A stretch of DNA of 64,000 nucleotides from contig SMLU01000002.1 of NCBI GenBank assembly GCA_007859745.1, positions 364,942 through 428,941 on the forward strand. The letters run 5' to 3'. A program made the translations under genes and the position numbers. Numbering within the stretch: position 1 is the stretch's first letter; the number at the start of each line of letters is the position of its first letter. This DNA comes from Phycisphaerae bacterium RAS1 (GTDB lineage: Bacteria > Planctomycetota > Phycisphaerae > UBA1845 > Fen-1342). Shown here in pieces: positions 1 to 64,000 of the stretch. The notes under the pieces are model-generated. The model made no database searches. It saw only the letters and a program-made list of their open reading frames with translations, and was not told the DNA's origin.

Positions 1-12
1 ACGGAGCACGAC

Positions 13-807
13 ATGGCATCCGAGCCTCTCCCCATCCTCGACGCCCTCCCCTCCGAGCCGCCGCGGGCGCTGCTCGACGACCCGACCTATCAGCAAACCG
101 TCGCCGCGATTCGCGCGCATCTGGAAACCGTCCAAAACCTTCCCGGCGTCGACCAGTTCATGCAGACCAAGTCCCTCGCGCAGGCGTTTTTTGACGAGCT
201 CAACGCCGCCCTCGCCCTCTATGACAAGCTGATCGACCACGCTCTGGCCTTCGACGGAAGCGACAAGACCATCCAGTGCCGCAAAGGCTGCTCCAACTGC
301 TGCATCGACCTCGTCCGCGGAATTACGACGCCTGAGATCATCAACATCTACCATCACGTCCGCCCCTGGCCCGACGCCCGCAAGCTGTTCGAGTATCACC
401 GCGACTCGGCCGAGATGTTCATGGAGATCATGCAGGCCAAGCTGCACGAAAACGAATTCTCCTTCGGTGGGCGCGACCCGCGCGTGGTCGAGTCGCACGT
501 CGAATACAATCGCCGCAACCGCCCCTGCGGCTTCCTCGACCGGGCCGCCGGCTGCTGCCGCATCTACCCCGTCCGACCCATCGCCTGCCGCTATTTCTTC
601 AGCTTTGACCCGCCGGAACTATGCAGCCCGCGCAGCGAGAGCTACCTGAGCCGCAAGACGCGCACCGTTCACCTGCCGGAGGAGATTCACAAATTGCTGC
701 TGGAGATCGGCCACAAGCTCGGTTTCCGCCCGTTGAATTACCTGTCCGGCGCGTTCTGCGGATTTGCGGCGGAAGTGATGAAAACGAAGCCAATCACCGT
801 GGTATGA
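13..807 (+). CDS. YkgJ-family cysteine-cluster protein (putative Zn/Fe-binding)
   Basis: 264 aa. The central region carries two Cys clusters: CRKGCSNCC at about residue 90, and CGFLDRAAGCCRIYPVRPIAC about 75 residues later. The CxxxCxxCC start and the C-x5-RP-x2-C end are the pattern of the YkgJ/UPF0153 family, thought to chelate zinc or an iron-sulfur centre; no reaction is established. No signal peptide or membrane segment is visible, so it is probably cytoplasmic. The ATG lies 12 bases from the window edge, so an upstream partner cannot be judged. It converges on the crotonase gene across a short palindrome. The family call is firm and the role unknown. Confidence 0.8.
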   Translation: MASEPLPILDALPSEPPRALLDDPTYQQTVAAIRAHLETVQNLPGVDQFMQTKSLAQAFFDELNAALALYDKLIDHALAFDGSDKTIQCRKGCSNCCIDLVRGITTPEIINIYHHVRPWPDARKLFEYHRDSAEMFMEIMQAKLHENEFSFGGRDPRVVESHVEYNRRNRPCGFLDRAAGCCRIYPVRPIACRYFFSFDPPELCSPRSESYLSRKTRTVHLPEEIHKLLLEIGHKLGFRPLNYLSGAFCGFAAEVMKTKPITVV

Positions 808-830
808 GCCCGCGCCGCCGCATTCGGGTG

Positions 831-851
831 GGACGGGCGTCCCGCCCGTCC
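831..851. repeat. TCC-loop palindrome between convergent genes
   Basis: Perfect stem GGACGGGCG / CGCCCGTCC around loop TCC. The same stem recurs near 33650, 36882, 42271 and 44246, there with loop TCT. It lies between two convergent stop codons, where it could act as a bidirectional attenuator. There is no T-run, so it is not a classical intrinsic terminator. Confidence 0.7.
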
Positions 852-854
852 CGT

Positions 855-1628
855 CTACAACTTTTCCGGCGACATCCACGACGGCGGACGCTTTTCGAGA
901 AACGCAGTCATGCCCTCGCGCGCGTCAGAGCACTTGAAGCAGGTCGCGAATTCCTCCGTCTCCTTCTTCCCGCCCAGCACGCGCTTGATGCGCTTGACCG
1001 CCTCGGGCGAGCCGGGACGCATCGCCTCAATCCAGCGCCCCAGGGTCGCATCCAGCGCATCGGCAGCCACCACCTCGTCCACCAGGCCGATGCGATAGGC
1101 CTCGTCCGCCGGGATGGCCTCGCCGGAGAAGAGCAGGCGCTTTGCCCGCGCCACGCCGATCAGCCGCGGCAGCCGCGTGATCCCGCCCCAGCCGGGGATC
1201 AGCCCCAGGCGCGACTCGGGCTGCCCGATTTTCGCCGCGCTGACCATGACCCGGAAACTTGCCGCCAGAGCCAGCTCGCACCCTCCGCCCAGCGCGTGGC
1301 CGTTGATGGCGGCGATGGTGATCTGCGGCATGGCCTCGACCGCGTCCAGCACATGATGCCCGTGCTTCGAGAGCGCCTGTCCGCGCGGCTCGTCGAAGCT
1401 CGACATCTCGGCGATGTCGGCCCCGGCGACGAACGTGCGCCCTTCGCCGCGGAACACGCAGAAACGAGCCTTCGCGTCGGCGGCGATCTTCTCCACCGCC
1501 GTCCCCAGCTCGCCCAGCACGCGCGAGCTGAGCACGTTCACGCCCCCGTCGGTGACGAGACGGACGGTGGCGACATCGCCCTCGCGGCTGCATTCGACGC
1601 GGGTCATCGGCCTGTCAGCGTTGCTCAT
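855..1628 (-). CDS. Enoyl-CoA hydratase/isomerase (crotonase) family protein
   Basis: 257 aa, normal crotonase length. The oxyanion-hole/active-site stretch [17 protein letters not shown] is present. Both glutamates used by classical hydratases can be seen, one in CELAL and one in [15 protein letters not shown]. The likely reaction is hydration of trans-2-enoyl-CoA to 3-hydroxyacyl-CoA. The start overlaps the end of the 3-hydroxyacyl-CoA dehydrogenase gene by 14 nt, so the two form one operon and would catalyse successive beta-oxidation (or reverse) steps. An internal ATG at 1607 is an alternative start that would remove the overlap. Substrate chain length cannot be read from the sequence. 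Confidence 0.88.
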
Positions 1629-2481
1629 AGTCGTAAAAACCCTTTCCGTTCTTGCGTCCGAGTTCGCCCGCGCGGACCTTCATGCGCAGCAGCGGGTGCG
1701 GGCGGTAGCGGTCTTCGCCCAGGTCGCGGTGAAGCACTTCCATGATGTTCAGGCAAACGTCCAGGCCGATCAGGTCGGCCGTCGCCAGCGGGCCCATCGT
1801 GTGGGCGCAGCCCAGCTTCATGATCTCGTCGATCGTGGGCGCGTCCGCGACGCCATCGCTGAAACAGGAGACGGCCTCGTTGATCAGCGGCATCAGCACG
1901 CGGTTGCTCACGAAACCGGGATAGTCGCGGACCCGCAGCGGCGTCTTGCCGAGCTGCTTCGAAAGATCGGTGACGAAGGCCACAACCGGTTCGGCGGTCT
2001 GGCGGCCGACGACGACTTCAACCAGCGCCATCAGCGGCACGGGGTTGAAGAAGTGCATGCCGATGAACCGGTCGGGCCGCTTGCTGGCGACGCCCAATTC
2101 GCTCACCGAGATGCTGCTCGTGTTGCTGGCGAACACCACGTCCGGCGGGCACAGCCCGCCCAGCTCGCTCCACACGTTCTTCTTGACGTTGATGTCTTCG
2201 AAGATGGCTTCGACGATCAGGTCGACCGACTTGCAGTCGCCCAGCGCGCCCGGCTTGAGGCATTTCTTCGCCTTTTCCCCCACATCGGCCGTAAGCTTGT
2301 TCTTGTTCACCAGCTTATCGATCGACTTGCCGATGCCGATGACGCCCGCGTCCACTGCGCCGGGCTTGGCGTCGACCATCACGACCGACCGGCCGGACTG
2401 TGCGAATACCTGCGCGATCCCCGCGCCCATCGTTCCGGCGCCGAGCACGGCGACGGAGCGGATATCGGTACGGATGTTCAT
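1615..2481 (-). CDS. 3-hydroxyacyl-CoA (3-hydroxybutyryl-CoA) dehydrogenase
   Basis: 288 aa, the length of short Hbd/PaaH-type enzymes. The N-terminal Rossmann motif is [14 protein letters not shown]. The catalytic region follows as [11 protein letters not shown] and [15 protein letters not shown], where the His is the catalytic residue of the family. The C-terminal helical domain ends GKGFYDY, as is typical. It oxidises 3-hydroxyacyl-CoA with NAD(P)+. The start has a strong ribosome-binding site (GGAGGAG, 8-nt spacer). It is the first gene of a two-gene operon with the downstream crotonase. Butyryl-level specificity is inferred from family length only. Confidence 0.9.
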
Positions 2482-2624
2482 ACGCGGACTCCTCCGTCGA
2501 TCCTGAATTTCGCAGCGATGAGGCTGCGCCAGAGATGCCGACAGGCGTATCGTCGCAGATCGAAGCCGGACTCGTCAACCGCGGAAATCGCGTGGAATTG
2601 TCGGGAACACCCGCACGGCGTTTC

Positions 2625-2748
2625 GATCCGAACCGCGCGCGTAAGCAAGCGTCCTGATCCGAGCCGCGCGCGTAAGCAAGCGTCCTGATCCGAGCCGCGC
2701 GCGTAAGCAAGCGTCTTGATCCGAGCCGCGCGCGTAAGCAAGCGGTTC
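2625..2748. repeat. 31-bp tandem repeat, four copies
   Basis: Four head-to-tail copies start at 2625, 2656, 2687 and 2718. The unit begins GATCCGAGCCGCGCGCG and continues with a TAAGCAAGCG block. Copies differ at one or two bases and there are no unique spacers. The unit belongs to the family that recurs at 15779-15915 and 16553-16682. The array fills the gap between the divergently oriented hydroxyacyl-CoA dehydrogenase start and the fliM stop. Confidence 0.85.
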
Positions 2749-2801
2749 TTGTGCCCCCGCTCCCTCACGGGCGCGGCTCGGAAAGAGATGTGGGATCGCC
2801 G

Positions 2802-3800
2802 CTACAGCGGCTCGTCAATCGCCGCCGGGCGGACCAGGCGGATGGCGCGCCGCCCGCGAAGCTGACCGGGCAGCCCGGCGAACTTCGTCCGCTGTTCGAT
2901 CTGAACCAGCATCGGCGCATCCGTGCGGCGATCAAGCTGGATCAGGTCGCCGGGCCGAAGGCTCCGCAAATCGCACAGGCGGATGCGCGTGCGCCCCAGG
3001 AACGCCGATATGCCGACCGTCGTGCGCATCAGGTTCCGGTGAATGCGCTCCTGCCGCGGGTCGGCGACGGCCTTCGGCCGGTACCCGAACCAGGATTGCG
3101 TCGCGAGTTTGCTGAGCACCGACTCGATGGTGTTGAAGGGCACGCACAAGCTCATGGTCCCGGCGGCCTGTCCGAGCTTGATGTCAAACGTGATGAAAAC
3201 CACGACTTCGCCGGGTGCGACAATGTGAACCAGGTGCGGATTGCTCTCCTGCTCCACCACCGCGAACTGCGTGTCCACCAGGTTTCGCCAGGCCTCGGAC
3301 AGGTGCAGCATGGCCCGTTCGACGATGCGCGCCACCAGCCGCCATTCGATCGTCGTGAGCGGACGCTGCGGGACGGCGGTCGCGCCGGACGCGCCTCCCA
3401 GCAGGCGATCGAGGATGGGATATACGATGAGCGGACTTATTTCGAGGCACATCTGCCCTTCGAGCGGCGGCGCCTGCAGCACCATGAGGCAGGTCGGGTT
3501 CGGGAGCGAGTGGATCAACTCGCCATAGGTGAGCTGCTCCACGCCGACCACGCGCACGTCGATAATGGTGCGCAAGAACCCCGAGAGCGTCGCGCCGAAA
3601 TTGCGCGCGAAGCCGTCATGAATCGACGAGAGGGCGCGGATGTGGTCCTTGCTGACCCGCTCCGGCCGCTGAAAGTCGTAGACCTTGTACTCAGGCGGCT
3701 TCGGAATCGGCCGCCCGGACACAGCCGGCTGCTCAGCGTCGCCCCCGCCGACGGCGGACAACAGGGCGTCAACTTCGGATTGGTCGAGTACTTCAGCCAT
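2802..3800 (-). CDS. fliM: Flagellar motor switch protein FliM
   Basis: 332 aa, normal FliM length. The N-terminus LDQSEVDALLSAV is the CheY-P-binding segment of FliM. The middle CheC-like domain includes RALSSIHDGFARNFGATLS and LMVLQAPPLEG, and the C-terminal SpoA-type surface domain follows. FliM sits in the cytoplasmic C-ring with FliG and FliN and sets rotation direction. No other flagellar gene is visible within 2.8 kb upstream or 12 kb downstream, which is unusual because fliM usually lies with fliN, fliL or fliP. Both flanks are repeat arrays. The identification is firm from the N-terminal motif and overall architecture. Confidence 0.92.
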   Translation of the reverse strand: MAEVLDQSEVDALLSAVGGGDAEQPAVSGRPIPKPPEYKVYDFQRPERVSKDHIRALSSIHDGFARNFGATLSGFLRTIIDVRVVGVEQLTYGELIHSLPNPTCLMVLQAPPLEGQMCLEISPLIVYPILDRLLGGASGATAVPQRPLTTIEWRLVARIVERAMLHLSEAWRNLVDTQFAVVEQESNPHLVHIVAPGEVVVFITFDIKLGQAAGTMSLCVPFNTIESVLSKLATQSWFGYRPKAVADPRQERIHRNLMRTTVGISAFLGRTRIRLCDLRSLRPGDLIQLDRRTDAPMLVQIEQRTKFAGLPGQLRGRRAIRLVRPAAIDEPL

Positions 3801-3869
3801 CTCTCATCCGTGCGCCCCGTCTTTTCAGACCTATCGGGTGGATCGGCCAGTCCGGCGCAGCACGCGCAG

Positions 3870-4035
3870 GCGCAGGCTGGGCTGAGCACGCGTAGGCTGG
3901 GCTGAGTACTCGAAGCCCAGCACGGCGAGCGGGCGGGCTGGGCTTCGAGTAGGCGTAGGCTGGGCTGAGCTTGCGAAGCCCAGCCCCTCGATCGCTGGGC
4001 TTCGAGTACTCAGCCCAGCCTACTCGTGCTCTACT
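3870..4035. repeat. Inverted-repeat cluster built on CTGGGCTTCGAGTACTCAG
   Basis: Several direct and inverted copies of a short palindromic unit (AGGCTGGGCTGAG, GAAGCCCAGC) fill the divergent gap between fliM and the ABC exporter genes. The last copy, near 3992-4023, can fold with arms CTGGGCT / AGCCCAG. No coding potential is seen. Promoters of both divergent units must lie in or beside this array. Confidence 0.75.
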
Positions 4036-4096
4036 CGTGCAGCCGGCGACGCGCGTCGCGCAAGGACTGCATGATCCGGTAGGATGACCCCCGATC

Positions 4097-5086
4097 ATGG
4101 TGCAGATTCAGGTCAACAAGCTGACCAAGACTTTTCGGGTTCCAGAGCGCGAGGCCGGGCTGCGGGCCGCGTTCACCGGCCTGTTTCGCCGTCGCTACAA
4201 GACCGTCCGGGCCGTCGAGGCGATCAGCCTGTCGATCCAGGAAGGCGAGATCGTCGGGTTCCTCGGCCCGAACGGGGCGGGCAAGACGACGACCCTCAAG
4301 ATGCTGACCGGCCTGCTGCACCCCGATTGCGGCGAGGCCAGCGTGCTCGGGTTCGTGCCGTGGCGACGCGAAGCGGCTTTCCTGCGGCAGATCAGCCTGC
4401 TCATGGGCCAGCGCAGCCAGCTCAACTGGGATCTGCCGGCGGCGGATTCGTTCGACGTCCAGCTCGCGATCTACGGCGTGGACCGGGTCGAAGGCCGCGC
4501 CACGCTGAAGCAACTCGTCGATCTCCTCGAAATCGGCGATCTGCTCAAAAAGCAGGTTCGCACGCTCTCGCTGGGCGAGCGGATGAAATGCGAACTGTGC
4601 ATGTCCCTGCTCTTCTGCCCGCGCGTCCTGTTTCTCGACGAGCCGACCATCGGCGTCGACATCACCATGCAGAGCCGCATCCGTCAGTTCATCGCGGATT
4701 ACAACCGGCGGCGCGGCGCCACCGTCATTCTGACTTCGCACTACATGGCGGACGTGACGGCCCTCTGCCGCCGCATCATCGTCATCAACCTGGGCAGGAT
4801 TCTCTTCGACGGGCCGCTCGCTGAGCTGAGCGCGCGGCTCTCACCCTACAAGGTGATCGCGATCGACCTGGAGCGCGACGTGGACGGCTACGCCTTCGAG
4901 CAGACCGGCGCCATCGTCTCGCGCGAGCCGCGCAAGGTCACGCTCAGCGTGGCCAAGGACGCCGCTCCGGCGGCGGCGGCGCGGTTGCTGGCTGACCTGC
5001 CGATTCTGGACTTGACGATCCAGGACCCGCCCATCGAGGACACCATCGAGCGCGCCTTTCGCTCCGCCCCCGAGGCCCGAGCATGA
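4097..5086 (+). CDS. ABC-2-type exporter, ATP-binding subunit (COG4586-like)
   Basis: 329 aa. Walker A is GPNGAGKTT, the signature is LSLGERMKCEL, Walker B is RVLFLDEPTIGVD and the switch His follows in TSHYMAD. The stretch RQISLLMGQRSQLNWDLPA is typical of the ABC ATPases that pair with ABC-2 permeases of the COG4587/COG3694 type. The C-terminal ~80 residues form the usual accessory domain. It would energise export of an unknown substrate at the inner membrane. The stop overlaps the permease start as ATGA, so the two are translationally coupled. The ribosome-binding site is weak. Substrate cannot be predicted. Confidence 0.9.
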   Translation: MVQIQVNKLTKTFRVPEREAGLRAAFTGLFRRRYKTVRAVEAISLSIQEGEIVGFLGPNGAGKTTTLKMLTGLLHPDCGEASVLGFVPWRREAAFLRQISLLMGQRSQLNWDLPAADSFDVQLAIYGVDRVEGRATLKQLVDLLEIGDLLKKQVRTLSLGERMKCELCMSLLFCPRVLFLDEPTIGVDITMQSRIRQFIADYNRRRGATVILTSHYMADVTALCRRIIVINLGRILFDGPLAELSARLSPYKVIAIDLERDVDGYAFEQTGAIVSREPRKVTLSVAKDAAPAAAARLLADLPILDLTIQDPPIEDTIERAFRSAPEARA

Positions 5087-5883
5087 GCCGCTTTCTGCGC
5101 GCCCTGGCGGCCATTTGGCGCGTGGCGCTCGCGGTCATGATCCAGTACCGCGGCGAAGTCATGCTCTGGGCGCTGTGGGGAATCATCTATCCAGCGGTGG
5201 CCCTGACCATGTGGTCCGCCGCCATCGGCGATGCCGGCGATATCCGCGGCTACGACCGGCGCGGTTTTGCGGCCTACTTTCTGGTCACGATGATCTGCGG
5301 CCACGTCTGCGCCGCCTGGGATGCGTATGAATTCGGCCACCTCGTGCGCAGCGGCGCGCTCTCGCCGCGGCTGCTGCGGCCGATCCTGCCGATGTGGTCG
5401 AGCCTGGCTGAGAACCTGGCCTACAAAACCGTGACTCTGACGATCCTGATACCGCTCTGGCTGGCTGTGGCCTGGGTCACGCACCCGCATTTCTCGACCA
5501 CGCCGGGACAGCTTCTGCTCGGGATGCTGAGCCTGGTGCTCGGAGCGCTCATTGCCTACGTCTGGGGTTACAACATCGCGCTGCTGGCATTCTGGACCAC
5601 CCGGACCGACGCGATCGGCGAGTTCTGGTTCGGCGGATCCCTGCTCCTGGGCGGACGGCTGGCCCCGCTGGCGCTTCTGCCGACGCCGCTCAAGTGGCTG
5701 GCGGCTTGCCTGCCGTTCCAGTGGGTCGTGTGGTTCCCGGCGCAAGTGCTGATCGGCAAGGCCGCCGCAGAGGAGATTGCTCTCGGGCTGCTGGCGCAAG
5801 TTGGCTGGCTGGCCGGCGGCGTGGCCGTCTTTCGCATCACCTGGCGGCGCGGGCTGCGGCAATACTCGGCGGTGGGAGCATAA
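5083..5883 (+). CDS. ABC-2 family permease subunit (COG4587-like)
   Basis: 266 aa with about six hydrophobic segments: around residues 20-45, 60-85, 115-145, 150-175, 185-205 and 230-255. The start overlaps the ATPase gene by 4 nt. The N-terminus, with RVALAVMIQYRGEVMLWALWG, fits the ABC-2 permease family encoded next to COG4586 ATPases. Such systems normally have a second, divergent permease (COG3694) in the same operon. Here the next gene is on the opposite strand, so the partner is missing locally, or this permease acts as a homodimer. A short palindrome follows the stop. Confidence 0.85.
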   Translation: MSRFLRALAAIWRVALAVMIQYRGEVMLWALWGIIYPAVALTMWSAAIGDAGDIRGYDRRGFAAYFLVTMICGHVCAAWDAYEFGHLVRSGALSPRLLRPILPMWSSLAENLAYKTVTLTILIPLWLAVAWVTHPHFSTTPGQLLLGMLSLVLGALIAYVWGYNIALLAFWTTRTDAIGEFWFGGSLLLGGRLAPLALLPTPLKWLAACLPFQWVVWFPAQVLIGKAAAEEIALGLLAQVGWLAGGVAVFRITWRRGLRQYSAVGA

Positions 5884-5887
5884 TCAG

Positions 5888-5911
5888 GACCCCGCACGGA
5901 AGTGCGGGGTC
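5888..5911 (+). terminator. Strong hairpin after exporter operon, no U-tract
   Basis: Perfect 10-bp stem GACCCCGCAC / GTGCGGGGTC with loop GGAA starts 5 nt after the exporter stop codon. No T-run follows, so factor-independent termination is uncertain. The loop matches the GGA/TCC loop shared by the dispersed hairpins of this window, so it may be a member of that repeat group. Confidence 0.5.
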
Positions 5912-5976
5912 TGCCCGACCGCCACTTCCCTGGCGGGTTCCGCTAGCTAGGCGCTCGGGGCAAACGGACGGGCGAT

Positions 5977-7080
5977 TCAGTTGCACCGCGTCTTTCGCGC
6001 CGCGCGGCCGACCACAAATCGTTGCAAAAACCCGATTCCCACGCCTGCCACGGCGGCCACGAGCGGAATCAGCGCCCGCCAGGCCGGCGTTGTCCGAGTC
6101 GCGGACGCATGCGCATCCGGTACGCCGCGGCCGGAGTAGAAATCCACGTCATACACAACCTGTCCCTGGTCGTCATAGAAGCGCTTATGGGCCGTCCCAT
6201 CGCTGTGGTATTCCGCGACGTTCGAATTGCGGTATTCCGGCAGAATTCTGATGTCCGCTTCCGTCAGCTCAGGATCGCTGCGGATGCCCACGGCCTGCAG
6301 GTGCCAGATCTGGTACTCGCTCAGGTTGAGCTCCGTCTGGACGTTCGGATTGACGACTGTGTGGATGACTTCAGACGGCAGTCGCTCGCCGTTCACTTCG
6401 GCGAATGCGAGCGCGATCATCTCCTGGCTTATCGGCTGGATGTTCCCGGCGTCCCATCGCGTGGTGTGAAGCGTGCGGAGCGCTGCGCCGTCCGGAGCGA
6501 GGTCGAGCTCGTAGTCGTGCCGGACGGCGCCATTCGCGGTAAACACTGTGACTGCGTAACGCCCGGCGCCGTCGTCGCTAATGGCACACCGAAGCTCCAC
6601 CGGGTACTCGCTGAACAACCGCAGAGTATTGAGCTGCGAGATCAATGCGTCATGTATCTGGACGTCAAGCGCCTGGAGGACCGGCCAGGTCGAAATGCCG
6701 GTCGCCAGGTGGGCCATGTCGACCACGCTGTAGACCGTCCGCCCGTTGCGGTCGGGGCGAAGATGCCGCGACACAACCGTCTCGTTCCAGATGCTGTATG
6801 CGACGGGCACGGCGCCATTCTCCTCATCATCCAGGAGCTTCTCCATCAGAGCGTTTGGTCGAACCACCGTGACCCGAAACGGGTAAACTAAGCCAGGTAT
6901 GAACTCACGCCAAAGCCCGAAGTCTCGCGGATCGGCGCCGAGCGGCGATTTGATCCCCCGGCACTCGATATCAACGACAAGGCGGTCAAGCCGCGCCAAC
7001 CGGGCGCGAATAACCTCCGTCATCGAAGCAACGTCGAGCGGCTGCACGGCGGCGACGGCCACCAATAGCACTGAAATCAT
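5977..7080 (-). CDS. Exported protein with C-terminal membrane anchor, unknown function
   Basis: 367 aa, no family recognised. The N-terminus MISVLLVAVAAVQPLDVASM is a short signal-like segment. The bulk is a soluble, beta-rich region. A hydrophobic stretch (ALIPLVAAVAGVGIGFL) lies near the C-terminus and is followed by basic residues, suggesting a tail anchor with the bulk outside the cytoplasm. The overall look (conversion of mean values, regression-like segments) resembles planctomycetal LolA-like hypothetical proteins, but no motif proves that. AAGGAAA precedes the ATG. It lies 40 nt downstream of the Cys-rich protein gene, so the two are probably one transcript. Confidence 0.7.
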   Translation of the reverse strand: MISVLLVAVAAVQPLDVASMTEVIRARLARLDRLVVDIECRGIKSPLGADPRDFGLWREFIPGLVYPFRVTVVRPNALMEKLLDDEENGAVPVAYSIWNETVVSRHLRPDRNGRTVYSVVDMAHLATGISTWPVLQALDVQIHDALISQLNTLRLFSEYPVELRCAISDDGAGRYAVTVFTANGAVRHDYELDLAPDGAALRTLHTTRWDAGNIQPISQEMIALAFAEVNGERLPSEVIHTVVNPNVQTELNLSEYQIWHLQAVGIRSDPELTEADIRILPEYRNSNVAEYHSDGTAHKRFYDDQGQVVYDVDFYSGRGVPDAHASATRTTPAWRALIPLVAAVAGVGIGFLQRFVVGRAARKTRCN

Positions 7081-7119
7081 CGGAGTTTCCTTGATGGGAG
7101 CTGTGTGAGCATGCTGAAA

Positions 7120-7491
7120 TCAGCACATGGGAACCGTGCAGTTCGTGCCGGTCTGGCTTCCCCCGGTACAAGTACCGATGTTGTTGGAGCCGCTCGTCCC
7201 CGGAAGGCAGTTTCCGGACATTCGCGCGCCGCATTTCTGGTTAGTTCCAATGTAGTTGCACGAGGAAGTCTCCCACTTCTCGCAGAGGTCTTGTATCCTG
7301 TCGTCCGTACAGTACGTACACGTACTCGAACCCCAGGGATGGCCCGGCGGCATCCAGCACGACTGACTCACCGCGCCGCACGCCTGTTGAAATACGCATC
7401 GGTAATTATCAATCCAGATTGGCTCGGCCACGCACCAGGTCGCAACGATCAGAAAGAACGCTGCCCGAACGGAAGCCAAAACGCGGGCCAT
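7120..7491 (-). CDS. Small secreted cysteine-rich protein
   Basis: 123 aa. A signal peptide (MARVLASVRAAFFLIVATWC) is followed by a mature part with 12 cysteines in about 100 residues, several as CTYC or spaced singles, with Gly/Ser/Thr-rich linkers. An even number of Cys in an exported protein suggests disulfides. The start at 7491 is preferred because GGAGG lies six bases upstream; a longer reading frame to 7623 lacks this and would begin inside the upstream gene. It overlaps the end of the MauE-like gene by 43 nt in another frame. No family is recognised. Its membrane neighbour may handle its thiols. Confidence 0.7.
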   Translation of the reverse strand: MARVLASVRAAFFLIVATWCVAEPIWIDNYRCVFQQACGAVSQSCWMPPGHPWGSSTCTYCTDDRIQDLCEKWETSSCNYIGTNQKCGARMSGNCLPGTSGSNNIGTCTGGSQTGTNCTVPMC

Positions 7492-7907
7492 CGGAACCTC
7501 CCAGGCGATGCCACCGCACGCGGCGTCGCCAATGACAGAAATAGCAGCATCGTGCACACCATCAACGCGATGACGTGATCCACCCATGCGCGCGTTGAGA
7601 GCTGGATCGGGAAGCAGTGGCACGCTTGCGTGCCCCCGGAAGATAGTTCAATGACGTGAACGGAGGCGAATGCGCCTGCGATCGTCGCCGTAAGAGTCCA
7701 GCCCGCGCCGCGCCACTGCGGCGTCGCGAGCAGCATCGCGGCGAGCACCTGAAGAAACAGCACGGCCTTGGCGACGAGCGGCGCCGATTCCGCAGAGAGC
7801 ATCCCGCTTTCGATCAAATACCGTACTAACCCACCGTCGAGCGACTTGACAACCGACGACCCCGTGAAAATAGCGGCCGGAACCACCCACCACATTCTCG
7901 GCTCCAC
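7449..7907 (-). CDS. MauE/DoxX-like four-helix membrane protein
   Basis: 152 aa with four predicted membrane helices, at about residues 5-25, 45-65, 70-95 and 115-135. ACHCFP sits between helices 3 and 4, in the place where MauE/DoxX proteins often carry CGCFG. MauE itself is needed to mature the disulfide-rich methylamine dehydrogenase small subunit; relatives are generally redox-linked membrane proteins. The start used is GTG at 7907; an in-frame ATG lies at 7895. It is the first gene of a minus-strand trio with the Cys-rich secreted protein and the 367-aa exported protein. The family is likely; thiol function is inference. Confidence 0.65.
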   Translation of the reverse strand: MEPRMWWVVPAAIFTGSSVVKSLDGGLVRYLIESGMLSAESAPLVAKAVLFLQVLAAMLLATPQWRGAGWTLTATIAGAFASVHVIELSSGGTQACHCFPIQLSTRAWVDHVIALMVCTMLLFLSLATPRAVASPGRFRWPAFWLPFGQRSF

Positions 7908-8483
7908 GCTGTTACATCGATAGCCGGCTCAAAACTACCGCCAGCTTGGAACTGCTGTCGGCACGCAACTACTGCCGGTTATAGACTTCGATCTGATGAA
8001 ACGTAACGCGCATGCCAGCCAAGTCAAGTCGCCGGGCCTGAATTATCATTGGATTTCTGAGAATTCGTTAGATTACTCGCCGTCAGGCTCGTCCTCAACC
8101 GTATCGGACCGTAATCCGTCCAGCGGAAACTTGCGCAATTCAATCGCGGGCGCCGCGGGCTGCGGCGCTACTCGGCGGTGGGCGCGTTACGCGCCCCGCC
8201 CGCCGCCCCCCTCCCCCCGTCTTGCACTTGCCGCGATGATTGTCTTGCATCGCGCCGCCCGTCAGAACGCGAAGCGCAAGCGAGCGCGGCGATGAGCGGA
8301 CTTGGCTCTTCCGACGGCCGCGCTCGCTTGCGCTTCGCGTTCTGAACGACCGCAGAACGGCCGCCCTCCGGGACGCTCCGCCTTTGCCTCAGCTTCGCCG
8401 CCGCGATTACAATCATAGGATTCCAGCAGTGCTCGCGTCGGTCACAACGGACCGGCTGCGGCGAGACCGCGAAGGAGCCCGGC
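7908..8483. other. Intergenic region with a long inverted repeat (8262-8345)
   Basis: No convincing gene is seen. Positions 8262-8289 and 8318-8345 are near-perfect inverted copies beginning TCAGAACGCGAAGCGCAAG, separated by 28 nt. The same inverted pair recurs at 54712-54775 and 61120-61180, and half of it at 15239-15266. No B12 riboswitch-like structure was recognised upstream of the mutase, although that enzyme uses adenosylcobalamin. Confidence 0.6.
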
Positions 8484-10130
8484 ATGCGTGCCAGCACCGT
8501 CAAAACGACGCCGTCCGAAGTTCACTTCAAGCCGGCCCGCAAGCCGCCGGCGGACCCGACCACCATGTCGGGCATCCCCATCAAGCAGTGCTACGGACCC
8601 GAAGACGTCGCCGAGATCGACCGCGAAAACCAGATCGCCGAGCCGGGGCAGTTCCCCTACACGCGCGGCATCCACGCCAGCATGTATCGCCAGAAAGTCT
8701 GGACCATGCGGCAGTTCGCCGGCTTCGGCTCCGCGGCCCAGACCAACGAGCGTTTCAAATACCTGCTCGAAAAAGGCCAGACCGGCCTCTCCACCGCGTT
8801 CGACCTGCCCACGCTGATGGGCCGCGACAGCGACGACCCGCTGGCGCTGGGCGAAGTCGGCAAGTGCGGCGTCGCCATCGCCTCGCTCGACGACATGAAA
8901 GTGCTCTTCGACGGCATCAACCTCGCCGACGTGAGCACCAGCATGACCATCAACGCCCCGGCGGCGATCGTCCTGGCGTTCTACATCGGCGTCGCCCGGG
9001 CGCAGGGCGTACCGCTGGCGAACCTGCGCGGCACGCTTCAGAACGACATCCTGAAAGAATTCCACGCCCAGAACGAGTACATCTATCCGCCCGGCCCGAG
9101 CGTGAAGCTCGTGGTCGACACGATCGAATACTGCACGCAACACATGCCGCAATGGAACACGGTCAGCATCAGCGGCTACCACATCCGCGAAGCCGGAGCG
9201 ACCGCCCAGCAGGAACTCGCCTTCACCATCGCCGACGGCATGTGCTACGTCGAAGAATGCCTGAAGCGCGGCATGAAGGTGGACGATTTCGCCCAGCGGC
9301 TCAGCTTCTTCTGGGATGTGCACAACGAGTTCTTCGAGGAAATCGCCAAGCTGCGCGCCGCCCGTCGCATGTGGGCACACATCATGCGCGACCGCTTCGG
9401 CGCAAAAAGCGAGCGAAGCTGGCTGCTGCGCTGCCACGCCCAGACCGCCGGCGTCAGTCTCACCGAGCAGCAGCCGATGGTGAACATTGTCCGCGTCGCG
9501 TACCAGGCGATGGCGGCGGTGCTGGGCGGCACGCAATCGCTGCACACCAACAGCATGGACGAAACGCTCGCGTTGCCGACCGAGCAGGCCGTCAAGGTCG
9601 CTCTGCGCACGCAGCAGGTCCTCGCCGAAGAAACCGGCGTCACGCGCACGGTCGATCCCTTCGGCGGCAGCTACTTCATGGAGTCGCTCACCAACGACAT
9701 GGAGACCCGCGGCCAGGCGCTCATCGACGAAATCTACGAAATCGGCGGCGTGCTGAAGGCCGTCGATCGCGGCTACTTCCGCCGCTCCATCGCGGATTCA
9801 TCAGCCCGCTACGGCGCGGAATTCGACCGCGGCGAGCGCGTTATGATCGGCGTAAACAAGCACGTCGAGCACGACTACGAGCGGATTCCGATCCTGACGA
9901 TCGACGCCGCCGTCGAGCGCGAACAGGTCGCCCGCCTGAAAGACCTCCGCCGCCGCCGCGACGCCGCCCGCCACGCCGCCGCGCTGAAGCGCCTGGAAAC
10001 CGACGCCCGCGCCGGCGCCAACGTCATGCCCGCCCTCATCGACGCGGCCGAAGCGCTGGCGACCGTCGGCGAGATGGCGGAAACCCTCAAGCGCGTCTAC
10101 GGCCCCTACGACGGCGGCCCGGAGCTGTAG
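8484..10130 (+). CDS. Methylmalonyl-CoA mutase, large (catalytic TIM-barrel) subunit
   Basis: 548 aa. This is the catalytic domain only; the B12-binding domain (DxHxxG) is absent, as in two-subunit archaeal-type enzymes, so a separate small subunit must be encoded elsewhere. Diagnostic stretches are PYTRGIHASMYRQKVWTMRQ, GLSTAFDLPTLMGRDSDD, SISGYHIREAGAT, GGTQSLHTNSMDE and RTVDPFGGSYFME. It interconverts methylmalonyl-CoA and succinyl-CoA through a radical mechanism. The Tyr in ASMYRQ favours methylmalonyl- over isobutyryl-CoA mutase, but that is tentative. AAGGAG precedes the ATG by six bases. The gene stands alone between repeat-filled gaps. A C-terminal Arg-rich linker near residue 490 is normal for the family. 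Confidence 0.9.
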   Translation: MRASTVKTTPSEVHFKPARKPPADPTTMSGIPIKQCYGPEDVAEIDRENQIAEPGQFPYTRGIHASMYRQKVWTMRQFAGFGSAAQTNERFKYLLEKGQTGLSTAFDLPTLMGRDSDDPLALGEVGKCGVAIASLDDMKVLFDGINLADVSTSMTINAPAAIVLAFYIGVARAQGVPLANLRGTLQNDILKEFHAQNEYIYPPGPSVKLVVDTIEYCTQHMPQWNTVSISGYHIREAGATAQQELAFTIADGMCYVEECLKRGMKVDDFAQRLSFFWDVHNEFFEEIAKLRAARRMWAHIMRDRFGAKSERSWLLRCHAQTAGVSLTEQQPMVNIVRVAYQAMAAVLGGTQSLHTNSMDETLALPTEQAVKVALRTQQVLAEETGVTRTVDPFGGSYFMESLTNDMETRGQALIDEIYEIGGVLKAVDRGYFRRSIADSSARYGAEFDRGERVMIGVNKHVEHDYERIPILTIDAAVEREQVARLKDLRRRRDAARHAAALKRLETDARAGANVMPALIDAAEALATVGEMAETLKRVYGPYDGGPEL

Positions 10131-10140
10131 GCGGTGGAGC

Positions 10141-10189
10141 GAGTAGCGAGTAGCGAGTAGCGAGTAGGGAGTAGCGAGTAGCAAGTAGC
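10141..10189. repeat. 7-bp tandem repeat (GAGTAGC x7)
   Basis: Seven consecutive heptamers, five of them exactly GAGTAGC plus GAGTAGG and AAGTAGC variants, start 10 bases after the mutase stop codon. This is a slippage-prone microsatellite. It has no coding signal on either strand. Confidence 0.85.
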
Positions 10190-10200
10190 AAGTGAGCCCT

Positions 10201-11155
10201 GTGGCACCGATCCGTGTGGCACCGGTTTCCAACCGGTGGTCTGCGTGGCACCGGTCCTTGTGGCACCGGTTTCCAACCGGTGCATTCGGGGAGCATCGGC
10301 CTCTGGCCGGTGCCTTTCTTCTCACTGTGGTATGGGCTTCCAATCTGCTGTGGTATGGGCTTCCAATCTGCTGTGGTATGGGCTTCCAGCCCGTTCACCG
10401 TGTTTCCCCGGGCTTCCAGCCCGCGGCCCATCCGCGCGACACACGTCTCCCCGCGCCGAAGGGCGCCCGCCTGTCGCCACGGGTGGAGCGGCGCGGCCGC
10501 GCAGCGGCCCGCCGCGCAACCCGTGGAGCCGGTTCATTCCCGCCTTTCGCCCCGGCCGGGGCGACGGAACGCATCGCGATACCCAGCCGTGTCGCGTGGC
10601 ATGCTTTGGGGCTGGTGCGAGAATCCCTTCTCGCACCCCGTCCGTGGAAACCGTCCCCCGCGCCGGGCACCATGCTTTCGCGTACTCGCGTAAGCATGCC
10701 GCACCCCCGCGTGTGGTATGGGCTTCCAGCCCGTTCACTCTGTTTCCCCGGGCTTCCAGCCCGCCGCCTTGACGTCTTCCCGCCCCGACGGGGCCCCGAC
10801 GACCTGTGCTCACGCTGACCCTCCGCACCGCCCTCCTCCCGCCGACCCCTCAAACGGAACTCTTCCCGCCCCGAAGGGGCGCCGGAATGTAGCCACGGGT
10901 GCAGCGGCGCGCCCGCGCAGCGGCCCGCCGCGCAACCCGTGGAGCCTGTTCATTCACGTATTTCGCCCCGGCCGGGGCGACGGAACGCATCGCGATACCC
11001 AGCCGTGTCGCGTGGCATGCTTTCGCGTACTCGTGTATGCCCCACAGCGGATAACATGTTACTGTTACCAAAATCGTTTTCTTCGCGGACTTCAGGGAGC
11101 CAGGCCGCGGACGCGTCCTACTTCGTGTTCGTGGGTTTCTCGAGGAGCAGGTCCG
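10201..11155. repeat. Repeat mosaic, about 1 kb, without a gene
   Basis: The region is a patchwork of short palindromes. CACCGGTT-TCC-AACCGGTG hairpins lie at 10220 and 10264. GGGCT-TCC-AGCCC hairpins lie at 10380, 10409 and near 10720-10760. GGTGCGAGAA-TCCC-TTCTCGCACC lies at 10614-10637. A composite block of about 160 bp (10452-10609) recurs at 10862-11021; it includes GCCCCGGCCGGGGC and an outer CCACGGGTG / CAACCCGTGG pair. Long open frames crossing the block are created by the repeats and are not gene-like. Confidence 0.8.
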
Positions 11156-12902
11156 ATGTACCGCTGGACCATCGCAGCGTTAGAGTGCTTCATGATCGCG
11201 CAGGAAATCCAGGCGCAGTGTGAACTTGACTGGCGGCCTGGCACGGCTGTGCCGGGCCTGAATGGGCAGGTTTTGTGCCAGGCTATCTGGGATCCCGATG
11301 GCGACGGCCCGCACGCCGAGCTTCTAGTTGTCGGAGGGAGATTCACGGCGACCGATAGTGGTCCGGCCCAACATGTCGCCGCCTGGGATGGCCAGAATTG
11401 GCAGTTCCTCGGCTCGGGCTTAGGGGGCGATGTGCGCGCCCTCGCCGTGTATCACGGCGACTTGATCGCGGGGGGTGATTTCACGTCACCCCCCGGGGGG
11501 CCGCGGTATGTCGCGCGCTGGGCTGGCGCCGCGTGGTTGCCCGTGGCCGGCGGGGTGAATTCGACGGTCCACGCGCTTGTACTGTTCAACGATGATCTCA
11601 TCGCGGGAGGCGTGTTTGGCATTGCCGGCGGCGTCGAGGCGCTGCGGATCGCCCGTTGGAACGGCAGCACATGGCAGCCCATTGGAGGAGGGATGAACGC
11701 CGCAGTTCGGGCGCTCGGCACGTATGAGGGAGCCTTGATCGCGGGCGGGAGCTTCGCAACCGCAGACGGAGTCACGGCAAGCCGCATCGCCCGTTGGGAC
11801 GGGACGAATTGGGGGCCGCTCGGCACCGGCTTGCAGGGGTTGGCATCTCTCGTTTATGCGATAGACGTCTTCAATGGCGAACTGATAATCGGAGGGCAAT
11901 TCTCATCCGTGGGAAAACAGCCCGCCAACAACATCGCGCGATGGAACGGAGTCTCATGGCAGGCACTCGGGACAGGCGTCAACGGAAATGTTCTTTCCCT
12001 GCTGAGTCTCAATGGGCTGCTGACGGTTGGCGGCAGTTTCTCGACTGCAGGCGGCGCGTCGGCCAGTAACGTCGCACGTTGGAACGGAGCGGCTTGGAGC
12101 GTCCTTGGCGCCGGTACAGCAGGGAGCGTTGACGCGATCGCGCACTATGACGGAAACATAGCGCTCGCCGGCTATTTTGATTCCGCCGGAGGCTTCCGCG
12201 CGAATCACATCACGGTTTGGAACGAATCGGAATATCGGCCAGTGGGCCGCGGCTTCAACGGGTATGTCCGTGCTGCGACTACTTTTGAAGGCGACCTTGT
12301 GGTGGGCGGCGATTTTACGCACGTTGACGGAAGCAGAGTCAACCACATCGCGCGCCGCACCGGCCTGACGTGGGAGTCACTGGGCGAGGGATTCGACGGC
12401 CGGGTTGAGGCGCTCGCGGTTCATGCCGGCGAGCTGATCGCAGGGGGAGAGTTCAACAACACTGGCGCTGCCCCGGTATCGTTCATCGCACGTTGGGCCG
12501 GAGGCGCGTGGCAATCTCTCGACCAGGGATTCGATGCACAAGTGAAATGTCTGACAAGCTACTTTGGCGATCTCATTGCAGGCGGCTATTTCACCGCTGC
12601 CGGAGAAACCGAGTGCATTGGCGTCGGAAAGTGGGACGGGAATTCATGGCAACCCTTGGGCACCGGGGTCTTTGGAGCAGCGCTCGCGTTGTGTGTCTAC
12701 CAGGGTGAACTCGTCGTCGGTGGCACTTTCGCGTCGAGTGTCCGGCGTTGGAACGGGGCGTCGTGGCAGTCGATGGGCGCCGGCATGAACTCCACTGTGT
12801 CGGTGCTGACCGAATATGGAAATCTGTTAATTGCCGGCGGGTTGTTCACAATGGCAGACAACGCAAGCGCGAACCGAATCGCGCGCTGGGACGGCTTTAT
12901 TA

Positions 12903-14011
12903 CCCCGGTCACTAAACATTGGACATTTCTACCCTGCGGCGTAGCGCACGGGTTCGGCTTGGAAGTAATTCCTGATGATGTTGGGTCGGCGTTGCGTGTC
13001 GCGGAGGTAGCCTTGGAGATTGGCGATCAACTCGGGTTTGGTGGCGGGCCGCTGGCGGCCGACGGCGTTGGTTTTGACGTCGTTGTTCAGGTACTCGTCG
13101 GGGTTCAGCTCGGGGCTGTAGCCCGGCAGGAAGAAGATGCGGATGCGGTGTCGGTGGGCGTGCAGCCAATCGCGCGCCGCGGCCGAGCGATGCACCGGAT
13201 GACCGTCCACGATCAGGAACACGCGCCGCCGCCGTTGGCGCAGCAAGCGGCGGCAGAAGCGGATGAAGACCTCGGCGTTGAACGAGCCTTCGAAGACCAG
13301 GAAGCACAAATGGCCGCGGTTGGTGATGCTGGACATCAGGTTGGCCCGGAAGCGCTGCCCCGTGCCGGGAATCACTGGCGTGACGCCGCGCCGGCCGTAG
13401 CTGCGGCCGGCCTGATGATCGCTGCGCGCCCCGAGCTGGTCGCCCCAGTGAATCTCGCCGTTTTCGGCCTTGGCCTGCTTCACGATCGCCGGATACTCCT
13501 GCTCCTTCCAGCGCTGCACGGCCGCCGGGTCGCGTTCGTACGCCCGCCGCAGCGGCTTCTGCGGCGTGAAGCCCCAGCGCTTCAGGTAGCGGCCCGCCGT
13601 TCGCACCGAAACGTGCAGGCCGGTGCGCTGCGCGATCAGGTCGCGGACCGCCTCGCGCGTCCAGAGCGCGAAGGGCAGCTTGAGTTGATCGGGCGTGCGG
13701 TCGGTGATCTGCCGGACGATGGTCGCGGCCTGCTGCGCCGGCAGACGCGGCTGCGGCGGCCGGCCGCGCTGCTTGGAGCGCAGCGAGGTGATGTTGCCGG
13801 CCTCGACCTTGGCCAGCCAGGTGTCGATCGAGGTGCGCGAGACGCCGAACGTGCGGGCCGCGACCGACTTCTTCGTGCCGCCGCGGATCGCCGTGACGAC
13901 GCGAATGCGAATCTGCTCCTGGGCCTCCGGCGACAGCCTGCGTGTATCGAGTTGGCTCATGCATGAAGTATATCACAAAGCCACAGAATGTCCAATATTA
14001 TATGGCCGGAT
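12903..14011 (-). mobile_element. IS630-family insertion sequence, 1109 bp, TA target duplication
   Basis: The ends carry imperfect inverted repeats, 18 of 25 positions matching: CCCCGGTCACTAAACATTGG at the left, and the right end read inward starting ATCCGGCCATATAATATTGG. Both then continue with ACATT. TA dinucleotides flank the element at 12901-12902 and 14012-14013, the target duplication expected of IS630/Tc1-type elements. One full-length transposase fills the interior on the minus strand. Exact excision plus loss of one TA restores the host reading frame, which confirms the boundaries. Confidence 0.9.
12929..13960 (-). CDS. IS630-family DDE transposase
   Basis: 343 aa. The N-terminal helix-turn-helix region reads GGTKKSVAARTFGVSRTSID, followed by a basic linker RGRPPQP and a second winged-helix part to about residue 135. 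The catalytic domain shows HWGDQ (D174), FLIVDGHPVH (D252) and GYSPELNPDEYLNNDVK (E289), the DDE spacing of IS630 proteins. It cuts and joins DNA at TA targets. No frameshift or premature stop is seen, so the element should be active in principle. The start is ATG at 13960; an upstream codon at 13976 in another frame only gives a shadow frame. It is transcribed against the interrupted propeller gene. Confidence 0.93.
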   Translation of the reverse strand: MSQLDTRRLSPEAQEQIRIRVVTAIRGGTKKSVAARTFGVSRTSIDTWLAKVEAGNITSLRSKQRGRPPQPRLPAQQAATIVRQITDRTPDQLKLPFALWTREAVRDLIAQRTGLHVSVRTAGRYLKRWGFTPQKPLRRAYERDPAAVQRWKEQEYPAIVKQAKAENGEIHWGDQLGARSDHQAGRSYGRRGVTPVIPGTGQRFRANLMSSITNRGHLCFLVFEGSFNAEVFIRFCRRLLRQRRRRVFLIVDGHPVHRSAAARDWLHAHRHRIRIFFLPGYSPELNPDEYLNNDVKTNAVGRQRPATKPELIANLQGYLRDTQRRPNIIRNYFQAEPVRYAAG

Positions 14012-14501
14012 TAATAGTTGGAGCCAGCTCGGCACCGGAATTGGCGGAGGCGCTATTCCCCGAATCAACGCTTTGTCGTCATTCGGAACCGAATTGATCG
14101 CGGGCGGAAGCTTCACTCAGGCTGGCGGGCTTGGCGCAAGCAACATCGCCGGTTGGGACGGTAATGCGTGGCACGCACTCCAAGCCGGGACCGACGGCAC
14201 CGTTATGGGACTTCACGCATATGTAGGCGAAGTGGTCGCGCTTGGATCCTTCGCAACCGCGGGCGGCGAGGTTTCGGCGTACTTTGCGCGGTGGCGCCTT
14301 GCCTGCCCCTCCGGTGACGCCAACTGTGACGGCACGATAGACGTGCTCGACATCAACCCGTTCATTCTTGCGCTGAGTAGCCCGACAGAGTATTTGACTC
14401 AGTACCCGAGTTGTGATATTGCAAACAGTGACACCAACGGAGACGGGAGCATCAACGTGCTCGACATCAACCCATTCATTGCGCTACTTGTTGGTCCATG
14501 A

Positions 14502-15290
14502 TGGTTGCATGGGCGGGTGGCACGCAACATGGCACGTTCGTGCACGGTCGGACCCGGCGAACCATTGGGGCGACCATTGGGTTCCTTGAGCTTCGCTAGC
14601 AGCACGTTGAAAAACGCGACGAAGCCGCGCGAAGTAGGCGAATTCCCCGACCAAGATCCGGCCGAGGGCGGCCGGGCTACACTTTTTCAACGGGCTGCTG
14701 GCCCGCGAAGCCCAGCAAGCGCGACGCACCCGACGCTCTCCGCCATCGCTCAGGGCGATAGTCGCCCCACCCGCCTCGCTCTATGCATACTTGCATTCCT
14801 ACACAATCCAGCTACAATCCCCGATGAGAACCAGAATCGACCCCCGGGGGGAACCGCCAAGATGCGAAAGCATCGCGAAATCCGCACCCGCTGCCCGATA
14901 ATCACACCCCGACCGCACCCGTTCGCCGAAGGTGCGCAATTAGGCCTCACAAAATCTGCGCACCTTGCGCACCTTGCGCACCTTGCGGGTTGGTGCGCGA
15001 ACCGCTGGTGCGAGAATCCCCTCTCCCGCTGGTGCGAGAATCCCTTCTCGCACCCCGTCCGCGGGAATCCCTTCCCGCGGCCCGAGCGTCGGGTGGCATG
15101 CTCGCGGTCTCTGGCGAGCATGCTGTCTCGGAAATGGAAGAACGTGCGGGGTCAAGGGGCAGCATGGCTGCCAACGGCCGCAGCCATGCCACGCGCCCGC
15201 ACCAGCGGAACCGCTCCCTCACGGTCGCGGCTCGGAAAGCCGCGCTCGCTCGCGCTTCGCGTTCAGAAAACACCGCCGTATCATCCGCTC
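14502..15290. other. Repeat-rich intergenic region
   Basis: No gene is supported. Contents in order: unremarkable sequence to about 14950; a 9-bp tandem repeat TTGCGCACC at about 14956-14991; a truncated and a full TCCC-loop hairpin (15005-15028, 15031-15054); a CCGCGGGAA-TCCC-TTCCCGCGG hairpin (15059-15080); and a two-hairpin element bounded by GTGGCATG and CATGCCAC (15094-15193) that recurs twice near 37.6 kb. It ends with copies of the CTCCCTCACGGTCGCGGCTC and GCGCTTCGCGTTC repeat families just before the VOC gene. Confidence 0.7.
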
Positions 15291-15767
15291 ATGAACAACG
15301 AAAAACCTTCGGCCGTCGCCGCCGCTGCAGCCCCCGCCGCAGCCTCCGCCTGCGCCGTCAACCGCCTGGTCACCTTCGCCCACGTCGTCGACGTGCAGAC
15401 ATCGGTCGCCTTTTACGCGCTGCTGGGCTTCTCGCCCGAGAGCGTGCTGAAAGACTCGCACGGCTGCATGTTCTGGGCCCGCCTGCGGAGCGACAAGGCC
15501 GAGATCATGTTCGCCCGCGCCAGCGGACCCGTCGATCCGACGGTGCAAGCCGTCCTCTTCTACATGTACAGCCGCGACGTCGCCGGCCTGCGGCGGCATC
15601 TGCTCGAAAACGGCCTCCACGACGGCGGCCGGTATTGCGGCCAGGAAGGTCCGAACGGCGGCCGCCGCGTCACGTTCGAGATCACGCACCCCGATTACAT
15701 GCCCGCCGGCGAATTCCGCGTCGCCGAGCCGGACGGCTACTGCATCCTGATCGGCCAGTTGGGGTGA
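15291..15767 (+). CDS. VOC (glyoxalase/bleomycin-resistance) superfamily protein
   Basis: 158 aa. After an Ala-rich N-terminus comes a single VOC beta-alpha-beta-beta-beta module pair: VTFAHVVDVQTSVAFYALLG, a central FWARLRSDKAEIMFARAS, then FYMYSRDVAGLRRHL and a final FRVAEPDGYCILIGQ. The ending EPDGY..I.Q, with its metal-ligand-position Glu, is typical of small VOC dioxygenase/glyoxalase-like proteins. The substrate is unknown. The ATG at 15291 is the only start that avoids the upstream repeats, which otherwise remain open in frame for 262 codons. It is a single-gene unit. Confidence 0.8.
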   Translation: MNNEKPSAVAAAAAPAAASACAVNRLVTFAHVVDVQTSVAFYALLGFSPESVLKDSHGCMFWARLRSDKAEIMFARASGPVDPTVQAVLFYMYSRDVAGLRRHLLENGLHDGGRYCGQEGPNGGRRVTFEITHPDYMPAGEFRVAEPDGYCILIGQLG

Positions 15768-15778
15768 GCCGCGCGGCC

Positions 15779-15915
15779 TCTCGCCTTTTCCGAGCCGCGA
15801 CCGTGAGGGAGCGGTTCTTGAAGAACCGCTTGCTTACACGCGCGGCTCGGAAGAACCGCTTGCTTACACGCGCGGCTCGGAAGAACTGCTTGCTTACACG
15901 CGCGGCTCGGATATG
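15779..15915. repeat. Dispersed ~30-bp repeat array between convergent genes
   Basis: A GAGCCGCGACCGTGAGGGAG variant is followed by three near-identical copies of a unit containing AACCGCTTGCTTACACGCG and CGGCTCGGAAG, period about 33 bp. This is the same family as 2625-2748 and 16553-16682. It lies between the convergent VOC and HhH genes. Confidence 0.8.
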
Positions 15916-15925
15916 CCCGGACCGT

Positions 15926-16711
15926 CTACTCGACGACGAGAAACCGCACAATCCGCCCCGCCTCCTTCTCGCTGGTCGCCTTCGCCAGCGCCGCCTTCAA
16001 CTCATCCACCGTCTTGGCGGATTTGCTCTGGTGGATCGCCTCCAGCGCCGCCGGCGGCAGCGAAGGAATCGTCCCAAGCTGCTCGTCCGTCGCGGTCTTC
16101 ACGCTCATCGGAATGAAGCAGTATTGCGCCAGGCGGGCGGTCTCCTTCTCGCCGACGTACTTGCCGATCTCCCTGTCGAACTGCGCCCACGTCTTCCACG
16201 GCCGATATTCGGCGAACTCGCGCGCCATCTTCTTCCCCGCCCCCGGAATGAGCATGATCTCTTCCTTCGTCGCCGTGTTCAGATTGATGTGCACGAACGC
16301 CTTGCCATATAGCTCCGCCGCCTGCTCCTGCGTCAGCTTGTGCTCCAGCAGATGCTTGTTCAGCGCCGCCGGCCCGTCAACCGGCCGCGCGGCGACGAGC
16401 GACTTGGCCAGCTCGGCGTTCATGTGCGGCAGGGCGGCGAGGTCCTTCTCCGCCGCCGTGTTGATGTCGAGCAGGCCCAGCGACTTGCCGACCTGCGCCT
16501 CGGCGACAGCCGCAAGACCAAACACAACAACGCCAACAACAGCCCAATGCCCTTTCCGAGCCGCGACCGTGAGGGAGCGGTTCTTAGGCCGAGCCGCGCC
16601 CGTGAGGGAGCCGTTCTTAGGCCGAGCCGCGACCGTGAGGGAGCGGAGCCGCAGAACCGCTTGCTCACGCGCGCGGCTCGGATCGTGCCAACGGTTTGGA
16701 AATGGACTCAT
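15926..16711 (-). CDS. ComEA-like helix-hairpin-helix protein with repeat-derived N-terminus
   Basis: 261 aa from ATG 16711, which follows the upstream gene's TGA by one base (TGAGATG), so translation is coupled. Residues about 8-52 are encoded by three copies of the dispersed repeat (SLTVAARPKN-type peptides). Only then comes a hydrophobic segment, HWAVVGVVVFGLAAVAEAQ, that looks like a signal peptide. Two HhH modules follow: LLDINTAAEKDLAALPHMN, and HINLNTATKEEIMLIPGAG near residue 145. Such proteins bind DNA, as ComEA does in uptake. No start codon exists between the repeats and the signal segment, so the repeats either became part of the protein or disabled export. Confidence 0.75.
   Translation of the reverse strand: MSPFPNRWHDPSRAREQAVLRLRSLTVAARPKNGSLTGAARPKNRSLTVAARKGHWAVVGVVVFGLAAVAEAQVGKSLGLLDINTAAEKDLAALPHMNAELAKSLVAARPVDGPAALNKHLLEHKLTQEQAAELYGKAFVHINLNTATKEEIMLIPGAGKKMAREFAEYRPWKTWAQFDREIGKYVGEKETARLAQYCFIPMSVKTATDEQLGTIPSLPPAALEAIHQSKSAKTVDELKAALAKATSEKEAGRIVRFLVVE
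16553..16682. repeat. In-gene copies of the GAGCCGCG dispersed repeat
   Basis: Three copies of a ~33-bp unit (CCGAGCCGCGACCGTGAGGG, then AGCGGTTCTTAGG) plus a fourth variant lie inside the 5' end of the HhH gene, in its reading frame. The unit length of 33 bp (11 codons) keeps the frame open. The same family is intergenic elsewhere in the window. Confidence 0.85.
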
Positions 16712-16712
16712 C

Positions 16713-17219
16713 TCAGTGCTCCGCAGAAACATCCGCCCGGCGATTCAACGCCGGATGCCGGTACGTGTACGTTAACCCGATCAGCCCGAGTTGCACGAGC
16801 AGCCCCGGTGCCAGCGTCGGCGGTACTTTTGATGAAAGAACAGCCCGCACGGCCGCCCATCCCTCCGCCGCACCGCCCGACTCGCCCTGCCTCGCCGCTG
16901 ATTCAGTCCTGTACGCCGCCGCTTCCGCGTGAAACTCCGCGCTGGCGCGATAGTGCAACACGACCCCCGCGCCGCCGCCGAGCAACAGCCCGATCATGAC
17001 GACGCGAAGCACCGCCACCGCCGCCGCCCCCGGGCAGACGCCCACCCAAACCGCCGCAACCCCGCCGCCGCCGAGCAGCACAAGCGGAATCACCTGCCAG
17101 CCATCATCATAATGCCCAATCAGCGCCAGCTCACTCCCCGCTCCCGCCATCCCGAACAGCAACACCGCCAGCAGCATCCGCCGCAGCACTCGAATCGTCG
17201 CGCCATGGCGAGCTTCCAT
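16713..17219 (-). CDS. Small membrane protein, unknown function
   Basis: 168 aa from ATG 17219. Four hydrophobic segments are visible: around residues 12-30 (RRMLLAVLLFGMAGAG), 42-65 (IPLVLLGGGGVAAVWVGV), 70-90 and 145-160. The region between helices 3 and 4 is Ala/Glu-rich and polar. Longer frames to 17465 run through TCC-loop repeats (peptides such as GWKPV) and are rejected. It lies one base upstream of the HhH gene and is translationally coupled to it, so the two products may act together at the membrane, for example in DNA handling. No family is recognised. Confidence 0.6.
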   Translation of the reverse strand: MEARHGATIRVLRRMLLAVLLFGMAGAGSELALIGHYDDGWQVIPLVLLGGGGVAAVWVGVCPGAAAVAVLRVVMIGLLLGGGAGVVLHYRASAEFHAEAAAYRTESAARQGESGGAAEGWAAVRAVLSSKVPPTLAPGLLVQLGLIGLTYTYRHPALNRRADVSAEH

Positions 17220-17303
17220 CCACGAATTGTAGCCGAATCTGCGCGATCCGAGCCGCGACCAAGAGAGAGTCCGCGCAAACCGCTGTGGCACCGATTGGTG
17301 TGG

Positions 17304-17349
17304 CACCGGTTTCCAACCGGTGGCTGTTTCCACGGGTTTCCAACCCGTG
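17304..17349. repeat. Two adjacent TCC-loop palindromes
   Basis: CACCGGTT-TCC-AACCGGTG at 17304-17322 is followed by CACGGGTT-TCC-AACCCGTG at 17331-17349. The stems differ by one base-pair class and the loops are identical. They lie upstream of the small membrane protein gene. Confidence 0.85.
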
Positions 17350-17456
17350 CCGTCGCGCGCCATGCTCTCGCACGTAAGCCGTAGAGTGCGTTCCGGCCGC
17401 GCCCGTTGACGTTCGTCCGCGGCAATTGCAAACACCGCCGCCGGGGACGCACGGCC

Positions 17457-17836
17457 GGTCGGCAAATGGTGCGTCGGCGTCGCGGCGCCGCCTCACAACC
17501 TGTCGCCCCGCCCGCGCGACGCCAACCCGCTCAACAATCTGCCTGAACGGAGCCGTGACCGTGAGGAAGCGGAGCCTTGCACAACCGCCCGCTCACGCGC
17601 GCACCCAGATCCGCACCGCCCCACATCTCGCTACCGGCCGGGCAAGCCCGTAGCCGGTACGGTGTGTTCGGGCTGCGCGGATACACGTCCGCATCTCGAT
17701 CACGCTCCAACACGGCCCGAACGCACCTCCGCCTCGCGAACGCTCGTCTGGTGGGCGAATGGTGCCTTGGCGTCGCGGCAACCACCCTCGTATACCGTCG
17801 CCACATCTGCGCGACGCCAACGCACCCTATAATCTG
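17457..17836. repeat. Diverged direct repeat carrying an 11-bp stem; second copy abuts a TATAAT
   Basis: Blocks 17457-17540 and 17750-17836 align along their length (AATGGTGC, GGCGTCGCGGC, GTCGCC, GCGCGACGCCAAC, AATCTG in order). Each can fold: TTGGCGTCGCG (17767-17777) pairs perfectly with CGCGACGCCAA (17810-17820) around a 32-nt loop. The first copy has the same stem with one mismatch (17474-17484 / 17515-17525). A TATAAT lies at 17828-17833, 38 bases before the next start codon. This could be a promoter-linked regulatory structure or a decayed mobile unit. Confidence 0.5.
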
Positions 17837-17870
17837 TGCGCCCTTTTGTTTACATGCGATAGAGACGCGA

Positions 17871-18179
17871 ATGGAGAATCTAAGTCGCATCGGCGAAGTG
17901 AGGCGACGCTTGTTTCAAATAGAAGTCTCTTACCGTCCCGACCCACGCAACCCGAACGATCGTGGTAGCTCGCAGACGTTCGTACGCGGTAGCTTTCTTG
18001 AAGCCGAGCATCTCCGCCGCGTCCTGCTCAGGCGTTGGAGTGTAGTGTCCGTGACTGAGCCGCATTTCGTGAAGTCCGTCGCAACGAACGAGCGTGGGTC
18101 GAACCTCGGGATTCTCCTGGTGTTACTACTGCTGATTTCGCCCGTGTGGCTGACTCTCCTGGTCCGTGGTTGTCGGTAG
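17871..18179 (+). CDS. Small C-tail-anchored protein, hypothetical
   Basis: 102 aa from ATG 17871. A polar N-terminal part (RRRLFQIEVSYRPDPRN ... FLEAEHLRRVLLRRWSV) precedes one strong membrane segment, NLGILLVLLLLISPVWLTLLV, at the very C-terminus. This suggests a cytoplasmic domain anchored by its tail. A TATAAT 38 bases upstream supports expression. The ribosome-binding site is weak (GAGACG). No homologue is recognised. Longer frames upstream run through the diverged repeat and are not used. Gene status is plausible, not certain. Confidence 0.45.
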   Translation: MENLSRIGEVRRRLFQIEVSYRPDPRNPNDRGSSQTFVRGSFLEAEHLRRVLLRRWSVVSVTEPHFVKSVATNERGSNLGILLVLLLLISPVWLTLLVRGCR

Positions 18180-18759
18180 AAGGCTGCCGACAATGTGCCA
18201 CCTCGCCAGTCGTCTCGAGCGACAGTCGGCAAGCTGAAAGTCGGTGCCCGGTGTTTTTCGTGGCGGCGCTTCGGCAGATCGGCAAACTTGCCCGCGAGTG
18301 GCTTGACGAGCGCCCGGCGATTCACCGCGGCAATTCTGATTGTCCTAGCCGCCGGACCGCTATCGCGAGTTTTCGGCGTGCGCTAACCAGGAGTGCCGAA
18401 GACCCCGCACGGATGGTCGGGCGAACATCGGCCCATGCGCCTTCTCTCTCGCGCGCCCCCTTTTCTTTCTTTTTGTTTTTATTGACCTCCGGCACCTGCC
18501 GTGCATTCCGTTGCGGAGACGACACCACCCCGGCGATTTCCGATCGAACTTCGGCAAGTGACCGTCCGTGCGCCGCGGCACTTCCGTGCCAAACGCGCCG
18601 GTTCTCGATACTTAATTCCCTGCCCACCGACTTGGCGCAAACCACAGTGGACGTAGGGTAATGACGCGCGACGACGGACGCCGTTGCAACGGCTCCACCA
18701 CGCGCTGCCCGTCGTCGCGCTCGGACAGTCCGGCGCGGCGACGGTCGGCGGCCCGGCGC
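18180..18759. other. Intergenic region, no supported gene
   Basis: Overlapping frames on both strands exist but have low-complexity, Arg/Ser-rich translations without start signals. One pyrimidine-rich tract (18455-18483) is present. A fragment of the GACCCCGCACGGA hairpin arm lies at 18401 and a GGCAC-TTCC-GTGCC palindrome at about 18576-18589. Nothing else is evident. Confidence 0.5.
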
Positions 18760-19830
18760 TCACGGCTGCTGCGGCTTCGGCGCGGGAGTCGCCGGATCGC
18801 CCGACGCGCCGGGCGCGGCAGGGGCCTTGTCGCCTCCCGCCGACGCGCGTTCGTCGTACTTCTGAAAATTCGCGATCTGGACTTTCGTCGGCGCCGCGCT
18901 GCGATACGCCGCCCAGTACATCGCCGACAGCATCGACGCCCCGTCGCTCAGCCGCTCAATGATGAACTGCCGACCCTCGTCGTCGTCGAGCTTGCCGTCG
19001 CGCTCCAGCATGTACACCGGCTCGACCTTGCTCAGCGAGCGGCGCACGTAGACCGAAACGTCGTCCCACGGGTCTTCCGCCTTGACCTTGGCGTCGAACT
19101 TCGCCGCCGCCTTGATGATTTCGTAGGTGAGCTTGTGATGCTCCAGCGCGCCGGTGTCGATGTAGGCGTGAAACTTGTTCGAGGTTGTGTACTTGCCGGG
19201 ATTGTCGCCGACCCAGCCGTTGAAGTGTTTGGTCGTGTGCAGCGGCTGGGCGCAGTCGCCGACGAAATGGCTCAGGATGCCCATGTGATAGATGACGTTC
19301 TCGCGCGCCTGCACAAGCTGGAAGTCGCGCGACGAGTCGCCGATCTCCTCCAACATTCGCATCGTGTTGAACGCCGATTGCAGCTTGGCGTAATGCTCGG
19401 CGATCGAATGCAGCGCCGCGCCCGGCCATTCCTTCGTCCGATCCGGATCCTTCGACGCGTCGTACGGCTCGATCTTCTCGGGATGCTCATGCTTGGCGAT
19501 CATCATCGCCCGCAGGTACTCATTGCGCAGGTGCGGCACCGTTTCAAGCGTCAGGCCGAACTGGTCGAGCAGCTCCACGTCGAGGTAATGATCCAGCTTG
19601 TTCTCGTGGGCGAGAATCAAGCTGTCGTTGCCGCGCCAGCGGTCCGGCTCGCTGGATTGAAACGCGATCCGCTGCCGCACGACCGGGTCGCGCAGGAACG
19701 CCGGCGCCTCCGGCGGAAGACCGTCAAGCGCCACCAGCGTGACGATGCGATGGCCGCCCGCGCCCCAGCCGAATGACGTGGACGCCGTCAACCAGAGCAG
19801 GACAAGCGAAAGCGCCGTCGCGATCCGCAT
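18760..19830 (-). CDS. S1/P1-nuclease / phospholipase C-like zinc protein, secreted
   Basis: 356 aa from ATG 19830, with signal peptide RIATALSLVLLWLTASTSFG cleaved just before WGAGGHRIV. In the S1/P1 family the mature N-terminal Trp and the following His are zinc ligands, which fits. Further family motifs are LHSIAEHYAKLQ and HMGILSHFVGDCAQPLHTTKHFNGW; the HxxGDxxQPLH stretch is diagnostic. It would hydrolyse nucleic acids or phosphodiesters outside the cytoplasm. The C-terminus is a Pro/Ala tail. GGAG lies nine bases upstream of the start. Upstream in-frame codons to 20121 are non-homologous and are omitted. Nuclease versus phospholipase activity is unresolved. Confidence 0.82.
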   Translation of the reverse strand: MRIATALSLVLLWLTASTSFGWGAGGHRIVTLVALDGLPPEAPAFLRDPVVRQRIAFQSSEPDRWRGNDSLILAHENKLDHYLDVELLDQFGLTLETVPHLRNEYLRAMMIAKHEHPEKIEPYDASKDPDRTKEWPGAALHSIAEHYAKLQSAFNTMRMLEEIGDSSRDFQLVQARENVIYHMGILSHFVGDCAQPLHTTKHFNGWVGDNPGKYTTSNKFHAYIDTGALEHHKLTYEIIKAAAKFDAKVKAEDPWDDVSVYVRRSLSKVEPVYMLERDGKLDDDEGRQFIIERLSDGASMLSAMYWAAYRSAAPTKVQIANFQKYDERASAGGDKAPAAPGASGDPATPAPKPQQP

Positions 19831-20117
19831 GGTGAATCTCCAGAAGATGACGCCGCGAGACGGTCTACCGATTCGGAGGAAACGGGGCGCGGCTGGATTT
19901 AAGCTAGCCCGCAGTTCCGCGGGAGAATCGCAAGTTACGAATCCAACCGGCACAGTTTCGGCGACACGGATGCAGGATACGGCCGATGGAACAACCCGGC
20001 AACGTCCGCCGGGACGCGCGCGCCACGGTGAGAGGCGCCCTCTCCGGCCCGCAGCGTTTCCAACCCGGCCCCCGACGCCGTCCAGTCGGCGCGCCCACGC
20101 GCGCGATCGCACCGCCG

Positions 20118-23100
20118 TCACCCTCCCGCCAGCAGCGCGACGAACGGGTTGATGTCGAGCACGTCGACGTTGCCGTCCACGTTGACGTCGCCGTTGGCGA
20201 GCGGGCAGCCGGGATACTGCTGCTGATACGCGGCTGGATTCGAAAGCGCCAGCACAAACGGGTTGATGTCGAGCACGTTCGCCGCGCCATCGCAGTTCAG
20301 GTCGCCGGGCACCACGGCGGGCGCTGGCGCATTCAGGCGGACGTCGACGCGCCCCGGAGCACCGCCGCGCAGCGCGGCCAGCGCCGTCTGATCGTCGATC
20401 ACGACCAGATCGTCGCGCGTATCGGCATTCAGATCCGCCGCCGCCAGGAGCAGCGGGGCCGTGCCGGCGTCCAGATCGGTCGCAGGCGCGAACGCAAGCT
20501 GGCCGCCGGACAGGTCGTTTCGCAGAATCCGTGCGACGGCGTCGCTCGCTTCATTCTCGGCCAGCAGAACCAAGTCAAGATCATTGTCCTGATCGAGGTC
20601 AAGAACCGTGATCGAGCGGGCCGCGGCGGCCGTGTCCGGCTGGCCCGGCGTGGGATTGGCCCGCACCGGAAGGTCCACCGCCGGGGCGAAGCTTACCTGG
20701 TTCGAGCCGCTGCTCGTATTCACAAGCACCGACACAGTGCCGTCGAACTGGTTGATTGTCGCAATGTCGTCGCCGCCGGACTGGTTCAGGTCGCCGTGCA
20801 CGAGCTGGACCGGCCCGCGTCCCACGGGCGCATCGACGCGGCCCGGCAGAAAGTCGAACGCGCCGCCGGCCATGCCGTTATTGACATAGACGTTTACAGC
20901 GCCCTGCGTGCCGCCGCCGATCACGCCGAGGTCCAGGTCCTTGTCGCCGTCGGGGTCAAACGGATCCGGTATCCTCGGCCGGGGAGCGGTGGGCCGGACG
21001 CCGCCGGGAAGCGGAACAAAGATGATCCCATTGGGCGCGTTGTGCATGAAGAGGGCCACGCCGTCATCCGTCAGGATGTTGTCGTCGCCGTCCAGCGCGA
21101 CGACGATGTCGTTTCCGTTCGCCTGGTCGAAGTCACCGATGCAGACGCCGCGCGGCTGATTGCCGACGGCGACATTACCCGCGCTGCTAAAGACGCCGCC
21201 GCCATTGTTGGTGAGAATCGTCACATTGTCATCGCCCGCGTTCGCGACGGCGAGGTCAATGCCTGCTGACCCATCCAACTGGCCTACCGCGACCGCGGCC
21301 GGCTCGACACCGACAGTGTATTGAGCGGTCGTCGGCGCATACGCGCCGCCGCCGTCGAACGCGGTCAACAGGACAAACACCGACCCCGGAGCGCTGGTCG
21401 GATTGGCGGCGTCCGGCGCGGTCAGCACAATGTCGTCCATTCCGTCGCTGTTTAGATCGCCGACAGCGACGGCATTGGGCACACCCAGCACGCCGGCCGA
21501 CTGCGGCTGAGTGACGTCGATCTGACCGGCGAGATCGGCGACGGCAAGCAGAATGTCCCCGCCGCGCGCTTCGCCGCCGGCCAGCGCCGATGGGTACGAC
21601 AGCTTGAGGAAGCGGCTGCCCGTGATGCCCGGGAAGAAGGCGACGTCGAAACGGGGATGCGCCGGGTCGAACGCCGCGGCGGACACGAGGGGCACACTCA
21701 GCGGCTGTCCTGCGGGCGGGTCGAAGTTGTTGATGAGGTTGACGAAGAGCCCGCCGCCGAGTTCGGCAGGGCCTGTGACAGCGAGTTTTCCTACTTGCTC
21801 CGGGTTCGCGCCGGCTACTGCCGCGATCAGTCTTCCAGACTGCTCTGCACCGCCACCGGGCGGCGGTCCCAGTTGGCGGTAGCTCCCCGCTACGGAGAGG
21901 GTTCCAACCCCTGCCGCCGACTCGGGATCGCGCGGTCGAACCTCTCCGAGGTTCGTCACGTCGCCGGAGACGGCGCCGTCGCCTTCCAAGACGCCCGTTC
22001 TCTGCACCACGAGCTCGAGACTGGGCAGTTCAATCACACCGCCATTGCTGACATTGACACTCGCGGATCCACTGCCGCCGACAATGAGCGACTGGTTCTG
22101 CTCCAGCCAGCGCGATCCAGGACCGGTCACTGTGACCGTACCGCTGGAACCGGCATCACGCGCGACGAGGAGTTGGTTGCTTGTGTCCGTCAGAAGCTGC
22201 GCGCCCGCCTCGACCCGTAGAGTTGCCGTTCCACCGCCGCCAACGACGAAGTTGGAGCCGGTATTGAGCCACACGGTCGCCGGCCCCGACAGGGTCGCGC
22301 CGCCGCTGGACGCCGGCTGTGAGGCGATTTGCATCGTCTCGATGGACGCAACCGATACGAGTTGTCCTCCGTTCAGAACGCGAAGCGCTGCGGAGCCGGC
22401 GTCGCCGATGGTCATCAACCCGCCGGGACGCCCGTATTCCACCACAGAGCCGACGCCGTCAGCAGTCATATCCCCGGCGGCGCCGGCGATGGCGCCGAGA
22501 ATGACGTCATGCGACAGTGAGACATCAGCCCCGGACTGAGCGAGCAGGAAACCCTGGCCGCGCTTCCCGATTTGCGTAGGGCCCGTTGCAGCCAGCTCTG
22601 CGGTCGGACCCTGTACGGTCACTCGCCCGGTACACCCGCCGACGTCTGCAACCACCATGGATCCGCAACCCAGCGAGCGAGGCAACCCTTGTGTATTGAC
22701 GACCTTCAATCGAGCGTCGATGCCGGGAGTGCCCAGCGCGCCGACGACAAGCGCGGTGTAGCCGTCCAACGGAGGCGCTGTAAGCGTGAAGTTGCGATTT
22801 GAGAGGTTGACGGTCACTGTGTCGGTGCGCACAAGCAAGGCCAGCGACGCTGCGTCATTGACGAGCGTGACTGTAAAGACGGAATTCGGGTAGCCGGCGA
22901 GCGTGTTGTCGAAGAGCACCGGGTCGACGGCAGTGGGTGCAAGGCTGCACTGCCAGTTTCCCGGCAGGTCAAACTGCCCGCCCGTGGGCGCAATCCACAG
23001 ACTTCGGAGCGGGTCAGTGAAGCTTGTGATGCCCGATGCCGGTATCCCCCCGCCCGACGTGAGCGGGCCACCGGCGACATACGCCCGCCCGCCGAATACC

Positions 23101-25211
23101 GCAATGGCCTCGGGCGAAGTTGCTCCGCCGGAAACCGCCGACCATGCGACGCCATTCCATCGCGCAACGTTGGCGGCAGGCTGCCCGCCGGCCGTCGTAA
23201 ACGGGCCCACGCAATAGAGCGACTCGTTGTAGACCGCCATGCCGGAGACGGTACCGGGTGTGCCCTGATACTGAATCCCCGCTCCTAATGGCGACCACGA
23301 GACGCCATTCCAGCGTGCGATGCTGTTGGCGGCAGTTCCCCCCGCCGTCGAAAACCGCCCTCCAGCGTAAAGTCCATCGCCGAACACAGCGAATGAACTC
23401 ACATACTCAGTGGGAGCACCGACGCCCGAGGCCAAAGCTGACCATGCGGCTCCGTCCCACGCCGCGATGTGGTTGGCCGGACCGCCACCGGCTGATGTGA
23501 ATTGGCCGCCGACGTGCAGTTTGCCACCGTACTCGGCTAGGACGTAACCACCGCCGCCGGCAAGTCCCGATCCGAGCGCCTGCCACGCCGCACCATCCCA
23601 GCGGGCGATCAGGTTTGCGGGCTGCCCTCCTGCGGTTGTGAAGGCACCTGTGACGAAAAGGTCGTCCCCAACGAGGAGGGCATGATTCGGCGCATTGTTC
23701 AATCCCTGGCCCAAGGCAGACCAGGCGTTCCCATCCCACTGCGCGATCCGATTTGCGGATACTCCGCCGACCGAAGAAAACGTCCCTCCCAAGTACACTT
23801 GCGAGGCGCCGGTGGACAGCATTGTGACGCCCTGACCGGCTGGCACGCCCGAAGAGAGCGCGTGCCACGCCGCGCCATCCCAGCGAGCGATCTGCCCGCA
23901 CAGCACTGGGCCCGCTGTATGGAAGTTGCCGGCGGCGTACACCCCGTTCGGCCCCGTGGCAAGCCGGTGGGCTCCATCGACGGCAAATCCCTGGCCATTT
24001 CCGATTCGCGACCAGTCTGTGCCAGTCCAGTAGGCGATTCCGATGGCTGCCAGGCTCCCGGCCGATTGGAAGCTCCCCGCGACCAAAAGTCCGCCGCTCA
24101 GCGGCTTCAGAGTGGACACTTCAGTTGTGCCCCCTTCCGATACGAGGATTCCATCAAGCGGAACGGCCGTCGTACCGTCCCAGGCAAACACAGCCTCGCC
24201 AGTAATCCAGTCGCCGCCGAAAAGATTCACGGCCGAAAACCATCCGCCCGCGTACAAGTTCCCACCGTAGCTCTCGAGCCGCTGAATGAATCCGAAGTTC
24301 GGTGTGAGAGAGTTTATTGTCGGATTCCACGTCGAACCATTCCAGCGGGCCAGCACATGCGCGCCGAAACTCGGAACCGTGGACATAAATGATCCACCCG
24401 CATACAAATCGTCGCCGAATGACTGAATCGAGAGCACCGTGTCGTTGCCCAATGGCCCGCTGAAATACCCCCCGACGGCGCTCCACGTAGCGCCATTCCA
24501 GCGAGCAACGTGCCATCGTTGAGTTCCACCGCTAATCCTCATTTTGCCGCAGACATGGAGCTCGTTGTTATGGACGCAAAGATCCGACAGCAGCTCGACG
24601 CCGCTGATGTTGGTTCCTACGGCGGCCCATGACGTCCCGTTCCATCGGGCAACCGACGCGGACACCCCTCCCGCTGTCGTGAAAGTGCCGCAGGCGTACA
24701 GCGAACCATTCCATGACAGCAGTTTCAGCACCGATCCGTTGGTCCCCGAGTCGACCGCGCTCCACGAGGCGCCGTTCCAGCGGACGATGTTCGACGCGGG
24801 CGAACCGAATTGACCGCCCGCGTAGAGCGTGCCGTTGTAGTCCGCCAGCGTACGCGCGCTGAAAGTGCTGCCGACTTGCGTCCAGGCGTCCCCGTCCCAC
24901 CTGGCCACACCGTTAGCCGAATCGGCGTGGCCCGCAACAAAAAGCTTCGGGCCGGACCCGTCATCGAACTCCACCGCGTCGTACACACTCCACGTTTGGT
25001 TCAGGCCGAACTGCGAGGACCAGGCAAGTTGGCAGTTCTGGGCGGCGGCGGGATGCGCGGCGTGCATCGCCGTCAGTGCGCCGGCGATACGTACCCAAAC
25101 AACGAAGTGCCGGACGACGAAACCATGAAGCGCAGCCACAACCGACCTCCGCACAGCGGTTTCGGCAATCATGCCAGCTTCGAGCGCGGGAAACTTCGAC
25201 CGGTAGTGCAT
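20118..25211 (-). CDS. Giant secreted propeller / FG-GAP protein with dockerin-like tail
   Basis: 1697 aa from ATG 25211 (GAGGAG seven bases upstream). An N-terminal signal-like segment ends AAHPAAAQ. Residues about 70-740 are propeller repeats (ARWDGxAWxxLGxG...LYAGGxF), paralogous to the IS-interrupted gene at 11156. Residues ~750-1180 form a beta-helical, autotransporter-passenger-like region with short Gly/Val repeats (LIVGGSGSASVNVSNGG). Residues ~1240-1620 hold FG-GAP/VCBS repeats with Ca-binding DLNSDGMDDIV loops. The C-terminus has two dockerin-like loops with VLDINPF. It is probably a surface or extracellular adhesion/matrix protein. No enzymatic motif is seen. Monocistronic. Confidence 0.85.
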   Translation of the reverse strand: MHYRSKFPALEAGMIAETAVRRSVVAALHGFVVRHFVVWVRIAGALTAMHAAHPAAAQNCQLAWSSQFGLNQTWSVYDAVEFDDGSGPKLFVAGHADSANGVARWDGDAWTQVGSTFSARTLADYNGTLYAGGQFGSPASNIVRWNGASWSAVDSGTNGSVLKLLSWNGSLYACGTFTTAGGVSASVARWNGTSWAAVGTNISGVELLSDLCVHNNELHVCGKMRISGGTQRWHVARWNGATWSAVGGYFSGPLGNDTVLSIQSFGDDLYAGGSFMSTVPSFGAHVLARWNGSTWNPTINSLTPNFGFIQRLESYGGNLYAGGWFSAVNLFGGDWITGEAVFAWDGTTAVPLDGILVSEGGTTEVSTLKPLSGGLLVAGSFQSAGSLAAIGIAYWTGTDWSRIGNGQGFAVDGAHRLATGPNGVYAAGNFHTAGPVLCGQIARWDGAAWHALSSGVPAGQGVTMLSTGASQVYLGGTFSSVGGVSANRIAQWDGNAWSALGQGLNNAPNHALLVGDDLFVTGAFTTAGGQPANLIARWDGAAWQALGSGLAGGGGYVLAEYGGKLHVGGQFTSAGGGPANHIAAWDGAAWSALASGVGAPTEYVSSFAVFGDGLYAGGRFSTAGGTAANSIARWNGVSWSPLGAGIQYQGTPGTVSGMAVYNESLYCVGPFTTAGGQPAANVARWNGVAWSAVSGGATSPEAIAVFGGRAYVAGGPLTSGGGIPASGITSFTDPLRSLWIAPTGGQFDLPGNWQCSLAPTAVDPVLFDNTLAGYPNSVFTVTLVNDAASLALLVRTDTVTVNLSNRNFTLTAPPLDGYTALVVGALGTPGIDARLKVVNTQGLPRSLGCGSMVVADVGGCTGRVTVQGPTAELAATGPTQIGKRGQGFLLAQSGADVSLSHDVILGAIAGAAGDMTADGVGSVVEYGRPGGLMTIGDAGSAALRVLNGGQLVSVASIETMQIASQPASSGGATLSGPATVWLNTGSNFVVGGGGTATLRVEAGAQLLTDTSNQLLVARDAGSSGTVTVTGPGSRWLEQNQSLIVGGSGSASVNVSNGGVIELPSLELVVQRTGVLEGDGAVSGDVTNLGEVRPRDPESAAGVGTLSVAGSYRQLGPPPGGGAEQSGRLIAAVAGANPEQVGKLAVTGPAELGGGLFVNLINNFDPPAGQPLSVPLVSAAAFDPAHPRFDVAFFPGITGSRFLKLSYPSALAGGEARGGDILLAVADLAGQIDVTQPQSAGVLGVPNAVAVGDLNSDGMDDIVLTAPDAANPTSAPGSVFVLLTAFDGGGAYAPTTAQYTVGVEPAAVAVGQLDGSAGIDLAVANAGDDNVTILTNNGGGVFSSAGNVAVGNQPRGVCIGDFDQANGNDIVVALDGDDNILTDDGVALFMHNAPNGIIFVPLPGGVRPTAPRPRIPDPFDPDGDKDLDLGVIGGGTQGAVNVYVNNGMAGGAFDFLPGRVDAPVGRGPVQLVHGDLNQSGGDDIATINQFDGTVSVLVNTSSGSNQVSFAPAVDLPVRANPTPGQPDTAAAARSITVLDLDQDNDLDLVLLAENEASDAVARILRNDLSGGQLAFAPATDLDAGTAPLLLAAADLNADTRDDLVVIDDQTALAALRGGAPGRVDVRLNAPAPAVVPGDLNCDGAANVLDINPFVLALSNPAAYQQQYPGCPLANGDVNVDGNVDVLDINPFVALLAGG

Positions 25212-25422
25212 GCACAGACTCCTCACAGTCGCGTCGGCAACACTCTGGGAACGAACAGGAACCGCGCGTGACACGCTGCGATTATTCTAACGTCCGAGAA
25301 CGAACACCCGAAGCGAATAATCAAGATGGGGGGAAGAACCGCCGCCCTCGCCGGTACGGATTTGCGTCGCCGCTCAGCGTGAGCGGCCTACGCCGCAGCC
25401 GACGAACGCGAAGGAGAGACCG

Positions 25423-25593
25423 ATGTCAAAGAAAAACGGAACGCCTGTGAAGCTGGTCGCGATGAGCCTGTGCCTGATGCTGATGCTGGTCGCCAGCACG
25501 GGATGCTTCGAGATTCCCTCGCCCGAGCAGGTCATTCAGAACGCGGCCAATCATGTCGCCGAGCAGATCGCCAGTGACCTGTTCGCTCTCTGA
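25423..25593 (+). CDS. Very small lipoprotein (56 aa)
   Basis: Starts at ATG 25423 behind AAGGAGAG, a strong ribosome-binding site. It has a basic N-terminus, a hydrophobic core (VAMSLCLMLMLVASTGC) and a lipobox-like STGC. The mature part is only about 30 residues, CFEIPSPEQVIQNAANHVAE, followed by a short amphipathic helix. The FEIP after the Cys is shared with the lipoprotein at 26576. It lies between the giant propeller gene and the ECF sigma gene. It would be membrane-anchored outside the cytoplasm. Function unknown. Confidence 0.65.
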   Translation: MSKKNGTPVKLVAMSLCLMLMLVASTGCFEIPSPEQVIQNAANHVAEQIASDLFAL

Positions 25594-25816
25594 CGCCCCG
25601 ACGGCCCGGGGACGCCGGCCGCGGGAAACGCAATCCCGCGGCCGGCGCGTCGGTGCAATAGCGGGGGATTCTAAAACGGGCAAGAGTAACGTGCCGTTGG
25701 AAGGCTCTTGCCGGCATTGAGCGGGGCGCCTCAGAAGTTCATTGCACAACTCATGAACAACGGGTTGGAAGCCCACACCACACGCGGTTGCGGCAGCGGC
25801 GCTCCCCTGGCTCCGA

Positions 25817-26389
25817 TCACTCTCCCTCCCCGAACTGCTCCCGCATCGCCTCCTTCAGCCGCTGCGTCACCTTCCACTTCAGCTTGTAAAGCTGGTTCGG
25901 AGCCAGCCCGAACTTCGCGCAGGTGTCGTCAACCGACGCGTCGGCGATGACGTGCATGTGAAACGCGTCGTACTCCTCCGGCCGCAGCTCGCGGCGGACC
26001 TGCTCCAGGCAGTGCCGCAGGTGCTCCTGCGTCCAGATGCGCTCGAACTCCTGGTCCGGCCCGTTGTCGTCGGCTACGCCGGCGAAGGCGGCGGTGTCGG
26101 CCTGCCCCTCGCGGCGCTTGGCCCACAGGTTTCGGATGTGGTTGTTGACGATCGTCCGCAGCCATGACCGAAAGCGGCCGCGCGAGGCGTCGTATTCGAA
26201 GCCGCGCACGTGCGTGACGAGGGCCGCCATGCAGTGCTGCACGACGTCGTCCACGTCCGCCGCGTCCAGACCGCGGGCGCGGGCGTAGCGGGTCAGGATC
26301 GGGCGGTAGATCGAGTCGAACTGCCGCCAGGCGTCGGCGTCGGCGACGTTCTTGACGCGGGCCAGGATACTGAGGCGCGTGGTTTCCAT
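25817..26389 (-). CDS. ECF-type RNA polymerase sigma factor
   Basis: 190 aa from ATG 26389. Region 2 is visible as WRQFDSIYRPILTRYARARG, then DVDDVVQHCMAALVTHV and FRSWLRTIVNNHIRNLW, which contains the -10-recognising helix. Region 4 is recognisable as LRPEEYDAFHMHVIADASV plus DTCAKFGLAPNQLYKLKWKV. It belongs to the planctomycetal ECF group whose genes lie beside Ser/Thr kinases; a kinase gene follows 800 bp away on the other strand. No anti-sigma gene with a zinc-finger is visible at this locus. Upstream in-frame codons to 26524 are non-homologous. The C-terminus ends in a Glu-rich tail. The cognate promoter is unknown. Confidence 0.88.
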   Translation of the reverse strand: METTRLSILARVKNVADADAWRQFDSIYRPILTRYARARGLDAADVDDVVQHCMAALVTHVRGFEYDASRGRFRSWLRTIVNNHIRNLWAKRREGQADTAAFAGVADDNGPDQEFERIWTQEHLRHCLEQVRRELRPEEYDAFHMHVIADASVDDTCAKFGLAPNQLYKLKWKVTQRLKEAMREQFGEGE

Positions 26390-26575
26390 GATCCCAGAAC
26401 GACGGCCGCCGGTCGATGCGGAGAACCGACATGCTCCGAACGAGCGAATCCTAGCGGAAAGGAGAGGCACAACGGAAGAAGCCGACATCGCGGCTGTACG
26501 GGTTGTCGACGCCAATCGCAGCATGTTCGGGTGTGTGGCCCGACATCCCGGGATGGCGTCGTGAGAGGTGAAGTC

Positions 26576-27025
26576 ATGGCAAAGCGGTCGTGGAAAGCCG
26601 GAATCGGACTGGTGCTTGGAATCTGCGTCGGGTGCGGCGATTTTGAAATCCCGCCCATCAGCATCGACACGGGCGACGACAACGGGCCGGTCAACCGGGG
26701 GCCTGACCCGAGGCCTGAACCGCCTGAACCGCCGCCCCCGCCTTCGCGGCCGCAGACGAGGTGCACGCCAGTCTGCGACTCCTACGGGTACTGTGACTCG
26801 GATTGCGACGGCTGGTTTGATGAAGTCGAGATCGCCAACGGATACGACGCATGCGACTGGTACAGCCCGGATTTCTACCCGGAGTGGGATGTCGCGGCCG
26901 ACATTTGCGATTCGTCGCGCGTATTCGCGACGGCACGGGTCCGCGAAAGCGATGGCGCCGACCAGCCCACGGCGGATGAAATGGCCGAGCGGCGCGCCCG
27001 CCAGCTTGAGGCGCTAACTCCGTAA
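26576..27025 (+). CDS. Lipoprotein with Cys/Asp-rich EF-hand-like region
   Basis: 149 aa from ATG 26576 (GAGAGGTG upstream). The signal peptide is KRSWKAGIGLVLGICVGC, and the mature part begins CGDFEIPPISID. A Pro-rich linker (PRPEPPEPPPPPSRP) leads to CDSYGYCDSDCDGWFDEVE, which resembles a calcium-binding loop (DSDCDGWFDEVE), then an acidic C-terminus. The FEIP after the lipidated Cys is shared with the 56-aa lipoprotein at 25423. It lies between a sigma factor gene and a receptor-type kinase gene, and 145 bp before the kinase, so it may be co-expressed as a surface sensor. That role is inference. Confidence 0.65.
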   Translation: MAKRSWKAGIGLVLGICVGCGDFEIPPISIDTGDDNGPVNRGPDPRPEPPEPPPPPSRPQTRCTPVCDSYGYCDSDCDGWFDEVEIANGYDACDWYSPDFYPEWDVAADICDSSRVFATARVRESDGADQPTADEMAERRARQLEALTP

Positions 27026-27169
27026 TACCGAGCAAGCGGCGTGGCAGGCGGCCTGCGAATACGCGGATCGGAGGACGGGGTCGATCCGCTCGCAGGGCGC
27101 GTCAAGTCTCGGAAAAGGCCCCGGGACGCCTGCCGCGGAGCGCATTCTGCGGCAGGCGATACCGCTATA

Positions 27170-29767
27170 ATGTCCACGGTCCATCGGCTATTCCGAAGGG
27201 ACGTCGCGTTGGCTGATCAGAATCCAAATGCCAGTCGATCTTTCGCTGCGACCGGCGCATCACCGCCACGCGGCGACGACCTGCCAACCGCGCCAGCCGC
27301 CGGCAACACGCCCGGCGATCTTGTTCCCGACCAACTCGAACGCGTCCGCGTCCTCGTCGGCGACGAGATGAAGGAGATCGGTCCCTATCGCGTCCTCAAC
27401 CCGCTCGGCCGCGGCGGAATGGGGACCGTGCTCCTGGCGATCCGCGAAGGCGACCAGTTCCATAAACGCGTCGCCATCAAGCTCATGCGCCGCGGCGTCG
27501 ACACCGCTGACATCCTCCAGCGATTCGCCGTTGAACGACAGGTTCTGGCCGGACTAAACCACCCGAACATCGCGCGGATGCTCGACGCAGGAGAGACCGC
27601 AGATGGCCGGCCCTACCTCGTCATGGAGTACATCGACGGCCAGCCGATCGACCGCTACTGCGACGACGCCGGCCTGACGATCGACGCACGCCTGCAGCTC
27701 TTCCGCAAGGTTTGTCACGCCGTGCACTTCGCGCACCAGCATCTGATCGTCCACCGCGACCTCAAGCCATCGAACATCCTCGTCGGCGCCGACGGCGAGC
27801 CGAAACTGCTCGACTTCGGCATCGCCAAAATCCTGAATCCGGAACTGCTCCAGATCAGCGTCGCGACCGGTCCTGAGCTGCGGCTGATGACGCCGGAATA
27901 CGCCAGCCCGGAGCAGGTGCAGGGCAAGCCGATCAGCACGCCCAGCGACATCTACTCGCTCGGCGTGTTGCTTTTCGAGCTGCTGACCGGACGGCGGCCC
28001 TATCGCTTTTCGACGCGGCTGCACGACGAGCTTGTCCGCGTGATCGCCGAGATCGAGCCGGAGCGGCCCAGTGACGTGGTCGCCCAGACAACCGAAATCC
28101 GCGCCAGCGACGGCGCCTCGCGCACCATCACGCCGCTGGACATCGCCAAGCCGCGCAGCACGGCCCCGCAGCGGCTGCGCAAGCAGCTCAGCGGCGATGT
28201 GGACAACATCGTCCTCAAGGCCATGCACAAGCTGGCGCGGCGGCGCTACGCGTCGGCACAGGAGATGGGTGAGGACATCGCCCGCCACCTAAGCGGAATG
28301 CCGGTCATCGCCCGCCCGGATACGCTCGGGTATCGCGCCGCCAAGTTCGTCCGGCGGCATCGCACAGCCGTGGTTGCGACGGGAGCGGTCGCCGCGACGT
28401 TGATTGTGGGCGTCGCAGTTACAGCCTGGCAGGCACAAGTCGCTCGACAGGAGCGCGACAACGCCATCCGCGAGCGCGCGCGGGCCGAGCGACGCTATGA
28501 GCAGACGTTGAAAGTCGCGCGGACGTTCCGCGATCAGCTCGAACCGGCGCTGCGCGCCGCCGAAGGCGCGGTGAGCGTGCGGGCCGCGCTGCTGCAGGCC
28601 GGCCGAGCCGGTCTGGAACTCATGCAGACGGAGCTCGCCGACGATCCGAACATGCAGCGCGAGTTGGCGCAGACTTACACCCGGCTGGCCGCCGCCGTTG
28701 GGGGCGTGCACGGCAGCAGCCAGGGCGATTCCGCGGCCGCCGATGGGCTGTTCCGCGCGGCGCTCACGCTCTGGGATCAGCTCGCGCAACGCGCTCCCGG
28801 CGACCGCGACGTGAAGCTCGCCCGAGCGCATCTGCATCTCCAACTGAGCCAGCTTGCATCACGAGCCGGCAAACCAGGCGATGCGCCCCTGCTCGCCGAG
28901 CGGGCGCTCGAAATGGCGCGCGACTTGTGCGACTCGCCGCGCTCCAGCCCAGCGGAGCGGCGTGTGCTTGCCTCGGCCTTGGCGCAGCACGCGGATCTGG
29001 AAGCCAGAAACCCGGCCGCGCGGGCACGCGCGGCGCAGGAGCTGCAGGAATCGCTCGATCTGCGCCAGGCGCAGGCCGAACAGGATCCGGAAGACATGCA
29101 GGCGCAGCGTGACCTCTCCGTCGGGCACATGGACTTGGCCCGCTTTCACCGAACCGCCGGAACGCCGGAAACGGCGGCCGAGGCGCTGCGCGAAGTTGAG
29201 TCGGCCATCGCGATTCGCCAGAGACTTCTGGACGCGGACCCGGATGGCGGCAGAGCAGAGCGTGACCTGCTGGTGGCGCTGGAGGGCAGGTGCGATGCGC
29301 TGAGCGCACTGGGTCGTTCCCAGGACGTTGTCAGCACCCGCGCCAACATCGTGGATCGGTTCGAACAGATGTGCCGGGCCAGCCCGGACGACGGCCGGCT
29401 GTCCGTCGATCTGGTTCGTGCGCTGACGGAACTGGCGGCCGCCGAGATCGAAATCGGCCGCGCCGAAGTCGCCGGGCAACACGCCGACCACGCGCTGCGC
29501 ATCATCCAGCCGCTCTTCGACCGCGACCCGGGCCAGCACGAGCGTCGCTGGAGACTGGCCTTGGCGCTGGCGACGGCCGGCGATGCGTGCGCAGCGCGGA
29601 ACGACGCAATCGGAGCAGAGGCCCTCTATGACAAGGCAGTGAAGCATCTTCAGGTGCTGACGCGCGGCGACCCGAGTAACCCTCGCTACGCGGTTGAGGC
29701 GGATGCCGTCCGGGCGCGCTGGGCGAACGCCCAGGAGTCGTCGCGGGCGGGCGAGCGCTCTCGATGA
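27170..29767 (+). CDS. Receptor-type Ser/Thr protein kinase with TPR-like extracytoplasmic part
   Basis: 865 aa. Kinase domain at about residues 72-400: Gly loop GRGGMGTV (80-87), VAIKLM with Lys104, HRDLKPSNILV catalytic loop, LLDFGIAKIL with DFG, and TPEYASPEQ. One membrane helix (TAVVATGAVAATLIVGVAVTAW) lies near 435. The rest, about 430 residues, is Ala/Leu/Arg-rich alpha-helical TPR-like repeats. This Hanks-type kinase resembles PknB-class planctomycetal proteins adjacent to ECF sigma genes. Signal input and substrate are unknown. The start is ATG 27170, with only a weak ribosome-binding site, and a GCCTGCCGC / GCGGCAGGC hairpin at 27128-27157 lies in the leader, 12 bases upstream. Confidence 0.87.
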   Translation: MSTVHRLFRRDVALADQNPNASRSFAATGASPPRGDDLPTAPAAGNTPGDLVPDQLERVRVLVGDEMKEIGPYRVLNPLGRGGMGTVLLAIREGDQFHKRVAIKLMRRGVDTADILQRFAVERQVLAGLNHPNIARMLDAGETADGRPYLVMEYIDGQPIDRYCDDAGLTIDARLQLFRKVCHAVHFAHQHLIVHRDLKPSNILVGADGEPKLLDFGIAKILNPELLQISVATGPELRLMTPEYASPEQVQGKPISTPSDIYSLGVLLFELLTGRRPYRFSTRLHDELVRVIAEIEPERPSDVVAQTTEIRASDGASRTITPLDIAKPRSTAPQRLRKQLSGDVDNIVLKAMHKLARRRYASAQEMGEDIARHLSGMPVIARPDTLGYRAAKFVRRHRTAVVATGAVAATLIVGVAVTAWQAQVARQERDNAIRERARAERRYEQTLKVARTFRDQLEPALRAAEGAVSVRAALLQAGRAGLELMQTELADDPNMQRELAQTYTRLAAAVGGVHGSSQGDSAAADGLFRAALTLWDQLAQRAPGDRDVKLARAHLHLQLSQLASRAGKPGDAPLLAERALEMARDLCDSPRSSPAERRVLASALAQHADLEARNPAARARAAQELQESLDLRQAQAEQDPEDMQAQRDLSVGHMDLARFHRTAGTPETAAEALREVESAIAIRQRLLDADPDGGRAERDLLVALEGRCDALSALGRSQDVVSTRANIVDRFEQMCRASPDDGRLSVDLVRALTELAAAEIEIGRAEVAGQHADHALRIIQPLFDRDPGQHERRWRLALALATAGDACAARNDAIGAEALYDKAVKHLQVLTRGDPSNPRYAVEADAVRARWANAQESSRAGERSR

Positions 29768-29821
29768 AAGCCGCCGCACACTCGATCGACCCGCCCGCCA
29801 AACGGTCCGACTACGTACGAC

Positions 29822-30841
29822 TTAGTCCACGTCCCATGTATCCCCTGCGTTAAACAGCTTATCCAGATTTCCCGCGCCGAGCTTCTTCGTCACGGCCGCG
29901 ATCTGATCCTCCATCTGGCCCTCGTAGGTCGGCTCTTCAACGGCGCGGAACACGCCCACCGGCTCGGGGAACTCCGGGTGCGTCATCCGCGAGAGCATGA
30001 ACGCCAGCGTCGGCTCGGTCGCCTTTTCATCATGAATCAGCAGGTCGTCGGCCGTGATGCCGCTGCCCAGCTCGACGATCTCCGGCGTCATGCCGTTCAG
30101 CCGGATGCCCTTGTTGCGGTCCTTGCCGAAGATCATCGGCTTGCCGTGTTCGAGGATGAGCGTGGCGTCGAGCTTGGTCTGCCGGTCGGTGGCGTAGTCG
30201 AACGCGCCGTGGTTGTAGACGTTGCAGTCCTGGTACACCTCGATGAACGCCGTGCCCTTGTGGGCCGCGGCCTTGCGGAACACGTCCTGCAGCAGCTTGA
30301 TGTCCACGTCGGCGCAGCGGGCGACGAACGTCACTTCGCAACCCAGCGCCACCGTGATCGGCCGGATCGGGTTCTCAATCGTGCCCCAGGGCGTCGAGCG
30401 CGTCTTCTTGCCGCGCTCGCTGGTGGGTGAATACTGGCCCTTGGTCAGTCCGTAGATGCGATTGTTGAAGAGCACGATCTTCAGCCCGATGTTCCGGCGG
30501 ATGGTGTGGATGAGGTGGTTTCCGCCGATCGACAGCCCGTCTCCGTCGCCGGTCATCACCCAGACATCCAGCTCCGGATTCGCGCACTTGACTCCGGTCG
30601 CGATCGCCGGCGCACGGCCGTGAATGCCGTGAAATCCATAGGTTTCCATGTAATACGGAAACCGGCTGGAGCAGCCGATACCGGCCACGAAGACCGTGCG
30701 ATGCCTCTCGGTCGCCAGGTCGGCCATGACTTTCTGCATCTGGAGCAGAATGGAGTAGTCGCCGCAGCCGGGGCACCAGCGCACTTCCTGGTCGCTTTTG
30801 AAATCCTTGACCGTCAGTTTGGGCGGGTTCAGCGTGCTCAT
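29822..30841 (-). CDS. korB: 2-oxoacid:ferredoxin oxidoreductase, beta subunit
   Basis: 339 aa. The iron-sulfur/TPP subunit: RWCPGCGDYSIL supplies Cys ligands, VMTGDGDGLSIGGNHL is the TPP-Mg motif, and NNRIYGLTKGQYSPTS and EVYQDCNVYNHGAF are family-typical. It decarboxylates a 2-oxoacid (2-oxoglutarate or pyruvate) with TPP and passes electrons through the 4Fe-4S cluster to ferredoxin. Its ATG overlaps the stop of the alpha-subunit gene as ATGA, showing coupled synthesis. The Kor name is preferred because the partner is the fused gamma-alpha type, but pyruvate specificity cannot be excluded from sequence alone. Confidence 0.88.
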   Translation of the reverse strand: MSTLNPPKLTVKDFKSDQEVRWCPGCGDYSILLQMQKVMADLATERHRTVFVAGIGCSSRFPYYMETYGFHGIHGRAPAIATGVKCANPELDVWVMTGDGDGLSIGGNHLIHTIRRNIGLKIVLFNNRIYGLTKGQYSPTSERGKKTRSTPWGTIENPIRPITVALGCEVTFVARCADVDIKLLQDVFRKAAAHKGTAFIEVYQDCNVYNHGAFDYATDRQTKLDATLILEHGKPMIFGKDRNKGIRLNGMTPEIVELGSGITADDLLIHDEKATEPTLAFMLSRMTHPEFPEPVGVFRAVEEPTYEGQMEDQIAAVTKKLGAGNLDKLFNAGDTWDVD

Positions 30842-32709
30842 GGGCGCACTCCAAGATATTCCTCAGCCTTTTCGATGATCTCGTTGATAATGAAGGGCCG
30901 GCCCTGAACCTTGTGCATGCCCTGAACGTCGACCAGGTAACGCGATCGCAACAGCATCTGAAGCTGTCCCAGGTTCAGCTCGCAGCACACGACCTTACGA
31001 TACCGTTTCAGGACCTCACGCACGTTTTTCGGCATCGGATGGATCCAGCGCATGTGCATGTGCGAGACGGCGTGGCCGCTCTCACGCAGCCGTTCGCAGG
31101 CCGTCCGCACGGCGCCGAACGTCCCGCCCCACGAGACCAGCAGCAGCTCGCCGTTGTGGTCGCCGAAGACTTCCTGCAGCCCGATGTCGTTGACGATGTT
31201 GGCGACTTTCTGCGCCCGCAGGTTGATCATCTTCTGGTGGTTGTCGGGGTCGTAGCAGACGTTGCCGGTGATGTCCTCTTTCTCCAGGCCGCCGATGCGG
31301 TGCTGCAGGTTGAGCGTGCCCGGAATGGCCCATGGCCGGCTGCCGTGCTCGTCGCGCAGGTAAGGCTTGAACGAGGCCGCGTCCGTGGCGTGCTTGATTT
31401 CAATCCGCGGAATGTCGGACGCCTCCGGGATGCGCCACGGCTCGGCGCCGTTGCCGAGGTAGCCATCAGTCAGCAGCATCACGGGCGTCATGTACTTGGT
31501 CGCGATGCGCACCGATTCGATCGCCGCCCAGAAGCAGTCCGACGGCGACTGGGCCGCCAGGACGGGCACGGGGCACTCGCCATTGCGGCCGATCACCGCC
31601 TGGAGCAGGTCGGCCTGCTCGGTCTTGGTGGGCAGGCCGGTGCTGGGGCCGCCGCGCTGCACGTTGACGATCACGCACGGCAGCTCGGTCATGACGGCCA
31701 GGCCGATCGCTTCCTGCTTCAGGGCCACGCCCGGGCCGCTCGTGCCCGTGACGGCGATGTTGCCGGTGAAGGCGGCGCCGACCACGGCGCACATGGCGGC
31801 GATTTCGTCCTCGGCCTGAAACGTGCGCACGTTGAAGTTCTTGTGCTGGCTGAGCTCGTGCAGGATGTCGCTGGCCGGCGTGATCGGGTAGCTGCCGTAG
31901 AAGAGCGGCTTGCCGGCCTTCTGCGCCGCGGTGATAAAGCCCAGCGCCGTCGCCTGGTTGCCGGTCAGGTTCTTGTATTTTCCGGTCGCCAGCTTGGCCC
32001 GCGCGACCTTGTATCGCACCGGGAAAAGCTCGGCCGTCTCGCCGAAATTAAAGCCGGCCCGCAGCGCCAGGCGGTTGGCGTCGGCCACCGGTCCTTTGTC
32101 CTTGAACTTCAGGTCGATCCACGCCAGCGTGGTGTCGAGCGGACGGTCGTACAGCCAGTAAATCAGCCCCAGCGCGTAGAAGTTCTTGCAGCGCTCGGCC
32201 TCTTTGACCGTCAGCCCAGTTTCCTTGACGGCTTCGAGCGTGTGCTTCGTGATCGGCACCTTGTAAACGCGGAAACGCTTCAGCTCCTCGCTCTCGAGCG
32301 GGTTGTGGTCGTACTTGGCCTTGGTCAGGTTCTGCGGCGAGAATTCGTCCGTGTTGACGATCAGGATGCCGCCGTCGAGCAAGTCGCGCTGATTGGCCTT
32401 CAGCGCCGCGGGGTTCATGCTGATCAGGGCGTCAACGCGGTCGCCGGGCGTGTGGATGTCGCGGCTCGAGAAGTTGATCTGAAAGCCGCTGACGCCGGCC
32501 ACCGTGCCCGCGGGGGCGCGGATTTCGGCCGGGAAGTCCGGCAGCGTGCTGACGTCGTTGCCGAAGACGGCCGACGTGTTCGTGAACTGCGTGCCGGCAA
32601 GCTGCATCCCATCGCCGGAGTCGCCGGCAAACCGGATGGCGGCGTACTCCAACTCCTGGGTGTCGTGCGGATGGCCGGTCACGGGGGGACCGGCGGTGGC
32701 TGAACTCAT
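30838..32709 (-). CDS. korA: 2-oxoacid:ferredoxin oxidoreductase, fused gamma-alpha subunit
   Basis: 623 aa. Residues about 20-200 form the gamma domain (AIRFAGDSGDGMQLAGTQFT, GVSGFQINFSSRDIHTPGD). Residues ~245-620 form the alpha domain with GNQATALGFITAAQKAG, FYGSYPITPASDILHEL and GTSGPGVALKQEAIGLAVM. The fusion is typical of many KorA proteins. AAGGAG lies eight bases before the ATG. With KorB it forms a CoA-dependent oxidoreductase that can run oxidatively in the TCA cycle or reductively. A terminator-like element upstream of this operon belongs to the neighbouring lipoprotein gene. Confidence 0.88.
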   Translation of the reverse strand: MSSATAGPPVTGHPHDTQELEYAAIRFAGDSGDGMQLAGTQFTNTSAVFGNDVSTLPDFPAEIRAPAGTVAGVSGFQINFSSRDIHTPGDRVDALISMNPAALKANQRDLLDGGILIVNTDEFSPQNLTKAKYDHNPLESEELKRFRVYKVPITKHTLEAVKETGLTVKEAERCKNFYALGLIYWLYDRPLDTTLAWIDLKFKDKGPVADANRLALRAGFNFGETAELFPVRYKVARAKLATGKYKNLTGNQATALGFITAAQKAGKPLFYGSYPITPASDILHELSQHKNFNVRTFQAEDEIAAMCAVVGAAFTGNIAVTGTSGPGVALKQEAIGLAVMTELPCVIVNVQRGGPSTGLPTKTEQADLLQAVIGRNGECPVPVLAAQSPSDCFWAAIESVRIATKYMTPVMLLTDGYLGNGAEPWRIPEASDIPRIEIKHATDAASFKPYLRDEHGSRPWAIPGTLNLQHRIGGLEKEDITGNVCYDPDNHQKMINLRAQKVANIVNDIGLQEVFGDHNGELLLVSWGGTFGAVRTACERLRESGHAVSHMHMRWIHPMPKNVREVLKRYRKVVCCELNLGQLQMLLRSRYLVDVQGMHKVQGRPFIINEIIEKAEEYLGVRP

Positions 32710-33153
32710 CGGGAGCGCTCCTTAATTCAGGCGGCCTGGCCGACCCGACTCACGACGACGCAGGAGCGCCCCTTCGGCCCAAGCGGGGCGCTGATGCGAA
32801 CGACGCAAATCAGCTCGGCGTCGGACGCGAAATAACTTATCGGTATCGTAGCGACATGCAGCCGCTGACGCCAAACACCGTGCCGACCGAGTACTGGCCA
32901 AGTTTGCGGGGAGCATCGGCGTCCCGCCGGTACAATTCTGCACTCGCACCGGCGGGACGCCGATGCTTCCCGCGCCGGGTTCAAACTTGACCAGTACCGC
33001 CGACCGTGCCGCCGGCGGGTGTGCCCAGTAATCCGCGCAAGCCCGCTGCCTTGTCCGGACCCGCTGCGCCGCGCGGCGAAGGTGACGTCCGGGCACATTC
33101 GCGGCGGCGCGTCGAGCGCGGACTTTGCCGGCGCCGCGTCGCGGACCGGGGCC
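32710..33153. other. Leader/intergenic region of korA with an inverted repeat
   Basis: No gene is supported. Positions 32908-32931 (GGGGAGCATCGGCGTCCCG...) and 32948-32971 are inverted copies of the same unit, about 16 bases apart; each arm also folds on itself around a TCC loop. The 200 bases next to korA read as a plausible peptide on the minus strand but lack a start codon. The korAB promoter should lie here. Confidence 0.5.
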
Positions 33154-33193
33154 AAAAAAGCACGGCGGCCCGGCTCAACCTGAGCCGGGCCGC
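33154..33193 (-). terminator. Intrinsic terminator of the small lipoprotein gene
   Basis: On the minus strand, a perfect 13-bp stem (GCGGCCCGGCTCA / TGAGCCGGGCCGC) with loop GGT is followed, after five bases, by six T residues. It begins 38 bases past the stop codon at 33232. This is the clearest factor-independent terminator in the window. Confidence 0.85.
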
Positions 33194-33231
33194 GCTTCAC
33201 ACGCTTTCTTCTTCGCCGGATTCCGAGGCGA

Positions 33232-33519
33232 TTACCATTCCGCGCCCGACGCCCACATGTCCGGCGTGTTCGGGTCGTTATTGTCGCCGCCGTTGTAGTC
33301 GCCGGTGATGTACTGGTCCCAGGCCGCGTTGGCGTTGCTCGCGGTGGTGGAGTCGATCGCACCGTAACCGCCCGTGTCGTAGCCGCCGAAGCCGCCGAGG
33401 TCATAGCCGCCGTAGCCGCCGCCAAGCCCCATGTCGTCGCAGCCCGTGCCGACGGCCACCGCCGCCACCAGAGCCACCATCGCCGCCACCGTCTTGATGT
33501 TCTTGATCCAGTTCGCCAT
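33232..33519 (-). CDS. Small Gly/Tyr-rich lipoprotein
   Basis: 95 aa. MANWIKNIKTVAAMVALVAAVAVGTGC is a lipoprotein signal ending in a GTGC lipobox. The mature part starts CDDMGLGG and has GGYGGYDLGGFGGYDTGGYG, a low-complexity Gly/Tyr/Asp stretch, then a Trp-containing tail. GGAGAT precedes the ATG. A strong terminator follows, so it is its own transcription unit. It is probably an abundant envelope-associated structural peptide, by analogy with other Gly/Tyr-rich surface proteins; no family is recognised. Confidence 0.75.
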   Translation of the reverse strand: MANWIKNIKTVAAMVALVAAVAVGTGCDDMGLGGGYGGYDLGGFGGYDTGGYGAIDSTTASNANAAWDQYITGDYNGGDNNDPNTPDMWASGAEW

Positions 33520-33649
33520 TGCCGATCTCCTGTGCCAGTTGTTTTGCCTGTTTCACATTCGCGTCACTTCTCGTATCACCGGACGGCGCGATTCTGACAG
33601 GAATCCTGCGTGGGTGGGATTGGCGTCTGAGCTTGTGAACATATGGGTG

Positions 33650-33704
33650 GGACGGGCGTCTCGCCCGTCCCCACAGTCTCAGGAACGGGCAAAATGCCCG
33701 TTCC
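33650..33704. repeat. Paired palindromes upstream of the esterase gene
   Basis: GGACGGGCG-TCT-CGCCCGTCC (33650-33670) is followed by GGAACGGGCA-AAA-TGCCCGTTCC (33682-33704). The pair, including the preceding GGCGTCTGAGCTTGTGAAC, recurs almost intact at 44222-44301, so it is a composite element of about 90 bp. Confidence 0.8.
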
Positions 33705-33849
33705 ACCCGAATCGGCCCAACGCCCAGAGGCCAAGTGCAAGTCCGATAAACATACAGCACCGTACCGCAATGACGCGGCCGCGCCGCCGTTCAGCTTGGC
33801 GGGAATCTTGCGGTCTTCGTGTATCCTCGTTGTCGAACGGAGAACGACC

Positions 33850-35001
33850 ATGCGCTGGTACTGTGCAATCGCCTCTGGGGTTCTGGCCGCGTCCGCAACC
33901 GCCCAAGTCACGCCGACATTCAACGATGTCGTCTGGGCTACCGCCCCGCGCGACGCCGGAGGCGTCGTGACGCTTCGCATGGACATCTACACGCCCGTCG
34001 CCGGCCCGCCCGTGCGACCGCTGGTGATCTGGATTCACGGCGGCGGCTGGTCGGGCGGCACACACGACACGCCCCCGCCCGCCGCATCCGCGATGCTCGC
34101 ACGCGGGATCGCGCTGGCGAGCATTCAGTATCGCCTGAGCGGCGAGGCGATTTTCCCGGCGCAAATTCACGACGTGAAAGGCGCCGTGCGTTACCTGCGC
34201 GCCAACGCCGCGACCTACGGCATCGACCCCAACCGCATCGGCTGCTGGGGCAGCTCGGCCGGCGGACACCTGTCGGCCCTGCTGGGCACGAGCGGCAGCG
34301 TCGCCGTGATCGAAGGCAACACCGGCGGCAATCTCGGCTTCAGCAGCCGCGTCATCGCGACCGTCGATTACTTCGGCCCGACCGACATTCTCAACATGAA
34401 CCCGGATGTCACCGACCCTCCGGGCAGCACCATCGACCACGACGCCCCCAACTCACCCGAATCAAATCTCGTCGGCTGGAACGATCCGGGACAGGGCATC
34501 GGCGACATCCGCAACAACCTGGGCAACCCCAACCCGCCCTATCCGACGCTCGTGACGCTCTGCAACCAGGTGAATCCCATCACCTGGGTCACACCTGACG
34601 ATCCGCCCTTCTTCATCGCCCACGGCACCGCTGATACGCTCGTGCCGCTGAACCAGAGCACCCGACTGGCGACCGCCCTCGCCGACGCCGGCGTCTATCG
34701 CACCTATCGCCAGATCGTCGGCGCCGGGCACGGCGGTTTCGGCGCCGCGACGGAAAACGCCGTGGTCGATTTCTTCGTCGGCCGCTTCTTCGGCGGCGCG
34801 ATCGGCGTGGACGGAGACTTGAACTGCGACGGTGTGGTGGACGTGCTCGACATCAACCCGTTCATTCTCGCGCTCGCCGATGCGGCGGGCTACGCGGCGG
34901 CGTTCCCGGACTGCTCCCGCAACAGCGCGGACATCAACGACGATGGCCAGGTGAACGTGCTGGATATCAACGCGTTCATCACGCTTGTGGCCGGCTCGTA
35001 A
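33850..35001 (+). CDS. Secreted alpha/beta-hydrolase (esterase) with dockerin-like tail
   Basis: 383 aa from ATG 33850; signal peptide MRWYCAIASGVLAASATAQ. The hydrolase domain at about residues 25-315 has the oxyanion motif VIWIHGGGWSGG, nucleophile elbow GCWGSSAGGH (Ser), AHGTADTLVP (Asp) and VGAGHGGFGA (His), so the catalytic triad is complete. The class resembles BD-FAE/carboxylesterases that act on acylated polysaccharides or small esters. The tail holds the doubled dockerin-like motif (GDLNCDGVVDVLDINPF, then DINDDGQVNVLDINAF). Secreted carbohydrate-related esterase is the best guess; the natural substrate is unknown. Confidence 0.85.
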   Translation: MRWYCAIASGVLAASATAQVTPTFNDVVWATAPRDAGGVVTLRMDIYTPVAGPPVRPLVIWIHGGGWSGGTHDTPPPAASAMLARGIALASIQYRLSGEAIFPAQIHDVKGAVRYLRANAATYGIDPNRIGCWGSSAGGHLSALLGTSGSVAVIEGNTGGNLGFSSRVIATVDYFGPTDILNMNPDVTDPPGSTIDHDAPNSPESNLVGWNDPGQGIGDIRNNLGNPNPPYPTLVTLCNQVNPITWVTPDDPPFFIAHGTADTLVPLNQSTRLATALADAGVYRTYRQIVGAGHGGFGAATENAVVDFFVGRFFGGAIGVDGDLNCDGVVDVLDINPFILALADAAGYAAAFPDCSRNSADINDDGQVNVLDINAFITLVAGS

Positions 35002-35061
35002 GCCGCACGCTCTGAAGTTTCGGGGGGGGGGGCGGGAGTCTCGCCCGTCCATCGGCAGCCT

Positions 35062-35243
35062 GGTGCGAGATTCCCATCGACATCCTGGTGCGAGATTCCC
35101 ATCTCGCACCCACATCATCGACTCTGGTGCGAGATTCCCATCTCGCACCGAACTTTGCCGCGCCGCCGCACCGCCGTAAATCGACTCTGGTGCGAGATTC
35201 CCATCTCGCACCGAACTTTGCCGCGCCGCCGCACCGCCGTAAA
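35062..35243. repeat. TCCC-loop hairpins, including a perfect 63-bp tandem duplication
   Basis: Four copies of the GGTGCGAGAT / ATCTCGCACC unit (the first truncated) lie upstream of asnS. Positions 35118-35180 and 35181-35243 are an exact 63-bp direct duplication including one hairpin and CGAACTTTGCCGCGCCGCCG. The 3' copy ends 48 bases before the asnS start, so it sits in or next to the promoter/leader. Confidence 0.85.
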
Positions 35244-35290
35244 CTACTCCCTCTCATTATCCTCGCACGCTGAACCCGGAAGGATGGGCA

Positions 35291-36799
35291 ATGCCGACGC
35301 CAGCGACAATCTCGGAACTCTCCCGCCACGTGGGTAGCCAAGTCACCCTCTCCGGCTGGCTCTACAACAGCCGCTCCAGCGGCAAGCTCGCCTTCCTGAT
35401 CCTTCGCGACGGCACCGGCCTGTGTCAGTGCGTCCTCGAAAAGACCGACGCCAACCTCGCCATGTTCGAGCAAGCGGCGAAGCTCGGCCAGGAATCCGCG
35501 CTCGAAGTCGACGGCCTCGTCCGCGCCGATGAGCGCGCCGAGGGCGGCCACGAGCTGACCGCTTCCGCCATCCGCGTCGTCCACGCCGCCGAAGGCTACC
35601 CCATCACCCCCAAGCCGCACGGCGTCGATTTCCTGATGCGCCATCGGCATCTCTGGTTCCGCTCGCGCCGCCAGTGGACCATCCTCCGCGTCCGCGCCAC
35701 GCTGGTCGACGCCATCCGCCAGTTCTTCAACAGCCGCGGCTTCACGCTGATCGACACGCCCATCTTCGCCCCCGCCGCCGGCGAAGGGGCGCAGACGCTC
35801 TTCTCCGTCGATTACTTCGGCGAGCCGGTCTACCTGGCCCAGACCGGCCAGCTCTACGTCGAAGCCGCCGCCCTCGCCCTGCGCAAGGTCTACTGCTTCG
35901 GCCCCACGTTCCGCGCCGAAAAAAGCAAGACCCGCCGCCACCTGACCGAATTCTGGATGGTCGAGCCGGAAATCGCCTACGCCGACCTCGACGACGTGAT
36001 CGCCGTCGCCGAAGACTTCATCTGCGAAATCACCCAGCGCGTCCTGCGCGACCACCGCGCCGACCTCGCCTTCCTCGGCCGCGACGTGACCGCGCTGGAG
36101 AAAGTGCAAAAGCCCTTCTACCGCCTCACCTACTCGCAAGCCGCCGAAATCCTCCGCGGCCCGCGCGCCGCCACGATGCTCGAAGAAGACCGTGTGAAAG
36201 CCACCGCCCGCGTGGCCGAGTTGAAGAAGCTGATCGACGAGAAGGAAGCTCAGCGCACCGCCCAGGGCGTCAAAAAGTGGCAGCAGGAAAAGCTCGCCCA
36301 GGAGATCATCGACCACCGCGAAGAGCTTTCCGACCGCGAGGACGACGTCCGCAACATCCCGCGGCACATGGAGCTGGCCGCCGGCTTCGAATGGGGCGGC
36401 GACCTCGGCGGCTCCGACGAGACCATCATCGCCCGCCTGCACGACCGCCCCTGCTTCGTCACGCACTACCCGCGCGACTGCAAGGCGTTCTACATGAAAC
36501 GCAACGACGCCGACCCGCGCGTCGTCAACAACTTCGACCTGCTCGCCCCCGAAGGCTACGGCGAAATCATCGGCGGCTCGCAGCGCGAGGAAATCCTCGA
36601 GCGCCTCGTCGAGCGCCTGCACGAGGAAAAGCTGCGGCAGGAAGACTACGAGTGGTACCTCGACCTCCGCCGCTACGGCTCCGTCCCCCACGGCGGCTTC
36701 GGCCTGGGCGTGGAGCGCACGCTGGCCTGGCTGTGCGGGCTGAAGCACATCCGCGAGACGATTCCGTATGCGCGGATGATGGGGCGGTTTTATCCGTAG
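35291..36799 (+). CDS. asnS: Asparagine-tRNA ligase
   Basis: 502 aa. The N-terminal OB-fold (VTLSGWLYNSRSSGKLAFL) binds the anticodon. The class II core has LWFRSRRQWTILRVR, motif 2 FRAEKSKTRRHLTEFWMVEPE and motif 3 GGFGLGVERTLAWLCG. It charges tRNA-Asn in the cytoplasm. A highly charged coiled-coil-like insertion (RVAELKKLIDEKEAQRTAQG and following, residues about 300-360) separates parts of the core and makes the protein longer than the usual 430-465 aa. GGAAGG lies seven bases before the ATG. The last 49 bp of the gene occur again at 37805-37853. Confidence 0.92.
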   Translation: MPTPATISELSRHVGSQVTLSGWLYNSRSSGKLAFLILRDGTGLCQCVLEKTDANLAMFEQAAKLGQESALEVDGLVRADERAEGGHELTASAIRVVHAAEGYPITPKPHGVDFLMRHRHLWFRSRRQWTILRVRATLVDAIRQFFNSRGFTLIDTPIFAPAAGEGAQTLFSVDYFGEPVYLAQTGQLYVEAAALALRKVYCFGPTFRAEKSKTRRHLTEFWMVEPEIAYADLDDVIAVAEDFICEITQRVLRDHRADLAFLGRDVTALEKVQKPFYRLTYSQAAEILRGPRAATMLEEDRVKATARVAELKKLIDEKEAQRTAQGVKKWQQEKLAQEIIDHREELSDREDDVRNIPRHMELAAGFEWGGDLGGSDETIIARLHDRPCFVTHYPRDCKAFYMKRNDADPRVVNNFDLLAPEGYGEIIGGSQREEILERLVERLHEEKLRQEDYEWYLDLRRYGSVPHGGFGLGVERTLAWLCGLKHIRETIPYARMMGRFYP

Positions 36800-36881
36800 A
36801 CCGCCGTCGGGCCGGGGAGTGCAAGCCTCTGGTTTGCACCACGTATCTGCGTGCGTCGAATCATCGAGAAATAGCCGGGTG

Positions 36882-36951
36882 GGACGGGCGTCTCGCCCGT
36901 CTTGCTTTCGCCGTAAGTCGCCACTCCGGTGCGAGAATCCCTTCTCGCACC
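36882..36951. repeat. Two hairpins between asnS and the UPF0175 gene
   Basis: GGACGGGCG with loop TCT (36882-36901, distal arm slightly short) is followed by GGTGCGAGAA-TCCC-TTCTCGCACC (36928-36951). A partial copy of the GCTCGCGGCC..GGCGAGCATG hairpin follows at about 36966-36998. Confidence 0.75.
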
Positions 36952-37122
36952 CCATCATCGGCGGTGTCGCGCGCTCGCGGCCGCTGGCGAGCATGCCGGT
37001 TTGCCGCCAACGCCGCGATTCGCGAATACCAGCTTGGTAAACGGCTCCGAATGTGCTAATAATCTGTTTGAAGAGGATTGAGCGTCTCTGACGCCCGATA
37101 CGCTCCGGAACTGGACGAATCG

Positions 37123-37395
37123 ATGTCAATCAAGGTCGATATTCCCGCACGCGTCGAGAGCATCCTGCGAGCCGAGTGGGGCGACCTGTCTCAGGCCGCC
37201 AAGGAAGCCCTGGCGATCGAGAGCTATCGCGCCGGGAAAATCAGCATCGGGTTCCTGGCCGAAATGCTCGCAATGGGCGTCATCGAAGCCGACGCGTGGC
37301 TTGCCCGCCGGGGCGTGCCGCTCAACTACTCGGCTGAAGACCTCGAAGCGGATCGGCGCGATTTGCGCGAGCTGTTTCCCGAAGCGTCGGCTTGA
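37123..37395 (+). CDS. UPF0175-family small protein (antitoxin-like)
   Basis: 90 aa from ATG 37123; a TTG at 37078 would add 15 residues. The sequence SQAAKEALAIESYRAGKISIGFLAEMLAMG, followed by DAWLARRGVPLNYSAEDLEADR, is the UPF0175 pattern: a helix-turn-helix-like start and an acidic C-terminal tail (RDLRELFPE). Such proteins are thought to be antitoxins or regulators paired with PIN-domain nucleases (DUF3368). No PIN gene lies downstream: after 28 bases only repeats follow. It may therefore be an orphan, or control something in trans. It lies between asnS and the copied asnS tail. Confidence 0.7.
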   Translation: MSIKVDIPARVESILRAEWGDLSQAAKEALAIESYRAGKISIGFLAEMLAMGVIEADAWLARRGVPLNYSAEDLEADRRDLRELFPEASA

Positions 37396-37423
37396 CCACC
37401 GTCCCTGGCTCCTTTGAGTCGGG

Positions 37424-37800
37424 GAGCATCGGCGTCCCGCCGGTGCGCGCCACGAAGCCGCCCACGCCGCCGGAAACGAGCGCCGCGTAGCCGCGTCGAT
37501 CGGGTCATCGGCATGTGTATCGCGCTCGCAGCCTCCGGCGAGCATGTCGGTTTGCACGGTCAGAAGGATGAGTTCGGCGAAGCGCATGGCTGCCAAAGGC
37601 CGCAGCCATGCCACCCGCCGGATTGAGATCGGGCGCAGCCGCATCGGCCGGGTCATCGGGGTGTGGCATGCTCGCGGCTTTTGGCGAGCATGGCGGCTTG
37701 CATGGTCAGAAGGTTGAGTCCGGCGAGTGCATGGCTGCCAAAGGCCGCAGCCATACCACCCACCCGCGTGATGACGCACATGACGATGCACCCGGCCCAC
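37424..37800. repeat. Tandem two-hairpin elements (about 150-bp unit)
   Basis: A GCATCGGCG-TCC hairpin (37424-37447) is followed by two related units, about 37491-37640 and 37641-37780. Each has GGGTCATCGG, a GCATGCTCGC-type hairpin, TTGCACGGTCAGAAGGATGA or a variant, and a CATGGCTGCC-x4-GGCCGCAGCCATG hairpin. The outer boundaries, GTGGCATG and CATACCAC/CATGCCAC, are themselves inverted. A third copy lies at 15094-15193. No coding potential is seen. Confidence 0.75.
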
Positions 37801-37804
37801 CCGG

Positions 37805-37853
37805 CCGCGAGACGATTCCGTATGCGCGGATGATGGGGAGGTTTTATCCGTAG
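37805..37853 (+). pseudogene. Duplicated 3' end of asnS (49 bp)
   Basis: Positions 37805-37853 repeat the last 49 bases of asnS (36751-36799) with one mismatch and include the same stop codon. It is too short to encode anything and is separated from asnS by the UPF0175 gene and repeats. Confidence 0.9.
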
Positions 37854-38052
37854 GTCGGGGCATCGACCGGACAACTCGATCCCGAACGCACCAAGCGGTA
37901 CCCGGTTACCCGCCTTTCATGGAAAAAGGCGGAATTATAATTGCGAGCCGTCCCTGAACCGTTATGGTTCCGTTTGGTACTTCGACCGTCCTGCTGGCCT
38001 GCGAGGGTCCGCGGCAGCTTTGAACGGACGGGTACCGTTGGGGAGATTACCG

Positions 38053-41049
38053 ATGAAGCCCGCCGTCCAAGTCGCCACAGTCGGCCTGATGCTCATTTCG
38101 TGTGCCGCGCTGGTCTTGTCAATTGGGGGATGCCCACCGTCAAGCCCGGCTCCCGGCGTGCCCGACACAGAACAACCCACGGACACGCAGAACGACGGAA
38201 GAACAACGACAACCGGCGACACGCCTAACCCACCGCGCGACGAGAATGACAACGGAGTCGGCGATGCCAACGGCAACGAGAATGCCGGCGGGGGCAACGC
38301 CAACGACAACACAGGGGGAGGCGAAAACGACAACAACAACACTAACGATAACGAGAACACGGCGCCACGGGTGACGGTCATCGCAGATAATCCGGCGCCT
38401 GACGCCGATGGGCGCATCATCCTATCGCTCGGAATGTTGCCGTCCGGGCAAGCCGCGCCGCAAGCCGGATCGGGACTTATCACCGGAAGTGGCCTGCATG
38501 TGTACAAGATCGAAAACGTCCAGAACATGCCTGACGGATCCTTGCAGGTCGCGACCTCCCCTGGCCGTCTGGCTCAGTTTGGCGTTGCGGGCGAATTCCG
38601 ATTCACTGACCCGCCAAACCAGGCGCGGCTCCGAAAGGGGAGCGCGACTGAGCTTTCCGCAAGCGCCAACCCGCAAATCCTCCATGTTTCGACTTCGTTT
38701 ACCGAGTCGATCGATCTCACCGACGACGGGAGTGCTTTCGCAACCGTCAACGGTTCCTTCCAGTTAGACGGTGAGTTTCACCTGGCCTTCGATCTGGGCC
38801 TCGGCGGCTTGAGGACGTTCTCGTCCTCGATTACCGGCGATGCGACGCTCACTTTGGACGCGTCGGTCGAGGCGCAGATTGGCGCCGACATTTCGCGTGA
38901 ACGGCCAGTAACAGCGCCCATCAGGACTTACTATTCTGGCCTAATCGGCGTTCCCCCGTTCGTTGTCCCAATCGTAGTCGAGGTAACCTCGCAGCTCTTT
39001 GTCGGCATTGAGGGCGACCTCGATGCTGGTGGTTCACTCTCGACGGGAGTCAACTCGAACGCCGCTGTAGCGGTGGGCGCGGGCTACGATTCGGCCCAGC
39101 CCGTTAGTAGCCGGTGGTTTCCGATCCGCTCTCAGAATTTCGAATGGGGTTATGACGAGCCGACCATTTGCTTCGACGGGAATGCCTCGCTACGGTTCTA
39201 CGTGCGCCCGCACTTCGAAGTGCAACTGTACAGCGCACTTGGGCCTACGTTCGACATTGAGCCCTACGCTCGGATGGATGCGTCGCTCCGAGGCTGCCTG
39301 GGCGACCCGTCCGTTCAATACGACGCTGCGTTGATAGTTGGCGCTGTTGGGTATGCCAAGATCAAGGCGGACGTTCTTGACCTTTTTGTCGTTGAATCGC
39401 CCAGGTTTGAGGTCTTCGTCGTGTCCCGGGATCTGCGGACGTGGCGAAACGAACCGCCCGTGCAGCGTTACACATTGACGCTGTCGCGCAGTCCTTCAAA
39501 CGGGGGTTCGATCACCGCCGACCCGGCGCCCACGAACGGGACGTATGCGGCCGGCACGGTCGTTCAACTGACGGCCAATCCGGCATCCGGTTATCAGTTT
39601 AGTTCTTGGAGCGGCGACGCTTCGGGGTCGGGCAACCCCACCTCTGTGACAATGAGCGGCAACCGCAGCGTGACGGCTACTTTCACGGTGACGCCTCCGC
39701 AACGTTACACATTGACGCTGCCGCGCAGTCCTTCAAACGGGGGTTCGATCACCGCCGACCCGGCGCCCACGAACGGGACGTATGCGGCCGGCACGGTCGT
39801 TCAACTGACGGCCAATCCGGCATCCGGTTATCAGTTTAGTTCTTGGAGCGGCGACGCTTCGGGGTCGGGCAACCCCACCTCTGTGACAATGAGCGGCAAC
39901 CGCAGCGTGACGGCTACTTTCACGGTGACGCCTCCGCAACGTTACACATTGACGCTGCCGCGCAGTCCTTCAAACGGGGGTTCGATCACCGCCGACCCGG
40001 CGCCCACGAACGGGACGTATGCGGCCGGCACGGTCGTTCAACTGACGGCCAATCCGGCATCCGGTTATCAGTTTAGTTCTTGGAGCGGCGACGCTTCGGG
40101 ATCGGGCAACCCCACCTCTGTGACAATGAGCGGCAACCGCAGCGTGACGGCTAATTTCACGGTGACGCCTGCAAACGACAATTGCGCGAATGCCACCAAC
40201 GCAGGTGCGGGCAATCTGAGTTTCTCCGGAACGAATGTCGCAGCCACGACGGATGGCTCGTCCTCTTGCGGCGGCAGCCTGGATGTCTGGTGGCGCTACA
40301 TGCCCACAACGTCCGGGACAGCGACGATCGATACGAATGGCAGCAGCTTCGATACGATCTTGAGCGTTTACGCGGGTTGTGGCGGAAGTCAGGTTGCCTG
40401 TGATGATGATGGGGGAGACTCGACCCAGTCCCGAGTCCAGTTTTGCGTCACGTCCGGAACAACCTATTCCATCCGCGTCGCAGGATTCAATGGCGCAACG
40501 GGGACAATCGGGCTGAACATTGACAGCCCATCTGATAGTCCATCAGTGATCTTCCAAGAGGGTTTTGAAGGCGCATTCCCTGGGCCTTGGAGCGTCGGAA
40601 ACAACAATTCGAACACTGTAGCAAAGTGGGGCGACAACCGTGCGGCAGATTATTCAGGCAGTTGGAGCGCCTTTTGCGCAGACAACGGCGACAATCTGCG
40701 GACGACATATGACCACAACTTGAATACGTACATGCAGCGGCGAAACGTCTCGCTGGCAGGTTACTGTAGCGCAACGCTCACGTTCAAGTATTGGATGAAT
40801 ATCGAGAACGAATCATCCTGCGACTTTGACAGTTTTCAGGTCAATATTCGCAGCCAATCAGGATCATGGTCCAATCTTTTGACCATCTGCGGTAGTAGTT
40901 CCGGCTGGCAGACGAGGACGCTGAATCTGGACCAGTATGCTGGGCAGACGGGGCTCATCGTCGGGTTCGATTTCGTCAGTGACGATAGCGTAGTTCCGGA
41001 CGGAGCGGCGGGCGTGTGGATCGATGATGTCTCCCTGACTGCCAGGTAG
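38053..41049 (+). CDS. Large lipoprotein with triplicated InlB_B-like repeat and C-terminal binding modules
   Basis: 998 aa from ATG 38053 (GGAG upstream). Lipobox LSIGGC, then an Asn/Asp/Gly-rich linker (DNENTAP...NDNENT). A unique beta domain covers about residues 110-465. Next come three 79-aa modules (RYTLTLxRSPSNGGSITADP ... GNRSVTATFTVTPP) of the InlB_B/Big-repeat type. Then a pre-peptidase-like domain (ANDNCANATNAG ... WWRYMPTTSGTATIDT), and a C-terminal jelly-roll/MAM-like domain (EGFEGAFPGPWSV ... GVWIDDVSL). It is exported, anchored, and probably binds ligands at the cell surface. No catalytic motif. The triplicated segment is almost identical at DNA level. Confidence 0.82.
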   Translation: MKPAVQVATVGLMLISCAALVLSIGGCPPSSPAPGVPDTEQPTDTQNDGRTTTTGDTPNPPRDENDNGVGDANGNENAGGGNANDNTGGGENDNNNTNDNENTAPRVTVIADNPAPDADGRIILSLGMLPSGQAAPQAGSGLITGSGLHVYKIENVQNMPDGSLQVATSPGRLAQFGVAGEFRFTDPPNQARLRKGSATELSASANPQILHVSTSFTESIDLTDDGSAFATVNGSFQLDGEFHLAFDLGLGGLRTFSSSITGDATLTLDASVEAQIGADISRERPVTAPIRTYYSGLIGVPPFVVPIVVEVTSQLFVGIEGDLDAGGSLSTGVNSNAAVAVGAGYDSAQPVSSRWFPIRSQNFEWGYDEPTICFDGNASLRFYVRPHFEVQLYSALGPTFDIEPYARMDASLRGCLGDPSVQYDAALIVGAVGYAKIKADVLDLFVVESPRFEVFVVSRDLRTWRNEPPVQRYTLTLSRSPSNGGSITADPAPTNGTYAAGTVVQLTANPASGYQFSSWSGDASGSGNPTSVTMSGNRSVTATFTVTPPQRYTLTLPRSPSNGGSITADPAPTNGTYAAGTVVQLTANPASGYQFSSWSGDASGSGNPTSVTMSGNRSVTATFTVTPPQRYTLTLPRSPSNGGSITADPAPTNGTYAAGTVVQLTANPASGYQFSSWSGDASGSGNPTSVTMSGNRSVTANFTVTPANDNCANATNAGAGNLSFSGTNVAATTDGSSSCGGSLDVWWRYMPTTSGTATIDTNGSSFDTILSVYAGCGGSQVACDDDGGDSTQSRVQFCVTSGTTYSIRVAGFNGATGTIGLNIDSPSDSPSVIFQEGFEGAFPGPWSVGNNNSNTVAKWGDNRAADYSGSWSAFCADNGDNLRTTYDHNLNTYMQRRNVSLAGYCSATLTFKYWMNIENESSCDFDSFQVNIRSQSGSWSNLLTICGSSSGWQTRTLNLDQYAGQTGLIVGFDFVSDDSVVPDGAAGVWIDDVSLTAR
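39463..40173 (+). repeat. Three near-identical 237-bp in-gene repeats
   Basis: Copies start at 39463, 39700 and 39937, exactly 237 bp (79 codons) apart, with only a few base differences overall, for example TCGCGCAGT versus CCGCGCAGT and GGGGTCG versus GGATCG. The near-absence of synonymous change points to recent duplication or gene conversion. Confidence 0.95.
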
Positions 41050-41057
41050 AGCGAGCT

Positions 41058-41178
41058 GGTGCGAGAATCCCTTCTCGCACCCCGTACGCGGGAATCCCTT
41101 CCCGCGGCCCGCCAGGTCAATGCCCGTCTCACTGGAAGGGACTCCGCCCGCCGTGGTGCGAGATAGGAATCTCGCACC
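41058..41178. repeat. Three palindromes after the lipoprotein gene
   Basis: GGTGCGAGAA-TCCC-TTCTCGCACC (41058-41081), CGCGGGAA-TCCC-TTCCCGCG (41087-41106) and GGTGCGAGAT-AGGA-ATCTCGCACC (41155-41178). The third is the second family in reverse orientation, with a GGA loop. From 41179 to 41457 there is no gene; a GGTGCGCAA-containing block echoes 14930-14945. Confidence 0.8.
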
Positions 41179-41457
41179 AGCCCGCCCTTGCTTTCCTACT
41201 ATCTCTAGCTACCCTCCCCCAGAGCGCACCGTCCGCGCACCAGGGGGGTCAACATGCTCAATCTCGACGCAGAACCACCCGCAACGTCGCATAATATCCT
41301 CGCGCTCGCTCCGCCCGCCGAAGGTGCGCAACCAGACCCCGCGCCCCTGCGCACCTTGAAAACCCCCTCCCGTCCCAAAAATTCTCGCCCCAACGCCAAA
41401 AAAGTCTGGCTATCGCCGCCGCAAGACCGGTATCATTCGGGGGAGAGGAGAGAGAGT

Positions 41458-42240
41458 ATGCGCCGTTTCCTTACTTCCGCGTTATTGTCTTCTATTGGTT
41501 CCGCCGCCTCCGTCGCCATGGCCGGCCGCATGATTGCGGTCGATAGCAGCCGGGCGCTTTACGAGGTGGACATCAACACCGGCGCCAAAACGCTGATCGC
41601 CACGGTCAGCTCCAACGCCGGCACCACCGGCGGTCTGGCCTATGACGCCTTCAGCGACACCGTCTACCTCACCTCCACCAGCAACGACTCGCTCTACCGG
41701 CTGGACATCACCACCGGCACCGCGACGCTGGTCGGGGCCTACGGCGACGCCGCCGTCGTCATGCACGGCCTGGAGTGGGACAGCAGCACCAGCACGCTGT
41801 ATTCCGCCTCGTCGCACAACAACGGCCTCTACAGCGTCAACACGCTGACCGGCGCGGCGACGCTGATCGGCACGTCCGGGCTGACGTCCTTCACGAACCT
41901 GGGCTACAACTCCGCCACGGACACCATGTACGCCACCAACAGCGGGGCGGACAGCTTCTACCAGATCAACCGCGCCAACGGCGCCGTGACGCTGATCGGG
42001 CCGCTGGTCAACTCGACCAACCCGAACGGCATGGCGTACAACTCGGATGATCAGAAGCTGTACATGGTCGACAACACGACGGACAACTTCTACACCATCA
42101 ACATGGCGACGGGGGTTGCCAGCGTCGTGGGTCCGATGGGCAGCGGAAACCTGCTCGGGTTGGTTTACATCCCCGAGCCTGCCACAGCGTCTGCCCTGGC
42201 CGTCGGCGCTCTGCTGCTGGCCGCTCGCCGACGCAGCTAG
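41458..42240 (+). CDS. Secreted propeller-like protein with PEP-CTERM signal
   Basis: 260 aa from ATG 41458 (GGAGAGGAG upstream). Signal peptide MRRFLTSALLSSIGSAASVAMA. Repeats of about 40 residues with LYxxDxxTGxxTLIG and Asn/Gly turns suggest a small beta-propeller (YncE/DUF4394-like). The C-terminus is IPEPATASALAVGALLLAARRRS: PEP motif, membrane helix, Arg cluster. This is the PEP-CTERM sorting signal, normally processed by an exosortase at the inner membrane. No exosortase gene is in the window. It is probably extracellular-matrix or cell-surface material. The upstream region is repeat-rich. Confidence 0.85.
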   Translation: MRRFLTSALLSSIGSAASVAMAGRMIAVDSSRALYEVDINTGAKTLIATVSSNAGTTGGLAYDAFSDTVYLTSTSNDSLYRLDITTGTATLVGAYGDAAVVMHGLEWDSSTSTLYSASSHNNGLYSVNTLTGAATLIGTSGLTSFTNLGYNSATDTMYATNSGADSFYQINRANGAVTLIGPLVNSTNPNGMAYNSDDQKLYMVDNTTDNFYTINMATGVASVVGPMGSGNLLGLVYIPEPATASALAVGALLLAARRRS

Positions 42241-42270
42241 GCCAAGCTCAAGGATGGTGTCATCATGGGT

Positions 42271-42322
42271 GGGACGGGCGTCTCGCCCGTCCCGCGGAAC
42301 GGGCGAGACGCCCGTCCCACCC
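42271..42322. repeat. TCT-loop palindrome pair after PEP-CTERM gene
   Basis: GGGACGGGCG-TCT-CGCCCGTCCC (42271-42293), then an inverted partial copy containing GGGCG-AGA-CGCCC to 42322. It lies between convergent genes. Confidence 0.75.
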
Positions 42323-42364
42323 GGCCGCGTCCGGCGTCAGGTTTCCCGCCCCTTCCCCTGCTCC

Positions 42365-43582
42365 TCACTCGACCTTTGTCACCTCCACCCCGATGACGTT
42401 CGGATGCCCCGTCCGAATGCTGTTGATCACCGCGTCGCTGGGCCGCCCGCCGAGGCGGATATGCGCGCAAGCAGCCTTGCCGCCGTCGTAGATGACGTGG
42501 TCAACCTCCTCCACGTTGATCCCGGCCACCGCGATGTGATTGAACACGTGCGCCAACCCGCCGGGCTTGTTCACCAGCCGCACCACGAGCAGGTGTGACG
42601 CGGGCGCCGCCGACAGGTTCACGCAGTTCCGTACTTTGCCGCTGTTCTTGTACTCGGTGACGATTTTCACGACTTCATGAGCAACCGCGAGCTGCGCCTG
42701 CTCGGTGGAAGCCCCGATGTGATGGGTCACGTACAGATTCGGTACGTCCGCCAGCGGCGTCGTCACCTCGCCGCTGCCGCCGGCCGGCTCGCCGGCGAAC
42801 ACGTCCAGCGCCGCCCCGCGCAGCCGCCCCTCGCGCAGCGCGACTGCCAGCGCCGCCTCGTCCACGACGCCGGCGCGGCTCGTGTTAATCAGCAGCGCCG
42901 TCGGTTTCATCATCCGCAGCGCCTTGTCGTCGATCAGGCTCTTCGTATCGTCTCCGCCGGGTACGTGAATGGTGATCGCGTCCGACTCGCGCAACAGCTC
43001 GCTGATCTCCGTGCGACGGCAATTCGCGAAATCCGCCAGCCGCCGCGAGCGGCCCAGGTGCGAGTAGAGCACCGTCATCTCGAACGCCGACGCGCGGCGG
43101 GCGACCTCGGTGCCGATCCGGCCTGCGCCGATGATGCCCAGCGTGCGGCCCTTCAGCCCGCGGCCCGCGGCGCCGTAGGCCGCCTTGTTCCACCTGCCGC
43201 TGCGGATGTCGATCACGTTGTCGGGAATGCGGCGATCGAGCGCGACGAGCAGGCCCATCGTCAACTCGGCGACGGCCTCGGCGTTTTGCCCCGGGCAATT
43301 CGTCACGAAGATGCCGCGCTCCGAGGCGGCCTTCAGGTCGATCGTGTCGTAGCCCGAGCCGGCGCGGATGATCATCCGCATGTGTTTGCCGGCCGACATG
43401 ACGTCGCCGCCGACCTTGGTCGAGCGGACGATCAAAACGTTTGGATCCAGCTCGGCGACGCGGGCCAGGAGCGCCGGCCCCTTCTTGTCCGGCTCCACGT
43501 GCACTTCGCTCGCCAGCCGACGCAGCTCATCCACGCCCTGGGCTTCGAACTTGTCCGCAATCAGGATTTTCAACGCTCGCAC
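42365..43582 (-). CDS. serA: D-3-phosphoglycerate dehydrogenase
   Basis: 405 aa from GTG 43582. The reading frame stays open to a TTG at 43609; neither start has a clear ribosome-binding site. NAD-binding motif GIIGAGRIGTEVARRA. Catalytic Arg lies in IIRAGSGYDTID, Glu in ALDVFAGEP and His in YVTHHIGASTEQAQ. The C-terminal ~75 residues form an ACT regulatory domain (LVVRLVNKPGGLAHVFNHIA), so serine feedback control is likely. It converts 3-phosphoglycerate to 3-phosphohydroxypyruvate, the first step of serine synthesis. It is monocistronic, with a small membrane protein gene 56 bases upstream on the same strand. Confidence 0.88.
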   Translation of the reverse strand: MRALKILIADKFEAQGVDELRRLASEVHVEPDKKGPALLARVAELDPNVLIVRSTKVGGDVMSAGKHMRMIIRAGSGYDTIDLKAASERGIFVTNCPGQNAEAVAELTMGLLVALDRRIPDNVIDIRSGRWNKAAYGAAGRGLKGRTLGIIGAGRIGTEVARRASAFEMTVLYSHLGRSRRLADFANCRRTEISELLRESDAITIHVPGGDDTKSLIDDKALRMMKPTALLINTSRAGVVDEAALAVALREGRLRGAALDVFAGEPAGGSGEVTTPLADVPNLYVTHHIGASTEQAQLAVAHEVVKIVTEYKNSGKVRNCVNLSAAPASHLLVVRLVNKPGGLAHVFNHIAVAGINVEEVDHVIYDGGKAACAHIRLGGRPSDAVINSIRTGHPNVIGVEVTKVE

Positions 43583-43638
43583 TCCGACGGCAGAAACCCG
43601 GCGGCGCAAGGTCCATCCCGCGCCACGTCGCGGTGGAA

Positions 43639-44127
43639 TTATACGGCGGGAAACAGCTTAGCGAAGTAGCGAAGCACGGCCCCCAGCGCGACGATTCCCA
43701 GTAGCAGCGCCGTCATCCAGCGCAGCCAGAAGCCGGCCGCCGCGCGGTACTTGTCGCCCTTGCTTCCCGGTAGCGTGAGCACGGTCGCGGCGTGGAAGAA
43801 CGCCAAAGCCAGGAGGATCTTCGCGCCCAGCAGGCCGTGGTAAGCGCCCTTGCTCGCGTGCGTCTTGTACTCGGGGATGCGATACACGACGTACGTGACC
43901 AGCCCAGTGACCAGAAGCAGGGCCATCAGTAGATACACGATCGGTCGCCAGCGATTCACAACCCACGCCCGGAACTCGCCGCGCTGCGTCTCCGGGATCG
44001 CCGACAAGCTCGGATGCACCGCCAGAAGCTGAAAAACAACCGCCCCGCCGGCGGCGATGGCGGCGAGGATATGGACGAGGCGAATGAGGATCGGAGCCAC
44101 GACACTGAGATCAATCGCTGCGAGCAC
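43639..44127 (-). CDS. Four-helix membrane protein (DUF2269/CopD-like)
   Basis: 162 aa from GTG 44127, chosen because GGAGG lies five bases upstream; a TTG at 44154 is an alternative. Four membrane helices lie at about residues 5-30 (IRLVHILAAIAAGGAVVFQLL), 60-85, 95-115 and 135-155. The first helix has His in IRLVHILAA, typical of haem- or copper-associated DUF2269/CopD-like proteins. Function unknown. It lies just upstream of serA on the same strand; co-transcription is possible but a functional link is not apparent. Confidence 0.65.
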   Translation of the reverse strand: MLAAIDLSVVAPILIRLVHILAAIAAGGAVVFQLLAVHPSLSAIPETQRGEFRAWVVNRWRPIVYLLMALLLVTGLVTYVVYRIPEYKTHASKGAYHGLLGAKILLALAFFHAATVLTLPGSKGDKYRAAAGFWLRWMTALLLGIVALGAVLRYFAKLFPAV

Positions 44128-44214
44128 GGACACCTCCACGTTGGAATTCGGCAAAGGAGTATAGCGGCTGCATCAGGCGTGGCGTGGACGATTGAGCTTG
44201 CGAACACCTCGTTG

Positions 44215-44303
44215 AACGGGCGTCTGAGCCTGTGAACATTCGGTGGGACGGGCGTCTCGCCCGTCCATGCGGTCCCACGAACGGGCAAGATGCCCGTCCC
44301 ACG
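44215..44303. repeat. Second copy of a ~90-bp composite palindromic element
   Basis: It contains GGCGTCTGAGCCTGTGAAC, the GGACGGGCG-TCT-CGCCCGTCC hairpin (44246-44266) and an ACGGGCA-AGA-TGCCCGT hairpin. It matches 33620-33705 in order and spacing. It lies between divergent genes. Confidence 0.8.
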
Positions 44304-44350
44304 CAAATGCGGCCGGCCGCCGGCGGTTTCGCAGCCTGCCGCGCCGGCGT

Positions 44351-44956
44351 ATGTTCCTGGCGATGGACGCATCACATGCTCTGCACCACTCCGCGGCGCC
44401 CCTCTTGGCCGGCGTGCTCGTCGGCGGAAGGAGCACGCGGATGGGCCGGCCCAAGCATCTCCTGGAGTGGCAAGGCCGCACGCTGCTCGAACAGGCGCTC
44501 GCGGCGCTGCGCCCGCATGTGACGCAGGTCTTCCTCCTCGGACGAGCCGAGCTGCCCGCGACGTGCATCGACACACCGCGCATCGAAGACGCACCGGACA
44601 GAACCGGACCGCTGGCGGGCATCCTCGCGGCCATTCGGCATAGTCCGGACGCCGCCTGGCTCATCGCCGCGTGCGACCATCCGCGAATCGCAAGCGCCGC
44701 GATCGGCTGGCTGACCGCGCAGCGCGGGCCGGGCCGAACCGTCATCATCCCGTGCGACGCCGACGGGCAGCTTCAACCCCTGCTCGCCATCTACGAGCCC
44801 GCAATCTTCGCGGCAATCGAGGCGCTCGCCGCACGCGGCATCACTGCCCCGCGGCAAACCGCCGAGCTGGCGGGGGCCTTCACGCCGTCCGTCCCGGCGG
44901 AACTCGCCCCCGCCTTTCGCAGCGCCAACTCCGCAGCCGACTGGCCGGCGATGTAG
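44351..44956 (+). CDS. MobA-like molybdenum cofactor guanylyltransferase / NTP transferase
   Basis: 201 aa from ATG 44351 (ATG 44363 also possible). The N-terminal nucleotide-binding signature is LAGVLVGGRSTRMGRPKHLLEW. DRTGPLAGILAAI and the conserved Asp in AACDHPRI (metal/GTP site) follow, then a typical C-terminal region. MobA links GMP to molybdopterin. IspD/CobY-type nucleotidyltransferases share the fold, so the molybdenum assignment is tentative, but the GGRSTRMGRPK and DxP combination favours MobA. It lies alone, upstream of the group II intron, with no Mo-cofactor genes adjacent. The ribosome-binding site is not obvious. Confidence 0.75.
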   Translation: MFLAMDASHALHHSAAPLLAGVLVGGRSTRMGRPKHLLEWQGRTLLEQALAALRPHVTQVFLLGRAELPATCIDTPRIEDAPDRTGPLAGILAAIRHSPDAAWLIAACDHPRIASAAIGWLTAQRGPGRTVIIPCDADGQLQPLLAIYEPAIFAAIEALAARGITAPRQTAELAGAFTPSVPAELAPAFRSANSAADWPAM

Positions 44957-45002
44957 CGTCGGCGCTCCGTGGTCGACGATGCGCGAACCCCGCGAAGACG
45001 CC

Positions 45003-45022
45003 GTCGGCCACGGATGGCCGAC
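45003..45022. repeat. TCCG-loop hairpin downstream of the intron
   Basis: GTCGGCCA-CGGA-TGGCCGAC on the plus strand. Read on the minus strand, the loop is TCCG and it lies 16 bases beyond the intron 3' end. If the intron is removed, it lies about 30 bases after the kinase stop, where a terminator would be expected. A partial copy, GTAGCGTCGGCGCTCCGTGG, lies at 44955. Confidence 0.65.
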
Positions 45023-45037
45023 GCTACGGTTCACTCT

Positions 45038-47021
45038 GTGGAGTCGAGGTGTGGCGCGGTGGCCGCGACGCGACGCCGTTTCCACACCCCGCTCGTCGAA
45101 CCGGACAGGCGGATTTCCCGCATCCGGCTCTCGGACCAGACCTCACGCTTTCGCCCACGGCAAGCTGCGAGCCAGCGGCACCAGCCGTACCAGTCCCAAC
45201 GTCTTGTTAAGGTAGGAATCGGGCCAGCGGGTAATGGCCCGGTTCGGCTGTTGATGCTTGCGTCGTAACCAGTGGCGCAGCCGAAGACGCACGTAGCGGT
45301 CGATCGCCCGATACGCCGATCCCACCGGACCCAGACAGAAATAGTTGGCCCAGCCGGTCAGCATCGGGTTCAGTTTCGCCACGCGGTCCTCGGCCGTCTT
45401 CAGCGTCCAGCGCGGTTCGGTCGCCTCGCGGATCGCTTCGCACAGCCGGCGAATCCGCTTCTGCGACGGGCGCGTGCCGATGTAGGCCCGCCCCGTCTTG
45501 GGCGACCAACACCGCCCCAGCGTGTAACCCAGGAAGTCAAACGATTCCGCCGGTACGCGGCGAACCCGCGTCTTGGCCTCGTTCACCGTCAGACGCAGCG
45601 TCGTCATCATGTTCCGCATGGCCGCGGCCGCTTTCTCGGCCGTGTCGCGGCAGCAGATCACAAAATCGTCTGCATAATTGACGATGTACGCCTTCAGACG
45701 CCGTTCGTGGCCCAACACCTTCCAGCCCAGCACGAAGCGACGCATATAGAGGTTGGCCAGCAGCGGCGAGATCGGTGCGCCTTGCGGCGTACCGCGATGC
45801 TCGTCCCGAGCGCGGCACGTTCGCACCTTCCGCCCATGCTCGTCTTCTTCTTCGACCGGCATTTCCAGCCACATCTTGATCAGATGCAGCATGTGTCGAT
45901 CGCTGATCCGACGAGCCACCGACTTCATCAGCTCGGTGTGCGGAATGCTGTCGAAGTATCCGCTCAGGTCCGCGTCCACCACCTCCGTATGCCCCGCGTT
46001 CAGCAACCGATGGACGTGGCAAACCGCGTCCAACGCGCTGCGCTGCGGCCGGTAGGCGTACTGCTCCGGTTGCAGGTCGGCCTCGAAGATCGGTTCGAGG
46101 ACGATCACCGCCGCCGTCTGAACCACGCGGTCGCGGATCGTGGGAATCCCCAGCGGACGTTGTTTGCCATCCGCTTTGGGAATCCACACCCGCCGTACCG
46201 CCTGCGGCTGATACGTCTTGCTCCTGAGTTCCTGCGCCAATTCACCCAACCAGCGTTCCACGCCGTACGCCTCGATGTCCTCGAAGCTCTGGCCGTCCAC
46301 GCCCGGCGCGCCGCGCTTCGCGCGGCACGCCTGATACGCATGCGCCAGAATATCTTCGCGATACAGCTTGTCGTACAGCAGGTAGAACCGGTACGTGGGC
46401 GCTGCCTTCGCTTTGGCGTGCAGCGCCGTTTGCAACTTCCGGACCTTCTCTGGAGGCTCCAGGCTCATCGCCAATCTCCACGTCCTCGTCGCGTTCGGCA
46501 CTTGTCTTGAACCAACGCCCCTTCCCTCTACCGGCGTTACCCGGCTTCAACGGTACTACGGGCGTTTCCGCCACCTCGCGTGGCCCGGCCTGTCCCTCAC
46601 GGGCGTCCGGTTGCGGGTTCCCAAACCCGCACGACGCGAGGCTTCCCGTGTTGCGTCGTGTTCCCTCTGTCGACATGCCGTCACCCATACCCCGGCGGAA
46701 CCGCTGGACCCTTCGCTCGATGCCCTGCTCTCGCCTGGGCCAGGCTTGCATCCAGCAGCGGCGGCCTTCCCGGTGTTGAAGCCCGGTCGGCTTCCGCATC
46801 GCTTGTTTCGGGGCCTGCTCGGCGTTCACGTGCGTGGCGTTACTTCGCTCCACGCGCTGTTACGGCCTGCCGACTCGCGGAGTCGCCAACGCGACCCTTT
46901 CCATCGAAGGCTTCGACGGCTTCGTCACCTCCACCGCCGCTCCGATTGCTACCGGCTGGAGCGAACCCTTGCCGGGTGGGCTTATACTCCCACTGAGAAC
47001 ACGCGCCTTTGCACGGCGCAC
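45038..47021 (-). mobile_element. Group II intron (about 1984 nt) with ORF in domain IV
   Basis: The 5' end GTGCGCC at 47021 matches the GUGYG consensus. Domain V is clear at 45092-45132, with core starting GAGCCGGATGCGGGAAATCC (45130 downwards) and ending GTTC. A domain VI-like stem (GGTGTGG / CCACACC) leads to a 3' end CTCGACTCCAC near 45038. The maturase stop lies 10 nt before domain V. The intron begins 13 bases after the stop of the kinase gene at 47034 and does not interrupt a gene. The 3' boundary is a pattern-based estimate, within a base or two. RNA-folding would be needed to assign the class. Confidence 0.85.
45143..46468 (-). CDS. ltrA: Group II intron reverse transcriptase/maturase
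   Basis: 441 aa from ATG 46468 (GGAG seven bases upstream; an ATG at 46501 is an alternative). RT blocks: KRGAPGVDGQSFEDIEAYG, VDADLSGYFDSIPHTELM, GTPQGAPISPLLANLYM and the catalytic YADD in AYIVNYADDFVICCRD, then FDFLGYTLGR. The C-terminal maturase (GIIM) domain reads NPMLTGWANYFCLGPVGSAY followed by VRLRLRHWLRRKHQ. No HNH endonuclease domain is visible. It helps splice its own intron and copies it into new DNA sites. All catalytic residues are present, so the intron should be mobile. Confidence 0.92.
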   Translation of the reverse strand: MSLEPPEKVRKLQTALHAKAKAAPTYRFYLLYDKLYREDILAHAYQACRAKRGAPGVDGQSFEDIEAYGVERWLGELAQELRSKTYQPQAVRRVWIPKADGKQRPLGIPTIRDRVVQTAAVIVLEPIFEADLQPEQYAYRPQRSALDAVCHVHRLLNAGHTEVVDADLSGYFDSIPHTELMKSVARRISDRHMLHLIKMWLEMPVEEEDEHGRKVRTCRARDEHRGTPQGAPISPLLANLYMRRFVLGWKVLGHERRLKAYIVNYADDFVICCRDTAEKAAAAMRNMMTTLRLTVNEAKTRVRRVPAESFDFLGYTLGRCWSPKTGRAYIGTRPSQKRIRRLCEAIREATEPRWTLKTAEDRVAKLNPMLTGWANYFCLGPVGSAYRAIDRYVRLRLRHWLRRKHQQPNRAITRWPDSYLNKTLGLVRLVPLARSLPWAKA

Positions 47022-47033
47022 CTCAACGAGCTG

Positions 47034-50000
47034 CTATGGTCGCGGCTCTGATCGGCTATCGAGGCGCTCGTCGGGCACGCGCGTCGCATCCGGCGGAACA
47101 TCCAGGCGGGCGCGCTGATACTTGAGGTTTCCGGCGATGTGCCGCTCGAAGTAGGACAAATCGAGAATCGCCACCGTGCGGTCCGCGCCGCACGTCGCCA
47201 GGTAGCGGCTGTCCGGTGAAATCGCCACTGAGAGGATCATCTCGGAGTGCTGCGAGATTTTGGCCAGGTTACGTCCGGTCGCCGCGTCCCACAACATCAC
47301 AACGCCGCCGCGGTCGCCGGAGGCCAGCAGCGCGCCATCCGGACTGTAGGCCAGCGCAAAAACGCTCTGCTGATGAGCCTCCAGCCTGCGCGGCGGCTGC
47401 CCGGCGTCCAGCCGCGTCAGGGTGATCGCACCGTCGTCACTGCCGGAAGCGAATTCGCGGCTGTCCGGGTGAAAAGCCAGGGCGCGGGCCGCAACGGTCG
47501 TCAGCCGCGGCGCAAGCGTCTCCGCATCCCACACCGTCCCCCCGAACGGCCCGGCGCAGGCCAGCCAGCGCCCGTCCGGCGAGAAGCGCACCGCGGCGAG
47601 GCGGCCGGCCTGGCCGCCCAGTTCCGCGGTGCAGCGTCCCTGCCGCCAATTCCAGACGCGAACCGCGCGGTCATCCGACGCGACGGCGATGCGCTGATCG
47701 TCCGGACTGATCGCCACGTCGTTGCATTTTCCCGATTCCGCGGTCCTCAACTCGCACACGTCACGGACCGACTCGCGTTCCCAGACCCGCGCGCTCCCGT
47801 CGTAACTGGCGGAGGCGACGTAGCGCCCGTCCCGCGACACAGCCACGCCCGACACTTCGGCGGCATGGCCGGCATACGAGCGGACAGGCGCACCATGGCG
47901 TGGGTCGATCGCGAAAACGCGGTTCGGCGCGCCGCTGCACAGCAACTCTCGCCCGTCCGGCGTGAACGCCAGTGCCATGAGGCTCATCGGCTGCTCGGCT
48001 GTGCGGACCGTCGCCGCCGGACTGACCTCCCAGAGCTTGACCACGCCGCTGGGCGTGGTCGACATCAGCCGGTCGCCGCTGCGGTCGAAGCTGAGCGCAT
48101 CCGCCCAGTTCCAGTTTCCGGCCAGCTCCCGCAGCGGCGAGCAATCAGCGGTTCGGTAGAGCCGGATGATTCGGTCACCGGTGCACGTCGCCAGCAGACC
48201 GGCGTCCAGGCTGAATGCACTGACTTGCAGGCCGCCGCCGCGCAGAACGAACTCGCAGACGACGCGCTGCTCGACAATGTCGATCAGTCGAATTCCGCCC
48301 GCCTTGCGGGGAATCAGTTCGCCCGGGACGGCGATCAGCCGCCCGTCGCTGGATGTTGCGGGTTTGCCGGGAGCAATGCCGAGTTGCGGAAACGCGGGCG
48401 ACACCTCGCGCCAGACGCCGTCGAGAGGGTCCCACAGCCCGGCTCGATACGCCTGATCGACCGCCAGGATCGACCGGCCGGCGCCCAGGAAGCCCACGTA
48501 TCGCAACGGGGCGTTGAGCCAGTCGGGCAGCGGCACCGACGCCGCCGCGCCGGATTCGCGCCTGTCATGAATCTCGATCCGCGGCGTCCCTATGACGACG
48601 ACCGCGCGCGTCGAATCCGGCGAAACATCAAAACGCCGCAACCCGGGGCGCAACGGATCGTCCGAGAGGTCGCCCCGGTACGACAGCTCCCCTGTCGCGA
48701 GATTCCACGCGCGCAATTGCGTCTCGGTGGCGGCCCAGGCGAATTCCGCACCGCGCACGACCGTGGGTGCGCCGGTCCTGTCGCCGTGGTCTTCCAGTTG
48801 AAGCGACCGGCTGCGCGCCAGCGTCGCGATGGACCAGCGCTCGACGCGGCCGGTTCGCGTGACCAGGACGATTTCCGATTCATCCTCGGACCACGCCGCC
48901 GCCGCACGCTGGTTGGAGCCGCGCGGCAACGTCGCCAGGCACGGATGCTGCGAGTACAGCTCCCACAGCGCCCAGCGCGCCCGCCGGGCGATCGGCGTCT
49001 CGGCCGCGTGCGTCAGGTACTCGCGCCACAGCAGGCTCTCCGCGAGCGGAATGTTGCCCGTCTCGGTCATCAGCCGGCCGCGCTCGATAATGCTGTCGCT
49101 CAGCGTCAGCGCCAGGCGCTGCGCGTTCTCGTCGGCCCGCTGCCGCTGCAGGTCCACGCGACGCGCCAGAAGCGCCATGCTAACGGCGAAAACCAGAATC
49201 AGCGCCCCTGCCGCGGCTGCCGCGATCACGGCCGTGCGGTGCTTCTGAGCGGATTTCCGCAGCACATACCAGGCGCTGTCGCGCTTGGCGTCGATCGGCT
49301 CGCCGGCCAGGTAACGCCGCAGGTCGCGGGCCAGGTCGCCGGCCGACTGGTAGCGCCGTTCCGGCTCTTTGGAAAGCGCCTTGAGCACGATCGTATCCAG
49401 CTCGTCGTCCAACCCGCGCTGAACGGACGACGGACGCGGCGGATGCACTTCGCTGATGGCGCGGACGGCCTCGCTGATGGACTCGCCCAGCGGGTACGGC
49501 CGCCGCCCGGACAGCAGCTCGAAAAGCATCACTCCGAGCGAATACACGTCCGTCCGTACGTCAATCAGTTCCGGACGGCCGCGAAGCTGCTCCGGCGCCG
49601 CGTAGGCGAACGTGCCCATGAACTCGCCGCTCACGGTCATCGCGGCGGCCGGACCGGACGCCAGCGGATCGTCCGACAGGGCCTTCGCCAAACCGAAGTC
49701 GAGAACGTGCGGGACGCCGGCGTCATCCACCAGGAGGTTGGCCGGCTTCAGGTCACGATGCACGATGCCGCGCAGATGCGCCGCGCCGACGGCCTCGCAG
49801 ACTGTGGCGAACAGGGCGAGGCAGCGCTGCACCGGCGATTGCGGATGGCGGACCGGCCGTGGCGGGCCCGACTCCACACGCCGCGATCCGCAATCCGCAA
49901 TCCACGCGTCCAGCGGCCGGCCGTCGATGAATTCCATCGCGCAGTAGCGCCGCCCCTCGGGCGTCACGCCGCTGTCGAAGATCGTCACGATGTTCGGATG

Positions 50001-50447
50001 GTTCAGGCTGGCGACCAGCTCCACTTCGCGCTCGAAGCGCGCCCGGCGACGCGCGTCGTTCGGGCTGCCGCCGATCATCACCTTGAGCGCCACCGTCCGC
50101 TTCGTCGCCAGTTGCAGCGCCCGGTACACCACCCCCTGACCGCCGGCGCCGATGTCCGAGAGGATGCGATATCCCGGCACCGCATCGGCGAAACGATGAT
50201 CGCCCGCAGCGCGCCGGCCGCCGGCGGGCGAATCCGCCGGCGAGTCCGTCCCCGCGGCCTGTTCCGCGCCGCGCTTCAGGTGAGCCAGCAGCGTGTTGTT
50301 TCCGGAAATGCGCTCGCACCACGCAGTGCAGTCGGCGCACCCGGCCAGGTGCGACGCCAGCTCCTCGGCGCCCGGGTCCGCCGCGGCGCGGCCGGTGGCG
50401 CAGTAGCGCTCAAGCTCTTCGAGTGTCGGGCAGGATCGGTCGCTCAC
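47034..50447 (-). CDS. Zinc-finger / Ser-Thr kinase / WD40 protein coupled to an ECF sigma gene
   Basis: 1137 aa from GTG 50447, overlapping the sigma stop as GTGA. Residues 33-44 contain HLAGCADCTAWC, an anti-sigma-type HC zinc-finger pattern (HxxxCxxC plus Cys). The kinase domain is at about residues 93-375, with GAGGQGVV, VALKVM (Lys122), HRDLKPANLLV, LDFGLAKAL and FAYAAPEQL. A membrane helix (AVIAAAAAGALILVFAVSMALL) lies near 425. Residues about 540-1130 hold 12-14 WD40 repeats (e.g. VSRDGRYVASASYDGSARVW). It is the ECF-linked sensor kinase type known in planctomycetes. The intron lies 13 bases beyond its stop. Confidence 0.88.
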   Translation of the reverse strand: MSDRSCPTLEELERYCATGRAAADPGAEELASHLAGCADCTAWCERISGNNTLLAHLKRGAEQAAGTDSPADSPAGGRRAAGDHRFADAVPGYRILSDIGAGGQGVVYRALQLATKRTVALKVMIGGSPNDARRRARFEREVELVASLNHPNIVTIFDSGVTPEGRRYCAMEFIDGRPLDAWIADCGSRRVESGPPRPVRHPQSPVQRCLALFATVCEAVGAAHLRGIVHRDLKPANLLVDDAGVPHVLDFGLAKALSDDPLASGPAAAMTVSGEFMGTFAYAAPEQLRGRPELIDVRTDVYSLGVMLFELLSGRRPYPLGESISEAVRAISEVHPPRPSSVQRGLDDELDTIVLKALSKEPERRYQSAGDLARDLRRYLAGEPIDAKRDSAWYVLRKSAQKHRTAVIAAAAAGALILVFAVSMALLARRVDLQRQRADENAQRLALTLSDSIIERGRLMTETGNIPLAESLLWREYLTHAAETPIARRARWALWELYSQHPCLATLPRGSNQRAAAAWSEDESEIVLVTRTGRVERWSIATLARSRSLQLEDHGDRTGAPTVVRGAEFAWAATETQLRAWNLATGELSYRGDLSDDPLRPGLRRFDVSPDSTRAVVVIGTPRIEIHDRRESGAAASVPLPDWLNAPLRYVGFLGAGRSILAVDQAYRAGLWDPLDGVWREVSPAFPQLGIAPGKPATSSDGRLIAVPGELIPRKAGGIRLIDIVEQRVVCEFVLRGGGLQVSAFSLDAGLLATCTGDRIIRLYRTADCSPLRELAGNWNWADALSFDRSGDRLMSTTPSGVVKLWEVSPAATVRTAEQPMSLMALAFTPDGRELLCSGAPNRVFAIDPRHGAPVRSYAGHAAEVSGVAVSRDGRYVASASYDGSARVWERESVRDVCELRTAESGKCNDVAISPDDQRIAVASDDRAVRVWNWRQGRCTAELGGQAGRLAAVRFSPDGRWLACAGPFGGTVWDAETLAPRLTTVAARALAFHPDSREFASGSDDGAITLTRLDAGQPPRRLEAHQQSVFALAYSPDGALLASGDRGGVVMLWDAATGRNLAKISQHSEMILSVAISPDSRYLATCGADRTVAILDLSYFERHIAGNLKYQRARLDVPPDATRVPDERLDSRSEPRP

Positions 50448-51067
50448 GCAGTTCCGCGCTCGCCGGCGTCGTCGTACACCGATTCCAACTGCATTAGAAT
50501 CTCGCGCAGCCGTTCGGCTACGCGGTTCTTGGCCATGTAGACGTCCTGCGGCGTCATGCCCAGCTCGCTGGCGACATCGGCCGCCGACCGTTCGTGGAGC
50601 ACGAACCGCTCGAACGCCTGGATCGTCTTGTCGCTCGTGCGCGAGCTGCGGCGCAGCTCGTCCAGCGCGCGGCGCAGCAGCAACTGCGTTCGCTGCGCCT
50701 CCCACTCGGCCTCCAGCCACGCGTCGTCCGGCAGGGCCTCGATCGTGTCGATGTTGCCGTCGGCCCGCCGGCGGGCGCTCTGCTCTCGCGCGGCCAGGAC
50801 GCAGTGCTTGACGATGCCGATGATCCACGACCGCAGCCGCCCGCGCTGCCGCTCGTACTTTCCGTCGCGATAGTCGCGCACGAAGCGCAGCAGCGTCTCC
50901 TGCGCCACGTCGGCCGCCTCGTGCTCTCCCAGCCCCAGCCGCCGGGCGTACGCCAGGATCAGCGGTCGATACCGGCTGTCGAATTCCTGCCACACGTTGC
51001 CGTTGCCGGCGTCGTGCAGGCCGTCGAGCAGTACGCTGGTCGTAGTGGTCAGCGCCGGAAGCGCCAT
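50444..51067 (-). CDS. ECF-type sigma factor co-translated with the kinase
   Basis: 207 aa from ATG 51067. Region 2 shows YRPLILAYARRLGLGEHEAAD, DVAQETLLRFVRDYRDG and RGRLRSWIIGIVKH. Region 4 has a helix-turn-helix (AADVASELGMTPQDVYMAKNRV). The spacer from region 2 to 4 is long and acidic. It would recruit RNA polymerase to its own regulon. The TGA overlaps the kinase GTG, so the two are synthesised in fixed ratio; the kinase N-terminus carries a zinc-finger-like pattern that could hold the sigma. No -35/-10 sequence for it is recognisable. Upstream lies the 39-bp repeat array. Confidence 0.9.
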   Translation of the reverse strand: MALPALTTTTSVLLDGLHDAGNGNVWQEFDSRYRPLILAYARRLGLGEHEAADVAQETLLRFVRDYRDGKYERQRGRLRSWIIGIVKHCVLAAREQSARRRADGNIDTIEALPDDAWLEAEWEAQRTQLLLRRALDELRRSSRTSDKTIQAFERFVLHERSAADVASELGMTPQDVYMAKNRVAERLREILMQLESVYDDAGERGTA

Positions 51068-51191
51068 CGTCGAACACCCAGGCGGCAAGCGCCGTCGTCA
51101 AACATGCGAGGGGACGCCCTTGATGCTACTGAATCGCCGCCCGCCGATCCAGCTTGGCGCCGTGGGCCGACGTCCTCTTTCCGCCCTCTGT

Positions 51192-51365
51192 CCGAACCCG
51201 CCGCGCCAACCGGCGGGGTGACCGCTGTTTCCGAACCCGCCGCGCCAAGCGGCGGGGTGACCGCTGTTTCCGAACCCGCCGCGCCAAGCGGCGGGGTGAC
51301 CTTCATGGGCAGGTAACTCGCCCACACGCGGGACCTCACCCCGCCGCTTGGCGCGGCGGGTTCGG
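51192..51365. repeat. 39-bp tandem repeat with an inverted copy
   Basis: Units at 51192, 51231 and 51270 have period 39 and contain CGAACCCGCCGCGCCAAGCG followed by GCGGGGTGACCGC. An inverted copy follows at about 51333-51365 (ACCTCACCCCGCCGCTTGGC). Together they can fold into a long hairpin between the divergent sigma gene and the dockerin-like gene. Nothing else is visible up to 51648. Confidence 0.85.
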
Positions 51366-51648
51366 ACAGCACGCAGTTCCAGCGCCGCTCGGCCGCAACG
51401 CGTGATTGAAAACGCGCGGCTTCCTGCGAAGACGCACGGCGCTCTGCGGCGGCTGGCGGAACTTCACCCGATTTTTCAATTTCATCAATATCGCGACAAA
51501 CGCATGAAATACCGGTGAAAACTGTGAGACCAGAGGCTTTCGTTTGCATGGCGTGTGAGGCCTGCATGTGCGTGCGGCCGAAGCGGGCGCGTGACCCGCC
51601 GGCCGCCGCCAACGGTCCTGCGATGCTGAAGCCAACAAGGAGAACGCC

Positions 51649-54576
51649 ATGAAACGCATCATCCGCAATCGACGAACCACCGCCGCCCTGCTCGCCGCTT
51701 TCGCCGGCGTCTCGCCCGCTTTCGCCGTCCCGCCGGCCAATGACGACTGTCCGAACGCCTTCGCCGTCGGCGAAGGCGTCTACAACGGCACGATGCAGGA
51801 CGCCACCAGCGACGGCCCCGCCGCGTGCGGTCAGCCCGACACGGCAGATGTCTGGTACCTGTACCTCGCGTCTGCAACCGGCGTCGTGGCGCTCGACACC
51901 TGCGTGGGCGCGTCCTTCGACACGACAATCTCGGTGTGGAGCGGCTGCGGCGGCGTAATGCTGGCCTGCAATGACGATGCCTGCGGCACCGGCTCGTCGG
52001 TCTCGCTGGCCGCCAGCGCCGGCGAGTCGTACCTGGTTCGCATCGCGTGCGCCAGCCCGATTCTGAATCCGGGAGATTTCGTCTTTCGCATCGCATCGGG
52101 CGACGCCAGCGGCGCCTGCTGCATCGTGGAAGTGTGCTCGGAAATGACCTCCGCCGCCTGCAACGCCGCCGGCGGCACGTACGCCGGCGACGGCACGACC
52201 TGCGGCAGCGTTTCGTGCGAGCCGGCGTTCGACGGCTGGGCCTTCGGACTTCCGCACGCGGCGCTGGGAAACGCCGAACTCCACCGGGTCGGTGACGCCC
52301 TTCAGGCCGCGGGGTGCTGCCTCGGTTCCACCGGCAACGACGGCGTGCGCATCACTCACGAGGACGCCGACTCCTTCATCGTCTACCGACTGCTCGAAGC
52401 GATTCCGGCCGGTGGAGTGGTCGAGATCACGTCGCGCGGCGAAGTGGACGGCACGCCGGACCAGCCGATCGCGACGTTCGGCGTGACGCGCGGCGAAGGC
52501 GAGTCATTTCTCGAGGTCCTCTGGGATAATAGCTCCAACGCTACATACCAGTACCAGGTCTACAACGACGGACAGCTCGTCGGCGCCCTGCCCGGAGGCG
52601 ACCTGCGCGTCACCGGCGAGCTCTCCGGATTCGCCTCCGGCAATCCCGGCGACGTCGATCCGATGCTGCCCAACATCGGCTGCTGCGGCTGGTACAGCGG
52701 CACGTACGCCATGCGCCCCTGCAAGTGGTGCCATCCGAGCGGCGGGCTGCCGATCTACAGCAATACCCAGCCGGCCGGTTACATCTGGTGCGGCTGCGCC
52801 CCGGACATCTACTTCCCCTGGTGGCGCTTCATGTCCGCGGAGCAGGCGGTCCTCACCGTCCAGTTGGTCGACGGCGGACCGATCCTGAACGGCGACAGCA
52901 TCGTGATCGTCGCAACCGATGCGCCGCCTGTCGGAGCGCTGAGCGCGACTGAAATCACCGCCAGCGGCGTTGCCTCGTTCACCATTGCCGGCGAGGCCGT
53001 CGGCGCGCACGGCCGCTCCATTCGCGCCACCGGCGAAGCGCGGCTTCAGACGACGGACGCCAGCGGCGACGGCATCCCGGACGTGGTCATTAGCGGAATC
53101 GGCGGCACGGGCCAGGACGGCGTCGAGTGGATCACGACCCCGACGCCACGCGAGGAACTCTCCTTGCTCGACTTCGACATGACCTCATCGAACGCCGTTA
53201 TCGACGTGGAGGCGCTCGGCGAAGTGGATGGCGTTCCGGATCAGGTAATCTCGGCAATTCACCTGGCTCGGCAAGGCGCCAGCATTGCGTTCGCGCCCCT
53301 CGACGAGCCGGGCCAGACGTACACCGTTCGCGTGTTGCACGATGACCAAGTCGTCACGGAAGTGGACACGGACACCGGCGAAGGGTTTACGTTCACCGGT
53401 CCGGGCTGGCTCGCGGTCGGAAAGTGCTGCCCGCGCGACCGCAACGGCCGGAGAAGCGAGCTGCGCTACGCCGCGCCGACGCAGATCACGATCGTCGGCG
53501 GTCCGACGGTCATCGGCGACGAGGTACAGATCGACACGCATGACGCCCCCGGCCTGTCTCGGTCGTTCGGCGACATCACCGCCGTCAGCGTCCGCGGCGC
53601 AAACGTCGATTCGCTGGCCATCACCGGTATCTGGCGGCCGATGCCCCCGTCGGTCGATACCTTTGACCAGTACCCCGACGGGACGGACATCAACGGCGTG
53701 GGCATGTACTCGGGCTGGGGCGATGACGTTACGCTGCCCGCGATCGTCAGCGATGACCAGGCGCACAGCGGCGCGAACTCGCTGAGCATCAGCGACAACG
53801 CCGACATTGTAGCGATCATCCTCCAACATGAATGGGTTGCGGACATAGCCCCCGGCGCGACGGAGACCGGCGAACGCCTCGTGCCGATCAGTCAGCCGGC
53901 GCATGAGTCAGGCGACGCCAGGTCCGCGTCCCGCAGCTTCAACCCCGAGCGCGTGTGGTCCACGTGGATGTACGTCCCGACCAATTTCCAGTCCGCCTGC
54001 GACGGCCTCGGCAACTGCGGCTCGTACGTGATCCTGATGAATCGCTACGAAGCCAACGGGCCGAAGAACTGGTCGGTGCAGTTGCACGCCGACTCGAACA
54101 CCAACCTGTTCATCCGCGACGGCCTGACGCCTGACGCGTTGCCGCTCGTCCGCGGCAGATGGGTCGAGCTGGTCGTGCAGATCAACTTCGACGAGGACGC
54201 GTTCCGCGTCTTCTACGACGGCCAGGAACTCGGCCAGGAAGCCTCGTGGATGAACGACCTGCCCGGCGATCCCGGCGGCGCCCTGCCGCAGCGCGAACTG
54301 GCGGCGGCGGACTTCTTCGCCAACGGCTCGTCGGTCGTCTACTACGACGATGTCCGCCTGGAGGACTACGCTCCGCCGGCCGTCCTTGGCGACCTGAACT
54401 GCGACGGCACCGCGGACATCCTGGACATCAACCCGTTCATCCTGGCTCTGGGCAACCCGGCTGGTTACCAGGCGCAGTTCCCCGACTGCGACATCCTGCT
54501 GGGCGACATCAACGGCGACGGCGAGCTGAACGTGCTCGACATCAACCCCTTCGTCGCCCTGCTGTCGGGAATGTAG
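51649..54576 (+). CDS. Large secreted protein with dockerin-like tail
   Basis: 975 aa from ATG 51649 (AAGGAG six bases upstream). Signal peptide RTTAALLAAFAGVSPAFA. A pre-peptidase-like N-terminal module (PPANDDCPNAFAVGEGVYNG) occurs, as in the lipoprotein at 38053. A Cys-rich middle includes GCCGWYSGTYAMRPCKWC. Several beta domains follow, then a LamG/jelly-roll-like module (FDQYPDGTDINGVGMYSG ... FRVFYDGQELG). The tail has two dockerin-like loops (GDLNCDGTADILDINPF, DINGDGELNVLDINPF). No catalytic site is recognisable. It is probably a surface or matrix-binding protein, lying upstream of the pseudopilin. Confidence 0.8.
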   Translation: MKRIIRNRRTTAALLAAFAGVSPAFAVPPANDDCPNAFAVGEGVYNGTMQDATSDGPAACGQPDTADVWYLYLASATGVVALDTCVGASFDTTISVWSGCGGVMLACNDDACGTGSSVSLAASAGESYLVRIACASPILNPGDFVFRIASGDASGACCIVEVCSEMTSAACNAAGGTYAGDGTTCGSVSCEPAFDGWAFGLPHAALGNAELHRVGDALQAAGCCLGSTGNDGVRITHEDADSFIVYRLLEAIPAGGVVEITSRGEVDGTPDQPIATFGVTRGEGESFLEVLWDNSSNATYQYQVYNDGQLVGALPGGDLRVTGELSGFASGNPGDVDPMLPNIGCCGWYSGTYAMRPCKWCHPSGGLPIYSNTQPAGYIWCGCAPDIYFPWWRFMSAEQAVLTVQLVDGGPILNGDSIVIVATDAPPVGALSATEITASGVASFTIAGEAVGAHGRSIRATGEARLQTTDASGDGIPDVVISGIGGTGQDGVEWITTPTPREELSLLDFDMTSSNAVIDVEALGEVDGVPDQVISAIHLARQGASIAFAPLDEPGQTYTVRVLHDDQVVTEVDTDTGEGFTFTGPGWLAVGKCCPRDRNGRRSELRYAAPTQITIVGGPTVIGDEVQIDTHDAPGLSRSFGDITAVSVRGANVDSLAITGIWRPMPPSVDTFDQYPDGTDINGVGMYSGWGDDVTLPAIVSDDQAHSGANSLSISDNADIVAIILQHEWVADIAPGATETGERLVPISQPAHESGDARSASRSFNPERVWSTWMYVPTNFQSACDGLGNCGSYVILMNRYEANGPKNWSVQLHADSNTNLFIRDGLTPDALPLVRGRWVELVVQINFDEDAFRVFYDGQELGQEASWMNDLPGDPGGALPQRELAAADFFANGSSVVYYDDVRLEDYAPPAVLGDLNCDGTADILDINPFILALGNPAGYQAQFPDCDILLGDINGDGELNVLDINPFVALLSGM

Positions 54577-54584
54577 ACCTGTGG

Positions 54585-54775
54585 CACCGGTTTCCAACCG
54601 GTGATGCTGTGGCACCGGCGCGTGGCATGCTCTCGCTGTACGCAGCGTGAGCATGCCATCGCCCGTTTCGTGCCCTTCGCTCAACCATTCTCACAATCTC
54701 AGCCGCACCGATCAGAACGCGAAGCGCAAGCGAGCGCCCGCACCGACACGCGCTCGCTCGCGCTTGGCGTTCTGA
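54585..54775. repeat. TCC-loop hairpin and inverted GAACGCGAAGCGC pair
   Basis: CACCGGTT-TCC-AACCGGTG at 54585-54603, and inverted copies of the TCAGAACGCGAAGCGCAAG family at 54712-54737 and 54750-54775. They occupy the gap after the dockerin-like gene. Confidence 0.8.
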
Positions 54776-54844
54776 CGTCGGCCTGACTCTCCCACGGTTA
54801 TTCAGCCATCCCGCCGCCTTCCCGCGCGTCAAGTGTAGAATGGA

Positions 54845-55564
54845 ATGATGATGCCCCTCCGACGACACCCCGCCCGCACCCTCGCCCAGCTCCCTCACCG
54901 CGCGTTCACGCTCATCGAGCTTCTCGTCGTCGTCTCGATCATCTCGCTCCTGATCTCCATCCTGACGCCCTCCCTCTCCCGCGCCCGCCAGCAGGCCAAG
55001 TCCACGCTCTGCCTCACCCGCCTGAGCGAGTTCATGAAAGCCGCCACCGCCTACTACCACGACTTTCAGGCCCTTCCTCCCACGCAGTTCCGCGCCGAGC
55101 CGCAATCATCCAGCAACACGGCCATGCACGGCTGGGCCGAGATGCTGTATAGCTACCTCTACCAGGACAAGGACTACGACCTGCGCGCCGATTTCCCCGT
55201 CTTGCGCGACATGGGCGGACGCTACGACCTCTGGCAGTGCAAGGAAGGCCAGCCCCTCACCGGCAGCACCGGACACTACCGCGTCTACGAGCTGTCCTGG
55301 AGCAAAGGCTCGCTCGACGCCGTGAAAGCCCGCCTGCCGCTCATCATCGACGCCAATCCGCAAGTCACGCAGCCCGACGATTTGCGCCGCGCGGACATCC
55401 CCAAGGAGCGCATCGCCGGGTTGCTGGGCGAAGCCTACATCGACGAACGCCACTACGGCGGCGCGAATTACGCCTATAACGACGGCCACGCCGCCCGCAG
55501 CCTGATCCTCCGCGAGCAGCTCGCGACCGACTGGGACCTCGATCCATCGACGGAGAATCGCTAG
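54845..55564 (+). CDS. Type II/IV pilin-like pseudopilin (planctomycetal H-x9-DG family)
   Basis: 239 aa. A short leader is followed by the class III signal AFTLIELLVVVSIISLL; Phe after the peptidase-cleavage Ala/Phe boundary and Glu at mature position 5 are typical of prepilin N-methylation. The hydrophobic N-terminal helix and beta-rich C-terminal domain ending NYAYNDGHA fit the DUF1559-like prepilins common in Planctomycetes. It probably forms part of a type II secretion pseudopilus or pilus. Three overlapping ATGs (54845, 54848, 54851) exist and no clear ribosome-binding site distinguishes them. It lies alone, with no secretion operon nearby. Confidence 0.8.
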   Translation: MMMPLRRHPARTLAQLPHRAFTLIELLVVVSIISLLISILTPSLSRARQQAKSTLCLTRLSEFMKAATAYYHDFQALPPTQFRAEPQSSSNTAMHGWAEMLYSYLYQDKDYDLRADFPVLRDMGGRYDLWQCKEGQPLTGSTGHYRVYELSWSKGSLDAVKARLPLIIDANPQVTQPDDLRRADIPKERIAGLLGEAYIDERHYGGANYAYNDGHAARSLILREQLATDWDLDPSTENR

Positions 55565-55584
55565 CCCTGTGGCAACGATTCTGT

Positions 55585-55665
55585 GGCACCGGTTTCCTGT
55601 GGCACCGGTTTCCTGTGGCACCGGTTTCCAACCGGTGTATGTTTGCACGGGTCTCCGACCCGTGC
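55585..55665. repeat. Array of CACCGGTT repeats ahead of the cysteine desulfurase gene
   Basis: Two truncated CACCGGTTTCC arms are followed by a full CACCGGTT-TCC-AACCGGTG hairpin (55619-55637) and GCACGGGTC-TCC-GACCCGTGC (55645-55665). The latter is 40 bases before the desulfurase start. This array must carry the promoter or lie just upstream of it. Confidence 0.8.
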
Positions 55666-55704
55666 TCATTCCCAAACTCGATACTTCGTTCGCTACTATT
55701 CTCA

Positions 55705-56844
55705 ATGATGATCTATCTCGACAACAACGCCACCACGCGCCTCGACCCACGCGTCCTCGACGCGATGTTGCCCTATCTCACCGACCAATTCGGCAACCCC
55801 TCCAGCCTGCACCATTTCGGCTCCTCCGTCGCCGCCGCGATCGAGGAAGCCCGCTCCGCCGTCGCCCGCCTCATCGCCGCCCGCGACAGCGAGATCATTT
55901 TCACCAGCGGCGGAACCGAATCCAACAACACCGCCCTGCACGGCGTGCTCGCCGCCCGCCCCAACAAGCGGCATGTCGTCATTTCGGCCGTTGAACATCA
56001 CGCCATCCTGGAGCCGGCCGACGCGCTGGCCCGCAGCGGCGTCGACGTCACGCGCATCGGCGTCGATCGCCAGGGCCGACCCGATCTCGCCGCGCTTGAA
56101 GCCGCGATCCGTCCGGACACGGCCCTGGTTTCGTTCATGCTCGCCAACAACGAAACCGGCGCCATCTTCCCGCTGCGGGAGATTAGCCGTATCGCCAGGT
56201 CCCGCGGCGCGCTCGTCCACACGGACGCCGTCAACGCCGTCGGCAAGATGCGCGTGAATGTCGATGAGCTCGGCGTCGACCTGCTCTCGCTGTCCGCCCA
56301 CAAGCTGCACGGCCCCAAGGGCGTCGGCGCGCTCTACGTCCGCCGCACGGCGCCGTGGCGTCCCTTCATCCTGGGCGGCCCGCAGGAGCGGCAGCGCCGC
56401 GGCGGCACGCTGAACGCCGCCGGCATCATCGGCCTGGGCCGGGCATGCGAGTTGATGCAGGCGGAGCAGGAATCCCACTGGCCGCGCATCGCCGCGCTGC
56501 GCGATCGCCTGCAGCGTGAACTGACCAGCCGATTTCACGCCGTGCATGTGATGGCGGGCGAATCGCCGCTCGTGCCGAACACGCTCTGCGTCTGCTTCGA
56601 TGGAGTCTCGGCCGAGGCGCTCGTGATGCTGCTCAGCGAAAACAGCATCTGCGTCTCGAGCGGCGCCGCCTGCGCCAGCGGTTCGCTCGAGCCTTCGCAC
56701 GTTCTTCAGGCCATGGGCATCGAACCACACATCGCGCAAGGCCAGGTCCGGTTTTCGCTGTCACATGAGACGACGGACGAAGAAATCGATCACGCGCTGA
56801 ACGTGCTGCCGGCGCTCCTCCAGAAGGTCGCGGCGCTCGGGTAG
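55705..56844 (+). CDS. Cysteine desulfurase (NifS/IscS-like)
   Basis: 379 aa from ATG 55705 (ATG 55708 equally possible). PLP-binding pattern: IFTSGGTESNNTALHG near the start, HTDAVNAVGKM, then SLSAHKLHGPKGVGALYV with the Schiff-base Lys in HKLHGPKG. The catalytic Cys loop is SSGAACASGSLEPSHVL. It transfers sulfur from cysteine for Fe-S cluster, thiamine or tRNA thiolation. No iscU, sufE or mnmA gene lies adjacent, so the sulfur acceptor is unknown. It precedes rsmE on the same strand with a small palindromic gap. Confidence 0.9.
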   Translation: MMIYLDNNATTRLDPRVLDAMLPYLTDQFGNPSSLHHFGSSVAAAIEEARSAVARLIAARDSEIIFTSGGTESNNTALHGVLAARPNKRHVVISAVEHHAILEPADALARSGVDVTRIGVDRQGRPDLAALEAAIRPDTALVSFMLANNETGAIFPLREISRIARSRGALVHTDAVNAVGKMRVNVDELGVDLLSLSAHKLHGPKGVGALYVRRTAPWRPFILGGPQERQRRGGTLNAAGIIGLGRACELMQAEQESHWPRIAALRDRLQRELTSRFHAVHVMAGESPLVPNTLCVCFDGVSAEALVMLLSENSICVSSGAACASGSLEPSHVLQAMGIEPHIAQGQVRFSLSHETTDEEIDHALNVLPALLQKVAALG

Positions 56845-56930
56845 GGTGGGTTGAGCGGAGCGAAACCCACCATCAGCGGACGGCGCCGGCCACAATCGGT
56901 GGGTTTCGCTTCGCTCAACCCACCCTACGA
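56845..56930. repeat. Inverted GGTGGGTT / AACCCACC elements
   Basis: Two inverted copies of GTAGGGTGGGTTGAGCG, with GAAACCCACC arms, lie between the desulfurase and rsmE. This is a repeat type seen intergenically in many high-GC bacteria. Partial copies continue to about 56970 (CAACCCACCCTAC). Confidence 0.8.
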
Positions 56931-57030
56931 ACCTCAACCCACCCTACAAACTACAAACTCAACCCACGCAACAAACGGCGCATCGGCGAGGAGCGCCGCC
57001 GCCGCCCGTGTCGCGCGGTATGCTCCGCTC

Positions 57031-57777
57031 GTGACCAACGCCCCGCGCTTCTTCTGCGACGACATCCGCCCCGGCTCCATCGCGCTCTGCCCCGACGAAT
57101 CGCGACACGCCCGCCGCAGCCTGCGGCTTCAGCCCGGCGACGCGGTCGAGCTGTTCGACGGCCGTGGCAACGTCGGGTACGGGCATCTGTCCGATCCGCC
57201 GGCGCACGAAACCGCCGCCGCCGCCCGCGGGCGACGCCACGATGTCCCCGCCGCGGTCCTCGTCGCGCACGTCCTCCATCACCCGCCGCCGCCGCGCCGG
57301 CTGAGTCTCATCGTCGCCGCGCCCAAGGGCGATCGTTTGGAGTGGATGATCGAGAAATGCACAGAGCTGGGCGCCTGGAAAATCACGCTTGCGGAATTCG
57401 AGCGTTCGGTCGTCCACCTCCGCCCGGCGCACGCCGAGAAGCTCAGCCGCACAGCCGTCGAAGCCTGCAAGCAGAGCCGCCGCCCCTGGCGCCCGCAGAT
57501 CCTCGCCGGCGTCTGCCTTCCCGTCGCACTCACCAGTGCAGTTTCCGACGGCGTCCTGCTGTGTGCGGACCCTTCCGACACCGCACAGCCCCTGGGTCGA
57601 TGGCTGCGCGAACAGCACAGCGAAGCTCTCGCGGCGTCGATCCTCATCGGCCCCGAGGGTGGATTGACCGCCGACGAAACAGGCTGCGCCGCATTTCAGC
57701 ACGTGCGACTAGCCGCGCACACGCTTCGAATCGAAACCGCCGCTGTGGCCGCGGCGGCGGCGTGGGCGATGCACTGA
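57031..57777 (+). CDS. rsmE: 16S rRNA (uracil1498-N3)-methyltransferase
   Basis: 248 aa from GTG 57031, chosen because the homologous sequence begins at TNAPRFFCDDI; the longer frame runs into repeats. RsmE marks: ARRSLRLQPGDAVELFDGRG in the N-terminal PUA-like part, PKGDRLEWMIEKCTELGAW, EACKQSRRPWRP, ILIGPEGGLTADE and RLAAHTLRIETAAVAAAAAW in the knotted SPOUT domain. It methylates N3 of U1498 in 16S rRNA with SAM. The knot and SAM loop are complete. It usually lies near prmA or dnaJ, but not here. The preceding gene is a cysteine desulfurase. Confidence 0.88.
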   Translation: MTNAPRFFCDDIRPGSIALCPDESRHARRSLRLQPGDAVELFDGRGNVGYGHLSDPPAHETAAAARGRRHDVPAAVLVAHVLHHPPPPRRLSLIVAAPKGDRLEWMIEKCTELGAWKITLAEFERSVVHLRPAHAEKLSRTAVEACKQSRRPWRPQILAGVCLPVALTSAVSDGVLLCADPSDTAQPLGRWLREQHSEALAASILIGPEGGLTADETGCAAFQHVRLAAHTLRIETAAVAAAAAWAMH

Positions 57778-57875
57778 CTTTGCGACTCGCCTGCGGAGAG
57801 TATCGGCGTCTCGCCGGGGCGCAGCGGCTGAAAGCCGACGCGTCGCCAACCCAACACATGAAACCTGACGGAGCA

Positions 57876-59864
57876 CTACGGCAGCGGCGGATTCCGCAGG
57901 CGCAGGAACACCCCGTCCGACGGCGTCGAACCGGCTAAACCGGAAGGGTGCGTGCCGCTACAAATGAACAGCATGTACCAGCCCGGCGGGGCCATATTGG
58001 GGTTGCTCGGGGGCGTGATTCGCAGCTTGCCCGTGGATGGCACAAAGCGCCAATCGAGATCGACCATGCGCTGGGTCACGTCCATCGCGTGTGTCGCCGA
58101 ACCGGGCCGGATCAGGCGCGCGGCCGTGATCGCCTGGCTGCCGGCGTAGTCAATCTCGAACGAAGACCCATAGTAGATCTCCGAGTTCTCGGGCAGCGAG
58201 CCGCCGAGAATCTGCGGCCGCCCCGACGCCTGCAAGTATGCCGGTTCGTAAATCTGGTACTGGGCGCAGCAGTCGGTGTAGGGCTGCCGCGGCTGACCGC
58301 CGATGAAGATTGAAGCACGCGGGGTCAACAGGGCGGCCGAATGGTATCCGTAGCGGAACCTGCCGGTGGTCATGTTCGTGGCGTCGTAGCACCATTGGTT
58401 GGCCTGCGGGTCGTAGATGTCCACGATGCTCCCGCTCACCTGGTACGCGCGATCCCCGGGCGTGCAGGTCCCCGGGCCGATGTCAATGAAGCGTTGTCCA
58501 ATCGCGTAGAGCCGGCCGTCAGGGCATGTGATGATGTAGAAATGATTTCGCCACGTGGGCATCGGCCCGATGGCGGCCCAGCTCGGGCTGGCGTCGCTTA
58601 GGGAGATTCTGTACGCATCCCGGTTGGGGCATTCGACGCCGCTTTCGATTTCCTGCGCCCGCCCGGCCTTGACGACCTCCTCTCTCAGCGTGAATTCCGG
58701 CTGCGCGGGATCGCGACGGTAGTAGATGGCCGCGGCGCCGCCTTGCAGCGCCACGGCCCCGTTTGGCAACTCAGACCAGGTTCCCGCCGGGCTCAGCTTG
58801 CGACTGCGGATCGTGCAGCCAGAGGTGCAGGGCACGAGGAACGGATCGGGGCAGGGCGGGTTCGAGCACTCCCACGCGGCGGAAGACCCGCCGGCATAGA
58901 ACAGGTCGCCGGAGGCCACCTGAAATACATGCGGGTAAAAGCCGATGGCAAAGTAGTTGTCCCCCGACCGCTTGTTATACTCGGCCGTCTTGATGGGCTC
59001 GGACTTCCACGTCCAGGGATCGGTTGTCGACGGAAAGACACGCAGCGGCACATTGCCGTTGCCCCAGCGCGGGTCGCAGCGGGCGCAGCCCGGATTCGGA
59101 TCGCACGGCGCCTCGCTGCATTCGCATATCTTGCAGATGCACGCACCATCCAGAACGACCAATTCACCATTCCCACGCTCGACAACGGTCGGGTAGTACC
59201 TCGAAACGCTTCGGCTCGGCGGATCGCAGGCGCTCCAGGGGTCTGGTCCGACCGCCGGGCTGCATGTTCCGTCGTTACCGTCCCAGCTTGTGTCGGCATG
59301 GTCCCAGCACTCGGTGATTGCGGCGGTAAACGTGCCCGGGCCGCCGCTCAGGCTGGGCGTGTAGACCGAGGAGAAGTACGGGTTGGGGAACGACGCCGGA
59401 ATGCCAAGCCGACAACAGTAGGGATCGCCGCCCGCGACATAGACACGTCCGTCCGATAATGTCGTATGCCCTGAGCAAAAAGCCCAGTGCCTACCGTCCA
59501 TATCTCCGCCGGGCACATCGGGCAGTAATCCCTCGCGAATGAGCTGAAACGTGGGCGGGCTAGCAAACGGGTCGATCAAAATCACATCGGGCCAGAAGGC
59601 TGCCTGCGCAGCGTTAACCCACACGTGCTGGTCGATTGCCAGGATGCGACCATTGTGGAGCATCGTGAGATGGACCATCTGCATGGGATGACTGAAGTTC
59701 AGGCTCGTCCCATCCACATTGCAATACGCTGTGTTGGGGACAGGCGTGCAGGGTGAGACGGCCGCGCTCCATTGCCCCTGTCCGCTGCATGGAAGCGTTT
59801 GCCCCTGCGCAGCCATCGCGAACGCAAGCAAGAGCGAGGCGCATCCACAGTTTCGGCTCGACAT
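57876..59864 (-). CDS. Galactose-oxidase/glyoxal-oxidase-like protein, secreted, Cys-rich
   Basis: 662 aa from ATG 59864 (GGAGAAG upstream), signal peptide NCGCASLLLAFAMAAQG. The propeller holds SRYYPTVVERGNGELVVLDG (Tyr-ligand position), GDMDGRHWAFCSGHTTLSDG and FRYGYHSAALLTPRASIFIGG, where the YH pair matches the axial Tyr/His copper ligands. The C-terminal DUF1929 domain contains GSATHAMDVTQRMVDL with the last His. All four copper-ligand positions are therefore plausible. About 27 Cys, several in clusters (CICKICECSEAPCDPNPGC), are unusual for this family. Substrate unknown; a radical-copper oxidase releasing H2O2 is inferred. Confidence 0.72.
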   Translation of the reverse strand: MSSRNCGCASLLLAFAMAAQGQTLPCSGQGQWSAAVSPCTPVPNTAYCNVDGTSLNFSHPMQMVHLTMLHNGRILAIDQHVWVNAAQAAFWPDVILIDPFASPPTFQLIREGLLPDVPGGDMDGRHWAFCSGHTTLSDGRVYVAGGDPYCCRLGIPASFPNPYFSSVYTPSLSGGPGTFTAAITECWDHADTSWDGNDGTCSPAVGPDPWSACDPPSRSVSRYYPTVVERGNGELVVLDGACICKICECSEAPCDPNPGCARCDPRWGNGNVPLRVFPSTTDPWTWKSEPIKTAEYNKRSGDNYFAIGFYPHVFQVASGDLFYAGGSSAAWECSNPPCPDPFLVPCTSGCTIRSRKLSPAGTWSELPNGAVALQGGAAAIYYRRDPAQPEFTLREEVVKAGRAQEIESGVECPNRDAYRISLSDASPSWAAIGPMPTWRNHFYIITCPDGRLYAIGQRFIDIGPGTCTPGDRAYQVSGSIVDIYDPQANQWCYDATNMTTGRFRYGYHSAALLTPRASIFIGGQPRQPYTDCCAQYQIYEPAYLQASGRPQILGGSLPENSEIYYGSSFEIDYAGSQAITAARLIRPGSATHAMDVTQRMVDLDWRFVPSTGKLRITPPSNPNMAPPGWYMLFICSGTHPSGLAGSTPSDGVFLRLRNPPLP

Positions 59865-59929
59865 GGCGCTTCTCCAAATGCAAAGGAGGCGTGCCACGGC
59901 ACGCGCGTGCGCGTCGAGGCGCGTCCGGA

Positions 59930-60913
59930 TTACCCTGAACGTCGAGCGATTCCAGCGCATGTCAACAACCCAACGCAGAATAGCAGACCCGCACCGGGCT
60001 CGGGAACATAGATGTCAAAAGTGTCGAAGGACAGCGTGTAACCCGGCGGCATTTCGATCAGCCCCAAGTCAGACCACTGGCCGCCCTCGACCGGCACGCG
60101 AAGCACCCGGTTACCGCCTTGGTATATGTAGTTTTCATCGATCGACAAGTGAATGCGCCCACCCCAGCCGCTCGGCTGCCCGGGGACGATCTGTCGTCCG
60201 GTCACCGCATTCTCGTAATCAAAGCGCCACACGCCAAAACTACCAAACACGAACACGTTACCGAGCGTGTCAATAGTCAACGACCCCAACGACGACGGCA
60301 TCATTGCGAACAGACTCCCCACGCCGGCCTGCGTAATGCGGTGAACCTCGCGATTGCCGAGTCCGTACTGTGCGTAGTACAGATCGCCCGACGGTGCAAA
60401 CTGAATCGTCCCCCCGCCGTTCACCCCGTCCGCCGCATCCGCAAAGACCGTGGGCGGCCCGCCCGCCGCGGGATAACGCAAGATCTGGAAGGCATTCGTA
60501 TTGACGACATAGAAGTCGCCATTCGGGCCATAGGTCATTCCGTGCGGGCCGTTCAGCCCGTCGGCCGAGCTCATCACCTGCGCGCCGTTGCCGTCGCCGT
60601 CCACCTCGTAGATGCGCGACGAGCCGAACATCGCCACCCGCAGCCGCGAGCCGTCGGGCGTGAACTCGACCGCCCCAAGCTGGCCGCGGATGCCGGTCGC
60701 CTCCCAGAAGCGCCGCGACGTGCCCGTCAGGGGATCGAACTCCCACACCATGTCATAGTTGATCGCCCCCGTGTCGAAGATGTACTGGCCGCCCAGGTAG
60801 AGCCGCCCCGGAACAAAGTCCCCCCGCGCCGGCGCGACCGCCGACAGGGACAGCGACCCCACGATCACGCCGATCGCCAAACGCGCAGACTTGCAACGGT
60901 GACAAAGCCGCAT
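59930..60913 (-). CDS. Secreted propeller-like protein with PEP-CTERM signal
   Basis: 327 aa from ATG 60913 (a TTG at 60952 is an alternative). Signal segment RLAIGVIVGSLSLSAVAPARG. NHL/SMP-30-like strands recur (GAVEFTPDGSRLRVAMFG, GPHGMTYGPNGDFYVVN), indicating a six-bladed propeller. The end, YVPEPGAGLLFCVGLLTCAGIARRSG, is a PEP-CTERM signal: PEP, hydrophobic helix, Arg pair. It lies 66 bp upstream of the galactose-oxidase-like gene, so the two may form an operon. It is probably a surface or extracellular protein. No enzymatic motif. Confidence 0.8.
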   Translation of the reverse strand: MRLCHRCKSARLAIGVIVGSLSLSAVAPARGDFVPGRLYLGGQYIFDTGAINYDMVWEFDPLTGTSRRFWEATGIRGQLGAVEFTPDGSRLRVAMFGSSRIYEVDGDGNGAQVMSSADGLNGPHGMTYGPNGDFYVVNTNAFQILRYPAAGGPPTVFADAADGVNGGGTIQFAPSGDLYYAQYGLGNREVHRITQAGVGSLFAMMPSSLGSLTIDTLGNVFVFGSFGVWRFDYENAVTGRQIVPGQPSGWGGRIHLSIDENYIYQGGNRVLRVPVEGGQWSDLGLIEMPPGYTLSFDTFDIYVPEPGAGLLFCVGLLTCAGIARRSG

Positions 60914-61119
60914 GGGAACACCCGACACTGCCGGCCTCCTGCGACGCAACAACGATCACTTGGCATTTCTGCCTGAGCCGCCGCGGACCGCGACGATCAA
61001 CGCCCGATGTTCGTAGTGTAGCTGGGGGGGGGAAAGAAACGCAAGAAAAAACCGAACAATTGTCGTGGGCGATGTACTGATCGGCCAAGCGAAATCCGCT
61101 TGCGCGACGAGAACGCGAA

Positions 61120-61180
61120 TCAGAACGCGAAGCGCAAGCGAGCGCGTGCGCCGCGACGCGCTCGCTCGCGCTTCCCTTTC
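61120..61180. repeat. Inverted GAACGCGAAGCGC pair in the propeller-gene leader
   Basis: TCAGAACGCGAAGCGCAAGC at 61120 and its inverted partner CGCGCTCGCTCGCGCTTCCC at 61157 form a hairpin, imperfect at the distal end. It is the same family as 8262-8345 and 54712-54775. It lies between two minus-strand genes. Confidence 0.75.
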
Positions 61181-61199
61181 CGAAACGTGACGACAATCA

Positions 61200-63374
61200 C
61201 TAGCGCGGACGATCGGCGGGCAGCGCGAACTGCATCGGTCGGCCCGGCCACGACGCCTGAAACACCGTTCCTTCGGCCGTCCAGTCATACGTGCCGCCCA
61301 GAACATTTCCGGCGGCGTCAAGCGGAAGGACCAGCGTGTCCGGCGGGTTCAGGGTCGATCCCTCAACGGGCATGGAAAAGAAGATGCTGCCGGTGGTCTC
61401 GCCTTCGGCCGACGGGCACTCAAGGGCGTCGAGCTGCTCGATCCAGACGGCGTCGAGCACGATTCCGCGCGCGCCGTCGTCGCGCGTGGCGATCACGCCG
61501 TTGGCCCACGCGGTCGATACGCGGAACGTGAAGGGCGGGTTGATCGGTACAGCGGGCGGGCCGACCTGTTGGCACGCGCCCGTGGCGCCGACGACGCAGC
61601 TCGACAGGAGCGTCGCCTGCACCGGCGCGTTTGGCGCGTAGGCCGCCGCGTCTCCCGGCTTGGCGTGGAAGGGCTGCGCCACCTGCCGCAGGTGCATCGT
61701 AAACGTCGCGGTCTCTGTGAAATCGGAAGTGGTGTTGACGCGAGAGAAGCTGACAGGCACGTCCCAGGCCGAGACGGCGACGATGTTGCTGCCGCGCGGG
61801 CCGACGCGCGCCTGTACATACCCGCCCGGCCACTCCAGCGGCGCCCGGGCGCGCAGCCGCGACGCCGTCAGCGTCGCGACGCCGTTCACAACCGCGTCGA
61901 CCACTTCGATTTCCATTCCGCCGCCGCGATCAAGTTCCTCGAGCGAGTCGGCGGTGAAGACCTGCGGACGATGGTCGGCGCCCAGGTCGCCGAAATCGCC
62001 GGTGAAGTTCAACATGACGTTCAGGCCGTCGTCGGACGCCGACGCGCTGGCGATCGTCGGCACGGGGATGCCGAATTCGAGCACGTCTTTCTGTCGCCGC
62101 TCGATGACAAGCGTCGGGCCGCTGGGCCAGAGCGGCGGGTGCTTCGTTCCCTTGTTGTAGGCAAGCGGCTCGGTCGTCGCGATTTCCGGATAGGGGCGCA
62201 GAGCCGTCGCCATGTCGACCAGCACGTCGCCGATCTGGAACGGCCGTTGCGGCGTGGACGCGCGAACCAGGGGGATCGGCGCTCCGCCGGGCGGCACAAC
62301 CGTGTGCCGCGATTGGCGGTTCTCGCCGAGCAACCGCGAGAAGAGGTAGAGCGCGGACGCGTTTGCGTCGTAATTGACGATCGCGCCGGTCCAGCCAATC
62401 ACGGCCGACGCGCCCTTTTCAAAACACGCGTCGCGAAACTCCGTAACCTCGGGAATCATGGCGGCGCAGGTATTCAGAAACACAAGCGAATCGCTCGAGA
62501 AGCTCATGTGCTTTCGGACGAATCCCGCGGTAATGGCATAGTGCGGAAAGTCAACGCGGCTGCCGCCGATCGTAATGCGGCTGCTGGGCACCCAGATCAG
62601 TGTGAGCCGTCCGCTGACAATGTCGTCGCGATAGCGCTGCTGATTCTCGAGCGAAAGCTCGGCCGTCGTCTGAACGGAATAGCGCCACTTGCCGGCGTCA
62701 TCCTGAAAAAGCCCGCCGTGCGCATCGATGTAGAAGATGCCGTCGCCTTGCACCGCGCGGAACGTCTCGACGTCCGCGGCGCCGCCTTCTGCAGCCGAAT
62801 ATCCGTGCCGCTGGAGCATCTGGCTGACGCTTCGCGAGACCGTGGGATAGTCGCCGGAGAGGGCCCGCAGAGCGTGGAAGCGAACCTCGTGCGGCACGCC
62901 GTAGCGCACGTCGTTTCGCGGCGTGACCGCGACGGCCGATCGCTGCCGCGGCTTCGCGGCGGCTTCGTCCTCGGTCGCGTCCGGGTCGTTCTCCTCGGGC
63001 CCCGGCGGGGGGCGGCTGGCGACGATCAGGATCGGCTGCCCGTCCGTGAAGCGCGCCCAGACATCGCCTGACGGGCTGATGCCGGCGGCTTCAAACATCG
63101 GATCGTCCTTGATCGCGGCGAGCGTGTCATCGGCCGAAGGCAGCGCGCCATCCGCCGGCGCGGGCGGGATCATGTCCGTGATCTTCTGAAGCTGCTGAAA
63201 GCGGAGCTGTTCGTCGGCGCTCAGATTGTCGTTGGCGTTCGCATTTGCGTTCGGCGTGTTGTCGTTCGACGCGCTGTTGTCGTTGCCGCCGGCGCCGCCG
63301 TCCGGGGGGCATCCGCCCAGGGCCAGGCTGAACATTGCGGCCAGGAGCAGCGAACAGGAACGACGCGCGTGCAT
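61200..63374 (-). CDS. Lipoprotein with putative caspase/CHAT-like (clan CD) catalytic core
   Basis: 724 aa from ATG 63374 (GAGGA upstream). Lipobox LGGC puts the lipidated Cys at residue 22, followed by an Asn/Ala-rich linker. A core at residues 205-340 shows GIFYIDAHGGLF (H219) and SLVFLNTCAAM (C303). The hydrophobic-strand plus HG, then hydrophobic-strand plus C arrangement is that of clan CD proteases (CHAT, caspases, C25). C-terminal beta domains follow. The match is by motif only, without homology proof. If active, it would cleave proteins on the outer surface of the membrane. The next upstream gene is a small lipoprotein. Confidence 0.6.
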   Translation of the reverse strand: MHARRSCSLLLAAMFSLALGGCPPDGGAGGNDNSASNDNTPNANANANDNLSADEQLRFQQLQKITDMIPPAPADGALPSADDTLAAIKDDPMFEAAGISPSGDVWARFTDGQPILIVASRPPPGPEENDPDATEDEAAAKPRQRSAVAVTPRNDVRYGVPHEVRFHALRALSGDYPTVSRSVSQMLQRHGYSAAEGGAADVETFRAVQGDGIFYIDAHGGLFQDDAGKWRYSVQTTAELSLENQQRYRDDIVSGRLTLIWVPSSRITIGGSRVDFPHYAITAGFVRKHMSFSSDSLVFLNTCAAMIPEVTEFRDACFEKGASAVIGWTGAIVNYDANASALYLFSRLLGENRQSRHTVVPPGGAPIPLVRASTPQRPFQIGDVLVDMATALRPYPEIATTEPLAYNKGTKHPPLWPSGPTLVIERRQKDVLEFGIPVPTIASASASDDGLNVMLNFTGDFGDLGADHRPQVFTADSLEELDRGGGMEIEVVDAVVNGVATLTASRLRARAPLEWPGGYVQARVGPRGSNIVAVSAWDVPVSFSRVNTTSDFTETATFTMHLRQVAQPFHAKPGDAAAYAPNAPVQATLLSSCVVGATGACQQVGPPAVPINPPFTFRVSTAWANGVIATRDDGARGIVLDAVWIEQLDALECPSAEGETTGSIFFSMPVEGSTLNPPDTLVLPLDAAGNVLGGTYDWTAEGTVFQASWPGRPMQFALPADRPR

Positions 63375-63438
63375 GAGTGGTCCTCGATTCCGTGGCGGCG
63401 CGAAGCCGGTGTGCTTCGCGCCTTTGCGGCTGCGGCGA

Positions 63439-63969
63439 TCAGGACGCAAAGCAGGTGTCGCCTGCGGCGCGGACGGTCGCCCGGACGCCATTGACGTACA
63501 GGTTGCCCGCGCCGTCCGTGTGAATGTAGAAGCGCGCCCCGTTGTCGAGCAAGTCCTGATTGGGCGGATTCACGGTTCCGAACTCCGCCCGCACCACCAC
63601 GTTGTAGTTGTCAGGCGTTTCGACGAACCAGACGCCGCCGTTGATGCCGCTGCCGGCCTCCAGCAAGAGCTGCTCGCCGGGCAGCGTCGTGAAGAAGAAA
63701 TACTGCGAATCGACCGGCGCCGAGACGCCGTCGACCAGCGTCACAAACACGTACACGCCGCCGCCCGGGCAAAGAAACAGGTAGGTGCGATACACGTTGC
63801 TGGCCGAGCCGTCCAGTGCGACTGCGTCGTCAACCGCGGCGGTGCTGACGATGTTCAGCGAAACGCGCGGATTGCGATTCGCAATTTCGGGGTCGGGGCA
63901 ACTGCTGGCGACCAGCAGCGGCCAGACGGTCAGCATCGGGACGACGACATGACGAAAACGCAGTTTCAT
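63439..63969 (-). CDS. Small lipoprotein, unknown function
   Basis: 176 aa from ATG 63969 (GGAGGT five bases upstream). Signal KLRFRHVVVPMLTVWPLLVASSC ends in a lipobox-like ASSC. The mature part is a beta-rich domain with a single pair of Cys (FLCPGGG and DTCFAS at the C-terminus), possibly forming a disulfide. No family recognised. It lies 64 bp upstream of the caspase-like lipoprotein and on the same strand, so co-expression is likely. The window ends 31 bp beyond the start. Confidence 0.65.
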   Translation of the reverse strand: MKLRFRHVVVPMLTVWPLLVASSCPDPEIANRNPRVSLNIVSTAAVDDAVALDGSASNVYRTYLFLCPGGGVYVFVTLVDGVSAPVDSQYFFFTTLPGEQLLLEAGSGINGGVWFVETPDNYNVVVRAEFGTVNPPNQDLLDNGARFYIHTDGAGNLYVNGVRATVRAAGDTCFAS

Positions 63970-64000
63970 CGCCACACCTCCAGGACTATCCACTGGCCGG

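Follow-up and report, generated by a model that had tools for sequence, protein, structure and literature searches.

The window, a 64,000-nt stretch of Phycisphaerae bacterium RAS1 (Planctomycetota; GCA_007859745.1, contig SMLU01000002.1, positions 364,942–428,941 of the forward strand), carries on its minus strand an ECF sigma factor gene followed by the gene of a receptor kinase. The sigma gene (50444..51067) encodes 207 aa from an ATG at 51067 to a TGA at 50446–50444, and the kinase gene (47034..50447) encodes 1137 aa from a GTG at 50447–50445 to a stop at 47034. The sigma stop codon and the kinase start codon overlap as GTGA (50444..50447, minus strand). The receptor kinase consists, in order, of a zinc-type N-terminus, a Ser/Thr kinase domain, one membrane helix and a WD40 part. 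The earlier note had placed both genes, their strand and the overlap correctly, as judged from the sequence and translations. Its claim that the overlap fixes the ratio of sigma to kinase did not hold, however, since an overlap alone fixes no protein ratio, and a 4-nt overlap was found in only 25 of 112 related pairs, the others having a 1-nt overlap (1), a short gap (55) or a longer gap (31). The exact GTGA overlap is therefore not a conserved trait of the family. No shared neighbour gene that could serve as a target of the sigma factor was found near the pairs; a divergent secreted protein had only scattered relatives by other pairs.

The sigma factor scored above the cut-offs of Pfam Sigma70_r2 (36.3 bits, cut-off 24) and TIGR02937 (47.8 bits, cut-off 42.9), while its region 4 was weak in Pfam (13.7 bits, cut-off 25.7). 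It has regions 2 and 4 without region 3, as is typical of ECF sigma factors, and its closest PDB relative was the sigmaE of the sigmaE–ChrR complex (2q1z_A). The acidic sigma2.2 motif that contacts RNA polymerase (DxxD) is present as E50-A-A-D53 (50909..50920, minus strand). Across 128 sequences of the family, D or E was found in 98% at position 50 and in 100% at position 53, unlike the EcfP-type (ECF43) arrangement, in which DAED is replaced by uncharged residues together with a Thr/Ser acceptor. The retention of DxxD in 98–100% of sequences suggests that this sigma factor needs restraint, rather than phosphate, to control its contact with polymerase.

The kinase domain (49347..50171, minus strand; Pfam Pkinase, 141.8 bits) is of the Hanks type, with the catalytic Lys in VALK119, followed by HRDLKPAN230, DFG250 and APEQ. 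Among 107 relatives, VAIK was conserved in 106, HRDxKxxN in 103 and DFG in 106. A single transmembrane helix was predicted at residues 406–426 (49170..49232, minus strand; hydropathy maximum 2.48), and one hydrophobic segment after the kinase was also found in most full-length relatives. The remainder is a WD40 beta-propeller part (approximately 47133..48815, minus strand) that matched Pfam WD40 (169 bits) and other beta-propeller families and is expected to be extracytoplasmic. The succession of kinase, membrane helix and WD40 parts described in the earlier note was thus borne out. The same layout, with a kinase inside, one membrane helix and a WD40, TPR or sulfatase-modifying-factor domain outside, is known from Planctomycetota Ser/Thr kinases with C-terminal repeats (PMC11032199); a text search of that survey found no mention of a zinc or anti-sigma part. 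The outer parts of the kinases that carry the N-terminal module described below also vary among WD40, TPR and FGE-sulfatase domains, suggesting a modular receptor family in which exchangeable outer parts are mounted on a constant core of clamp and kinase.

The first 64 residues of the kinase (50256..50447, minus strand) form a putative anti-sigma-type zinc module with three predicted helices, the third of which is long. Its predicted zinc ligands follow the pattern C6...H33-x3-C37-x2-C40, with codons at 50430..50432, 50349..50351, 50337..50339 and 50328..50330 (all minus strand). These four residues were the sole invariant columns in an alignment of 43 modules (alignment A2, mean identity 29%). 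Hx3Cx2C was present in all 114 nonredundant kinases found downstream of related sigma factors in the same order of bacteria, and 112 of them also had the upstream Cys. The module of the window scored below the gathering cut-off of Pfam zf-HC2 (PF13490; 14.6–15.2 bits, cut-off 22.2), and 21 of the 43 aligned modules matched this family at E ≤0.1 (best 1.1e-8). Given the conservation of Hx3Cx2C and of the upstream Cys, and the restriction of invariance to the four ligands, the module is far from a chance match despite its weak score. When the A2 profile was searched against 177,635 PDB sequences, six matches were obtained at E ≤10, namely DdvA (9e-4), RsiW (1e-3), RslA (3hug_B; 1.1e-3), ChrR twice (0.38) and one CHAT-domain protein. 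The likeness of the HxxxCxxC-type motif to anti-sigma zinc domains, proposed in the earlier note, is accordingly supported by the motif itself, the PDB matches, strict conservation and co-occurrence with an acidic-motif sigma factor. That note had also staked its proposal on the conservation of the cysteines in orthologues, and Hx3Cx2C is indeed kept throughout.

Like proven ASDI/ZAS domains, to which it is related in sequence, the module carries Hx3Cx2C over helices 2 and 3 together with a fourth, N-terminal ligand, and its gene adjoins an ECF sigma gene. AlphaFold2 placed the helices at residues 9–18, 25–36 and 38–63; a Foldseek structure search with the module alone as query returned no matches. 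In class I anti-sigma domains a fourth helix blocks sigma2 (PMC7406223). No such separate sigma2-binding helix after a flexible linker was visible in the AlphaFold2 models, though these have a long helix 3 and, in the fused construct, stop short of the kinase; the distance from the end of helix 3 to the kinase had a median of 22 residues. Given the seeming absence of helix 4, the module could be either a minimal clamp on sigma4 or a dock. It thus resembles ChrR, RsiW, RslA and DdvA in its Hx3Cx2C, its profile and the position of its gene directly behind that of the sigma factor, but differs in lacking a visible separate helix 4. The output part differs as well, being a kinase, a membrane helix and a WD40 part where zinc class I anti-sigma factors have a cupin or just a membrane tail.

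Within the order, 127 sigma factors of the family were collected, and 114 of them had a module-bearing kinase next to them. The module lay directly before the kinase domain in all 114, and the persistence of this pairing points to a single protein that would both hold the sigma factor and determine when it is released. In the PF07638 sigma factors of the same bacteria, by contrast, DAED gives way to Q[PA]TA, which corresponds to the STTA of EcfP, and none of 30 kinases adjoining them carried the zinc module. The difference between 114/114 and 0/30 was highly significant (Fisher p about 1e-31, uncorrected for shared descent), indicating that ECF–kinase pairs are wired in at least two ways in these genomes. 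Compared with the PF07638 sigma factors, the family of the sigma factor described here is the exclusive partner of the module. Two unrelated sigma factors of the RAS1 genome (L049 and L073) also precede module-bearing kinases and likewise keep the acidic motif, in line with a link between module and motif. This contrast offers a sorting rule for the numerous ECF–kinase pairs of Planctomycetota, by which a zinc-module kinase is paired with an acidic-motif sigma factor, and a motif-less sigma factor with a module-less kinase. In RAS1 itself, many module-less kinases also adjoin acidic-motif sigma factors. A sigma neighbour was found for five of its seven module-bearing kinases and for 16 of the 41 others (p 0.21), a difference that was not significant as other ECF–kinase pairs are common; the remaining two module-bearing kinases had no sigma gene within 1.6 kb upstream. 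Elsewhere in the phylum, the module profile matched short proteins that resemble anti-sigma factors, contain a hydrophobic segment and are encoded directly behind a sigma gene (L241, L249, L251, L256 and L258). At one locus (L226) the module is a small gene of its own that overlaps the sigma stop, and the kinase is a separate gene.

The sigma and module trees were significantly correlated (0.42; partial 0.32), at a level no higher than that of sigma and kinase (0.50). The correlation shows joint inheritance, not contact, and was dropped as evidence for contact. Column covariation between sigma and module in 107 pairs gave a top score of 6.9 against shuffled maxima of up to 6.6, and 28 of the top 50 involved sigma4 positions, both with relatedness still in the data. 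In an AlphaFold2 model of the L016 pair, with sigma factor and module made continuous by reading through the natural stop, both parts folded well (pLDDT 84), but the pTM was 0.63. The arrangement of its sigma2 and sigma4 domains was closer to anti-sigma-bound sigma factors (rmsd 11–19 Å) than to polymerase-bound ones (22–27 Å), which we take as a hint from the joined chain alone.

With moderate confidence, we propose that the kinase sits in the membrane and, in the manner of an anti-sigma factor, holds a sigma factor that is otherwise active and that kinase signalling would release. At rest, the cytoplasmic zinc module would bind the co-encoded sigma factor, with sigma4 as the most likely contact, and would keep it membrane-bound and away from RNA polymerase, with its acidic polymerase contact intact. 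A cue sensed by the outer WD40 part would activate the adjoining kinase, which might then phosphorylate the module or linker (in cis, or in trans within a dimer), the bound sigma factor, or both. Phosphorylation would free the sigma factor to transcribe its genes. A narrower form of this proposal, which we regard as tentative, is that of a self-contained anti-sigma receptor kinase, in which a single protein, by means of a minimal zinc module without helix 4, keeps a constitutively competent ECF sigma factor at the membrane and frees it by phosphorylating its own module or linker. If true, ECF control would here take a form that differs from both the proteolysis of anti-sigma factors and the EcfP-type phosphorylation of a defective sigma factor.

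The module might instead be a dock, bringing the sigma factor to a kinase that activates it by phosphorylation away from the DAED position, similar to PknT–EcfP and PknS–EcfK. ECF43 kinases do act directly on their sigma factors (PMC8999054, PMC13147305), the sigma2-blocking helix 4 seems to be missing, and Thr/Ser residues near the sigma N-terminus are strongly conserved (T9 in 128/128, T/S at position 11 in 95%). However, T9 and T11 may be mere helix caps, DxxD is intact here and replaced by the phosphosite in ECF43, and the kinases of the Q[PA]TA sigma factors in the same order manage without a module. We consider docking unlikely.

Two further explanations give the kinase or the module a different role. 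An ordinary membrane anti-sigma factor would hold the sigma factor through the module and free it by regulated cleavage of the receptor, leaving the kinase with another job. Release of membrane anti-sigma factors by proteolysis is the commonest form of ECF control (PMC8103513), and both the single membrane helix of the receptor and the short membrane anti-sigma-like proteins matched by the module profile in the phylum fit such a route. The conservation of the catalytic motifs in nearly all relatives and the constant position of the module directly before the kinase argue against it. We regard this explanation as improbable. We give even less credence to the module serving the kinase itself, as a structural, redox or dimerisation element that binds no sigma factor, with the two genes being simple neighbours. 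The two RAS1 module-bearing kinases without a nearby sigma gene, and a sigma–module co-evolution not above the sigma–kinase level, would agree with such an element, but the module is distributed by sigma type, anti-sigma factors make up nearly all of its PDB relatives, and the split at L226 keeps it with the sigma gene.

The proposed release has a precedent in trans in Mycobacterium tuberculosis, where RshA, a zinc anti-sigma factor, binds SigH less tightly once PknB has phosphorylated it (PMC4601284, PMC8999054). The components of the PknB/RshA/SigH system, a Ser/Thr kinase, an anti-sigma factor of the zinc (ZAS) type and an ECF sigma factor, match those proposed here. Its kinase and anti-sigma factor are separate and unlinked, whereas in RAS1 the kinase and zinc module are joined in a single protein whose gene directly follows that of the sigma factor. 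In the ECF43 pairs EcfP–PknT of Vibrio and EcfK–PknS of Xanthomonas, an ECF sigma gene also adjoins the gene of a membrane Ser/Thr kinase (PMC8999054, PMC13147305), but EcfP and EcfK lack DAED and need phosphate at that site, while in the pair described here DxxD is retained in the sigma factor and a zinc module is present in the kinase. A literature search that stopped short of the key ECF classification papers found no published description of a kinase fused to an anti-sigma-type zinc module. The kinase-associated planctomycete groups ECF59, ECF61, ECF62 and ECF217 resemble the pair described here in phylum and gene pairing (PMC8999054). Of the kinase-associated groups, those outside ECF43 are described as retaining a DAED-like motif and perhaps acting in another way, with a mechanism yet to be established (PMC8999054). 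Our analysis offers a candidate answer for one large family, namely that the missing anti-sigma factor is built into the kinase. The PF07638 sigma factors of the same order resemble the EcfP type, and the self-contained receptor kinase, if true, would be used beside that type across an order of Planctomycetota.

The ECF sigma factor gene (51067..50444, minus strand; 207 aa; Pfam sigma region 2), in a genome of 5.5 Mb (G000, contig C2), is followed on the same strand by a receptor kinase gene running from a GTG at 50447 to a stop codon at 47034 (1137 aa). The kinase matched the Pfam Pkinase and WD40/beta-propeller families and had a single strongly hydrophobic segment (residues 406-426) C-terminal of the kinase domain, which bears out the claim of the earlier note that kinase, membrane helix and WD40 parts are combined in one receptor. 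The catalytic motifs VALK, HRDLKPAN, DFG and APEQ are retained. The N-terminus, SCPTLEELERYC...ELASHLAGCADC, holds C6, H33, C37 and C40; its residues 1-64 are termed the module here, and kinases carrying it module-kinases.

The window module alone scored 15.2 bits against zf-HC2, below the cut-off of 22.2, and the zinc motif is taken as real because of its conservation among relatives, mostly from Phycisphaerae/Phycisphaerales metagenome assemblies (Planctomycetota). A sigma search of 60 related genomes, a genome-collection scan and an order-wide profile search (matches in 74 of 114 genomes) recovered 127 nonredundant sigma factors of this family. Within the stretches examined, 114 of them had a same-strand kinase frame downstream, and Hx3Cx2C preceded the kinase domain in all 114 kinases, as expected from the zinc-type HxxxCxxC N-terminus proposed earlier. 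The upstream Cys was found in 112 (His in locus L188, apparently degenerate in L209). Across 43 aligned module N-termini with a mean identity of 29%, exactly four columns were invariant, corresponding to C6, H33, C37 and C40. Among the 13 sigma factors without a kinase match, the contig of L163 ends right behind a zinc module, and L210 has a module and a diverged kinase. L226 showed a natural split, the module being a small separate gene overlapping the sigma stop and the kinase its own gene ~120 nt further downstream, in a metagenome assembly where an assembly fault is possible. The remaining sigma factors of the 13 had no module in the sequence at hand.

Searched against 177,635 PDB sequences, the module profile gave six matches up to E=10: DdvA, RsiW, RslA (3hug_B), ChrR twice, and one CHAT-domain protein. 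The best PDB match of the sigma family profile was sigmaE of the sigmaE-ChrR complex. In 294 genomes of the phylum, two protein kinds matched the module profile: module-kinases, most of them encoded immediately downstream of a sigma gene, and short proteins with the module and a hydrophobic segment, also encoded directly after a sigma gene (L241, L249, L251, L256, L258), as is the layout for classical membrane anti-sigma factors. The AlphaFold2 model of the module showed three helices, the third one long, whereas class I anti-sigma domains have a fourth helix that acts against sigma2 (PMC7406223). The module is related to the zinc anti-sigma bundle, yet incomplete as a class I anti-sigma domain by this criterion, because no fourth helix was visible before the kinase in AlphaFold2 models; the stretch from helix 3 to the kinase has a median of 22 residues. 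In published anti-sigma geometry, helix 1 contacts sigma4. In 95 of 112 family modules an acidic residue, Glu or Asp, directly follows the conserved Leu of helix 1; by our own reading of the RseA sequence it may lie near the specificity position named in PMC7406223, which we regard as a lead only.

In ECF43 sigma factors (EcfP, EcfK), sigma2.2 has no acidic DAED motif, and activation comes from a neighbouring kinase that phosphorylates a Thr at this place (PMC8999054, PMC13147305). In contrast, 128 sequences of the window's sigma family retained the two acidic positions (98% and 100%), suggesting that these sigma factors should not depend on a phosphate for contact with RNA polymerase and would hence need restraint. 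PF07638-type sigma factors of the same order served as a control; they have QPTA or QATA instead of DAED, with the Thr aligned to the phosphorylated Thr of STTA in EcfP. A kinase was located downstream in 30 of 37, and none of these 30 kinases had Hx3Cx2C. The module frequency thus differed by sigma type (114/114 vs 0/30; Fisher p ~1e-31, shared descent ignored). Judged by sequence, the PF07638 sigma factors of this order (L260-L288, L001-L008), usually preceding a kinase, are probably EcfP-type phospho-activated sigma factors, many per genome.

Two sigma factors of the window's own genome that are unrelated to the window's (L049, L073) precede module-kinases and keep the acidic motif. The rule is one-way, module-kinases going with acidic-motif sigma factors and not the reverse; a third wiring exists, because several intact-motif sigma factors pair with kinases without the module. 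A second ECF sigma gene of the window (25817-26524, minus strand; acidic motif DVDD) is divergent beside a kinase gene without the zinc module (27041-29767, plus strand). Module-less kinases by or near acidic-motif sigma factors in this genome share other short N-terminal helices, ..LIAAARRQ.. (L060, L069, L077) and ..ILAELRR.. (L064, L068, L080), perhaps another kind of sigma-binding segment.

The best supported reading is that the receptor would hold the co-encoded sigma factor via its zinc module and let it go upon kinase activation. Its observed components are the domain order, the conservation, the zinc anti-sigma kinship, the intact sigma motif, the exclusive pairing and the intact kinase; bound zinc, binding and inhibition of the sigma factor, an outside orientation of WD40, a signal, and phosphorylation are inferred. 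In the main rival reading, the module would serve as a dock, and the kinase would activate the sigma factor directly at another site. The obvious candidate site is sigma T9 (codon 51041-51043), invariant in 128/128 family sigma factors though located before helix 1, and a candidate phosphosite or helix cap; the intact acidic motif argues for restraint rather than a phosphate. For release from a holding module, the nearest proven parallel is PknB of M. tuberculosis, which phosphorylates the zinc anti-sigma factor RshA and weakens its grip on SigH (PMC4601284). PknB acts in trans, whereas module and kinase are one protein in the window.

The sigma and kinase genes overlap as GTGA in the window, as described before. 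Junctions in 112 pairs comprised 25 4-nt overlaps, one 1-nt overlap, 55 short gaps and 31 longer gaps. The overlap is not a family rule and points to coupling in the window's genome; the fixed protein ratio once read from it was not upheld. The outer part is variable, while the module-kinase-helix core is constant: WD40 in the window, L087, L092 and L104; TPR in L088, L090, L093, L100 and L103; and FGE-sulfatase in L107 and L109. One membrane helix was predicted in most full-length relatives and none in a few. The phylum is already known for WD40 and TPR kinases with repeats outside (PMC11032199), and a text search of that paper found no mention of zinc or of an anti-sigma part. In the open literature outside the key ECF classification papers, no account of a Ser/Thr kinase with a fused anti-sigma module was found.

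A group II intron (45038-46995, minus strand; Rfam group-II-D1D4-4, Intron_gpII) starts ~39 bp past the kinase stop codon and contains a reverse transcriptase ORF (45143-46501). Upstream of the sigma gene, at 51180-51370, the GC-rich unit CCGAACCCGCCGCGCCAAGCGGCGGGGTGACC occurs in three near-identical direct copies and one inverted copy, possibly a mobile repeat or promoter-region element. Two large secreted proteins (20118-25274, minus strand; 51649-54576, plus strand) have a common dockerin-like C-terminal tail (GDLNCDG...DINPF...). The gene of the latter runs divergently from the sigma gene; its product could be a target of the sigma factor.
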